Below the pieces are notes generated by a model. The model saw nothing but the letters and a program-made list of their open reading frames with translations, had not been told where the DNA came from and did not search any database. A DNA stretch of 40,559 nt, taken from the IMG/VR virus record IMGVR_UViG_3300031920_000219, positions 1-40,559 of that record; one strand, given 5' to 3'. The stretch's first letter is position 1; the number at the start of each line of letters is the position of its first letter. This DNA comes from a virus. The position numbers and the translations under genes were made by a program. Shown here in pieces: positions 1 to 40,559 of the stretch.

Positions 1-68
1 CTAATTATCAGTTTTTTATATTATTTTTAAAAAAAATCATAAATTTTTATATTTTTTTATAATACTAA

Positions 69-76
69 GTATTTAT
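69..76 (+). promoter_or_regulatory. GTATTTAT promoter-like motif upstream of the first gene
   Basis: Copy of the motif that recurs before many genes in the window, with consensus AGTATTTAT. It lies 36 bases before the ATG at 112, inside an extremely AT-rich leader. Its role as a promoter element is inferred from recurrence only. Confidence 0.35.
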
Positions 77-111
77 TATTGATAAATAATTAGATATTAA
101 CATAATATAAA

Positions 112-294
112 ATGGAAAATACAAAAGTAGGAAATAAATCAGTTATAATTTCCGGAGATTTACATAATGACTTTAAAGTAATGTGTAAAGGAAAAAACCT
201 AAAAATAGGTGGACTAATTGAAGATTTGATTAGAGTTTATTTAAGAAAACCACAAGATGTTCAACAAATGATAGATGAGATAAATCAAGGATAA
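112..294 (+). CDS. Small ribbon-helix-helix type DNA-binding protein
   Basis: A 60-residue protein whose layout fits the CopG/Arc ribbon-helix-helix fold: a short strand (SVIISGDL, residues 9-16), a helix (HNDFKVMCKGKN), a turn, and a second helix (IGGLIEDLIRVYL). Such proteins bind palindromic operators as dimers. It is the first gene of a tight forward block and ends 3 bases before the resolvase-like gene. It could be a phage transcriptional regulator; the paired palindromes at 4416-4459 are one conceivable target, but nothing in the sequence links the two. No close family member is recognised, so the fold call rests on pattern alone. Confidence 0.6.
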   Translation: MENTKVGNKSVIISGDLHNDFKVMCKGKNLKIGGLIEDLIRVYLRKPQDVQQMIDEINQG

Positions 295-297
295 TTT

Positions 298-909
298 ATG
301 GAAAAATACATTTGGTCGTTAGATATATCAACAACAAATGTTGGTACAGCGTTATGGGACGTTAATGGTAAATTAATTGAATTAAAACATTTAAGTTTAA
401 AAACAGATAAAGATGTAAATATTGAACACAGAGATTTACATAAAGCAGATTTATTTAAACAATATTGTTTAAAATATAAAGATCATGTTGAAAAAAAATT
501 AAATGGTTCGATTATAAATGTTTTTGTTGAAGCACCACTTCTAAACACACCAAAGAACATTAACACAACTGCATTATTATTGGGGTTTAATGGGATAACA
601 AGATATGTGTTATATCAAGTGTTTGGACATAAACCAGATAAGATCAGTGTACATGATTCTAGAAAATTATTTTGCCCGGAACTCGTGCATCAAAAAAAGG
701 TTAAAGGTGAAATTAAAGATATTTTATCCTTCCCTGATGAGTATAAAAAAAATAAAAAGTTGTATATTTGGGAAAAAGTTGCTAAATTAGAACCTCAAAT
801 TGAGTGGTTTTATACAAGAAACGACACATTAAAAGACATGTGTTTTGATATGTCAGACAGTTATGCTGTAGGTATAGCTGGATTAAAGAAAATTGGGATA
901 ATTACATAA
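298..909 (+). CDS. RuvC-like Holliday junction resolvase (RNase H fold)
   Basis: A 203-residue RNase H-fold nuclease. Strand 1 with the first acidic ligand is SLDISTTNVG (D9). The second ligand is in NVFVEAPLL (E78), and the C-terminal helix has DMSDSYAVGIAG (D184/D187). This spacing matches RuvC-family resolvases that cut four-way junctions during phage recombination and packaging. ATG follows the upstream stop by 3 bases, and its own stop is immediately followed by the GTG of the next gene, so the three genes are likely co-transcribed. Family assignment is good; the exact substrate is inferred. Confidence 0.8.
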   Translation: MEKYIWSLDISTTNVGTALWDVNGKLIELKHLSLKTDKDVNIEHRDLHKADLFKQYCLKYKDHVEKKLNGSIINVFVEAPLLNTPKNINTTALLLGFNGITRYVLYQVFGHKPDKISVHDSRKLFCPELVHQKKVKGEIKDILSFPDEYKKNKKLYIWEKVAKLEPQIEWFYTRNDTLKDMCFDMSDSYAVGIAGLKKIGIIT

Positions 910-1218
910 GTGAAACGAGTTTATTTAATGCAATCAATGGAAGAAGGTTATTATAAGATAGGTGTATCTAAAAAACCCCAAAGAAGATTAAAGCAATTAC
1001 AAACCGGAAATTCATCAGAATTGAAACTCATTAATACATATTCATCTGAATTTGCAAATAAAATTGAAAAATTTTTACACAATATTTATTCTGGTTGGAA
1101 AAAGAATGGTGAATGGTTTGATATCCCTATAACAGAAGCACTTGGGTTTGTTGAAACGTGTCAAAAAATTGAAGAGAATTTTGTCTTCTTAAAAGAAAAT
1201 GGGAATTCATTTATTTAA
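910..1218 (+). CDS. GIY-YIG-like protein of the T5orf172/MUG113 type
   Basis: A 102-residue single-domain protein. The N-terminus RVYLMQS...GYYKIGVSKKPQRRLKQLQTGN corresponds to the GIY-YIG core in the T5orf172/MUG113 variant, where VYL and YYKIG replace the two classical strands. GEWFDI near residue 83 is also typical of this variant. The GTG at 910 is preferred over the ATG at 928 because the latter would remove the first core strand. It directly abuts the RuvC-like gene. Members are predicted DNA nucleases; whether this one acts in recombination or host DNA degradation cannot be told. Confidence 0.7.
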   Translation: MKRVYLMQSMEEGYYKIGVSKKPQRRLKQLQTGNSSELKLINTYSSEFANKIEKFLHNIYSGWKKNGEWFDIPITEALGFVETCQKIEENFVFLKENGNSFI

Positions 1219-1286
1219 AACACTTGCATATATAGTATTTTTAATTTAGATTTGAGAAAAAATAATACATCACTAAAAGCACAAAC

Positions 1287-2795
1287 ATGATTAAAAAACA
1301 AAGAGTAGAAAAAGCTATTGAGATTATTAATTTTGCTATTAAAAATAGTATATCAGTAAAATCAGCATCGAAAAAAAGTGGTTATGCAGGTACTTATGTT
1401 AAAAATGTGAAAGCAAACCTAAAAGAGGATTATGAAAATGGAATAGCTGATGATAATTTATATTCATCCTTTAACGATGTATATGGATTATATGAATCAA
1501 AGAAAAAAATTAAACAACCAAAAGCAGTAACTGCTGTAACTGAAACAGAAATTACCACAGAAAACAAACCACCAAACATACCGATATCCACAACAAAAGG
1601 GGATAAAACAACATTCAGAGATAAAGGCAACACTGCTGAAATTGAATCAAAACAAACTATTGATGTACGTGGAATTAAACATGTTAAAACTGTTGATGAA
1701 TTGGTAGAACTTTGTGAACTTGATACTGATATTTGGAACATAAAAGATGGAACAATTAATAAATGGGATGTTACTGCATGGAATCGAAAAACTGGTGAGA
1801 ATGAATATGCTCAAAATATTCAAGTAAAAGCACGGTTTGAGAAAATAAAGGAATTATTTCAACACAAAGAAGCAGGTAAACTATTCCAGAGAATGGTTGA
1901 AGGATATGAACCACCTATATTAAATGTACTACCTTTAGTACATAATAAAATCCCAAAAAATTATGAATTTCTTAATGAAGAAAATAATTTATTAGAGATT
2001 TGTATTTTTGATCTACATATTGGGAAATTAGCATGGCATGGTGAAACAGGTGAAGATTATGATGTTAAAATAGCGACACGTAGATTTATAGATGCACTTG
2101 AGTTGTTACTTTATAGAGCATCATCATTTAAGTACGATAAAATATTGTTTCCAATTGGTAACGATTTTTTCAATAGTGATAATCTTTTAAATACAACAAC
2201 AAAAGGAACACCTCAAGCTGAGGACCTTCGTTGGCAAAAAACTTTCGAAGTTGGTTGTCGTTTAATTGTTGATGGTATTAGTTTATTAAAACAAATTGGT
2301 GTACCTGTTGAAGTAATGGTTATTCCGGGTAATCATGATTTTGAAAGAAGTTTTTATTTAGGTTCTTATTTACAAGCATGGTTTAAGAACGATGAAATTG
2401 TAAACATAAATAATAGTGCATCACCACGTAAATATTTTGTTTTTGGTGAGGTTTTATTAGGATTTTCACATGGTGGTGAAGAAAAAGAAGGTGCATTACC
2501 ATTGATAATGGCATCGGATAAGGAATCAAAACAACATTGGAGTAATACTAAATACCATGAATGGCATTTAGGTCATATACATAGAAAAAAACAAGTTAAT
2601 TACGTTACCTTAGATAAAGGAACATCATTAACCGAAGATTTAGGCGTGACTGTTAGATATTTATCTTCACTTACTGGCACTGAAGAATGGCATCATAAAA
2701 AAGGTTTTATTGGTAACATAAAAGCAGCAGATGCTTTTATATGGAACGATAAAAACGGACTCATTTCACACTTAAATGCAAACATAATAGAATAA
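1287..2795 (+). CDS. Calcineurin-like metallophosphoesterase with N-terminal extension
   Basis: A 502-residue protein. The C-terminal half carries the full metallophosphoesterase motif set: FDLHIG (D242, H244), GND (291-293), GNHD (348-351), FSHGG near 395, and GHIH (429-432). The first ~230 residues are not recognised. They begin with a helical segment that could be a helix-turn-helix (residues 3-45), followed by a Thr/Lys-rich linker. It is much longer than a bare phosphatase domain, so the N-terminus may recruit DNA or a protein partner. It may be a nuclease or a nucleotide phosphatase; the sequence does not decide. A TTGCAT...TATTTTT motif precedes it. Confidence 0.8.
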   Translation: MIKKQRVEKAIEIINFAIKNSISVKSASKKSGYAGTYVKNVKANLKEDYENGIADDNLYSSFNDVYGLYESKKKIKQPKAVTAVTETEITTENKPPNIPISTTKGDKTTFRDKGNTAEIESKQTIDVRGIKHVKTVDELVELCELDTDIWNIKDGTINKWDVTAWNRKTGENEYAQNIQVKARFEKIKELFQHKEAGKLFQRMVEGYEPPILNVLPLVHNKIPKNYEFLNEENNLLEICIFDLHIGKLAWHGETGEDYDVKIATRRFIDALELLLYRASSFKYDKILFPIGNDFFNSDNLLNTTTKGTPQAEDLRWQKTFEVGCRLIVDGISLLKQIGVPVEVMVIPGNHDFERSFYLGSYLQAWFKNDEIVNINNSASPRKYFVFGEVLLGFSHGGEEKEGALPLIMASDKESKQHWSNTKYHEWHLGHIHRKKQVNYVTLDKGTSLTEDLGVTVRYLSSLTGTEEWHHKKGFIGNIKAADAFIWNDKNGLISHLNANIIE

Positions 2796-2812
2796 TAATA
2801 ATAATTAAAACA

Positions 2813-3349
2813 ATGGCAAAAAAAAATTTAGCTAAATTAGTAAAAAGAAAACCAGCAGCAAAAAAAACTGCACCGAAAAAAAATAAACCAGAAGTTGTGG
2901 AGGAAACACCATTAACTAAAAATGAGATAGCTGATAAATTAGTGGAGGGTGTTATGGATGATGTTGAATTGAAACCATCATCAGATGTTCAATTATTGGA
3001 AATCGAAGATACTGTAAGTGAAAAAAGTGTTGAATGGTTGGAGGAACAATTAGGTTTAATGACTCAATCAAATAGTGAATTGAAAGGTCAAGCAGAGACT
3101 GCTAAAGAAAATTACAAAAAGATTTTCGAAGAACTTCAAGCATTAAAAGATGGTGGAACTAATATAGATCAGAAACTTATTCAAGATACTGGAATTAAAA
3201 AAGGTGTAATTGATCTATTTAATGAAGTTCAAAATAATTATCTTGGGCAGAATGAACGTAATTCTCGTTATAGTGATATGAAATTGGATCATTTATTAAA
3301 GAAAATGATTAACATATTTCCATTTGTTAATGACATTAGAAAGTTTTAA
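2813..3349 (+). CDS. Lysine-rich, coiled-coil protein of unknown function
   Basis: A 178-residue protein with no recognised domain. The first ~28 residues are strongly basic with repeated AKK/KPAAKK patterns resembling nucleic-acid-binding tails. The middle is acidic, and residues ~75-115 have a heptad-like pattern suggesting a coiled coil. It starts 17 bases after the metallophosphoesterase gene and 30 bases before the sigma-factor gene. A DNA-associated or scaffold-like structural role is possible but unproven. Confidence 0.55.
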   Translation: MAKKNLAKLVKRKPAAKKTAPKKNKPEVVEETPLTKNEIADKLVEGVMDDVELKPSSDVQLLEIEDTVSEKSVEWLEEQLGLMTQSNSELKGQAETAKENYKKIFEELQALKDGGTNIDQKLIQDTGIKKGVIDLFNEVQNNYLGQNERNSRYSDMKLDHLLKKMINIFPFVNDIRKF

Positions 3350-3379
3350 AAATAACTAAATTGAGTAATATTATGTTAT

Positions 3380-3931
3380 ATGTTCGAACAATGTCAAGAC
3401 GACCTATTATTGGTTAATGATGTAAAAGAAGGTAAAAGAATATCTGAGGAATCTTTATATAATAAATATAAAGAAATTGTGTATGATTACTTAGTTGTTA
3501 AATACCCAAAAAATCTTCAAATTGATGATGATGTATCTGAAATTTTGATTAAAGTATTTACATCAATTTCAACATATAACCACGATAAATCTAAATTTAA
3601 AACTTGGGTTATTACTATTGTTAAGAATTATATGATTGATAAAATAAGAAATTCAAAATATAATTCGGTAGTGGAATATAATACAGAATGTTATTGTAAC
3701 TCAACATATTCAGAAGAATCAAATGATTTTTCGGAATCAGCAATAAGTATAATATCTGATAAATTAGAAGTGACTGATTATACTTTACTTGATATGCATT
3801 ATGAACAGGGATACTCTTATAGTGAAATCGGTTCAGAGTTTAATGTGACAAGTAGTACTGTTAGTAATCGAGTGAATTATATTAAGTCTAAATTAAAAGA
3901 CTCAATAAGTAAAGAAATAATATACGAATAA
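3380..3931 (+). CDS. Phage sigma-70 family (ECF-like) sigma factor
   Basis: A 183-residue protein with the two-domain layout of small sigma factors. Region 2 is around residues 18-92, with the core-binding/promoter-melting helix FKTWVITIVKNYMIDKIRN. Region 4 is around residues 128-175, with YTLLDMHYEQGYSYSEIGSEF followed by the recognition helix TSSTVSNRVNYIKSKL. It would direct host RNA polymerase to phage promoters, as T4 gp55 does for late genes. The recurrent AGTATTTAT motif is a candidate target (inference). The gene ends at a strong terminator. Confidence 0.8.
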   Translation: MFEQCQDDLLLVNDVKEGKRISEESLYNKYKEIVYDYLVVKYPKNLQIDDDVSEILIKVFTSISTYNHDKSKFKTWVITIVKNYMIDKIRNSKYNSVVEYNTECYCNSTYSEESNDFSESAISIISDKLEVTDYTLLDMHYEQGYSYSEIGSEFNVTSSTVSNRVNYIKSKLKDSISKEIIYE

Positions 3932-3966
3932 AAAAAATGCCAGAATGTTAATATTCTGGCATTTTT
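3932..3966. terminator. Bidirectional rho-independent terminator
   Basis: Perfect stem AATGCCAGAAT / ATTCTGGCATT around a 6-base loop, with an A-run on the left and a T-run on the right, so it works in both directions. It sits between the convergent sigma-factor (+) and Hsp20 (-) genes. Confidence 0.9.
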
Positions 3967-3978
3967 ACTTATGAACCT

Positions 3979-4347
3979 TTATTTTATGTTAACTGTCTTT
4001 CTTTTTTTCTTACTTGATAGTATTGGGATAGTTAACGATAAAACACCATCATTATGAGAAGCAGTTATATTGTCCTCGTCAATTTCTTCACCTAAATTAA
4101 ATTTCTTACTAAATTCACCATAGAATGTGTTTTTTATGCGATATTTCACATTCTTATTTTCAATACGTTTCCCTGTGATATATAATACACCATTATCTAT
4201 GTTAATTTTAACATCTTCTTTATTAAACCCCGGTAACATTAATTGAAGAAGTAAACTATCTTTTTCTACAATCACGTCATATTCAAGTGCATTTTTTTTA
4301 CCAAAAACATCACCGAAAATATCCATAAAATCGTCATTTATACACAT
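3979..4347 (-). CDS. Small heat-shock protein (Hsp20/alpha-crystallin)
   Basis: A 122-residue protein with a full alpha-crystallin domain. The core runs from YDVIVEKDSLLLQLMLPG through NKEDVKINIDNGVLYITGKR to ASHNDGVLSLTIPI, followed by a short basic tail KKKRKTVNIK. Such ATP-independent holdases prevent aggregation; T4-like phages of cyanobacteria also carry Hsp20 genes. The gene is alone on the minus strand, divergent from the recombination nuclease gene, and shares with it the control region 4348-4522. Confidence 0.92.
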   Translation of the reverse strand: MCINDDFMDIFGDVFGKKNALEYDVIVEKDSLLLQLMLPGFNKEDVKINIDNGVLYITGKRIENKNVKYRIKNTFYGEFSKKFNLGEEIDEDNITASHNDGVLSLTIPILSSKKKRKTVNIK

Positions 4348-4415
4348 AATATTTATTTTTAATTAATAATTTATTTAATAAACATATAACTAAATTCGTA
4401 CCAAATTAAAATAAC

Positions 4416-4428
4416 TGACATCATGTCA
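4416..4428. promoter_or_regulatory. Operator-like palindrome, copy 1
   Basis: TGACATCATGTCA, a near-perfect palindrome with TGACA/TGTCA outer half-sites. Copy 2 starts 31 bases further, about three helical turns, so two dimers could sit on the same DNA face. The binding protein is unknown. Confidence 0.55.
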
Positions 4429-4446
4429 TGTTATAATAAAATTATT

Positions 4447-4459
4447 TGACATGGTGTCA
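4447..4459. promoter_or_regulatory. Operator-like palindrome, copy 2
   Basis: TGACATGGTGTCA, the same half-sites TGACA and TGTCA as copy 1, with only two central bases different. It lies 63 bases before the ATG of the Mre11/Rad50 fusion. Confidence 0.55.
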
Positions 4460-4522
4460 TTTAATATAATTAACTTGGAAAATTAATAAGTTTTAGATAT
4501 ATTTGCTCTGTATAAATAAAAA

Positions 4523-7500
4523 ATGACTATGATAAAGAAGATTGCTCACCTTGCTGATATTCATATCAGAAAAATACCAACTAGAAATGATGAATATGAA
4601 AAAGTATTCAAAAAATTAATCAAATCATTAAAACTAAAAAAACCGGACCTAATTGTTATTGTTGGTGATTTATTAAACGACTATCTCGATTTACAAAGTG
4701 AACAGATAATATTAGTTGTTAAATTATTAAGAGAATTGGCGAAGATTGCACCAGTTAGAATAACAAGGGGAAATCATGATTGTCGTAAGAAGAATTTAAA
4801 ACGTATTGATCCTATTAGGGCAATTGTTGATATTATAGCTGATCCGAAAATTGTTTATTATGATAAAACCGGGTTTTATGATGATGATAACATTAAGTGG
4901 GCAGTTTGGCATCATGGAGAACCAAAAAATAACCCTTGGAAAAGTAAGGAAGGTAAATCAATATTAGCTAATCCTGAACACTATACAACAATAGATTTGT
5001 TTCATGATTCAATTAATGGGTGTGCATCTGATAATGGTTTTGAATTGAAAGATAGTTCACTATATAAGATAAAGGAATTTATGGGTGAATATTCATTTTT
5101 TGGTCACATCCATAGAATGCAATTCTTCGGTGATAAGAAAGCATATTGTGGGTCATTGATTGCTCAGAAATTTTCAGAAGGTGATGATCAGTTTCATGGT
5201 TATTTGTTATGGGATTTAGAAAGTGGTACGTCTGAAGAGGTTGTAATATCTAATGAATATTCATATAAAAATATTAAATTAACACCTTTCACCGATTTTG
5301 AAGATATAGATATTGATATAGATGAACCAACTAAAAATATGAAAGGTCGTATTGTTTGGTCAACATTACCGAGCATGAGAAATAATGAGAACGAAAGAAA
5401 ATTAATTAATCACCTTCAACAAAAATATCCTAATATAATAATCTCACATAAAAACGAATTTACTGAAGATGATTTAATTAATATAGATAATGATGTTGAA
5501 ATTGAGGATATTACTAATCAAGATGTTCAACATACAATATTTCGTGAATATTTAGAAAAAATAGGTGTTGATGATGAAAAAATTGATACAGTTATTGCTC
5601 TTGATGTTGAATTAACAAGTAAAATAACATTGGATGATGTCACACATATTGAATGGTCTGTTGTTAAGTTTGGTTGTACAAATTTTATGTCATATAATGA
5701 TTTCGATATTGATTGGAGAGATATGGATGGTCTTTATCAAATAACTGGTATCAATACTGCAGGTAAAACAACCATATTTAAATTAATATCGTATATACTG
5801 TTCAATAAAACAATTGAGACAGAATTTAGGGTGAAATTTGGAGATAGACGATTTGTTAATAATAAGACCGATCTAAATTATTGTGATAGTTATATGGTGA
5901 TTGATGCCAATGGCGAGTATTATGGAATTAAAAGAAAAACCCAAATAGTCACAACTAAAAATGGTGAGATTACTGGTGCACCTACAGCAGTATCATACTA
6001 TACATTATCTTCTCCTGATAGTGAAATGACTGATGATAATTCTATTGATAATCTTACTGAAGATGATAGAAGAAAAACACAAAAAACAATTAATCAAATC
6101 ATTGGATCATATGATAACTTTAATCGTGTAGTGCTAACAACATCAGATACAATGAATAGGATTTTATCTAATGATATGGCTGTATTCATTGATACATTAT
6201 TATTTGATAGTGGTTTGGATGTTTTCGATAAGAAAAATACAGCATTAAGTAACCATCGAAAAGGATTAAATAAAAAATCCAGAATAACATGTAATGTTGA
6301 AACAACAAATGAAAACACAAAAAAACTTGAAGAAGATAATGTAATAATTAATAACGAAATTGATGATATTGAAAAAGTTAAAGTACCTGAAATTGAAAAG
6401 AATATAAAAAAGGGTCAGAATTATGTTGAAAATTTAACAAAAAAATTACATAAAATTGATGTAGATATTCAAAATTTAGATGTTGAATCTACTGAAGAAG
6501 ATATTAACACCCACAATGAAACGATAAAAAATTACACCGAAAGACAATCAAAATTAAAGAAGGACATTAAACCACTGAAAGAAACATACGATAAAGAAAA
6601 TTTTAATAAATTAACTAAGAAAAAAGATGATCATAAACAACAAGAATCTACATTAAATTTAGAGAAAAAAGAGAAGGAGAGATTAAAAGGTGTTGAAGAA
6701 CATAACATTGAGATCATTAATGGTAATATTTTTAGATTAAAAGAAGATGGTGCTAATAAGAAACAAGAAGTTACTGAACTAAGAGAAAGTAAAAATTGTC
6801 CTACTTGTGGTCAGGCATTAACAGATTTAAGCGATGAACATAAAAAATTTATCGATGAAAAAGTTAAAAATTTAATTGAAGAAATGTATGATATCGGTGG
6901 TAAAATTAAAATTGAAGAAAAAGGTATAAAGGTTCATGAGGTTAATGTTAATGAATATTTAGAAGATATTAAAATTATTGAAAGTAGTAAGTTAGATAAC
7001 ACAACTAATATGGAAACCATATTGAGTACGATAGGTGAATTGACCAATGATAAAGATGAGGTTGAAAAACGAAATGAATATCAGACAGAACTCGATCAGA
7101 TTCCGGTAAAAACACAAAATGAAGAAATGAAAGCAGAGCTTCTTCAAAATAAAATCGATAAACATGATCAGAGTTTAATTCAAATAGAAGATAATAAAAA
7201 AAATGAGAAAATAATTGAAACCTCTAAAGGTAAGTTGGATTTATATGATGGTAATATTAAAGAACATAATGAAAATATTATCGAAGAGAAAACAAAATTG
7301 AATGAGAATTTATTAAAAATAAAACAGAATAATCAATTAGTTAAAGAGTTTGAAGAACAGGAATATCAAGATAGTATCCTTGATCTATATAAGAAATGTG
7401 TTCACCGGGATGGTATACCTAAACAATTATTAGGTAGTTATGTAATACCTAAGATCAATAATGTGTTAGGAACGATGTTAGATAATGTTAGTTTTAAAAT

Positions 7501-7849
7501 ATGGTTAGATGTTGATGATTTAAGACCTAAATTAGCGTATAATAACACACCTACTGCAATTATTGATGCAATTGGTTCATCAGGTAAAGAAAGAACGTTT
7601 GCAAGTATTGTATTAAAGAATGCGTTGAATCAAATTAATGTTAAATCAAAACCAACAATATGTTTGTTAGATGAAGTTATGGATAAATTGTCTGAAGAGA
7701 GTATTGAGGAATTTATTGAAATTTTACAATTGATAAAAAATAAGGTTAAGAAATTAATTATTGTTCAACATAAAGCTAATGTTGAACCTGATTATGTTAT
7801 TGAAGTACATAGAAATAATATAGGAATATCCAACTTAGAAATTATTTAA
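4523..7849 (+). CDS. Fused Mre11-Rad50 (SbcD-SbcC, T4 gp47-gp46-like) recombination nuclease
   Basis: One 1108-residue ORF joins both subunits of the end-processing nuclease. Residues 1-~330 are the Mre11/SbcD part: ADIH (D12, H14), GD (48-49), GNHD (83-86), GHIH (194-197). Residues ~375-1108 are the Rad50/SbcC part: Walker A GINTAGKTT (409-417), a long coiled coil, zinc hook CPTCGQ (C759, C762), a second coiled coil, the signature-like SSGKER, and Walker B CLLDE (to E1051). In most phages and cells these are two genes. It would resect DNA ends for recombination-dependent replication. The reading frame is open throughout and shows no sign of recent damage. Confidence 0.92.
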   Translation: MTMIKKIAHLADIHIRKIPTRNDEYEKVFKKLIKSLKLKKPDLIVIVGDLLNDYLDLQSEQIILVVKLLRELAKIAPVRITRGNHDCRKKNLKRIDPIRAIVDIIADPKIVYYDKTGFYDDDNIKWAVWHHGEPKNNPWKSKEGKSILANPEHYTTIDLFHDSINGCASDNGFELKDSSLYKIKEFMGEYSFFGHIHRMQFFGDKKAYCGSLIAQKFSEGDDQFHGYLLWDLESGTSEEVVISNEYSYKNIKLTPFTDFEDIDIDIDEPTKNMKGRIVWSTLPSMRNNENERKLINHLQQKYPNIIISHKNEFTEDDLINIDNDVEIEDITNQDVQHTIFREYLEKIGVDDEKIDTVIALDVELTSKITLDDVTHIEWSVVKFGCTNFMSYNDFDIDWRDMDGLYQITGINTAGKTTIFKLISYILFNKTIETEFRVKFGDRRFVNNKTDLNYCDSYMVIDANGEYYGIKRKTQIVTTKNGEITGAPTAVSYYTLSSPDSEMTDDNSIDNLTEDDRRKTQKTINQIIGSYDNFNRVVLTTSDTMNRILSNDMAVFIDTLLFDSGLDVFDKKNTALSNHRKGLNKKSRITCNVETTNENTKKLEEDNVIINNEIDDIEKVKVPEIEKNIKKGQNYVENLTKKLHKIDVDIQNLDVESTEEDINTHNETIKNYTERQSKLKKDIKPLKETYDKENFNKLTKKKDDHKQQESTLNLEKKEKERLKGVEEHNIEIINGNIFRLKEDGANKKQEVTELRESKNCPTCGQALTDLSDEHKKFIDEKVKNLIEEMYDIGGKIKIEEKGIKVHEVNVNEYLEDIKIIESSKLDNTTNMETILSTIGELTNDKDEVEKRNEYQTELDQIPVKTQNEEMKAELLQNKIDKHDQSLIQIEDNKKNEKIIETSKGKLDLYDGNIKEHNENIIEEKTKLNENLLKIKQNNQLVKEFEEQEYQDSILDLYKKCVHRDGIPKQLLGSYVIPKINNVLGTMLDNVSFKIWLDVDDLRPKLAYNNTPTAIIDAIGSSGKERTFASIVLKNALNQINVKSKPTICLLDEVMDKLSEESIEEFIEILQLIKNKVKKLIIVQHKANVEPDYVIEVHRNNIGISNLEII

Positions 7850-7885
7850 CCACAATTTCATTTTTTGATCTAAAATATTTTAATA

Positions 7886-7894
7886 CCTATTTAT
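7886..7894 (+). promoter_or_regulatory. CTATTTAT promoter-like motif
   Basis: CCTATTTAT followed by ATTAAAG, 12 bases before the ATG at 7906. The block before 10140 is almost the same (AGTATTTATCATTAAAG), which supports a shared promoter element. Confidence 0.4.
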
Positions 7895-7905
7895 ATTAAA
7901 GAAAA

Positions 7906-9060
7906 ATGGAATTAAATAAATACGATAAGTTAAGAAGAAAGATCAGTTCAAAGAATTTTGAAGGTAAATTTAAAGGTCTTAATATTTGGTTATATCGACT
8001 TTCAATCATTGGTAACCTTGGTTCAGTGTTTTTTGCATATTTTTTAGTAACACCTGCACTTAAAAGAGCAATTACTATAAATTTAATTGATGGTATATTT
8101 GCTACTATTTTAGCTATTTTAGCCACAATAGTAATATTGGTTTCGTTTGAATTAATTAAACGATTATTACTTAAAAGTTTATCTTTCGATTTAGTTAAAA
8201 ATAAATTTAACATAACCAAAGGATCGGTTGTTAGTTGGTTTATATTCTCTATTATTATTGTTGGATTAAGTATGTTCTTATCTATAAATGGTGCGAAAAA
8301 ATTTGCAACAACAAGCATATTTAAGAATGATGTTGTTAAAGATAAAATGATTATTAAAACAGATAGCATTCGAGAGAATTATACTAAAATGAAATCGGTT
8401 TATGTTTCTGAAAATAATAATTTAAGAAACATTAATGGTGATTTAAGAGTAAAACAAACAGAAACACCATTAGATTATATGACTGTCAGAGATAAATATC
8501 AGAACTATATAGATAAAAATACTGAGGTTATTAATGGTAATGAAAGTAAAATATCAAAAATAGATTCATTGTGTGATGTTGCAATGTTTGAAAACAATAA
8601 ACAATCTTTACATAAACAAAAGGAAAATAAAGACAACGATTTCACTAGTATTCTATTGTTTATTATAATATCAACAGTAATTGAATTTATTATTGTTCTT
8701 GGTGTTTACTTTCGAGAATATTACGAATATAGTTTATATCTTATAAATAAAGATAAATTAGAACCATTATATAAGAAACGTGATAGATATCGTGTGATGT
8801 TAGAATATATTTATCATGCTGGTGATGTTTCTGCTGGTGAGAGATTAATGGCTGGTGAGAGGTTAATTGAATTAGTTGAAGAAAATTCAACAATTTCAGA
8901 CCCGAAAAATTTTATTAAGATTTTCTTGCGAGATATGGAAGAAATGAATATTTTTGTAGTACAGGGTAAAAGAAGATTATTGAAATTATCATATGAAGAG
9001 GCAATAGATATAATTAATAATTTTGAAGATTCTTCTGTATTATTAAAGAATTTAAAATAA
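7906..9060 (+). CDS. Multi-pass membrane protein of unknown function
   Basis: A 384-residue protein with about four predicted membrane segments: residues ~28-50, ~60-85, ~105-127 and ~243-265. The loop between the third and fourth (about 130-240) is polar and partly coiled-coil. The C-terminal ~110 residues are soluble, helical and may form a winged-helix-like fold. It lies between the recombination nuclease and dCMP deaminase genes and has its own promoter-like motif. No family recognised. Confidence 0.6.
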   Translation: MELNKYDKLRRKISSKNFEGKFKGLNIWLYRLSIIGNLGSVFFAYFLVTPALKRAITINLIDGIFATILAILATIVILVSFELIKRLLLKSLSFDLVKNKFNITKGSVVSWFIFSIIIVGLSMFLSINGAKKFATTSIFKNDVVKDKMIIKTDSIRENYTKMKSVYVSENNNLRNINGDLRVKQTETPLDYMTVRDKYQNYIDKNTEVINGNESKISKIDSLCDVAMFENNKQSLHKQKENKDNDFTSILLFIIISTVIEFIIVLGVYFREYYEYSLYLINKDKLEPLYKKRDRYRVMLEYIYHAGDVSAGERLMAGERLIELVEENSTISDPKNFIKIFLRDMEEMNIFVVQGKRRLLKLSYEEAIDIINNFEDSSVLLKNLK

Positions 9061-9067
9061 AATTAAT

Positions 9068-9526
9068 ATGGGTAAAACAGATTGGGATTTGCGGTTTATG
9101 AAACATGCTGATGATATAGCTCAATGGAGTAAAGATCGTTCATCTAAAGTTGGTGCTGTTATTGTAAGAGATAAAAATATAATATCAACCGGATATAATG
9201 GATTTCCACGTGGAAGTGATGATGATGATGAAAAAAGACATGAAAGACCTGAAAAATATGAATGGGTGTTACATGCGGAGGAAAATTCTATAGTTAATGC
9301 TGCTAGGCATGGTCAAGCTACCGATGGTGCTGATATGTATGTTAATTGGTATCCATGTTCTAAATGTGCTGGTATGATAGTTAATGCTGGTATTAAAAGA
9401 CTTTTTTGTGATAAAGAACCAGATTTTTCTCACTTTAAATTCGGTAAAAGTTTTGCAATGGCACAAAAAAAATTAGTTGAAGGTGGTGTTCAGATTATAT
9501 ATTTAAACTATGAAGCAAATAGATAA
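9068..9526 (+). CDS. Deoxycytidylate (dCMP) deaminase
   Basis: A 152-residue zinc enzyme converting dCMP to dUMP for dTMP synthesis. Zinc motif HAEEN (H69, catalytic E71) and PCSKC (C97, C100) are intact; SSKVGAVIV and GYNGFPRG near the N-terminus are typical of the ComEB/phage dCMP deaminase family. It starts 8 bases after the membrane-protein gene and its 3' end overlaps the next gene by 17 bases. No other dTMP-pathway gene is in this window. Confidence 0.92.
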   Translation: MGKTDWDLRFMKHADDIAQWSKDRSSKVGAVIVRDKNIISTGYNGFPRGSDDDDEKRHERPEKYEWVLHAEENSIVNAARHGQATDGADMYVNWYPCSKCAGMIVNAGIKRLFCDKEPDFSHFKFGKSFAMAQKKLVEGGVQIIYLNYEANR

Positions 9527-10112
9527 AAAAACGTATCATGTAAACAATGTAAATAGATATTCTGATATATATGAAAAGAAACAAATTTTAGTTGCTTCAA
9601 GTTTACGTAAATTAAATTATCATATTCTTCGTTTACAACATAAAGAACAAGGTAACACTAGAAGATGGTGTACTTATACCATTTCAAGAGAGGGTAAAAT
9701 ATTTGAACATTATGATCCTAAATTTTACTCTGATTTCATTAACGAAAAAACCATTGATAAACACACAATATCTATAGTTTTGGAAAATATGGGTAGTTTA
9801 AATAAAACACCTAAGAAAATATTAATCAATTCGTTGGGTGAGGTTTGTGATATTAAAAATGTTGGTGAAAAAGATTGGGTAGGTAAAACATATTGGGAAA
9901 AATATCCAGATGAACAAATTAAAAGTTTAATTAAATTATGTAAATATTTATGTAAAACATTTAAAATAAGTAAAAAGGTAATGCAGTTTCATTATTACCA
10001 TGAAAAGACTAATGTTTTTAATGGTATCGTCTTCAGAAGTAACTACCTTGAAGAAACTGGAGATATTAATCCTTTTATGGATATTAGTGAATTAAATGAA
10101 TTGTTAAAATAA
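9510..10112 (+). CDS. Amidase_2/PGRP-like protein (divergent)
   Basis: A 200-residue protein resembling N-acetylmuramoyl-L-alanine amidases in pattern: a substrate strand (WCTYTISREGKIFEH), a central HTISIVLENMG matching the IGIELEN strand, and a helix YPDEQIKSLIKLCKYLCKTF matching the YTDEQ helix of the endolysin at 14788. The usual zinc ligands are not clearly placed: the first HHT motif is missing and the final H-x-D region reads FHYYHEKT. It may therefore be a divergent or inactive relative with a cell-wall-binding or virion role. The start overlaps the end of the deaminase gene. Confidence 0.45.
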   Translation: MKQIDKKTYHVNNVNRYSDIYEKKQILVASSLRKLNYHILRLQHKEQGNTRRWCTYTISREGKIFEHYDPKFYSDFINEKTIDKHTISIVLENMGSLNKTPKKILINSLGEVCDIKNVGEKDWVGKTYWEKYPDEQIKSLIKLCKYLCKTFKISKKVMQFHYYHEKTNVFNGIVFRSNYLEETGDINPFMDISELNELLK

Positions 10113-10114
10113 TT

Positions 10115-10123
10115 AGTATTTAT
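10115..10123 (+). promoter_or_regulatory. AGTATTTAT promoter-like motif
   Basis: AGTATTTAT followed by CATTAAAG, 17 bases before the ATG at 10140. It is one of the best matches to the recurrent motif. Confidence 0.42.
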
Positions 10124-10139
10124 CATTAAAGAATCAACA

Positions 10140-10652
10140 ATGGATGAATATATAAATAGAATTAAAAAATTAAATAAGCAGATATCACACATATCTGGTA
10201 TACCTGCAGCAGCGTTGGGTACTGATAAACAATCAGGTGTTTCTGGTCCTATAAATGAGTTAAGAACTCAAGATTTTGTTAAGAAAATGCGATCATCTAA
10301 AGAACTAAATGAAATTTTTGATAAAGAGCAACAAAATAGTAATAAAAAAACAATTTATGATCAAAATAGAGAAGAACAAAAATTTAGACAATATTTTGAT
10401 GATTTAAATGTTACTATTGATTTTATTGAATTAAAAGTATTTGATGATAAAGTATTTTGGGGTGGCACTGTTGATGGTATGATTCAATTTGTATATAAAG
10501 TAACTCCAGATGAAAAATCGAGTGGTGTTGAATTTAATTATTTAGAAGATTTTTCTCCGGATATTCCAGAAAATGATGAAGTTGTTAAAAGAATTGAGGC
10601 ATATTACAATAGTTTCTATAAATATTGGAGAGATAATATTTTACAAAAATGA
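10140..10652 (+). CDS. Hypothetical phage protein
   Basis: A 170-residue soluble protein with no recognised domain. The N-terminal half is helical and polar; residues ~95-135 look like beta strands (VTIDFIELKVFDDKVFWGG...IQFVYKV); the end is acidic. It overlaps the next gene by 4 bases (ATGA), indicating translational coupling to the membrane-anchored protein at 10649. Confidence 0.55.
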   Translation: MDEYINRIKKLNKQISHISGIPAAALGTDKQSGVSGPINELRTQDFVKKMRSSKELNEIFDKEQQNSNKKTIYDQNREEQKFRQYFDDLNVTIDFIELKVFDDKVFWGGTVDGMIQFVYKVTPDEKSSGVEFNYLEDFSPDIPENDEVVKRIEAYYNSFYKYWRDNILQK

Positions 10653-11428
10653 AAACAACATTAAACATTGATTTAAAAACAATTATACTTATAATCATTG
10701 CTATTTTAATAATAATGGGTGGTGGTTTTGGTTGGTTAGGTGGTTCATTAAAAAAGACTAATAATTATTTAGAAGAACAAAAAAATTTAACTAGTGCACT
10801 TAATGCCAACATAAAAAAAACCACAAATAAGTTAGGTGAGATTGTTTCTGATAAGGAAACATTACAAACTGATGTTAATTATTTAATTGATTTGAATAAG
10901 GAATTAAAAGGTAATCAGAAAGAATTGGTCCAAAGAATTGAATCACTAAACTATAAAAATAATTTAATATCTGCAGCATTAGTAAGAACTGAAATAAAAT
11001 TAGATTCTGCTCTGATGGATGCTGATGTAACTGTCGATACTACAAATAAAACAATAACATTTTCAGATAAATCAGATACATTAACATATGATTTATTGAT
11101 TGGTAATGTATTACCAACATCATTCGGTAAACCCTCTTTATTTGTTAAAGAATTAAACATTCCAAATAAACAATTCATTGAATTTCATTGGGATACTGAT
11201 AAAAAATATAAACAAAAACCCGTTTCATTTAGTATATCAAATTCAAACCCATTGGTAACTACATTAGATGTTGATAGTTATATTATTCCTGAAGTGAATA
11301 AAAAAGCTATTAAACCCACCGGAATGCAAAAAGTCTGGTATTTCATTGACGATAATAAAAAACCTGTTATAATGGGTATTGTTGGTGTTGGTGTAGGTGC
11401 TTTACTTGGCACTACCATATTAGATTAA
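10649..11428 (+). CDS. Membrane-anchored coiled-coil protein
   Basis: A 259-residue protein with an N-terminal membrane segment (TIILIIIAILIIMGGGFGWL, residues 11-30), a long coiled coil (~33-115), a mainly beta domain (~120-215), and a glycine-rich hydrophobic C-terminus (GIVGVGVGALLGTTIL). The layout suggests an envelope-spanning protein, for example spanin-like or a virion/host-envelope connector, but no family is recognised. It is coupled to the upstream gene by an ATGA overlap. Confidence 0.55.
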   Translation: MKTTLNIDLKTIILIIIAILIIMGGGFGWLGGSLKKTNNYLEEQKNLTSALNANIKKTTNKLGEIVSDKETLQTDVNYLIDLNKELKGNQKELVQRIESLNYKNNLISAALVRTEIKLDSALMDADVTVDTTNKTITFSDKSDTLTYDLLIGNVLPTSFGKPSLFVKELNIPNKQFIEFHWDTDKKYKQKPVSFSISNSNPLVTTLDVDSYIIPEVNKKAIKPTGMQKVWYFIDDNKKPVIMGIVGVGVGALLGTTILD

Positions 11429-11510
11429 AATGTTCTACATAGATTAATGAACACCATATAATTTACTGTATGGGTTCTTTTAATTTATTATCATTTTTTT
11501 GTGTTACTAA

Positions 11511-11519
11511 AGTATTTAT
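11511..11519 (+). promoter_or_regulatory. AGTATTTAT promoter-like motif
   Basis: AGTATTTAT located 14 bases before the ATG at 11533. The reading frame is open further upstream (from 11470), but this motif argues that the gene starts downstream of it. Confidence 0.4.
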
Positions 11520-11532
11520 GAAAAAGATATTT

Positions 11533-11748
11533 ATGACCAGTGCGGATAAAGTAAAGACTGTTAAAATAATTCAAGATGAAATGAAAAAGTTTCATCGGGA
11601 TAATTTGGATAAGGAAGTGACTGCGCTTATAGGTAAATCATCGAGTAAAGTAAGAACTGAAATAATAAATATAATTAAAAATTCTCTTGAATCAGTATAT
11701 AAAATATTGTGGCAAAAAAGAGATTTTTGGAAAACAGATATAAGATAA
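11533..11748 (+). CDS. Small basic helical protein, unknown function
   Basis: Start chosen at MTSADKVK because the longer frame from 11470 would place the promoter-like motif inside the gene; 11518 (MKKIFMTS) is an alternative. The resulting 71-residue protein is helical and lysine-rich, ending KRDFWKTDIR. Its stop TAA overlaps the ATG of the next gene (TAATG), so the two are probably translationally coupled. Function unknown. Confidence 0.5.
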   Translation: MTSADKVKTVKIIQDEMKKFHRDNLDKEVTALIGKSSSKVRTEIINIIKNSLESVYKILWQKRDFWKTDIR

Positions 11749-14333
11749 TGGGTAAAGTTAATGAAAAGAAAGTAGAACCAACATTAGATGATCCTAAATC
11801 AGATCAAGCAATTGAGTTTCAAGATAAATTTAATGATGAGATGAAAAAACATCAAATTCATTTAACTGAAGTAGATACGTTATTGAATGAAAAGCAACAA
11901 TCGTTAAAGAAAAAGATTTTTGATTTAGATAAAATGGAAGCTTTGGTTCATGCTGATCCTAAATTATCGTCAGTTTATGATGATATGGCTGAAGATGGTA
12001 AAGAAAAATATGGTTATCATTACAATGAAACAATTATGAATATCATATTTAATGATTATATACTTAATAGTTCGAAATATATTCAAAAATATAAATCTGC
12101 AGTACCAAAAAAGAAAAAGAGAAGAGATAAAAGCGGGATTAATCAATTAAGAAAAGGTGCTGATAATTTGAAAAAAAGAGAGAAAGAAATTAAACAAGAT
12201 GTTGAGAAACAAAATACTGGAATTAATGAAGCATCAAGTACTGTAAGTGGTGGTAATTATGCGTTTGAAAAACCATTAGGGTATACTGACGACATTAAAA
12301 ATGTTTCTAAAGAAATCGATACAGAAAAAGATATGAAAAAAGTTGAAGTTGCTTTGCCGGGGAAAGAAAAACGAGCATATGGTAAATCTAAACCAGCAGG
12401 TTATGGTGTTTCTAATCCGATAGGTAAACCCACGAAAAACGATAAAATAAAAAAACCTTATTATCCGGGTGGTAATATTGTAAATGAAAGTGTTGATTTA
12501 AAGTCAATAAAAAATAAGGCGCAACAAATAAGTAAAGTAGAGGGTGTTGTACAACATGTTAACATGGTATCTAACGATAATTATACTCTTTCAGATTTTT
12601 TTGATTCGGAAAATACTGTTGCTAGTTATGAAGATGGTAGAGAATTAAATGAAAATTCGGTAGAAGAAACAACATCTGCGGGTAGTTCAGGTGCTTATAG
12701 TGGTCCTGCTGCTTGGAGTAATTCAGATAAAACAATGATAACTAAACCAATTTGGAAGGGTGGTACTGTGATTGCTGAAAGTGATTATATTACTGATCCA
12801 ACTGCATTTGGGGAATACTTTAATCAACTAAATGAAGAAATGAATAGAGATCAAATTAATGGGTTTGATCAAATAATGTCCAAATTAGAAATGAATCAAA
12901 GTATTGATGCTGATACGGTAATGAAAGTAGCTAACAGTAACAATATCGAATTTGGTGATTTAATGGGTATGATTGGTAGAGAATTACAAAAAAGAACATC
13001 ATCATTAAATGAAAAAGCTGTATCTCAAGCTCAACAAAGATTTATGGGTATGGTACATGCATTTCAAAAAGGTGAATTAAAATCTGATGATGTGAGTAAT
13101 AACATAAAAAAAGCAGCAGATTCAATGACAGATAAAGAAGCAGAAGATTTTGCTTCAACTAAACATAAAGGTTTACCTGAAAAAGCTGATGAAACTATAG
13201 TTGATAATCAGGAAGATTCAATGAGACTAAAAAATACCCCTCTTGGTACTGGTATGCAAAATGGTGGTGTTCCTGTAGGATTACAAATCACACCATTAAG
13301 TGGGGGTATGGCAGAAAATAAAAACAATATAGACATGGATAAAGATTTAGAAAAACTTAATAAGGATTTGGCATTACTTGAAATGCACAATAACAAACTA
13401 AAAGAATTAAGCGAAGATAAAAAAACTGGTTCTATTGTGAATAAAGAACGTCTTGGTAAAGAAAATGAAACTAATTTCAAAGATGATTTAAAACATAGTG
13501 GTACTAAGGAAATTATTGACGTTACTAAAGAATTAGAATGGAAAGATCAACAAACCGATGTTCCTTCTGATCCACAAAAATTAGGAAAAGATATCGAAAA
13601 AGAAGTGATAAAAAACACTAAAGGAGATGCTTTTAAAGATGATGGTAATTCAGCAAACGATAAAGGTGATGAAATTACTAAGCGTAATTTAACTGATGAA
13701 GAAACAGATGAAGTTGATCTTTATCGTAAAGGTCTTGGTGATTATGTTTTCGATAATAAACCTGATGAAAGATATGAAGAAAGAATGAAAGCTGACATGG
13801 GCGATAAAAACTACGAAATGAGACAAAAACGTATGGAATTTAATGCCAAAGCACCTATGTACAACAAAGATACTCAACCTGTGGAAGATGGTATTAAAAA
13901 GGCACAATTCGATAAAGATAAAAGTGGTTGGAATGATCGTATGGGTTTAAGTTTAAAAGAATCGATTGTTACTGGTAAATTCCATGATACATTAAATAAA
14001 AAAAGATTAATGGAATTTAAATTAGGTTCTGTTACTCAAATTGATGTTATTTTAGAAGGATTGTTCCCGGTAACATTTGAAGGTCTTGGTAATGTTTACA
14101 ATAATAAAGGTGAACTTAATGAAGGTATGAAAGAATTGGTTGAATCTTATGATTATTACACAGACGGTGAAAAGATTTATGCAATGAAGTCTGTTCAGAA
14201 TTTAACTGAAGGTGAACAAAAGAGTGAAAAACCAGAATTAAATGAACAAAAGGAAAAAATGAAACATCTTATGGGATATAAACCAAAAGATTTCACTAAC
14301 ACTAAATCAGTAAAAGAAAATAGAGGGTTTTAA
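11748..14333 (+). CDS. Large hydrophilic protein, probable virion-associated
   Basis: The frame is open from 11709, but ATG 11748, which overlaps the upstream stop (TAATG), is the likely start, giving 861 residues. It is very hydrophilic with Lys/Glu/Asp/Asn runs and no membrane segment. It has loosely repeated short motifs: KPYYPGGNIVNES and KPIWKGGTVIAESD, plus GYTDDIKN, YGVSNPIGKP and a C-terminal KMKHLMGYKP. This repetitive, low-complexity make-up is common in large phage structural or ejected proteins. No enzymatic domain is recognised, so the virion assignment is only inference. Confidence 0.55.
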   Translation: MGKVNEKKVEPTLDDPKSDQAIEFQDKFNDEMKKHQIHLTEVDTLLNEKQQSLKKKIFDLDKMEALVHADPKLSSVYDDMAEDGKEKYGYHYNETIMNIIFNDYILNSSKYIQKYKSAVPKKKKRRDKSGINQLRKGADNLKKREKEIKQDVEKQNTGINEASSTVSGGNYAFEKPLGYTDDIKNVSKEIDTEKDMKKVEVALPGKEKRAYGKSKPAGYGVSNPIGKPTKNDKIKKPYYPGGNIVNESVDLKSIKNKAQQISKVEGVVQHVNMVSNDNYTLSDFFDSENTVASYEDGRELNENSVEETTSAGSSGAYSGPAAWSNSDKTMITKPIWKGGTVIAESDYITDPTAFGEYFNQLNEEMNRDQINGFDQIMSKLEMNQSIDADTVMKVANSNNIEFGDLMGMIGRELQKRTSSLNEKAVSQAQQRFMGMVHAFQKGELKSDDVSNNIKKAADSMTDKEAEDFASTKHKGLPEKADETIVDNQEDSMRLKNTPLGTGMQNGGVPVGLQITPLSGGMAENKNNIDMDKDLEKLNKDLALLEMHNNKLKELSEDKKTGSIVNKERLGKENETNFKDDLKHSGTKEIIDVTKELEWKDQQTDVPSDPQKLGKDIEKEVIKNTKGDAFKDDGNSANDKGDEITKRNLTDEETDEVDLYRKGLGDYVFDNKPDERYEERMKADMGDKNYEMRQKRMEFNAKAPMYNKDTQPVEDGIKKAQFDKDKSGWNDRMGLSLKESIVTGKFHDTLNKKRLMEFKLGSVTQIDVILEGLFPVTFEGLGNVYNNKGELNEGMKELVESYDYYTDGEKIYAMKSVQNLTEGEQKSEKPELNEQKEKMKHLMGYKPKDFTNTKSVKENRGF

Positions 14334-14335
14334 TT

Positions 14336-14698
14336 ATGGCTGAAAATATAAGTAAGAAAGAATTTCTAAGCGTATATAATTCAAATAAACCAAATTTTTG
14401 GATTAAATTTATATATAAATATTTTTCTAAAGGAACAAGTAAAGATAAATTAATACCTAAAAAAGTAATAGTAGCCATGTTATCATTGTTTTTTTTCCTT
14501 GGTTTTTTTGGTACAGCTTTCAATGCTAAATATGAATTAATTAAGATCGTGACTATCGCATATTCAATATTATTATCTGTTGTTGGTTTATCAATAGTAA
14601 GTGCTGTTATTATGAATAATCTTAGAATTAGAAAAACAGCAAAAGAATTAAACATTACTATTGAAAAATATGAAGAATTATTAAAATTATACTTTTAA
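14336..14698 (+). CDS. Two-helix membrane protein
   Basis: A 120-residue protein starting 3 bases after the large hydrophilic protein. It has a soluble basic N-terminus (~40 residues), two membrane segments (about VIVAMLSLFFFLGFFGTAF and IVTIAYSILLSVVGLSIVS), and a polar C-terminal helix. A terminator follows. It may be a holin-like or envelope protein; no family recognised. Confidence 0.55.
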   Translation: MAENISKKEFLSVYNSNKPNFWIKFIYKYFSKGTSKDKLIPKKVIVAMLSLFFFLGFFGTAFNAKYELIKIVTIAYSILLSVVGLSIVSAVIMNNLRIRKTAKELNITIEKYEELLKLYF

Positions 14699-14723
14699 TT
14701 TTAATTAAAAATATCTATATTGT

Positions 14724-14748
14724 AAAGGCATCGAAATCGATGCCTTTT
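14724..14748 (+). terminator. Rho-independent terminator
   Basis: Stem GGCATCG / CGATGCC closing an AAAT loop, extended by flanking A/T pairs and followed by a T-rich run. It ends the transcript before the endolysin gene. Confidence 0.9.
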
Positions 14749-14763
14749 GTTTTTATTAATAAT

Positions 14764-14772
14764 AGTATTTAT
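14764..14772 (+). promoter_or_regulatory. AGTATTTAT promoter-like motif before the endolysin
   Basis: AGTATTTAT 16 bases before the ATG at 14788 and directly after a terminator, exactly where a promoter would be needed. This is the strongest positional support for the motif. Confidence 0.5.
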
Positions 14773-14787
14773 AATAAAATATAAAAT

Positions 14788-15540
14788 ATGATAAGTAGAA
14801 GTTTAATGACACTTGGTTTAGTTAATGATTCAAAATCATATGCTGAAATTAAAAAACAAGAAGAGAGAAAACATTTAGAAAAACTTAATTTGGGTGAAAT
14901 AAATGTTGTTGATTTTCCGGACGATCAATATATAAGACAACAAACTAAAAAAAATCAAATTATATTACACCATACAGTATCTGGACAAGGTGCTGCTGGT
15001 GATATTAGTTGGTGGCGACAAACAGCAGTTCGTGTTGGTACACAAATAATTATAGATTGGAAAGGTGGGATATATCAATGCTATTCATCATTGTTTTGGG
15101 CATATCATATTGCATCACAAGGTGGTAATAGAGTGGCACTTGAAAAAGGATCAATAGGTGTTGAACTTGATGCATGGGGTGCATTAATTAGACACAATAG
15201 AAATTGGTATCCAGCGAAATGGGATGAAAAATTAAATAGAATGGTTGCTAATCTTGCAGTTGCACCAATTCAAAAGGTTCAAATATATCAACAAGGTTTT
15301 AAAGGTTTTTATGGGTTTGAAAAATACACTGATGAACAAATTGAATCACTTCGTAAATTATTAGTATATTGGAATGAAAGATATAATATTCCTCTTGACT
15401 ATAATGAAAAAATGTGGGGTTTTAATCAAAGAGCATATACAGGAACTCCGGGCATTTGGGCACACACATCATATAGAGAAGATAAATCCGATTGCCATCC
15501 ACAACCAGAATTAATAGATATGTTAAAATCACTAAAATAA
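14788..15540 (+). CDS. N-acetylmuramoyl-L-alanine amidase (endolysin, Amidase_2)
   Basis: A 250-residue cell-wall amidase cleaving the bond between MurNAc and the stem peptide. The zinc site and fold are visible: IILHHTVS (H61/H62), AYHIASQGG, SIGVELDAWG, the helix YTDEQIESLRKLLVYW, and a C-terminal IWAHTSYREDKSDCHPQPEL containing the distal His and Asp. There is no signal peptide, so release would need a holin; the small membrane proteins at 14336, 16365 or 17393 are candidates. It has its own terminator-promoter junction upstream. Confidence 0.9.
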   Translation: MISRSLMTLGLVNDSKSYAEIKKQEERKHLEKLNLGEINVVDFPDDQYIRQQTKKNQIILHHTVSGQGAAGDISWWRQTAVRVGTQIIIDWKGGIYQCYSSLFWAYHIASQGGNRVALEKGSIGVELDAWGALIRHNRNWYPAKWDEKLNRMVANLAVAPIQKVQIYQQGFKGFYGFEKYTDEQIESLRKLLVYWNERYNIPLDYNEKMWGFNQRAYTGTPGIWAHTSYREDKSDCHPQPELIDMLKSLK

Positions 15541-15541
15541 A

Positions 15542-15967
15542 ATGAAAGACACTAAATTACAGAAATATATGGTAATTAAAGAACGTGTTGATCTATATAA
15601 AGATTTTACTTTTAATCTTTTATTTTACATATATAAATATTATTTAGATAAAAAAACATTATCCACAAAAGAAGACATTAGAAATCATTTCATGTTTTGC
15701 TATAATAAAGTGTGTGATGAATTTAAAGAAGAAGAAATGTATTTTAACGATAATGAACAATTAATCGAATATTTTTATAAATATTATTATTATCAATTTT
15801 ATAAAGCAGTTGGTGATATTAAACAATCAGAATTTGTTAAATACTGGTTAAACGTGTTTGAAATTGACGAACAAAAGAATAAAAGTTATCTTAAATTATT
15901 GATCGAATTGTATAAATGTTTTGATCAATCCTTAATAAAAGAAAAAAATATTTTAGAAATGGTTTAA
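15542..15967 (+). CDS. Hypothetical helical protein
   Basis: A 141-residue protein, rich in Tyr, Lys and Phe and predicted mostly helical, beginning one base after the endolysin stop. It has no recognised motif, signal peptide or membrane segment. Coupling to the endolysin suggests a lysis-related or late function, but this is only context. Confidence 0.5.
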   Translation: MKDTKLQKYMVIKERVDLYKDFTFNLLFYIYKYYLDKKTLSTKEDIRNHFMFCYNKVCDEFKEEEMYFNDNEQLIEYFYKYYYYQFYKAVGDIKQSEFVKYWLNVFEIDEQKNKSYLKLLIELYKCFDQSLIKEKNILEMV

Positions 15968-15983
15968 AAAACCTTGCATCCAC

Positions 15984-15992
15984 CCTATTTAT
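15984..15992 (+). promoter_or_regulatory. CCTATTTAT promoter-like motif with TTGCAT box
   Basis: TTGCAT, six bases, then TATTTAT. A similar pair, TTGCAT, six bases, then TATTTTT, precedes the gene at 1287. It lies 59 bases before the ATG at 16051. Confidence 0.35.
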
Positions 15993-16050
15993 TAATTATA
16001 TTAGCAAAAATAAAAAATAACAATAATTTTATACAAAATTTAAAACACAA

Positions 16051-16365
16051 ATGGCAAATTTAAAACAAGATTTATTAAATGATTTAGGTAATGAAAAATT
16101 TTACGCAGAACTTGAACTAATGAGATTAGCACAAGACCCAAACATGAATTACAGAGAAAAGGTTACAAACATTAAAGAAATATTTGAAATCATTTCAAAA
16201 GCCGATTTAGGTGTTCAATTAGTTGGTAAATATTTTCCTGAACAAGCTGCTCCTGATGTAGTAACTGAAAAAGGACCAGCATCAAAAGAACCAGCATCAA
16301 AAGAACCAGCATCAAAAAAACCTGAAGAAACTAAACCACTTCCGGGTCAAAGTCATGGTGAATAA
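16051..16365 (+). CDS. Small protein with Pro-Ala-Ser-Lys repeats
   Basis: A 104-residue protein with a helical N-terminus (~1-70) and a low-complexity tail containing three direct copies of a five-residue unit PASKE/K, encoded by near-identical 15-base repeats around 16276-16320. The repeat number could vary by slippage. Its stop overlaps the ATG of the next gene (TAATG). Function unknown. Confidence 0.55.
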   Translation: MANLKQDLLNDLGNEKFYAELELMRLAQDPNMNYREKVTNIKEIFEIISKADLGVQLVGKYFPEQAAPDVVTEKGPASKEPASKEPASKKPEETKPLPGQSHGE

Positions 16366-16562
16366 TGAATATATTTAAAGAAATATATCAAATACTCTTT
16401 GTTTCTTCTATCTTCTTCATTCTATACTTCTTAGTGGTATTAGGGATGAAGATGATTGGAAGATTTATATATAAAAAAGTTGAAATTAAATTTGATTTTA
16501 CCACACCACAAAAAATATTGTTGTTGGTATCATTAGGAATATTTTTTAGTTATATAATATAA
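16365..16562 (+). CDS. Small two-helix membrane protein
   Basis: A 65-residue, highly hydrophobic protein with two membrane segments (about residues 8-32 and 49-65), coupled to the upstream gene by a TAATG overlap. Size and topology would fit a holin or lysis accessory, but the sequence gives no family. Confidence 0.5.
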   Translation: MNIFKEIYQILFVSSIFFILYFLVVLGMKMIGRFIYKKVEIKFDFTTPQKILLLVSLGIFFSYII

Positions 16563-16566
16563 TAAT

Positions 16567-17040
16567 ATGGGCATTATACAAGACACATTTAAATCTATTG
16601 ATGGTTACTTAATTAGTATCGAAAGAGATACCGAAAATGGTTGGTATTTCCTTAAAGTCGGTATTCCAATTGATTGGGTTTTTAAAGGTAATAAATCGAT
16701 TGCTTGTGATGTTATACAAGAATCGGAATTAGGTAAAATAGTTAACGTTAAACCCAAAAAAAATGGGATAACTGTTGACGATTTAGTTGAATTTATTTCA
16801 TTAATTGAAAGAACAAATGCAATTATTGTTGAAAAACAAAAAGAAATTGATGAAAGACTTACCGAAGCAAAAGAAGCTTTGAAAATAGAAATGGAAGAAA
16901 AATTAGGTGAACTGGAAAATCTTAAAGAAGAATCATTTATGTCCTTTGATCAAAGGATGAAAAATGAATCAAAAAAGAAAACTACAGAAACAACACCTAA
17001 GAAAAAAAGAGGTAGACCTAAAAAGGTGGAAACAAATTAA
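16567..17040 (+). CDS. Coiled-coil protein with AT-hook-like tail
   Basis: A 157-residue protein. Residues 1-75 look like a small beta-rich domain, ~80-125 form a strongly charged coiled coil, and the C-terminus ends KKKRGRPKK, a consensus AT-hook (GRP core in basic context). It would bind the minor groove of AT-rich DNA, plausible for a genome with this base composition. It may be a nucleoid-like or head-DNA-associated protein; the role is inferred from the motif alone. Confidence 0.6.
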   Translation: MGIIQDTFKSIDGYLISIERDTENGWYFLKVGIPIDWVFKGNKSIACDVIQESELGKIVNVKPKKNGITVDDLVEFISLIERTNAIIVEKQKEIDERLTEAKEALKIEMEEKLGELENLKEESFMSFDQRMKNESKKKTTETTPKKKRGRPKKVETN

Positions 17041-17048
17041 TAATAAAA

Positions 17049-17396
17049 TTGAGTAAAAAAGAAAATATATTTTCAATTGAAACCCTTGATGATGATATAG
17101 ATTACAAGGGTTTTGATAGTTTAATGAAAGACCATACTAATCGAATAAAGGATAGTACTGCTGCAAGTATATTTGAGAAAGGTGAAACATTACTTGATGA
17201 GATTGATTTAAAAAAAGACGAACAAGAAAAACAAAAAGATATTTGGATTAAATATATCATAAAGAAATCTAAAAAAAGTAAATATTCCCCCATAACATTA
17301 AAGACCTATGATTATAGTGACGTTAGAGACATCTATTTAGATGTTAAAGACGAAAATAAATTTTTCTTGGTTAAGTTTTTTGATCAAATATTTTAA
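17049..17396 (+). CDS. Hypothetical protein (TTG start)
   Basis: A 115-residue charged protein with no recognised domain. The likely start is TTG at 17049 (reading MSKKENIFSIE); the first in-frame ATG would cut ~23 residues from the acidic N-terminus. It follows the AT-hook gene by 8 bases. Its stop overlaps the stop of the convergent minus-strand holin-like gene within TTTTAACC. Confidence 0.5.
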   Translation: MSKKENIFSIETLDDDIDYKGFDSLMKDHTNRIKDSTAASIFEKGETLLDEIDLKKDEQEKQKDIWIKYIIKKSKKSKYSPITLKTYDYSDVRDIYLDVKDENKFFLVKFFDQIF

Positions 17397-17761
17397 CCAA
17401 CCTCACGCTTTTTAAACATTTCAGAGTCTGGAGGTATTATTTCCAAATCGTCATTAGTGTCGTCTGGTTTAATTGTGGTTGTAGTTGTTGTAGTAGTGTC
17501 GTCTTTAGTGGATATATAATTATCACCAAACTTATTTCTAACACCGAATTTATTCTTATAACCATTAAGTGTTAAGATTAAACCAATAAGTTCCATAGCT
17601 ATAACATGATCAATTTCATTTTTGATTATCATAATAACTATACCAGTTAAAATATGGATTACGAATAAAGTAAGTGCAACTAGTGCACTGAATTTAGTTA
17701 TGCTGTATTTTACAGAGTTCTTATCCCTTAGAATATCTTTCCAGAATTTACTTTTTACCAT
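17393..17761 (-). CDS. Holin-like two-helix membrane protein
   Basis: A 122-residue protein with a basic N-terminus, two membrane segments (ITKFSALVALTLFVIHILTG, then IDHVIAMELIGLILTLNGY), and a polar tail containing a run of eight threonines and an acidic end. This layout resembles small putative holins of Bacteroidota phages. It is transcribed opposite to its neighbours from its own promoter-like motif, suggesting separate timing. The holin call is from topology and phage context only. Confidence 0.55.
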   Translation of the reverse strand: MVKSKFWKDILRDKNSVKYSITKFSALVALTLFVIHILTGIVIMIIKNEIDHVIAMELIGLILTLNGYKNKFGVRNKFGDNYISTKDDTTTTTTTTIKPDDTNDDLEIIPPDSEMFKKREVG

Positions 17762-17780
17762 AATATTTTCCTATTTAAAT

Positions 17781-17788
17781 ATAAATAC
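17781..17788 (-). promoter_or_regulatory. GTATTTAT promoter-like motif (minus strand)
   Basis: On the minus strand this reads GTATTTAT, 20 bases before the ATG of the holin-like gene at 17761. Its presence in the correct orientation for a minus-strand gene supports a strand-specific signal. Confidence 0.42.
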
Positions 17789-17821
17789 ACTACATTTGTA
17801 TAAATTTAAAATATATAAGAT

Positions 17822-18604
17822 ATGGAATTATTTGAGTTAGCATTTAAGGTAGATAAAATTTATGACATGTTATTTCTTAACATTAAAGCAGTTACTGAAT
17901 ACGAAAATGCCTATGATTTTAAAAAAGGGAATCCTGTTTTGTTCAAAAGATGGGAAATGATTTGTGATGTTAAATATAAAATTAAAGGTAATTCCGATGA
18001 TCAGTCGTATATGTTAATGTTAGATGATGCGTATAAAATGTATGGTCAGTATTACCCTGAGTTTACTAAAATTGTTGGTATTTCATATGCAACTGTTAAA
18101 GCAGAAAACAATGAACTGAAGAGAGATTTTGTGAAGATAGTTCTTGATGATGAATTTAAAATAATTAATGGTTTTAGGTGTCATTTGGTTAATTTTTCGA
18201 TGAATAAACCTGATTTAATATTGTGTGGTCATAATATCATAAATAATGATATACCTCTTTTCATTAAAAGATTATTAATCAATCTAAATAAGTGGGAAGA
18301 GAAGGATAACATAATACCACCAATACTTAAACGACATTTAAAAGCAAAACCTTGGGATAGTGTTATCCTTGATACATTAACTTTGTGGAAATTTAATGGT
18401 GTTTCAAATACACCTTTACAATTAATCGCTGATAGTATAGGTCTTAAATATAATATTGAGATTGATGATAATATGGATTTCAATAAAAAATATTGGTCAC
18501 TATATAAAGAAGGACCAGATAAAGCAATGAAATATGTTAGTGATCAATCAATGAATCAAACTAATCTAACCATTCAATTGGTTAATGAGATTCGTTCATT
18601 ATAG
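17822..18604 (+). CDS. PolB-type 3'-5' exonuclease homologue with degenerate active site
   Basis: A 260-residue protein aligning by pattern with the stand-alone 3'-5' exonucleases related to PolB (DNA_pol_B_exo2 type): MLFLNIKAVTEYE in place of LFLDIETVPEY; CGHNIINNDIPLFIKR (C135-, D143); KPWDSVILDTLTLWKF; and a final YVSDQSMNQTNL in place of YCxxDVxxT. The first DxE is N20/K22 here, and the last Asp seems to be Gln242. Only the middle Asp is clearly kept, so the fold is likely but catalysis is doubtful. The protein may have become a DNA-binding or structural factor. Confidence 0.7.
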   Translation: MELFELAFKVDKIYDMLFLNIKAVTEYENAYDFKKGNPVLFKRWEMICDVKYKIKGNSDDQSYMLMLDDAYKMYGQYYPEFTKIVGISYATVKAENNELKRDFVKIVLDDEFKIINGFRCHLVNFSMNKPDLILCGHNIINNDIPLFIKRLLINLNKWEEKDNIIPPILKRHLKAKPWDSVILDTLTLWKFNGVSNTPLQLIADSIGLKYNIEIDDNMDFNKKYWSLYKEGPDKAMKYVSDQSMNQTNLTIQLVNEIRSL

Positions 18605-18611
18605 AACAAAA

Positions 18612-18640
18612 AAAAACAGGATTAATCCTGTTCTTCTTTT
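18612..18640. terminator. Terminator between convergent genes
   Basis: Palindrome AACAGGATTAATCCTGTT (18615-18632), with an A-run on the left and a T-rich run on the right, acting in both directions. It contains the stop codon of the minus-strand gene at 18622. Confidence 0.75.
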
Positions 18641-18954
18641 TCTTCAATCAACCAATCTAAATGGTCTTCAAATTTACCATCGATTCCCGGTGTCTGATCA
18701 TATAATTTATCAAATTCTTCTTCTTTCATGTATGTCCTTTGAGTACCATCATCTTTATATAGAATATATTCCATTAATTTGACGATGGTATGAAAGAAAA
18801 TATATATACCGAATTCTTCACCTTGTTCTTTTCTAAAGAGATATGTGAAACTATCAATTCTTTCATACTTATCATTAAAATTAGTAAGTGTACCTATCCA
18901 AAATCGATTAGGTGAGTATTCTTCTTCATGTGTTGTTTTAATTATGCTTATCAT
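18622..18954 (-). CDS. Hypothetical acidic protein
   Basis: A 110-residue protein with mixed alpha/beta composition and a very acidic C-terminus (EEKEEQD). No motif recognised. It is the last gene of the long minus-strand block, 9 bases downstream of the M23 peptidase gene, and its stop codon lies inside the terminator. Confidence 0.5.
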   Translation of the reverse strand: MISIIKTTHEEEYSPNRFWIGTLTNFNDKYERIDSFTYLFRKEQGEEFGIYIFFHTIVKLMEYILYKDDGTQRTYMKEEEFDKLYDQTPGIDGKFEDHLDWLIEEKEEQD

Positions 18955-18963
18955 ATTACAATA

Positions 18964-19836
18964 TTACTTATTTTTTTCATAACGTGCAAGTAAACCATCT
19001 GTAATATATGTGTAAAAATAACCCAAAGGGTCTCTAGGGTTGTTAAATTTCTTTATTTCATAGTGTAAATGTGTTCCAGTACTGTAACCACTATTCCCAA
19101 CATACCCTATAAATTGATTTTTATCCACTTTCTGACCCTTTTTAACGTAGATAGTACTAAGATGTCCATAAAGTGTTTCAAACCCAAATTGATGCTTAAT
19201 AACGATTTTATTACCATATCCATGACGTGAGTAGGTTACATTCTCAACAACACCTTTTGCTGTCGAATATACTGGTTTACCATATTTAGTAATAATATCA
19301 ATACCATCATGAAACATTATTGTACCACTAACTGGATGTTTTCTCCAACCATAATATGAACTAATTTTTAAGAAATCTTTAGTTCTTATAGGTGAAATAT
19401 TAGGATAATATTGTTTAGTATATTTATTTTGCTTAAAGTATATTGATGTGTTTTCCACCTTTTTCAATTGTAACGCTAACATTTCTGCAGCATATAATGC
19501 TCTATCACTTATGTTTTCAAAAATTGAATCATTCAATTCAATTACTTTGAGTGCGTTATCGTTTCGATATAGATGGTAGTCAGTGGTGTCAAAATCAACA
19601 CCTAAAATTTGAGAATAAATTTCATTATCTACATTCTTTACTTTAATTAATCCATCTTCCAATATACGTAATCTATTTTCAAGTTCTATATAACGTTGAG
19701 GAAGATTACTAGCTGGATATGAATTATCTTCAATATGATCATCAGGTGCTATTGTTGTTGTTTGTAGACTTGTTGAGAAACTCAACAAACTTATTACTGT
19801 AATAAAAAACACAATAATTATTTTATTATTTTTCAT
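18964..19836 (-). CDS. Secreted M23 (LytM-type) peptidase
   Basis: A 290-residue protein with a signal peptide (KIIIVFFITVISLLSFSTSL) and a C-terminal peptidase M23 domain: SSYYGWRKHP, FHDGIDI (zinc His and Asp), YGHLS, and THLHYEI (zinc His). The central region is helical and may be regulatory. M23 enzymes cut peptide cross-links in peptidoglycan. A signal peptide is unusual for a tail lysozyme and suggests periplasmic action during infection or lysis. All metal ligands appear present. Confidence 0.9.
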   Translation of the reverse strand: MKNNKIIIVFFITVISLLSFSTSLQTTTIAPDDHIEDNSYPASNLPQRYIELENRLRILEDGLIKVKNVDNEIYSQILGVDFDTTDYHLYRNDNALKVIELNDSIFENISDRALYAAEMLALQLKKVENTSIYFKQNKYTKQYYPNISPIRTKDFLKISSYYGWRKHPVSGTIMFHDGIDIITKYGKPVYSTAKGVVENVTYSRHGYGNKIVIKHQFGFETLYGHLSTIYVKKGQKVDKNQFIGYVGNSGYSTGTHLHYEIKKFNNPRDPLGYFYTYITDGLLARYEKNK

Positions 19837-20042
19837 AATATATATTTAAATAAGATTATTTATTAAAGTGATATACTTTAATCTTGTTGTGTTGGGATTA
19901 AACCAACAAAGAAAATCATTGGTAATATGTTAATTCTTTTTTTCAAACTTAGATTGTTTAATTTAAGTTATTTTTTTAACGTTCCTCTAATAAATACAAG
20001 CAAATTTAGTTAAATTTTTTACATTAACAACATATATTATTA
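19837..20042. other. Non-coding gap with small inverted repeats
   Basis: 206 bases without a gene. It contains TAAAGT/ACTTTA around GATAT (19864-19880) and a TGTTGG/CCAACA hairpin (19890-19908). It separates two minus-strand genes and probably holds the M23 peptidase promoter and 5' leader. No RNA gene recognised. Confidence 0.4.
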
Positions 20043-20726
20043 TTAATATTGTTGGGATAGTTTTTTAGAAAGTCGCTTAATTATGGTATCTGGTTCAAAT
20101 TCAAATATGTGTGAATTATTAATTCTAATGAATCCAGTTTTCTGAAATCGTGAAAATAATTTATATTCATTTAATTCACTGTCCTTAGATTCTAATAGTT
20201 CTTCTAAACTATAATATTTAAATATTGGTTGTGATTTATAAAATTCCCAATCACTTTTATTATCTTGCATTGGGATAATATATGCAAATAGTTTAGAGTT
20301 TTTTTCAATATAAAAATCACGATACATGAATTCCATAAATTCATCAGTGATGCCCATTTTTTTATAGTCCGGATGTAAAACATATGTATGGATGATAATA
20401 ACTTTATCAAGATCATTAATTGAGGTTTTTTTTCTTTTTATTAATTTACCTAATTCAATATAACCACCTGTTTCATCAAATTTATTTAATAAAGTATCTA
20501 ATTTAATCCCAAATTTTCTAGCTAAACCAACATTCCAAACACTAAAACCAAATTCACCAATAAGTGTAGGTGATTTATTCTCTTTAATATTTAGTTTATT
20601 GATAACACCATCATATTCAGTAATGAAATGCTCATGCTTCATGGTGAGATCATAGTTTTTTCTATATATTGTTGTTTTAAAAGCCAGATTTTCCCACAAA
20701 TCTAAATCATTCTTCGTTCTTTTCAT
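20043..20726 (-). CDS. Possible GNAT-like N-acetyltransferase
   Basis: A 227-residue protein. Residues ~110-150 read DKVIIIHTYVLHPDYKKMG followed by ITDEFMEFMYRDFY, resembling the acetyl-CoA-binding strand and helix of GNAT enzymes (VxPxYxxxGI). Near the end, FSRFQKTGFIRINNSHIFEF resembles the terminal GNAT strands. Conservation of the Q/RxxGxG/A loop is weak, so the assignment is tentative. It overlaps the upstream gene (20707-21132) by 20 bases. Confidence 0.45.
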   Translation of the reverse strand: MKRTKNDLDLWENLAFKTTIYRKNYDLTMKHEHFITEYDGVINKLNIKENKSPTLIGEFGFSVWNVGLARKFGIKLDTLLNKFDETGGYIELGKLIKRKKTSINDLDKVIIIHTYVLHPDYKKMGITDEFMEFMYRDFYIEKNSKLFAYIIPMQDNKSDWEFYKSQPIFKYYSLEELLESKDSELNEYKLFSRFQKTGFIRINNSHIFEFEPDTIIKRLSKKLSQQY

Positions 20727-21132
20727 TTTCTAAATTTAATTCAAAACCTTTTCCCATTTTATCTAATAGATTTTTGTAGTATAATCCAACTTCTCCAGAT
20801 ATTATATAATCTATTGGTTTTAGATCATTTAATGCCTTTTCATCCCAATGAAGTTCAATATCATTTCGGTCCATGTCATTGATGAAATCATTAATTGTTG
20901 CAGGGGAAAGGGTGTTGAAACAACGACTTCCTTTATTTATTTGATAATAATCCGAACAAATACATAATTCAATATGGTTGTCATTATAAAATACATCGGT
21001 AAAAATACTATCATCTTTTCTTTTCCAACCTATAAATAAATTAGGGATATCCTTAAATTCAAATGGTTTATTTAAGAATTCCCTATATTTATCAGTTCTG
21101 TTAGTTTTTATGTAAGTTGTAACTTTTGTCAT
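20707..21132 (-). CDS. Hypothetical protein
   Basis: A 141-residue soluble protein, mixed alpha/beta, with an acidic C-terminal tail (LNLENEKNEE) and no recognised motif. It lies between the secreted protein gene (sharing its start/stop base at 21132) and the GNAT-like gene, which it overlaps, indicating co-translation of all three. Confidence 0.5.
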   Translation of the reverse strand: MTKVTTYIKTNRTDKYREFLNKPFEFKDIPNLFIGWKRKDDSIFTDVFYNDNHIELCICSDYYQINKGSRCFNTLSPATINDFINDMDRNDIELHWDEKALNDLKPIDYIISGEVGLYYKNLLDKMGKGFELNLENEKNEE

Positions 21133-21872
21133 TATAAATTTGTGTGACCATCAATGAAGAAATATCGACCATCTGACCATTTTCCAACTATTTTAATTCT
21201 TTTATCCTCAATAATTGTTGTATCAATAATTGTTGTAATGGTACAACCATCTGTTGTTGTAATGATATTACCTTCTTGTTTTTCAATTCTATATAACTTA
21301 TCAATTGGAAATGATCTTACTTTAGTGAAATCATAAGCAATTGAACCATCTTCACGAGTGAAATTAGGTGTGAACATATATGGTCTTGTAATTGTTTTAC
21401 GTTTATCAACATATATGGTTGTACCCATAATTATACAAAACACGTTTGAATAGATACCAGTACCTAAAGGTTTACTCACCCAACAAGGACCACTATACCA
21501 GTATGGATTAAAATCTGCAAAAATACCACTAAATTCTCTTCGACCCATACAGTGAATTGCCATAGGGTTTCTATTAGCTTTTTTCCAATCCGAATTAGTA
21601 ACTATGTTTTTACTATATAGATATAATCTTCTTTCAAGACAGTGTTCATAGTCTTCAAGTGGTTCATATGATACGACATATATCCAATCATTAACTTTGA
21701 AATAGATTGTGTAGTTTTTCATAACACCACTAAGTACTTTATTCCAATCTTTTGAAATTGAATACTCTTCATCAAGGTCTTCAATTGTTGCCTTTTGACG
21801 GATAGTGTAAATACTACCAAATGTTACATTGATTGTGAAAAGTAACGATAATAAGATTATTAATTTTTTCAT
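21132..21872 (-). CDS. Secreted protein of unknown function
   Basis: A 246-residue protein with an N-terminal signal peptide (KKLIILLSLLFTINVTFGS). The mature part is rich in aromatic residues and beta strands (WIYVVSYEPL, YWYSGPCWVSKPLGTG) with several cysteines (CLERR, HCMGR, GPCW, VFCI, DGCT), so disulphides in the periplasm are possible. No family recognised. Along with the M23 peptidase it is one of two exported proteins in this block. Confidence 0.55.
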   Translation of the reverse strand: MKKLIILLSLLFTINVTFGSIYTIRQKATIEDLDEEYSISKDWNKVLSGVMKNYTIYFKVNDWIYVVSYEPLEDYEHCLERRLYLYSKNIVTNSDWKKANRNPMAIHCMGRREFSGIFADFNPYWYSGPCWVSKPLGTGIYSNVFCIIMGTTIYVDKRKTITRPYMFTPNFTREDGSIAYDFTKVRSFPIDKLYRIEKQEGNIITTTDGCTITTIIDTTIIEDKRIKIVGKWSDGRYFFIDGHTNL

Positions 21873-21950
21873 GATTATTTGTTTTATATGTTCATTATAG
21901 TATACGATAAAATCGTGTTTAGGTTACATATAATCATAAAATAGTGGTGT

Positions 21951-22172
21951 TTATTCACTTAATTCATACTCACCAACAACTAAAACCATTAAATTTACCG
22001 GGATTTCACCCTTTATATTTTGACTAATCACTTGAGTTACAATATCTTCACTAAGTAATTCACCAATATTCATCCAAGTTCTGTTTTTTACTTCAAATAT
22101 TACTTCATCAGTATCAGAATTAAGGAATTGAACATTTAATCGGGGGTTATTGTCTACTTTTTTATATTTCAT
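21951..22172 (-). CDS. Small hypothetical protein
   Basis: A 73-residue protein, mixed alpha/beta (RLNVQFLNSDTDEVIFEVKN, then helix, then LMVLVVGEYEL). It is coupled to the upstream exonuclease gene by a 4-base overlap. No motif recognised. Confidence 0.5.
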   Translation of the reverse strand: MKYKKVDNNPRLNVQFLNSDTDEVIFEVKNRTWMNIGELLSEDIVTQVISQNIKGEIPVNLMVLVVGEYELSE

Positions 22173-22723
22173 TTTAGTCCTATTTTTAATCCCATTATTT
22201 TATTCATATACAGTAGTGCATGCGCATTTCCAAGTGCATCTTGAACCGGGTCATGTGTAGGATTAAATCCTTCATATTTTTTACCGTCAAATTCGAATGC
22301 TTCTTGACGTATATGTTTCCATTTACTATATGCATCACCAGTCATACCACAATAAAGATCACCGATTCTACGGGCAGAAAAACCGAAAGGATTTTCACCT
22401 AAAAAGAAATGAAAATAGAAATTAGTCCATTGCCAATCGAATGCAGGGTTATCACTGATAAATATTGGATGACCTTTTGAATTTTCTTTAATCCAATCCC
22501 GGAACTTAATCATAACATCTTCGGGTTCGTCAAATGTTTTATGTTCTTCACGGCTGAAACCACTAATGGCTAAAGCATCTGGTATCCATTCTGAAGCAAT
22601 TGGTCTTGTTTGACCATAAAATGTTTTACTTAATGTTGGTTCAACAATTACAGCACCAAAACATACCATACTATATTTCATAGGGATTGGTCCATCGGCT
22701 TCTACGTCTACTGATATGTACAT
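22169..22723 (-). CDS. DnaQ-like 3'-5' exonuclease (DEDDh)
   Basis: A 184-residue exonuclease with an intact DEDDh set: SVDVEADGP (D-x-E, residues 5-7), FISDNPAFDWQW (second Asp), and THDPVQDALGNAHAL (His and final Asp). The family includes proofreading subunits and RNA exonucleases such as RNase T and oligoribonuclease; the lack of other domains leaves the substrate open. It starts 3 bases after the HAD/HNH gene ends. Confidence 0.85.
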   Translation of the reverse strand: MYISVDVEADGPIPMKYSMVCFGAVIVEPTLSKTFYGQTRPIASEWIPDALAISGFSREEHKTFDEPEDVMIKFRDWIKENSKGHPIFISDNPAFDWQWTNFYFHFFLGENPFGFSARRIGDLYCGMTGDAYSKWKHIRQEAFEFDGKKYEGFNPTHDPVQDALGNAHALLYMNKIMGLKIGLK

Positions 22724-22725
22724 AT

Positions 22726-23256
22726 TTATATATTTTTTAATGTTAATTTAAAATCATTTTCACATAAAATTCCTTTTTTACTGTTAATGATACGACTACA
22801 TATACATAAGTTATTTATATTACCAATAATCTCATGGTTGATATTATTTTTAAAACCATTGTAAATACTTATTTTATGGTCAATAACTGGATAATTGGGG
22901 TTATTATAGTGAACATTTTTAAATAATTTAGTGTTGGTATAATAACATTTGTTATTCCATTCTGAAAATAATTTAGTCTTGTGGTTTTTTGTTATATTCC
23001 AAACCATTCTTCTATATTTTTCAAATTCATTAATTTCATTAAGTGGAATCCATTTTTTTAATTTTTCATTATATTTTCTATATTCAATTGATTTTGAATA
23101 GTGTGATACGTTATATCTATCTTTTATTGTTTGTGTTCTTTTTTCTTTAAATTTTTTAAATTGTGAAACATTATCAACACCGTATTTTTCATATTCTTGA
23201 GCATCGGTAACAATAACATCATCGATATCAAGAAATATTATTGGTTTATTTTTCAT
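22726..23256 (-). CDS. Chimeric protein: HAD motif I followed by an HNH endonuclease
   Basis: Start at 23256 (MKNKPIIFLDIDDV); an upstream in-frame ATG at 23277 would lengthen the overlap with the thermonuclease gene. The N-terminus has the HAD nucleophile motif FLDIDDVIVTD, but no other HAD motif follows. From about residue 70, an HNH nuclease appears: WNNKCYYTNTK, then VIDHKISIYNG, then NINNLCICSRIINSKKG (Cys pair, Asp-His, Asn/Lys). This looks like a HAD phosphatase gene interrupted or overtaken by a mobile HNH nuclease. An intact HAD partner is not seen nearby. Confidence 0.65.
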   Translation of the reverse strand: MKNKPIIFLDIDDVIVTDAQEYEKYGVDNVSQFKKFKEKRTQTIKDRYNVSHYSKSIEYRKYNEKLKKWIPLNEINEFEKYRRMVWNITKNHKTKLFSEWNNKCYYTNTKLFKNVHYNNPNYPVIDHKISIYNGFKNNINHEIIGNINNLCICSRIINSKKGILCENDFKLTLKNI

Positions 23257-23608
23257 ATGGTTTTGCAAATCCTTCATTTAGTAATCTTTGATTATAACTT
23301 TGTAATGAATTAAGATCATTGTAATCCATCGTATCGCCATATGGGTATATTTCACCTAACCAACGTCCATATTTTCCTTTATGATCTCTTTCAGTTACTA
23401 TTTGGATATCTTCATCTAATATCCATTCACTGAGTGCATATTTAGAGATTAAACCATCTGGTCTTTCTTCACCTCTAATTTCCGGGGTATTAATCCCTAA
23501 TAATCTGATGGTCTGTTTTTTCATCCAAATACCGAAACCAAGATCAATATCTACAGTTATGGTGTCACCATCATATACTTTTATTACATGTGCTTTATAA
23601 TGATACAT
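23246..23608 (-). CDS. Thermonuclease (staphylococcal nuclease fold)
   Basis: A 120-residue SNase-like nuclease. Characteristic motifs are VYDGDTITVDIDLG (calcium-binding Asp), RLLGINTPEIRGEE (catalytic Arg and Glu), and ERDHKGKYGRWLGEI (second Arg), all in the expected order. It has no signal peptide and so acts in the cytoplasm, perhaps on host DNA or RNA. It overlaps the HAD/HNH gene and starts 3 bases after the thioredoxin gene ends. Confidence 0.9.
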   Translation of the reverse strand: MYHYKAHVIKVYDGDTITVDIDLGFGIWMKKQTIRLLGINTPEIRGEERPDGLISKYALSEWILDEDIQIVTERDHKGKYGRWLGEIYPYGDTMDYNDLNSLQSYNQRLLNEGFAKPYEK

Positions 23609-23610
23609 AA

Positions 23611-23958
23611 TTATTTAAGGTGTTCGTCAATTAAATCGTTAATGTTTTTTTTAGGTAATGCACTCATTGTTAATTTAGGTTTACCAATTATTGGTACAAA
23701 TAATATTGAGGGTACTGATCTAATACCAATAATTTGAGTTAATTCACTTTCTTTATCAACATCAACACTATAAAAATCAATATCATCATGCTCAGACTCA
23801 ACTTCATTTAGAACAGGTTCTAACACCCTACATGGTGAACACCAGTCAGCACCGAATTTAACTATTGCTGGTTTTTCTCCATTAAATACCCACTCGCTAT
23901 TATTATCTGTATAGTTGAAAATTTTTTCTTTGAATAATTCTTTTGTTAAATTTATCAT
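23611..23958 (-). CDS. Thioredoxin
   Basis: A 115-residue protein with the thioredoxin fold and active site WCSPCR (C40, C43), preceded by PAIVKFGAD and followed later by the cis-proline segment RSVPSILFV. The CSPC variant replaces the usual CGPC. It could reduce a phage ribonucleotide reductase or serve as a polymerase partner; no such gene is in this window. An AAGTATTTAAA promoter-like sequence lies just upstream. Confidence 0.9.
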   Translation of the reverse strand: MINLTKELFKEKIFNYTDNNSEWVFNGEKPAIVKFGADWCSPCRVLEPVLNEVESEHDDIDFYSVDVDKESELTQIIGIRSVPSILFVPIIGKPKLTMSALPKKNINDLIDEHLK

Positions 23959-23971
23959 AATTGCTTTTAAT

Positions 23972-24541
23972 TTAAATACTTAGTTTCATGTTTTTATTGA
24001 TTTTCTGCCAAATTTCAGAACAGTATTTAATTTGTTGTTTACAATCATCAATAGGATGATGTTCAATACCTTCATTTTCAGATTGTACACTTGATTTAAT
24101 TTCCGGGAGGAATGATACTAATGTTCTCACATCTCTTTCTTTTCTAAAATCCCAACGTACTTTAGTGCTACATGCAATGTATGCATCTTCAAAGATTCCT
24201 AAATCAAAACGTGCAGAGTTACCCCATATATATACGTTTTTACAATCATCTTCACCTACATCGAATAAAAACAAATTAAATCTATCAAGTACGTCATCGA
24301 GATCAGGACCACCTTTTGCAATAGCTAATCGTGCTCGTTCATTTTGGGTCAACCACCAATATAGGGTATCTGGATTTATTTTAAGACCTAAATCTAAACA
24401 AGATTTTAAATTAATACCACTATAGAATTCTTCACCTAATTCACCAGTTTCAAGATCAAATTGAACTGCACCTATTGATACAATAGCTGAATTACTGTTT
24501 TTACCCATTGTTTCAAGGTCGAGCATTAAATGATTTTTCAT
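23972..24541 (-). CDS. 3'-5' exoribonuclease/DexA-like DEDDh exonuclease
   Basis: A 189-residue exonuclease of the Rv2179c-like (PF16473) type: MLDLETMG (D-x-E), VSIGAVQFDLETGELG, LYWWLTQNERAR (typical substrate helix), WGNSARFDLGIFEDAY (second Asp), and EHHPIDDCKQQIKY (His, last Asp). All catalytic residues are present. T4 DexA and exonuclease VIII have the same plan. It is one of two apparently active DEDD exonucleases in this minus-strand block. Confidence 0.85.
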   Translation of the reverse strand: MKNHLMLDLETMGKNSNSAIVSIGAVQFDLETGELGEEFYSGINLKSCLDLGLKINPDTLYWWLTQNERARLAIAKGGPDLDDVLDRFNLFLFDVGEDDCKNVYIWGNSARFDLGIFEDAYIACSTKVRWDFRKERDVRTLVSFLPEIKSSVQSENEGIEHHPIDDCKQQIKYCSEIWQKINKNMKLSI

Positions 24542-24550
24542 ATTATTTTT

Positions 24551-25084
24551 TTATTTAGTGTGACAAATATCGAGAAAATTCCAAAACTTTACAAGTTTAT
24601 CTTCGTTTAATAAATGTGTGTATTGTTTTAATGCTGTTTGAAATACATATTTTTTAAATTGATATTCATTAATATACATATTATGGTAAATGGTTTTTTT
24701 TTCTTTAGAATAACTTGAATTAGCACCAACATCAGCCATTTTTAATAGGATAGACCGATAATCATTAATTGTTTTAGGAAATGTGTGTAATTGTTTAAGT
24801 AATCTATTTTTTTCAGGTACATCCGTTACATTCAAAATGATATCTGCAACATTTTTACCACATATTTTTAATATTGTATTATATGATTGGTTGGTATCTT
24901 CTATAATATCGTGAAAAATACTCGCTTTTAATGTTATAATATAATCATCTTGATTAAGAAAAACATCTTTATTTTTTTTTAGTATTTCAGATACCATATC
25001 AATATGATACATATAATCCATATTATCATATGAACAATTAGATTGTTTATATATTTGTTGTGCTATAATTCTTAATTTTTCCAT
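24551..25084 (-). CDS. HD-domain phosphohydrolase (SpoT-like)
   Basis: A 177-residue protein with HD-domain residues in order: MYHIDMVSEIL (first His), ASIFHDIIEDTN (HD plus ED, as in RelA/SpoT hydrolases), and LLKMADVGANS (distal Asp). There is no synthetase or TGS domain. It may hydrolyse (p)ppGpp or another nucleotide, countering host alarmone signalling, or act on dNTPs; the sequence supports the fold, not the substrate. It abuts the homing nuclease gene by a single base. Confidence 0.8.
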   Translation of the reverse strand: MEKLRIIAQQIYKQSNCSYDNMDYMYHIDMVSEILKKNKDVFLNQDDYIITLKASIFHDIIEDTNQSYNTILKICGKNVADIILNVTDVPEKNRLLKQLHTFPKTINDYRSILLKMADVGANSSYSKEKKTIYHNMYINEYQFKKYVFQTALKQYTHLLNEDKLVKFWNFLDICHTK

Positions 25085-25705
25085 TTAAATATGTTTCCAT
25101 GTATATCTATGTATTATTTTCCAAATACATGGTTTATTAACTTTATAATTTTCTGCGAGTTCTTTTACCTTAGTTCCATTATTAAAATCATTTCTAATCT
25201 TAATCACAATATCATCAGTTAATTTAGAGTTGTTATTATTAACACCTAATTTTTTTATTGATTGTTTATGTTTTGTAATATCATTATGTTTTTTACCTGT
25301 GCGAAATTTTTTTAATTTATTTTTTACTTTATCAGTGTGGGTTTTACCATACATTGGATTGTTTTTTCCTTTAACATTTGCATGGTTTTTCGATATATTA
25401 TCTCTATGTTTTTTTGGTAATTTTTTACCTAAAAAACTGTCATTACCTTCACCCCCTGAAGTTATATTATATCCTATTGTTCTATCTTGTGTTTTTAGTT
25501 TTTTTATCCAATAAATTTCACGTTTATTAAGTGTTTTCATATCATTACAATATTCAATTATTTCTTTTGTGAAATTATCTTTTCCATATTTTTTAATTGC
25601 TAATTTAATTAATTTTCCTGACCCAAAATATGTTTTTTTATTTAATTTATGTTTACCTATATAAATTTTATAATTAATTTTATTTATTATTTTATAAACA
25701 TACAT
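25085..25705 (-). CDS. GIY-YIG homing endonuclease with NUMOD motifs
   Basis: A 206-residue protein. The N-terminal GIY-YIG domain (VYKIINKINYKIYIGKHK, then TYFGSG, EIIEYC, REIYWIKKL, GYNITSGGEG) is followed by NUMOD3-type DNA-binding repeats (KHRDNISKNHANVKG, NNPMYGKTHTDKVKNKL, and a third) and a C-terminal helix-turn-helix (KVKELAENYKVNKPCIWKII). It is a free-standing mobile nuclease like T4 Seg proteins. A promoter-like motif precedes it. Confidence 0.9.
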   Translation of the reverse strand: MYVYKIINKINYKIYIGKHKLNKKTYFGSGKLIKLAIKKYGKDNFTKEIIEYCNDMKTLNKREIYWIKKLKTQDRTIGYNITSGGEGNDSFLGKKLPKKHRDNISKNHANVKGKNNPMYGKTHTDKVKNKLKKFRTGKKHNDITKHKQSIKKLGVNNNNSKLTDDIVIKIRNDFNNGTKVKELAENYKVNKPCIWKIIHRYTWKHI

Positions 25706-25857
25706 AATTAATGTTTATTTATAAATACAAAGTATCTTCAATAAGTTCATGTAAATTTTACAAGTAACAAAGATAGAAAAGTATTTTTTATAAAATCATT
25801 ACTTTTATTTTTTTTTATTCTAATTTTTTTATAATTTTGTTCATTAATATATTTACT
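25706..25857. promoter_or_regulatory. Divergent intergenic region
   Basis: 152 very AT-rich bases between the minus-strand homing nuclease and the plus-strand gene at 25858. It carries a minus-strand GTATTTAT motif at 25721-25728 and a looser GTATTTTTTAT on the plus strand near 25771. No gene recognised. Confidence 0.4.
25721..25728 (-). promoter_or_regulatory. GTATTTAT promoter-like motif (minus strand)
   Basis: Reads TTTGTATTTAT on the minus strand, 16 bases before the ATG of the GIY-YIG gene at 25705: the same spacing as for the plus-strand copies. Confidence 0.42.
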
Positions 25858-26250
25858 ATGATAGAAAAATTACAACAACTATTAGGTTTCTTCACAAGAA
25901 ATAGACAGAATGGATACACTTCATTAATTGAAGCAATGGCATTTGAACACGATATACATGTTTTAGTTACAAGTGAAGAAGAAAAGAAAATGTTCCATTC
26001 TGATGTAAGGGATAAATTAATATCATTATCGGAATTAAAGAAATTAAACACATTAGAAAATAAACCATTACTTTTTGATAATCATGTAATATTAGATATT
26101 CTTAGAGAGGTGTTATTGAACAGTGATAAAAAAGATGAGGAAATTAATGAACATATTTATACAATTGAAATACTTGAAGAAATAATAAAACAAAGGAAAA
26201 ATGGTAAATATAAAGACCATTTTCAACAAAAAGGTATAGTACCAATGTAA
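25858..26250 (+). CDS. Hypothetical protein
   Basis: Start at ATG 25858 (MIEKLQQLLGFF) is preferred; the frame also has a TTG at 25837. The 130-residue protein has an alpha/beta N-terminus (LIEAMAFEHDIHVLVTSEEEKKM), a possible strand-loop-helix motif, and a charged helical C-terminus. No family is recognised. It opens the long forward block ending at 36402. Confidence 0.5.
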   Translation: MIEKLQQLLGFFTRNRQNGYTSLIEAMAFEHDIHVLVTSEEEKKMFHSDVRDKLISLSELKKLNTLENKPLLFDNHVILDILREVLLNSDKKDEEINEHIYTIEILEEIIKQRKNGKYKDHFQQKGIVPM

Positions 26251-26299
26251 CTATTTTTATTTTTTTTCGTATATTCATAAAAACTTTACCACAATTAAT

Positions 26300-26980
26300 A
26301 TGAAATCTATATTAAAAAGCATCATATATAGGGGTTGGAGTACAGGAATAACATTTATGATTTCTTACATAGTAACAGGTAAGGTTGGTGTTAGTTGTAG
26401 TATTGCATTATTGGAATTAGTTTTTAAAACAATTACTTACTATATTTACGAAATAATTTGGATTAAAATATCAAAGAAAAATATGAAAACAATTTGGTTT
26501 ACAGGACTATCTGGATCAGGAAAATCTACAATCGCTGAAGAAATAGTTAAGCGTTACGAAATGAAAGGTAAGACTATATTCACTCTTGATGGTGATGTAT
26601 TACGTTCTGGATTAAATTCAGACTTAGGTTTCTCAGTTGATGATAGAACAGAAAATATTAGACGTGCAACTGAATTTGCTAAATTATTAAATAATAAAGA
26701 AATTCAGGTAATTGCAACATTCATCGCACCAACAAATGAAATAAGAAACTTAATTAAGAAAATGTTACCCAATGTATGTTTTGTTTATTTAAGTACAAGT
26801 CTTGAGGTATGTGAAGACCGTGATGTTAAGGGTTTATATAAGAAAGCACGTGCAGGTGAGATTAAGAATTTCACTGGTATTGATTCACCTTTTGAACCTA
26901 TGGATGATGCTTGGTTAACTCTTGATACTGATGAATTGAATGTTGAACAGTGCGCTGATATAATCATTGAAAAATTATGA
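26300..26980 (+). CDS. cysC: Membrane-anchored adenylylsulfate (APS) kinase: DUF2061-CysC fusion
   Basis: A 226-residue two-part protein. Residues ~3-57 form a DUF2061-like membrane domain with two helices (SIIYRGWSTGITFMISYIVTG and ALLELVFKTITYYIYEIIW). Residues 62-226 are an APS kinase: P-loop GLSGSGKST (69-77), LDGDVLRSGLN (97-106), DRTENIRR, ATFIAP, and a family-typical KARAGEIKNFTGIDSPFE. It phosphorylates APS to PAPS, a sulfate donor. No ATP sulfurylase or sulfotransferase is seen here. The fusion places PAPS synthesis at the membrane; purpose unknown. Confidence 0.88.
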   Translation: MKSILKSIIYRGWSTGITFMISYIVTGKVGVSCSIALLELVFKTITYYIYEIIWIKISKKNMKTIWFTGLSGSGKSTIAEEIVKRYEMKGKTIFTLDGDVLRSGLNSDLGFSVDDRTENIRRATEFAKLLNNKEIQVIATFIAPTNEIRNLIKKMLPNVCFVYLSTSLEVCEDRDVKGLYKKARAGEIKNFTGIDSPFEPMDDAWLTLDTDELNVEQCADIIIEKL

Positions 26981-27264
26981 AAACTAAAAATAAAGGATCA
27001 TATAAACTCAGATATAAAATTGCTGGTAAGATAATTGAATTATTTGTCGAAGTGATTTTAAAACAAGTAGTTGGACCTGTTAAACCCCTGCAGAATGTTT
27101 GGGAAGGTTTTGCTAAAGTTAATGATGTTAAATATGAATATGATGATTTAAAGTATGCAGTAGATGCTACATTATTAGCTCAAGAGATTGGATTAATAGA
27201 GAAAAAGAAATTGAAAGATATACATCTGAGAAAAATGAGAATTGTTGAAGAAATAATTAAATAA
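26977..27264 (+). CDS. Hypothetical protein coupled to the APS kinase
   Basis: A 95-residue basic protein overlapping the APS kinase stop by 4 bases (ATGA). The N-terminus has an amphipathic stretch (AGKIIELFVEVILKQVVG) and the rest is helical with a lysine-rich end. It could associate with the membrane or with the kinase, but nothing specific is recognised. Confidence 0.5.
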   Translation: MKTKNKGSYKLRYKIAGKIIELFVEVILKQVVGPVKPLQNVWEGFAKVNDVKYEYDDLKYAVDATLLAQEIGLIEKKKLKDIHLRKMRIVEEIIK

Positions 27265-27265
27265 T

Positions 27266-27547
27266 ATGAAAACAATTTACATATCACATAGTACTGAATA
27301 TGAAAAAGGTTGGGGTAATAAACCAGATGGTATTTTAATATCTAAAGATAAAACAATACTTGAAGATCGTATTAAACCATATAACAATAGAGAAAAAGGT
27401 TCATATGAATATTATTGGAATTATTCAGAAATTGAAGAAATTTATTGTATTAATAAAGATTTTGATAAATTAATATTCGATAATGATAGTCTTATTCATG
27501 TAGATTCATTAAAGCAATTAAAAATAGAATTATTTAAAAAAATATAA
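27266..27547 (+). CDS. Hypothetical protein
   Basis: A 93-residue protein, one base after the upstream stop. It is rich in Tyr, Lys and Asp with an alpha/beta pattern (TIYISHSTEYEKGW at the start). No motif or family recognised. Confidence 0.45.
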   Translation: MKTIYISHSTEYEKGWGNKPDGILISKDKTILEDRIKPYNNREKGSYEYYWNYSEIEEIYCINKDFDKLIFDNDSLIHVDSLKQLKIELFKKI

Positions 27548-27551
27548 TATT

Positions 27552-28517
27552 ATGAGAAGAGCATGTAGTGATTATGGTATTATTGAACATGATGATATAT
27601 TTATTGGTATTTCACTCGGTTATGACTATTGTAGTGAACATGAGTGGGGTATTAAAGGTATAAGAAGACAATTTGGTATACCTGAATCGTCAAAGAAAAA
27701 TATGGGTGTTGATAATAGAGTAATTACTGCAACACCTAAAGCTGTTTATCTTAACAATGAAAGTAAAAAAGAAGAACCTATTGAATTACTTTTCTTTAAG
27801 AAAAGTAAAAAGAAGGATAATTCATATGCCATTTTATGGGTTGGGTCTTCATATAGTGAACCTTTAGATAGATTACCAAATGAATTAAAAAACTATAAAG
27901 ACGATCTTGATTGGAATGAAGAATGGGGTGAAAAAAATCCAGAACATAAAAAAGACTTTGTTGTTACTGCATGGGATGAAGGTTCATTTGGTGTCGCTGT
28001 TAAAGGTGAAAAAGAAGTCAAGTTGTTGGAATGTCTATACGAACAATTTAAGGTCTATAATGTGGTTATTTCTCGTTTAAATATTTCAGGTGATAATCCA
28101 TTTGCAAATGCATCACTATCGTTATTAATTAAAGATCGTATACCTCAAGAAGGTTTAGATTCTTGGTATGCTGCCGATAAAGAATTATATGATCGTGAAG
28201 ATTATGAGAAAAAAATCGGCATGAAAAAAATCATCGAAAAACATGGAAATAAGAATGGTTATAATGAAGAAAATCATTTTCTTGCTTGTTCCCCAAAGTG
28301 GATTGATTATGAAGATAAGGAAAATCGTGAAAAAATAAAAAAAGAGTTTAATACTAAATATGATATCAATTATTGGATAAATTATTCAGATGATGATGAT
28401 ACTCATGGTTATTTTAGTGTTGAAGAGATCAAAAAATGGTTAACAACAAAAGGTCTTAAATTAACACAAGTAATAGCACAAAACGAAAAAAAGAAAAAAG
28501 GGTCTGTAACAAAATAA
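27552..28517 (+). CDS. Hypothetical protein, 321 residues
   Basis: An unrecognised soluble protein. The N-terminus (GIIEHDDIFIGISLGYDYCSEHEWG) and the beta-rich middle (IELLFFKKS, YAILWVGSSY, FVVTAWDEGSFGVAV) suggest a compact alpha/beta domain up to ~residue 200. The C-terminal third is charged and ends in a basic tail. It follows the previous gene by 4 bases. Mixed acidic runs (DDDD at ~281) are seen but no catalytic motif. Confidence 0.5.
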   Translation: MRRACSDYGIIEHDDIFIGISLGYDYCSEHEWGIKGIRRQFGIPESSKKNMGVDNRVITATPKAVYLNNESKKEEPIELLFFKKSKKKDNSYAILWVGSSYSEPLDRLPNELKNYKDDLDWNEEWGEKNPEHKKDFVVTAWDEGSFGVAVKGEKEVKLLECLYEQFKVYNVVISRLNISGDNPFANASLSLLIKDRIPQEGLDSWYAADKELYDREDYEKKIGMKKIIEKHGNKNGYNEENHFLACSPKWIDYEDKENREKIKKEFNTKYDINYWINYSDDDDTHGYFSVEEIKKWLTTKGLKLTQVIAQNEKKKKGSVTK

Positions 28518-28524
28518 AATAATT

Positions 28525-28812
28525 ATGGAAACAAAAATGATTGAAGTTTGTGAGGCTGTTTTAATCGATGTGACTTGTGCACATAATGACAGTGTTGATA
28601 TTAAAGCAGGTGGTCCACTTACATTGGGGTATGAATTCTATGTTATTTCAGCTAATATTGATAAATTAAAAATAGTTATTAAAGCTTGGTTGAAAAAATA
28701 TAGAAGGAAATTTTTATATATTCAAGTTCGAACTAAATCAGAGTTCCCTGTTAAAAATCTATGGACTCCGGAAATGATTGAAAATTGTATTAAAGAAAAT
28801 GAGGTAGTGTAA
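28525..28812 (+). CDS. Hypothetical protein
   Basis: A 95-residue alpha/beta protein with start METKMIEVCEAVLID and central YEFYVISANIDKLKIVIKAW. No recognised family. It starts 7 bases after the upstream gene. Confidence 0.45.
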   Translation: METKMIEVCEAVLIDVTCAHNDSVDIKAGGPLTLGYEFYVISANIDKLKIVIKAWLKKYRRKFLYIQVRTKSEFPVKNLWTPEMIENCIKENEVV

Positions 28813-28813
28813 T

Positions 28814-28876
28814 ATGGAAAAATCACAAGATCAAATTATGGTAGATCAAAATCAAGATTCAAACAAAAACGAATAA
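28814..28876 (+). CDS. Possible 20-residue peptide
   Basis: A tiny ORF (MEKSQDQIMVDQ then a polar Asn/Gln/Lys tail) starting one base after the upstream stop and placed like other genes of this tightly packed block. It is highly polar. It could be a real small peptide, a leader, or chance. Confidence 0.25.
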   Translation: MEKSQDQIMVDQNQDSNKNE

Positions 28877-28906
28877 GAAAAATTTGTAAAATTAAAAAAT
28901 AGTAAT

Positions 28907-29812
28907 ATGAAATCAAGTAGATCAAATCGTGTGGGTATAAAAGAACTTGAAATCTTTGATGATTTTAATATAGATAATAACTTACCTAAACACCAAAAAG
29001 AAAACCAAGCTGAACTCACATTAAATGGTGACACACCTCCTAATGGGGTTATTTTTAGCGTACCTACTGAAAATAGTAGTTGGGGTGTGGAGGATAGTGA
29101 AATATCATACAAGAAAAAAACAAATTGGTTTATCCGTAGAATCATAAAAAATTACCTTAAAAAAGTTAAAAGAAAAAATACAATTATTACAATTCGTGAA
29201 TATTTCTTAAATTTCGCAGAGAATTTTAATGAACTTACACCTGTTGCTGATATTGCTGATCACTATGAAAAGGCAATTATACAATCTACGGAACTTGGTC
29301 AGGAGTCATTAACTGAGAAATTGAAAGATTTATTAGGGGTGGTGAGAGGTGAAACACATTTAATTCAAATGGGTTTGAAAAATTATGTAACTCAAGCACA
29401 GGTCCTTGATTTTTTCGAGAAAACAGATGAAGATAAAAATCTTAAATTAACATGGATTCAAAATTTTGTCAAGGTAATTCCGAATAAGATTGTTAAATTG
29501 AAAAAAGAAATTGATTCCCGGAATGTTTTTGATAATTATGTTATTCTTCATTATGATCCATTGGGGACAGCAACTTCATTAACTAAAGAAGAAGAGGAAT
29601 TAAAAAAAGACCCTATTCTATTTGGGGTAATCAAAAACAGTACCCGGTTATATTATGTCGGTGATTGGAAAGATGATTATTGTGATCTTACTCTTGAAGG
29701 TATGTTTGAGAGTTTAGGTGAAAAAACGTTGGAGATTAACAATAAGAATTTAAAGACCTATATTAATAAAGTAGGTGAGTATGAACAAAGAAGAAGAAAA
29801 CAAAGTAAATAA
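28907..29812 (+). CDS. Hypothetical protein, 301 residues
   Basis: An unrecognised protein. Residues 1-70 are polar and probably disordered; ~80-95 are basic (RRIIKNYLKKVKRKN); the middle is helical (YEKAIIQSTELGQESLTEKLKDLLG); ~215-280 are more beta-like. It has no membrane segment or known motif. It lies 45 bases before the SPFH gene. Confidence 0.5.
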   Translation: MKSSRSNRVGIKELEIFDDFNIDNNLPKHQKENQAELTLNGDTPPNGVIFSVPTENSSWGVEDSEISYKKKTNWFIRRIIKNYLKKVKRKNTIITIREYFLNFAENFNELTPVADIADHYEKAIIQSTELGQESLTEKLKDLLGVVRGETHLIQMGLKNYVTQAQVLDFFEKTDEDKNLKLTWIQNFVKVIPNKIVKLKKEIDSRNVFDNYVILHYDPLGTATSLTKEEEELKKDPILFGVIKNSTRLYYVGDWKDDYCDLTLEGMFESLGEKTLEINNKNLKTYINKVGEYEQRRRKQSK

Positions 29813-29856
29813 ATATATTAAAAATTAAATTATTAATCATTAAAAAAAAATTAATT

Positions 29857-30705
29857 ATGAAAACAAGTGGAATTATTTTAGGAGTTATTGCTGCAGGTAT
29901 TATTATTTTATTTGCAACAATTGTCGGTTATGAACGTATTGATGCTGGTTATGACGGTATTCGTGTAAACAAATACGGTGATGAAAAAGGTGTTGATAAA
30001 GTGTCAGAAGTTACTGGTGCAGTATGGTATATTAAATGGAAATATGATATTTATGAAGCACCAACACATACTTTGGATTATGATTTTGTATTTAATTCGG
30101 TTAAAACAAAGGACTTAATGGATACAGATATTGGTATTGGTGTTCAAGTTAAATTACCTGCAGGTCATACACCTAAAATATTTATTAAATATAGAAGATA
30201 TTTTTCGGGCAATAGTGTTGATTTAACACCCATTATTAATAAATTTGCAAGACAAGCTGTCTCTGATGCAGTTGGTCAATATAAAGCAGAAGAGTTAATT
30301 ATACATAAATCTGAATTTAGATTATTAGCTGATTCTATTTTAAAAGTGAGATTAAAAGGAGTTGGTTTAGAATGTGAGGAACTTTTCTTAGTAGGTGATC
30401 CTAATATTCCGGAAGCGTTGAGAACTAATGTTGAAGCAAAATTAAATGCATCTATAATTGCACAACAAAAAGAATCAGAAATAAGACAACGTAAAGCTGA
30501 AGCAAGTAAATTAATTATCGATGCTCGTGCTGATTCTGCTGCAACTGTAATTCGTGCTGCTGGTGAAGCTCAAGCACTTAGACTAAAGAAAATGCAACTT
30601 ACTCCATTACTTGTTCAAGAACAATATATTAATAAGTGGGACGGTAATTATGGCACAGGTAATGTATATGGTCAAGGTGCATTAATGTATAAACAACTTA
30701 AATAA
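29857..30705 (+). CDS. SPFH/prohibitin-family membrane protein
   Basis: A 282-residue protein. An N-terminal membrane anchor (GIILGVIAAGIIILFATIVG) is followed by an SPFH domain (YERIDAGYDGIRVNKYG onward, with VGLECEELFLV near 170-180) and a long coiled-coil tail rich in Ala/Glu/Arg (ASKLIIDARADSAATVIRAAGEAQ) typical of prohibitins. These proteins form large ring assemblies on membranes. In a phage it may shape the host membrane or act in lysis control or exclusion; role unknown. Confidence 0.88.
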   Translation: MKTSGIILGVIAAGIIILFATIVGYERIDAGYDGIRVNKYGDEKGVDKVSEVTGAVWYIKWKYDIYEAPTHTLDYDFVFNSVKTKDLMDTDIGIGVQVKLPAGHTPKIFIKYRRYFSGNSVDLTPIINKFARQAVSDAVGQYKAEELIIHKSEFRLLADSILKVRLKGVGLECEELFLVGDPNIPEALRTNVEAKLNASIIAQQKESEIRQRKAEASKLIIDARADSAATVIRAAGEAQALRLKKMQLTPLLVQEQYINKWDGNYGTGNVYGQGALMYKQLK

Positions 30706-30713
30706 GTAAAATT

Positions 30714-30923
30714 ATGAAAAAGTATTGGACAATTGTATTATTATACGTCTTGGGTGTTATTGCTTTTTTTAGTGGTTTATCTTATTCTCTTGATTTTTTA
30801 ACCGCAGCTAATTCAATACTTAATTATGTTGGAATAGTAATAATTATTGCTATGCTTTTTTTAGCATGGGTTATGTTTGATCAGGGAATAAAACTATCAA
30901 AGAAAAACCAGAAAAAAACCTGA
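30714..30923 (+). CDS. Small two-helix membrane protein
   Basis: A 69-residue hydrophobic protein with two membrane segments (WTIVLLYVLGVIAFFSGLSY and LNYVGIVIIIAMLFLAWVMF) and a basic tail KLSKKNQKKT. It starts 8 bases after the SPFH gene and is followed by a terminator, so it may work with the SPFH protein at the membrane. Confidence 0.55.
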   Translation: MKKYWTIVLLYVLGVIAFFSGLSYSLDFLTAANSILNYVGIVIIIAMLFLAWVMFDQGIKLSKKNQKKT

Positions 30924-30953
30924 TGATAATAATACATCAGAGAAATAAAATTC

Positions 30954-30984
30954 AAAAGGTGAGGTAATACTCACCTTTTTTTTT
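30954..30984 (+). terminator. Rho-independent terminator
   Basis: Stem AAAAGGTGAG / CTCACCTTTT around GTAATA, followed by a run of T. It ends the SPFH transcript and is followed by a likely promoter for the gene at 31018. Confidence 0.9.
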
Positions 30985-30996
30985 GTTATACTTAAT

Positions 30997-31006
30997 AATT
31001 ATTTAT
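30997..31006 (+). promoter_or_regulatory. AATTATTTAT promoter-like motif
   Basis: A looser match to AGTATTTAT, 12 bases before the ATG at 31018 and straight after a terminator, as at 14764. Confidence 0.35.
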
Positions 31007-31017
31007 ACTTTTGGTCA

Positions 31018-31290
31018 ATGAAAGATTTAACGGATAAAAAATTATTGGAAATTGGTTTCAAAAAAAATAATGTAACTCCCGAAGAAGCTGGTACTGAATT
31101 CGGGTATAGTTATTTTACTTTGGAATTGTTTAGTGGTGAATGTTTACTTACTCAATCAAATGACGAATGTGATGGTGGTTTATATTATGTAACTTTTCTA
31201 AGTATGGATGGTGCTGGTAAATTTTGGAATAGTGATGTTATTGTTGAAATGGTTAAATTAATAAAATCGGGGGATAAAAATGGGATTTAA
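31018..31290 (+). CDS. Hypothetical protein
   Basis: A 90-residue protein with alpha/beta pattern (FGYSYFTLELFSGECLL, GLYYVTFLSMDG). No family recognised. It is the first gene of the last phage operon; its end overlaps the zinc-ribbon gene by 11 bases. Confidence 0.5.
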   Translation: MKDLTDKKLLEIGFKKNNVTPEEAGTEFGYSYFTLELFSGECLLTQSNDECDGGLYYVTFLSMDGAGKFWNSDVIVEMVKLIKSGDKNGI

Positions 31291-31687
31291 TGTAACTATA
31301 GATATTTTTGATAAGGTAGAAGTGAGGCATAAAAAACTTTTACAAAAAACTGAAGAAAAATATAAAATTCTAACAGAAAATGCTCATCAAAAAATAAAAG
31401 AAAAAGGTGGTGAGACTTTACTCAACTGCCCCAAATGTGAAAAAAGATCACAAGCAAAGAAATATCAATGGGCAGAATTATATTATTATGTAGCACCATA
31501 TAGTTGTACTGGTGGTGATTATAATAAACATGTGGGTATTATCCTTGCATGTCCTAAATGTGGTTGGGATATAAAAATGTATAAAGATGATCCATATAAT
31601 CCTAATCATAATAGTGAAAAATATTATAAGTTACGTTCTTTAGTTAGTGAATTTGGTATTAAATGTAAAGATGAATATTCAAAATGA
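31280..31687 (+). CDS. Zinc-ribbon protein
   Basis: A 135-residue protein with two CxxC knuckles, CPKCEK (~51-56) and CPKCGW (~93-98), separated by ~40 residues rich in Tyr and containing one more Cys and His. This is a treble-clef or zinc-ribbon arrangement. It overlaps both neighbours (11 bases upstream, 4 bases downstream). Function unknown; a nucleic-acid or protein adaptor role would be usual. Confidence 0.6.
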   Translation: MGFNVTIDIFDKVEVRHKKLLQKTEEKYKILTENAHQKIKEKGGETLLNCPKCEKRSQAKKYQWAELYYYVAPYSCTGGDYNKHVGIILACPKCGWDIKMYKDDPYNPNHNSEKYYKLRSLVSEFGIKCKDEYSK

Positions 31688-32388
31688 AATTTTTAATACA
31701 AACATATGATAGTCAAGTTACTCATGATTTTAGTTTTACACTGATTAAAAGTTGTGAATTCCAAAATTGGTTGAATAAAAGTAATGATTTTACTTTTGAT
31801 TTAACTGATAATACGATTGATGAGAATTATAATGAATTCGATAATTTATTAATACCTGTTATACCTATTGGTAGTGTTGATTTTGTTATTAATTATTTAG
31901 AGAAATTTTATAAACTTACACCGAGACCTATAAATATACCGGACCAATTATTGGACAATAAATTTACATTAAGAAATATTATTAATGGGACTGAGAAAGA
32001 TATTGTTGGTGAGAAATTTGTAAAATCTAACGATAAAATTAAATCATTCACTGAGATTTGTACTACAGCACCTGCTTGTAATTATCAAATTTCAGATTTA
32101 ATCGAGATCGATAGTGAGTGGAGAGGTTTTATATATAAAGGGGAGTTAGTTGGGTTACAAAATTATTCCGGGGACTTTGATGTTTTTCCGGATGTGACAC
32201 AAATTAAAGAAATGATAAAAACATATACCGACCAACCAATAGCATTTACTTTGGATGTGGGTATTTACAATAATAAAACCTTTGTAATTGAAGTACATGA
32301 TTTTTTTAGTTGTGGTTTATATGGTTTTGCCGACCATAGAGTATTACCATTCATGTTTTCAAGGTGGTTTTATGAATATATAAAATAA
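31684..32388 (+). CDS. ATP-grasp protein of the R2K clade
   Basis: A 234-residue protein. The segment LLIPVIPIGSVDFVINYL, then PRPINIPDQLLDN and FTLRNII, matches the N-terminal part of R2K ATP-grasp ligases. Downstream strands follow (VGEKFVKS, YQISDLIEIDSEWRGFIYKG, IAFTLDVGIYNNKTFVIEVHDFF), the last carrying the D...E-x-x-D/N metal-binding pattern of ATP-grasp enzymes. R2K members are predicted peptide/protein ligases often found in phages and conflict loci. It is coupled to the zinc-ribbon gene by ATGA. Confidence 0.7.
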   Translation: MKFLIQTYDSQVTHDFSFTLIKSCEFQNWLNKSNDFTFDLTDNTIDENYNEFDNLLIPVIPIGSVDFVINYLEKFYKLTPRPINIPDQLLDNKFTLRNIINGTEKDIVGEKFVKSNDKIKSFTEICTTAPACNYQISDLIEIDSEWRGFIYKGELVGLQNYSGDFDVFPDVTQIKEMIKTYTDQPIAFTLDVGIYNNKTFVIEVHDFFSCGLYGFADHRVLPFMFSRWFYEYIK

Positions 32389-32409
32389 TTTTAATTAAAA
32401 ATAGATACT

Positions 32410-32613
32410 ATGTTAACAGAAGTTGTATTTTCACCTGTCTTTGATAAAGATATACAAAAAAACATTATTAATTCTCCGATTTGGAAAGAAGCATATAAAC
32501 CGGATGAAATTGTGGGTATTAAAAAAACACTACATGAATATCATATTAAGTTCGATGGGTTAATTCCAATTCAGGTAACTAAATTAAAAAAAGTTAGAAG
32601 AGATGCAAATTAA
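32410..32613 (+). CDS. Small hypothetical protein
   Basis: A 67-residue protein (MLTEVVFSPVFDKDIQKN at the start, basic end KLKKVRRDAN), overlapping the next gene by 11 bases. No motif recognised. Confidence 0.45.
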   Translation: MLTEVVFSPVFDKDIQKNIINSPIWKEAYKPDEIVGIKKTLHEYHIKFDGLIPIQVTKLKKVRRDAN

Positions 32614-32863
32614 TGTTGGTTGTTCAGACGATTATGCTTCTTTAGATTCGGGGAAGTATGAATTTTATTATGGTTACGAGGTAATTTATAATGAAAATGA
32701 TGACGATAGTGAATGGTGTTTTCAAGTAAAAGAACAAGGTAAGGAAATTATGAAAATACCTACTTCAGAAATAATTAAACAATCAGGTAACTCATTATTA
32801 GATTATCCTCGTGATTTTCTAATTGCCGGGATTGGTATATGGTTACTATTAAAAAATAAATAA
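32603..32863 (+). CDS. Small hypothetical protein
   Basis: An 86-residue acidic protein with beta-strand pattern (KYEFYYGYEVIYNENDDD) and a hydrophobic C-terminal segment (FLIAGIGIWLLLKNK) that may touch the membrane. It overlaps the upstream gene by 11 bases and the next begins one base after its stop. Confidence 0.45.
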   Translation: MQINVGCSDDYASLDSGKYEFYYGYEVIYNENDDDSEWCFQVKEQGKEIMKIPTSEIIKQSGNSLLDYPRDFLIAGIGIWLLLKNK

Positions 32864-32864
32864 A

Positions 32865-33071
32865 ATGACAAAAAAAGAAAAAGAAATAATTGCGGATATT
32901 CGTAATAAATTTACTCCCTTATTCAACTATTTTACAATGAAAGAGGATTTGGACAATACTGACCTACCTCCGGGGCAAAAAGCTGATCTTGATAAGATAA
33001 TTGAAGATGAGAATAAAATTGCACAAACAAATATGAAGATCATAGTAAAACAACTTAAAGCATTAGGATAG
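32865..33071 (+). CDS. Small helical protein
   Basis: A 68-residue charged, helical protein (MTKKEKEIIADIRNKF at the start). Its stop TAG lies inside the beginning of a second open frame (33067-33318) that lacks a normal start codon, so the two may be halves of one frame-disrupted or frameshifted gene. Confidence 0.45.
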   Translation: MTKKEKEIIADIRNKFTPLFNYFTMKEDLDNTDLPPGQKADLDKIIEDENKIAQTNMKIIVKQLKALG

Positions 33072-33318
33072 TGTTGTAACTAAATCAGATACTAATATAA
33101 CTAAAAAAGTAGAAGTTTTAGAAGGTATATTTAAAGATTCTTATGGTAATGTAGTAAAACATGGTGATAAAGTGTTTATTGAAGAACATGCATATAATTA
33201 TCTATTTAATCAACAAGAAGTTGTTGTGAAATGGTATCAAGAAGAAGGTTACTATGGTTACATACTAGATGGTCAACAATACAATTTTGGTTTTATTAAT
33301 TCATTTAAGAAACTTTAA
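33067..33318 (+). pseudogene. Open frame without start codon: frameshifted 3' part or recoded gene
   Basis: 83 sense codons remain open with protein-like composition (EGIFKDSYGNVVKHGDKVFI, EVVVKWYQEEGYYGYILDG, FGFINSFKKL), ending in a TAA that overlaps the next ATG (TAATG) exactly as for real genes here. There is no in-frame ATG, GTG or TTG before the conserved-looking part; the frame opens at GAT 33067, just inside the end of the upstream gene. A +1 shift at TTAGGATAG would fuse both. It may be programmed frameshifting, a mutation, a rare start codon (ATA), or a sequencing error. Confidence 0.45.
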
Positions 33319-33614
33319 TGTATAAAGTTGTTACTGAAGATAAAAAATCATTAGGTTTAAGAAAAAACCCTAATGTTATGTCTTTCCCTCTTAATCAGTG
33401 GGTTGAAGAACAATTACCAAAAATTGGTAATTCTGATTTTGGTGGTATTTGGTGTTGTGAAAAACTATCATCTGCCCGGTCATTAAAAAAATATTATGAA
33501 AGTAGATACGGTGATGCTAAAATATTTTCATGTGAAATTGGTAATATTTTATATCAAAATTCGTACAGAACTAAAACAGATCGTGTTAAATTAATTCAAG
33601 AAATTAATGAGTGA
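33318..33614 (+). CDS. Hypothetical protein
   Basis: A 98-residue protein, start overlapping the previous stop (TAATG). It has a plausible alpha/beta domain (GGIWCCEKLSSARSLKKYYESRYGDAKIFSCEIG) resembling small phage proteins that carry an Arg/Tyr-rich helix, but no family is recognised. It overlaps the helicase gene by 8 bases. Confidence 0.5.
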   Translation: MYKVVTEDKKSLGLRKNPNVMSFPLNQWVEEQLPKIGNSDFGGIWCCEKLSSARSLKKYYESRYGDAKIFSCEIGNILYQNSYRTKTDRVKLIQEINE

Positions 33615-35124
33615 TAAGAAAAAAATAGAGTTGGAAGAGAAATTAAGTAAATTATCTGAAAAAGAAAAAGATGAGTTTGCTACTGCTGTGGCTGTAAAAT
33701 ATGGTATGACACTTCCCAACGGGAAAAAAATTATATTCACTAATGAACAATATGAGGGTATTGAAAAAATACGAGCATGGTTGGAAACTAATCATCAATT
33801 TTTCACACTTTCAGGGTATGCCGGAACAGGTAAATCCACAATAATTAAAAAAATAATTGATGGGTTTTGGGGTAATCTTGTTGTTTCAGCACCTACCCAT
33901 AAAGCGAAAAAGGTTATAATGTGGACCACCGGACAGGATGGTATAACATTACATTCTCTTTTGGGTCTTCGTCCCGATCTTGACCTTGAAGCGTTTAATC
34001 CAAACGATCCGACATTTAATCCAATTGCTCCACCAACTATGGAGAAATTTAGATTAGTCATTATAGATGAGGCATCTATGATTAATGAAGAATTGTTTGA
34101 AATGTTGAAAAATGAAGCATCTAAATTTCATAAAGTTAAGATAATTTTCATGGGTGATTCTGCACAGATTCCACCTGTACATGAAAAAGCAAGTGCTGTG
34201 TTTCAATCAGATATGACTATAAAACATGAACTTGTGAAAGTAATGCGACAAGCAGATGGTAATCCACTGTTTCCTTTTTATGATAAATTGAGAAATAATC
34301 TCAATGATCCATATGGTGGGTTTAGTAGAGAAACTAATTTAAATGATAAAGGAGAGGGTGTTATCTTCACAAATGATAAGAAATTATTTAGAGAAAATCT
34401 AATTGATAAATTTACCTCAGATGAATTTATTGAGGATTATGATTTTGCTAAATTAATTGCATGGCGTAATGTAACAGTTATGTTGTCTAATCATATAATT
34501 AGGGATGTTATTTATGGTAAGGATGTTAATATATTAGAAATCGGTGATGTACTTATGGGATATAGAAGTATTCGCCATGATCAACTTTTTATTAATATTA
34601 TTGAAAATTCATGTGATTATCGAATTATAAAAATAAGTGAAAGACTTGAAAATGAGTATAATATTTTCGGTTATAATATTAAAATGCAGGAGATGATGAA
34701 TAATGGTAAATATCACACCATTGAAATATTTATTATTGATCATTCTGATGTAGATAATCTTCATGTATATGCTGAAATCCAAGATGCGCTTAAAATAATA
34801 GCCAAAGCATCCAGAAGAGGTAGTGCTGAAAGCAGAAGAAATTGGAAAAAATATTATGGATTCAGACGAAAAAATATATTGATGGTTACCATTAAGACAT
34901 TTAAAGATGGTTCTACCAGAATGTATGGTGATGTGATTGCTAAAGATATTGATTATGGTTATGCAATTACCTGTCATAAAGCACAGGGTTCAACATATGA
35001 ACACGTTTTCATCTTAGAAGATGATATATCAGCTAACCCGGTTACAAGGGAACGTAATCAAATTAAATACGTTGCCTTAACTCGACCATCCAAAACAGCA
35101 ACAGTATTAACTAATCTACCTTAA
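33607..35124 (+). CDS. Dda/RecD-like SF1 DNA helicase
   Basis: A 505-residue SF1B helicase. Motif I is SGYAGTGKST (69-78), Ia VVSAPTHKAKK, II VIIDEASM, III IFMGDSAQIPPV, IV-like VMRQADGNPL, V YAITCHKAQGSTYEHVFI, and VI KYVALTRPSK. The plan matches T4 Dda, which unwinds DNA 5'-3' during origin firing and protein displacement. A ~45-residue N-terminal charged helix precedes motif I. All motifs are intact. It is coupled to the upstream gene by an 8-base overlap. Confidence 0.92.
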   Translation: MSDKKKIELEEKLSKLSEKEKDEFATAVAVKYGMTLPNGKKIIFTNEQYEGIEKIRAWLETNHQFFTLSGYAGTGKSTIIKKIIDGFWGNLVVSAPTHKAKKVIMWTTGQDGITLHSLLGLRPDLDLEAFNPNDPTFNPIAPPTMEKFRLVIIDEASMINEELFEMLKNEASKFHKVKIIFMGDSAQIPPVHEKASAVFQSDMTIKHELVKVMRQADGNPLFPFYDKLRNNLNDPYGGFSRETNLNDKGEGVIFTNDKKLFRENLIDKFTSDEFIEDYDFAKLIAWRNVTVMLSNHIIRDVIYGKDVNILEIGDVLMGYRSIRHDQLFINIIENSCDYRIIKISERLENEYNIFGYNIKMQEMMNNGKYHTIEIFIIDHSDVDNLHVYAEIQDALKIIAKASRRGSAESRRNWKKYYGFRRKNILMVTIKTFKDGSTRMYGDVIAKDIDYGYAITCHKAQGSTYEHVFILEDDISANPVTRERNQIKYVALTRPSKTATVLTNLP

Positions 35125-35131
35125 TTCAATC

Positions 35132-35641
35132 ATGGAAAAAAATAAAATAAAAGATTTTTTAATATCGTTATCAAATAAAATTGATGATGATAATATTGAA
35201 CTTTATAAGAAGATCATTGAAGGTTCAGAAATTAAACACTTTGATGGTCCTGAAGAGTTTTTCTATGCGGTTATATATCCTTGGGAAAATTTTATAACAG
35301 GATTTTTAAACAATGAAATAAGTCTAAATAGAGATGTTGTTTTTATTTACGAAAATTCACAATATATTGATAGAAGTTTTTCAAATTTATTTGAAAAGTT
35401 TGAAGGTAGTGCTTGTTCATCAGATAAATCGAGAACAATAATAAAAAGGTTATTACATTTTTATTTAACCGGGGATAAAATTGAGTTTGATTATAGTGCT
35501 GAATATACCTATCACTTACCTACAGAGATATTTAAGACCCATGATGTTATTGTTTTATTTTATGAGGGGTTAAAGAGTCTATTATATGGTAATAATGAAA
35601 AATATTTAAAAGCGTTGGAAACATTAAATTTAGTAAAATGA
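35132..35641 (+). CDS. Hypothetical protein partnered with ABC ATPase
   Basis: A 169-residue, acidic, mostly helical protein without a recognised motif, overlapping the downstream ATPase gene by 4 bases (ATGA). Such strict coupling suggests that it works with the ATPase. Confidence 0.5.
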   Translation: MEKNKIKDFLISLSNKIDDDNIELYKKIIEGSEIKHFDGPEEFFYAVIYPWENFITGFLNNEISLNRDVVFIYENSQYIDRSFSNLFEKFEGSACSSDKSRTIIKRLLHFYLTGDKIEFDYSAEYTYHLPTEIFKTHDVIVLFYEGLKSLLYGNNEKYLKALETLNLVK

Positions 35642-36402
35642 TTGATAGTATAAAATTTAAGGAAGTTGTAGACTTTCCAGTTAGTAGAGAAGATCATTAT
35701 AGATTTCCTGTTAAACATATAACACCAGATAATTGGAGTAGGAATAAAGAACCTTATGATGTGTTTGAACTATTCCCAAAAGGAATGACTATTAAATTAA
35801 AACTAATTAATGTTATTGTTGGTGATAATGGTAGTGGTAAATCTACATTTTTAGATGTAATTAAAGGGTATATTGGTAAACCACCTGATGATTCATTTTC
35901 TTCATTTAATATGGATGATCTTACTGATGAAGAGCGTGAAGAAAATGAAACTAAAGAACGTATTAAAAGATCATCAATAACAATAAAATCTAAAGAACCA
36001 ATATCATATAAAAATCTTGTGGTTTTTAATGCTGAAAAAGATAATCCAGCAGTTGCAATACCAAAAATGTTAAATCCGGATAGTAAAGATTTTCCGGGTT
36101 TAGTGAATCAGTTGTTTTGTAGTCATGAAGACAGTCATGGTGAGAGTTTAATTCCAATATTAGATTTGTTACTAACTAAAGTCCATGATTGTGTTATTTG
36201 TATGGATGAACCTGAAACTGCACTTAGTTTAAAAAATCAAATTAGAATTACTAATCTAATTAAAGAATCTGTAGAAAAACGAAATACTCAAATAATTATC
36301 TGCACACATTCTTTAGTTATTATTCAAATGTTTGAAGATTTATATGATATGGATGCACGTACTTGGGTAAAAAGTATTGATTATATTAAATCAATAATGT
36401 AA
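35638..36402 (+). CDS. ABC-type (AAA_15/21-like) ATPase, last phage gene
   Basis: A 254-residue ATPase with Walker A VGDNGSGKST (61-70), Walker B VICMDEPETALS (~186-197), and the H-loop IIICTHSLVII. The coiled-coil or insertion region is short, so it resembles soluble ABC ATPases of the AAA_15/AAA_21 group found in phages and defence systems (for example OLD- or RloC-like) rather than a transporter. A partner nuclease is not obvious. It is the last gene before the cassette array, whose first site starts 42 bases after its stop. Confidence 0.8.
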   Translation: MIDSIKFKEVVDFPVSREDHYRFPVKHITPDNWSRNKEPYDVFELFPKGMTIKLKLINVIVGDNGSGKSTFLDVIKGYIGKPPDDSFSSFNMDDLTDEEREENETKERIKRSSITIKSKEPISYKNLVVFNAEKDNPAVAIPKMLNPDSKDFPGLVNQLFCSHEDSHGESLIPILDLLLTKVHDCVICMDEPETALSLKNQIRITNLIKESVEKRNTQIIICTHSLVIIQMFEDLYDMDARTWVKSIDYIKSIM

Positions 36403-36444
36403 AAAAGTTTTGTGATACTAGCAATGAGGTAGTGTTTAATTATT

Positions 36445-36572
36445 TATAACGGTGTGGCTATTAATGCTAACGGATTAACTGCACAAAATTACAAATATGA
36501 GACAAAGTAAATTAATATTATAACCCTACGGATAAGCACGACACCGCTATTATTTATGAGCCGTTGTTATGC
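36445..36572 (+). repeat. attC-like site A
   Basis: Left TATAACGG; right GTTATGC (36566-36572). Best stem is GGCTATTAAT against ATTATTTATGAGCC, with spacers GGTGT and GTT. It also holds a second left-type motif, TATTAATGCTAACGG (36459-36473), 15 bases identical to the left arm of site D; the site may be a composite. It lies at the phage/array junction. Confidence 0.7.
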
Positions 36573-36588
36573 CCCGAATACTAAAATT

Positions 36589-37005
36589 ATGAGTGATTAC
36601 GTACACAACAAGGTAGTTAGATTGCCTTTTCCGAACGAAATTGTTAACAGATTTAATGCTGATGATGCTTATGATTGTGAAAAACAATTAAAAGAACTAT
36701 TGGGCGAACTTTGGGATAATAGCAAAAAGAATAGTTTTAAACTAGAATGCACTGATGATGGTTATTATATAGATTGGGTTTATTACTCAACTTATGGCGA
36801 GGAATCGGGAGATTTTGGAAATATTAGAATGCTTACACAAAGGGAGCTTCATGTGATAAAGCCATATTTTGATAAGCTTAAAGTTGATTACAAAGATGAA
36901 GATTTAAGAGTAGTTGATTACTGCTATTATAATTGTTGTGAAGCTCCCGATTATTACGAAATAAAAACGGCTGATGATGCTGAGTTGTTCGTTAATGGGG
37001 TATAA
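36589..37005 (+). CDS. Cassette 1: hypothetical protein
   Basis: Start chosen at 36589 (MSDYVHNKVVRLPF). The frame is also open from an ATG at 36556 inside attC site A, which would add 11 residues. The 138-residue protein is acidic and contains many Tyr and Cys (YCYYNCCEAPDYYEI). No family recognised. Its stop TAA is part of the TATAACG of site B, so gene end and recombination site overlap. Confidence 0.65.
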   Translation: MSDYVHNKVVRLPFPNEIVNRFNADDAYDCEKQLKELLGELWDNSKKNSFKLECTDDGYYIDWVYYSTYGEESGDFGNIRMLTQRELHVIKPYFDKLKVDYKDEDLRVVDYCYYNCCEAPDYYEIKTADDAELFVNGV

Positions 37006-37130
37006 CGTTTTGTGTATGAAATCGAAACGGGAACTGTAACAAAAGTGAATTAAATACGTATAATATAAAAATAACCAATAAAGTTAGTAAATAGAACGAA
37101 AGTAGTTTTGTTTTATACACTTTGTTATAA
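37001..37130 (+). repeat. attC-like site B
   Basis: Left TATAAC-GTTTT-GTGTATG..., right ...ATACAC-TTT-GTTATAA. After the unpaired spacer, GTGTAT pairs perfectly with ATACAC and pairing continues for about 10 more bases with one conserved G/T position. Length is 130 bp with a long loop. Confidence 0.88.
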
Positions 37131-37141
37131 ACTGTTGAATT

Positions 37142-37417
37142 ATGGGCAAGAAATTTAAGTTTGAAGAATCAATCAGAGTAAGAGTAAAAACATCTGATGA
37201 TTGGCATCCTAATCATAAAGGTGATTTAGTAGAAGTGTCTTATTTAGGGAAGTTGCCTGATGGTAACAGTAGAGTTTGTGTTTGGGGTGCTGATGATTTA
37301 GGTATGGAATATGACGTGAAAGATAAGGGATTGGCAAGAAAAATGTTTAGAAAATTAAAAGATAAAGATAATATAACAAAAGCAGAATTAATATCATTGG
37401 GGTTTGTATATGCTTAA
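37142..37417 (+). CDS. Cassette 2: hypothetical protein
   Basis: A 91-residue protein with a likely small beta-barrel in the first 60 residues (SIRVRVKTSDDWHPNH, GDLVEVSYLGKLPDG, SRVCVWGADDLGMEYDV) and a basic helical end. The pattern could be SH3-like, but no family is recognised. ATG lies 12 bases after R' of site B; the stop lies 5 bases before site C. Confidence 0.65.
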   Translation: MGKKFKFEESIRVRVKTSDDWHPNHKGDLVEVSYLGKLPDGNSRVCVWGADDLGMEYDVKDKGLARKMFRKLKDKDNITKAELISLGFVYA

Positions 37418-37422
37418 TGTTT

Positions 37423-37476
37423 TATAACGGTTAGTATAAGACCCGTTTTTTCTATGGGTTTTATACATTGTTAGTA
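37423..37476 (+). repeat. attC-like site C (short form)
   Basis: A compact 54-bp site. Left TATAAC-GGTTA-GTATAAGACCCG, right TGGGTTTTATAC-ATT-GTTAGTA. GTATAA-ACCC pairs with GGGT-TTATAC, with the conserved G/T position. Its size equals the shortest classical attC sites. Confidence 0.9.
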
Positions 37477-37511
37477 TTAGTACGGAATATTAATAACTAA
37501 ATATAATAAAT

Positions 37512-37691
37512 ATGAAAATTTACAAAATTGAATGCGAGTGGGAAATGCCATTAGCACAAGGAACTTTTAAGACAAGAGAAAAAGCACAAAAGGCTATTGA
37601 TAATGAAGAATGGGAAGATTACACAGAACACACTTTAGAAGAAGTACAAGAGGATGGTATGGTTAGTATTGTTGAAATAGACGTAAAGTAG
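37512..37691 (+). CDS. Cassette 3: small acidic protein
   Basis: A 59-residue protein (MKIYKIECEWEMPLAQGTFK at the start), highly acidic in its second half (NEEWEDYTEHTLEEVQEDGM). Its beta-helix-beta-like order recalls tiny single-domain proteins common in gene cassettes. It sits alone between sites C and D. No family recognised. Confidence 0.6.
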   Translation: MKIYKIECEWEMPLAQGTFKTREKAQKAIDNEEWEDYTEHTLEEVQEDGMVSIVEIDVK

Positions 37692-37698
37692 TATTAAT

Positions 37699-37816
37699 GC
37701 TAACGGTTCGTGTAAGAACCGTTTTTAAACTGAATTAAATGATTAGATAAAATAAATTATAAACCAACAAAGGTGATTAGAACCACAAACAAAATGGTTT
37801 TTACACTTTGTTATAA
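37699..37816 (+). repeat. attC-like site D
   Basis: Left GCTAAC-GGTTC-GTGTAAGAACCG, right TGGTTTTTACAC-TTT-GTTATAA. GTGTAA-AACC pairs with GGTT-TTACAC. Length 118 bp. Confidence 0.9.
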
Positions 37817-37827
37817 AATGTTAAAAT

Positions 37828-38037
37828 ATGGAAACAATAAAATTGAAAGACACAGAAAAAGTAGAGTATTTAATTAAAAAGAGAGATGATAAAATTGAAC
37901 ATTTAAGTGAATTACTTAAAATTAATGACGAAAAATCACAATCAATTTTTAATGAAATTATTACTTTAAATAAACAATTAAAATTAGAAGAAGATTTGAT
38001 GATAGTTAAAACACTTACTTCTGTTAATATTTTATAA
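37828..38037 (+). CDS. Cassette 4: small coiled-coil protein
   Basis: A 69-residue helical protein with heptad-like spacing (VEYLIKKRDDKIEHLSELL) and high charge. It is probably a short coiled coil. Its stop TAA forms part of TATAACG of site E. Function unknown. Confidence 0.6.
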   Translation: METIKLKDTEKVEYLIKKRDDKIEHLSELLKINDEKSQSIFNEIITLNKQLKLEEDLMIVKTLTSVNIL

Positions 38038-38161
38038 CGTTAAATATAAGAATAGTAGGCGATTTGAAAACGCTGAACTTCGCAAACAGAATAAAGTTAA
38101 TTAAATGAATATAAACTACCTACACGCAGAAACCGCCTATTATTTTTATATATTGTTAGGG
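38033..38161 (+). repeat. attC-like site E
   Basis: Left TATAAC-GTTAA-ATATAAGAATAGTAGGCG, right CGCCTATTATTTTTATAT-ATT-GTTAGGG. The inner arms match over 18 positions except for two G/T positions. The loop contains a block (38094-38118) that is 24/25 identical to one in site I. Confidence 0.92.
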
Positions 38162-38198
38162 TTTCGTTTTTGTGCGGTGGGGTAAATAACTAAATAAA

Positions 38199-38465
38199 AT
38201 GAAATATTCGAAATTAGAACAAATAGTTAGAGAAGAAGCACATACGCTAAAAGAAAATGCTGGTTACTCAGGAGCTTGGAATGATGGTGGTTCAGCTAAT
38301 TTATTAACAATACTTGACCAATTTAAACAAAGCTTAGTTGTAAAACACGACTTGCGACATTCTGAATATGGACAACTTAATAGTACTGATGTTGGAGAAC
38401 CAGAAGCATTTTTAAGCATAATTGATAAGTATAAGTTAAAAATTGCAAAGGGTATTGAGTTGTAG
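38199..38465 (+). CDS. Cassette 5: hypothetical protein
   Basis: An 88-residue helical protein (MKYSKLEQIVREEAHTLKEN at the start; GYSGAWNDGGSANLLTILDQF in the middle). No recognised domain. The stop lies 18 bases before site F. Confidence 0.6.
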   Translation: MKYSKLEQIVREEAHTLKENAGYSGAWNDGGSANLLTILDQFKQSLVVKHDLRHSEYGQLNSTDVGEPEAFLSIIDKYKLKIAKGIEL

Positions 38466-38483
38466 TGTGCGTTGGTAAATGAA

Positions 38484-38544
38484 GCCTAACGTATGATTGT
38501 ATGATTTCGTTGCTTTTCGCAATGAATTATACAACGTGTTACAT
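38484..38544 (+). repeat. attC-like site F (short form)
   Basis: A 61-bp site. Left GCCTAAC (a perfect RYYYAAC inverse core), then TTGTATGATTTCGTTGC; right GCAATGAATTATACAA-CGT-GTTACAT. TTGTAT...TTGC pairs with GCAA...ATACAA. This is the site closest to classical core sequences on its left side. Confidence 0.9.
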
Positions 38545-38591
38545 GCTTTCTTTTATTTTTTAGGGAGGGTTTTATTTAAAAATTTAATTAT

Positions 38592-39206
38592 ATGAAGATA
38601 CTTAATTTATACGCTGGAATAGGCGGAAACAGAAAGAACTGGAAAGATGCAGATGTAACTGCTATTGAGTACAACCAAGAAATTGCAGATGTATATAAAC
38701 AATTACACCCCAATGATACAGTAATTGTGGCAGATGCACACGAATATTTGGCTAAACATTGGAGAGAGTTTGATTTTATATGGAGTAGCCCACCATGCCA
38801 AAGCCACAGTAAAGTGAGAATGATGGCAAGTAAAGGAGGAAGTTATGATGCTATAATGCCAGATATGACACTATGGGCTGAAATAATATTTTTACAAAAC
38901 TTTACAAAAAACACAGATATTGGTTTTGCTGTTGAAAATGTGAAACCATATTATGAACCATTTGTAAAGCCTACTGTAAAATTAGGTAGGCACTTAATTT
39001 GGAGTAATTTTGATATACCTGAAAATGTGATAAAAGATGGATTGAAGCACAACGAAAGAGGGAGCAGTGATAAAGGTTATTTTGATTTAAGACCTTTTAA
39101 ACTAAAACACAGAAAAGACCAAATAATTAGAAATTGTGCCGACCCTAATATTGGAGAGTATATTTTAAATTGCTTTGAAAAAGCAAAAGAGCGTGGGCAA
39201 AAATAA
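38592..39206 (+). CDS. Cassette 6: compact cytosine-C5 DNA methyltransferase
   Basis: A 204-residue protein. Motif I is NLYAGIGG (5-12), the acidic AdoMet contact is AIEYN (24-28), motif IV WSSPPCQSHS has catalytic C69, motif VI is AVENVKPYY (E115), and motif VIII-like is GRHLIWSNF. It is much shorter than typical ~300-400-residue enzymes, with little room for a target-recognition domain and no clear motif IX/X, as in short phage-type Dcm enzymes. No restriction partner is in the array. It may mask DNA from restriction or act as an orphan methylase. It is the only cassette with a recognised enzyme. Confidence 0.88.
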   Translation: MKILNLYAGIGGNRKNWKDADVTAIEYNQEIADVYKQLHPNDTVIVADAHEYLAKHWREFDFIWSSPPCQSHSKVRMMASKGGSYDAIMPDMTLWAEIIFLQNFTKNTDIGFAVENVKPYYEPFVKPTVKLGRHLIWSNFDIPENVIKDGLKHNERGSSDKGYFDLRPFKLKHRKDQIIRNCADPNIGEYILNCFEKAKERGQK

Positions 39207-39215
39207 AATATTGCA

Positions 39216-39340
39216 TGTAACGCTAAGTATAATAACTGTTGCGACTTTACAAGTAAATAACCTTTAAATTAAACACCAAATGAATAGATTAAAACAAACT
39301 TTAAGTAAGATAAAGCAATGGTTTTTATACATTGTTAGTG
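39216..39340 (+). repeat. attC-like site G
   Basis: Left TGTAAC-GCTAA-GTATAATAACTGTTGC, right GCAATGGTTTTTATAC-ATT-GTTAGTG. GTATAA-AAC...TTGC pairs with GCAA...GTT-TTATAC. The ATG of the following ORF (39280) lies in this site's loop. Confidence 0.88.
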
Positions 39341-39468
39341 GTAGTACTTATGGTAAATGTAAGCACCTTAACAAAAAAGAAGTTTATAGAGATTACCCTG
39401 ATGCTTACATAGAATATGAATGTTTAGATTGTGACGAAAGAATATTTGAAGATATGTACAATAGTTAA
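39280..39468 (+). CDS. Cassette 7: small zinc-knuckle-like protein opening inside attC
   Basis: A 62-residue ORF. The cassette-borne part holds CKHLNKKEVYRDYPDAY and YECLDCDERIFED, i.e. CxxH...CxxC, likely a zinc knuckle. After the recombination point (39334) there is no in-frame ATG, GTG or TTG; translation must begin at ATG 39280 in the loop of site G or at a non-standard codon. The first 18 residues (MNRLKQTLSKIKQWFLYI) are thus encoded by the upstream attC and would change if the cassette moved. Confidence 0.55.
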   Translation: MNRLKQTLSKIKQWFLYIVSGSTYGKCKHLNKKEVYRDYPDAYIEYECLDCDERIFEDMYNS

Positions 39469-39484
39469 TGGTTTTTGTATTACC

Positions 39485-39616
39485 ACTAACGTATATGGTA
39501 TGGTGACGTTGCGACCTTATAACACAAACTTAATTAATAACACAAAAACTTTTAAATTATGAATACAGATAATAAAAATACAGAAACCAAGCAATGCACT
39601 ATACCAAGTGTTATGC
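39485..39616 (+). repeat. attC-like site H
   Basis: Left ACTAAC-GTATA-TGGTATGGTGACGTTGC, right GCAATGCACTATACCA-AGT-GTTATGC. TGGTAT-GTG...TTGC pairs with GCAA...CAC-ATACCA. The R' element contains the likely ATG of the next gene. Confidence 0.9.
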
Positions 39617-39792
39617 ATCGTGCATTACAATGGTGGAAAAACCTACCAGACCACGGTGCAAAAAACACAACTTTTAATGAGTGTAGGTTTGAAACAAAGG
39701 GTGGACTAACTAACGTATACCACTATGGTAAATTTTGCACCGATTTAACAGATGATGAAATAATGAAAATATATGAACTGCATGGTGCATAA
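39613..39792 (+). CDS. Cassette 8: small hypothetical protein
   Basis: Start at ATG 39613, which is the ATG inside the GTTATGC core of site H. The frame is also open from 39559 within the attC loop, adding 18 site-encoded residues. The 59-residue product (MHRALQWWKNLPDHGAKNTT at the start, FCTDLTDDEIMKIYELH near the end) is unrecognised. Its stop TAA is part of CATAACG of site I. Confidence 0.6.
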   Translation: MHRALQWWKNLPDHGAKNTTFNECRFETKGGLTNVYHYGKFCTDLTDDEIMKIYELHGA

Positions 39793-39907
39793 CGGTTTGT
39801 ATATGAAACGATGTGAACTGAGCTAAATTAGAAAGAAATGAAGTTAATTAATTGAATATAAACTAAACAAAAGACCACAAAACATTGTTTTATATACTTT
39901 GTTATGT
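39788..39907 (+). repeat. attC-like site I
   Basis: Left CATAAC-GGTTT-GTATATGAAACGATG, right CATTGTTTTATATAC-TTT-GTTATGT. GTATAT-AAAC-ATG pairs with CAT-GTTT-ATATAC. The loop carries the block shared with site E (39841-39865). Confidence 0.92.
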
Positions 39908-39920
39908 GGCGTTAAATGAT

Positions 39921-40100
39921 ATGGCACGAACTTTTAAATTTATAAAAACAACAAAGAATGGTGTTACGATAAACACAAATACTTGTATGATACAAGATAT
40001 TTTAGAATCAGGTGGTAAGACAAAAGTCTTTATAATTGACCATTGGCGAGAAACTACCTTAACTGAAAAAGAAATACATAAGATACATAATGCCATATAA
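39921..40100 (+). CDS. Cassette 9: small hypothetical protein
   Basis: Start at ATG 39921 (MARTFKFIKTTKNG), 14 bases after site I. The frame is open back to 39885 inside site I, adding 12 site-encoded residues. The 59-residue product has a beta-hairpin-like start, KTKVFIIDHWRETTLTEKEI, and a helical end. It resembles cassette 8 in size and in its ...EKEIHKIHNA / DDEIMKIYEL ending. The stop TAA is inside TATAACG of site J. Confidence 0.6.
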   Translation: MARTFKFIKTTKNGVTINTNTCMIQDILESGGKTKVFIIDHWRETTLTEKEIHKIHNAI

Positions 40101-40189
40101 CGGTTTGTGTATGGTTTGAAAGCCATAGCAATCAACTTTGAATTAATTACCAACCTTAATTGGCTTTTTAACTATACACGTTGTTATAG
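40096..40189 (+). repeat. attC-like site J
   Basis: Left TATAAC-GGTTT-GTGTATGGTTTGAAAGCC, right GGCTTTTTAACTATACAC-GTT-GTTATAG. The arms match over 18 positions with two or three mismatches. Length 94 bp. Confidence 0.92.
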
Positions 40190-40213
40190 CCAGTTATTTT
40201 AAATAAACGAAAA

Positions 40214-40417
40214 ATGAATAAATTACTTTTTAAATTAGAAAGAAACTTCAATGATAATATAACATTGATAACAAACAATCACAAAGATTTAGATGACTAC
40301 TTAAATAAAAACTACGATTGGTATAAGATTGAAGTTAAAGAAGATAGTGTTATAATAAAAGAGTGTGAAGGTTACGAAAACGATATTGCCTTGTTGGAAT
40401 GGGTGAAGCACGTTTAA
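40214..40417 (+). CDS. Cassette 10: small hypothetical protein
   Basis: A 67-residue protein (MNKLLFKLERNFNDNITLIT at the start; WYKIEVKEDSVIIKECEGYE near the end), mixed alpha/beta, acidic. ATG lies 24 bases after site J. The stop lies 5 bases before site K. No family recognised. Confidence 0.6.
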   Translation: MNKLLFKLERNFNDNITLITNNHKDLDDYLNKNYDWYKIEVKEDSVIIKECEGYENDIALLEWVKHV

Positions 40418-40422
40418 TTGGC

Positions 40423-40552
40423 TATAACGGCTCTAATAAGAATAGTAGCCGATTTACAGCACGATGATTGATTGAATTACAAATATTATTAACCGAATAA
40501 TAGCTTAATACAAAGCACCTTAACAGGCTATTATTTTTATTTATTGTTAGGG
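40423..40552 (+). repeat. attC-like site K, end of window
   Basis: Left TATAAC-GGCTC-TAATAAGAATAGTAGCC, right GGCTATTATTTTTATTTA-TT-GTTAGGG. Its right arm is nearly identical to that of site E. The window stops 7 bases later, so the array probably continues. Confidence 0.9.
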
Positions 40553-40559
40553 TGCGTTA

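Follow-up and report, generated by a model that had tools for sequence, protein, structure and literature searches.

Integrons are bacterial gene-capture devices, and a sense orientation of the cassette genes relative to attC is usual in them, though it is not strictly defining. Arrays of attC sites without an integrase gene (CALINs) have been described in the virulent phages Polaribacter P12002L, Tetrasphaera TJE1 and Pseudoalteromonas PH101, and IntI1 recombined five of the six phage attC sites tested (Qi et al. 2023, PMC9892861); attC arrays in phages are thus already known, and a finding of this type is not new. For virulent phages the same work reports no recombinase of the phage's own, no attI and no systematic inversion of the genes, and its main text does not mention the Cellulophaga or Freya phages (PMC9892861). 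The chromosomal integrons of Bacteroidota (for instance in Maribacter litopenaei and Lacinutrix neustonica) have the asymmetric attC pattern in common with the phages considered here, and their array-adjoining recombinases belong to the same broad family, NF040815. In these chromosomes, however, the recombinase has about 375 residues, the array lies downstream of it and the genes are canonical to attC, whereas the phages have a recombinase of about 268 residues, an array upstream of it and genes inverted to attC. In Treponema, intI is already known to depart from its customary direction with respect to the cassettes (PMC3607928): it reads toward them, as it does in Bacteroidota chromosomes; in the phages it is the cassettes that read toward the recombinase.

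We analysed a linear contig that IMG/VR files as a virus (the window, the whole stretch of 40,559 bp), the right end of which falls within an array of integron-type cassettes. Very probably a phage carries this integron cassette array, of which we see the far (oldest) end. What goes beyond the published phage CALINs is the systematic inversion of the genes, together with a clade of phage recombinases downstream of such arrays. The contig carries replication, nuclease and lysis genes of phage type, though no terminase, capsid or portal gene was seen in it, and no sequence overlap was found at its end. Strands in the list below refer to the genes (+); for attC, minus is canonical. Every attC site is supported by alignment, covariation and a covariance model, and all except attC 1 by a rule-based scanner as well; in each cassette the two unit ends match across the gene.

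1..36402, no strand: phage backbone, with replication, nuclease, lysis and regulatory genes
36444..36573, +: attC 1, left end of the array, distal in the integron sense
36450..37005, +: cassette 1, attC 1 and gene 36589-37005 of unknown function
37000..37131, +: attC 2
37006..37427, +: cassette 2, attC 2 and gene 37142-37417
37422..37477, +: attC 3 (short)
37428..37703, +: cassette 3, attC 3 and gene 37512-37691
37698..37817, +: attC 4
37704..38037, +: cassette 4, attC 4 and gene 37828-38037
38032..38162, +: attC 5
38038..38489, +: cassette 5, attC 5 and gene 38199-38465
38484..38545, +: attC 6 (short)
38490..39220, +: cassette 6, attC 6 and gene 38592-39206, a C5-cytosine DNA methyltransferase
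39215..39341, +: attC 7
39221..39489, +: cassette 7, attC 7 and a gene to 39468, start uncertain
39484..39617, +: attC 8
39490..39792, +: cassette 8, attC 8 and gene 39613-39792
39787..39908, +: attC 9
39793..40100, +: cassette 9, attC 9 and gene 39921-40100
40095..40190, +: attC 10
40101..40427, +: cassette 10, attC 10 and gene 40214-40417
40422..40553, +: attC 11, its gene past the contig end

The last backbone gene, an AAA ATPase (35638-36402, +), stops 42 bp short of attC 1, exactly where the preliminary description had the phage genes end. From there eleven attC-type sites with TAACG...GTTA edges follow one another between 36444 and 40553, all on one strand. Sites that can fold and that lie between same-strand genes might be terminators or other intergenic hairpins rather than attC, but the asymmetric cores are constant, the arms covary and the unit ends match across the gene. 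The inner (L) helix is paired in 97.3% of cells, with changes on both sides in 8 of 10 pairs, and the covariation score is 0.532, where shuffled controls reach 0.178 (sd 0.033) and slid ones no more than 0.124. Unit ends agree across the gene at 5.9 of 8; within sites the figure is 2.3 (p = 1e-5). The rule-based scanner, which is separate from the alignment, recovered 10 of the 11 sites and found none in the remaining 36 kb, none on the minus strand and none in 20 shuffles. A search of Rfam for an attC-like family gave no match. A covariance model that we derived from these eleven sites matches independent sites in cultured phages, namely phi19:3 (best E 5e-11), phi13:2 and Freya. Individual sites also have counterparts there: attC 8 is 82% identical to a site of the Polaribacter Freya phages and attC 11 is 73% identical to one of Cellulophaga phage phi19:3. 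Since crossover junctions in relatives, described below, fall exactly at the core, the hairpin explanation is contradicted, and we consider its probability negligible. The eleven sites and ten cassettes first proposed are borne out by covariation, the rule-based scan and the matching unit ends.

The crossover lies on the left (TAACG) side, so that each unit consists of an attC site and then a gene, with the gene antisense to attC. Measured from TAA^C to TAA^C, the recombination units are 556, 422, 276, 334, 452, 731, 269, 303, 308 and 327 bp long; the ten lengths given previously are exact as GTTA-to-GTTA spacings, but differ from these. As in a CALIN, there are at least two attC sites, each carrying R and L boxes and folding in a conserved manner, and single-gene units between crossover cores; the sense orientation of CALIN genes relative to attC, by contrast, is reversed in all ten. 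The CALINs of Qi et al. (PMC9892861) resemble the array in combining attC sites with small genes and DNA methyltransferases and in having no integrase gene, but they are small, have few attC sites and were read as captured fragments. The methyltransferase of cassette 6 (PF00145, E 8.8e-11; phrog_363) has a relative of 50% identity in the array of another locus, L310, two cassettes ahead of attI and the recombinase; among the retrieved loci, this and short matches were the only relatives of the window's cassettes. As regards gene starts, 36589, 39613 and 39921 are likelier than the listed 36556, 39559 and 39885, which come too early, and the ATG listed for the cassette 7 gene (39280) falls within attC 7.

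Orientation separates phage from host cassettes. In counts that are not de-duplicated, the ratio of phage-type (inverted) to canonical genes is 33:5 on phage contigs and 46:3 in phage loci selected by their recombinase, compared to 4:97 for cassettes of Bacteroidota chromosomes in which attC has this asymmetric pattern too. The phage cassette genes are antisense to attC, the reverse of chromosomal integrons, and their direction of transcription therefore matches the phage operon. These counts bear on the possibility that the array is a passive CALIN, either a captured stretch of a host integron or cassettes placed by a host integrase, with no phage platform involved. Integrase-less phage CALINs are published (PMC9892861), the asymmetric attC pattern is widespread in Bacteroidota chromosomes, and neither our contig nor most viral arrays selected by their attC sites have an adjoining recombinase (5 of 29 do, where at least 4 kb of downstream sequence was required). 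However, captured cassettes should retain the host orientation, which is canonical in 97 of 101 chromosomal units, while all ten in the window are reversed; viral arrays without an adjoining recombinase are also phage-type (29:5), and the relative of the cassette 6 gene sits in a phage array with a recombinase of its own. We therefore regard passive capture as unlikely. Less likely still is a chimera, in which a host integron was misassembled onto a phage contig or a prophage edge lies beside a chromosomal integron. The array does reach the contig end, and a search with two backbone proteins turned up no near relative of the contig, but all ten genes face the phage way, as only 4 of 101 chromosomal units do, composition is alike on either side of the boundary (GC 0.274 and 0.300), and such arrays are present in complete genomes of cultured phages. 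An integron-type cassette array in a phage, as the preliminary description had it, is supported. The data do not point to free exchange with host integrons, however, as cassettes of hosts that share the attC pattern are oriented the opposite way, and once captured would be antisense to the phage genes.

The contig lacks the integrase and attI that a complete integron has in cis, and it stops before the place where they would be expected: no match to the tyrosine recombinase family PF00589 was found across the 40,559 bp. The statement that no integrase is seen is true of the contig, but in many related phages a recombinase follows immediately after the array, at the point where our contig breaks off. 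These phage tyrosine recombinases, of about 268 residues, form a single phage clade and lie directly downstream of such arrays. When loci were picked by the recombinase alone, attC sites were found upstream in 49 of 58, with 154 sites on one strand and a single site on the other. A conserved attI with the consensus TAACTATTATATATAAACA precedes the recombinase start codon by about 35-55 bp, and its motif occurs in 70 of 77 loci compared to 63 of 1600 control windows. Used alone as a search key, the motif retrieved 13 contigs and in five of these pointed to an unrelated family of 460-residue ORFs, and it is thus not diagnostic by itself.

Natural junctions are seen in the relatives. Contigs with identical recombinases carry different cassettes and diverge abruptly immediately before TAAC, 47-55 bp before the recombinase ATG. 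In the isolates Freya_2, Freya_6 and Freya_10, which are 99.99% identical, 0, 1374 and about 4100 bp are found at one junction, immediately after YAAC and adjoining the integrase. In the Cellulophaga phages, common cassettes occur in swapped order with edges immediately after (T)AAC. It could be argued that this enzyme is an ordinary prophage integrase with cassettes adjoining it by chance, given that it is a tyrosine recombinase and that some contigs in the set carry ordinary prophage-type integrases distant from the array. Yet the neighbourhood is constant in distance, side and strand, the variable junction is precisely at the attI core, and the solved structure nearest to the predicted fold is the Vibrio cholerae integron integrase on attC (2A3V), which makes this explanation improbable. 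The enzyme has TIGR02249 scores of 97-170 bits, far under the curated IntI cut-off of 265, and about 48 residues fewer than class 1 and Vibrio IntI at the IntI-specific insertion (between IntI4 175 and 259). As a marker of host integrases TIGR02249 matched 25 of 25 genomes but also 14 of 14 controls, so that the family is uninformative by itself.

We thus favour a phage-borne integron array, in which each unit is a folding attC site and then one small gene. As in integrons, site-specific recombination would add or remove units at an RYYYAA^C core, which reads G^TTRRRY on the minus strand. In Bacteroidota phages such arrays can form part of a dedicated platform, with cassettes reading toward attI and then a same-strand IntI/XerA-like tyrosine recombinase, and new cassettes would enter at attI, just ahead of its gene. 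Class 1 and Vibrio-type integrons likewise have attI beside the recombinase gene, an array starting from attI, attC folding and G^TT crossover, but their cassettes read away from attI while the phage genes read toward it. The phage recombinase probably acts on folded single strands. The array was presumably built by the phage's own recombinase or by one in trans; its own could lie past the contig end, though we would sooner expect that it does not.

To judge from the sequences of these relatives, many Bacteroidota phages appear to own gene-swapping platforms with a recombinase of their own and genes reversed relative to those of bacteria. We lean, with some reservation, toward the broader reading that Bacteroidota phages, very large ones included, encode their own integrons, with a compact IntI/XerA-like recombinase, attI and inverted cassettes, that orientation separates this gene pool from host integrons, that DNA methyltransferases abound in this pool, which phage populations reshuffle as an anti-restriction stock, and that such an integron has its far end in the window; the cargo may accordingly aid evasion of host restriction. 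If this is true, a phage-owned integron would show swapping of single accessory genes without homology, and would account for hypervariable spots among near-identical phage isolates such as those of Freya. What has been a catalogue of phage CALINs would also become a system open to testing in the cultured Cellulophaga phages phi13:2, phi19:3, phi18:3 and phi46:3 and Polaribacter phage Freya, and orientation would offer a simple account of how the cassette pools of phages and hosts may remain separate despite a common type of recombination site.

The window spans one complete linear IMG/VR contig, 40,559 bp in length. The preliminary description had proposed an array of eleven attC-like sites with ten cassettes at the right end of the contig, and this is borne out by a covarying helix, a rule-based scanner and covariance-model matches in cultured phages:

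36444-40553, plus strand: eleven TAACG...GTTA sites, each 56-134 bp, with ten genes in between, all on the plus strand.

When all eleven sites are aligned, 97.3% of the cells of the inner helix are paired, both partners have changed in 8 of 10 pairs, and the covariation score is 0.532, compared to 0.178 when shuffled and at most 0.124 with the partners slid. The scanner recovers 10 of the 11 sites and finds none in the remaining 36 kb, on the minus strand or among 20 shuffles. A covariance model made from the window's sites matches additional sites in phages outside its training set, namely the Cellulophaga phages phi19:3 (3), phi13:2 (7), phi18:3 and phi46:3, and the Polaribacter phage Freya.

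These cultured phages locate the crossover point. The near-identical isolates Freya_2, Freya_6 and Freya_10 (99.99% over ~44.8 kb) differ in length by 0, 1374 and ~4100 bp, all at a single point adjoining the phage integrase, with every junction at YAAC| and a constant right flank, ACCCCTATAACAACAATAAG. Cassettes common to phi13:2 and phi19:3 match at 96-99%, with their order swapped and their edges at (T)AAC|, and both arrays have a constant right end followed by another tyrosine recombinase. Both sets of junctions fall at AAC|, which places the crossover on the TAACG side (minus strand G^TTA). The canonical attC strand is the minus strand and the window genes are antisense to attC. The ten cassette lengths first described hold as GTTA-to-GTTA spacings, though the ends of the units are instead set by the core on the TAACG side. 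The 8 bases outside the core agree across each gene (mean match 5.9/8; permutation p = 1e-5), whereas the two ends of one site score 2.3 and all other pairings 2.5, the pattern produced by insertion of separate circles. In 4 of the 10 cassettes the TAA of the next core is the stop codon.

We scanned a single exact, asymmetric attC pattern against viral contigs and bacterial genomes, finding 79 stretches in the former and at least 119 in the latter, mostly Bacteroidota. Of the genes between neighbouring sites among the matches listed, 33 of 38 viral and 4 of 101 chromosomal ones have the same orientation to attC as in the window (Fisher 3e-22, counts not de-duplicated). Viral arrays that lack an adjacent recombinase lean the same way (29:5), and all ten window cassettes have the phage-type orientation. 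A few viral contigs (L052, L073, L048, L049, L054) have cassettes facing the chromosomal way; these contigs may be host fragments, or else phages that acquired host cassettes.

The earlier statement that no integrase is seen stands for the contig, which carries no recombinase and stops inside the array. An adjacent recombinase is found in 5 of the 29 attC-selected viral arrays having at least 4 kb downstream; that this phage carries its own is possible, on the doubtful side. Several viral contigs have tyrosine recombinases of 264-277 aa downstream of arrays. An alignment of five, searched against viral contigs blind to arrays, gave 171 relatives, of which 80 were kept. At 58 loci the sequence extends 1.5 kb or more upstream; 49 of them have an upstream attC, and of the upstream sites 154 share the gene's strand and 1 is opposite (downstream 5 and 0). 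Cassette orientation at recombinase-selected loci is 46:3 phage-type. In several sets of contigs with 100% identical recombinase genes the upstream sequence switches sharply at a |TAAC that precedes the start codon by 47-55 bp, and different cassettes are attached at this junction. An attI-like motif, TAACTATTATATATAAACA, occurs at 70 of 77 loci compared to 63 of 1600 control windows; it also lies ahead of an unrelated 460-aa ORF with no attC near (L343, L345, L347, L352, L354). Terminase scores over cut-off in 11 of 50 recombinase-carrying contigs, and contigs of this kind are up to 362 kb long.

In the tree, the phage recombinases group as a single clade (99/92), separate from chromosomal ones and Xer, with Freya as a long branch. 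In NCBIfam they come closest to NF040815 (XerA / integron integrase), under cut-off, TIGR02249 (IntI) scores far under cut-off, and the segment equivalent to IntI4 175-259 is ~48 aa shorter; by family test the protein is not IntI. The PDB entry nearest to the predicted structure (pLDDT 86.5) is 2A3V, the V. cholerae integron integrase on attC, and from position and fold the recombinase is predicted to work like an integron integrase. Cellulophaga phages (L226-L229) have a ~428-aa recombinase of another family at the position taken by the ~268-aa one in other phages, which suggests that unrelated recombinases came to fill the same role.

Bacteroidota chromosomes (L323, L328, L332-L336, L236, L237) carry an NF040815-type recombinase of ~375 aa, and after it come attC arrays whose genes face the canonical way, like the intI-then-array order of Treponema integrons. 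In this set chromosomal integrons of Bacteroidota look common, while few are listed by IntegronFinder 2.0. Sites of attC recur over ~150 kb in L236 and Lacinutrix neustonica (NZ_CP113088.1, ~835-992 kb), next to a recombinase gene interrupted by stop codons; this may be an array of superintegron type whose integrase is dead. Virulent phages, among them a Polaribacter phage, already have published CALINs with recombination assays (PMC9892861). The literature searched, which covered few subscription papers or preprints, contained neither a phage-own integron platform nor inverted phage cassettes; both are possibly new, a negative of this kind being short of proof.

Elsewhere the contig has genes of phage type for replication, nucleases, lysis and regulation; terminase, capsid and portal genes were not seen. 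Searching with two backbone proteins found no close relative; several window proteins have relatives on contigs of the recombinase-carrying set, one at 65% identity. A minus-strand block within the otherwise plus-strand contig (18964-25705) encodes a homing endonuclease, an exonuclease and endonuclease VII-like and endolysin-like proteins.

Cassette 6 encodes a C5-cytosine DNA methyltransferase, and the other nine have no Pfam match over cut-off (8 and 9 scanned as longer listed ORFs). The relative of the methyltransferase cassette in the viral contig L310 lies two cassettes ahead of an attI and a recombinase, which ties cassette 6 to the phage pool. Among 98 cassette genes of related phage arrays ~11 encode DNA methyltransferases and 1 a Lar-type restriction-alleviation protein, and anti-restriction is therefore a reasonable putative role for the cargo.
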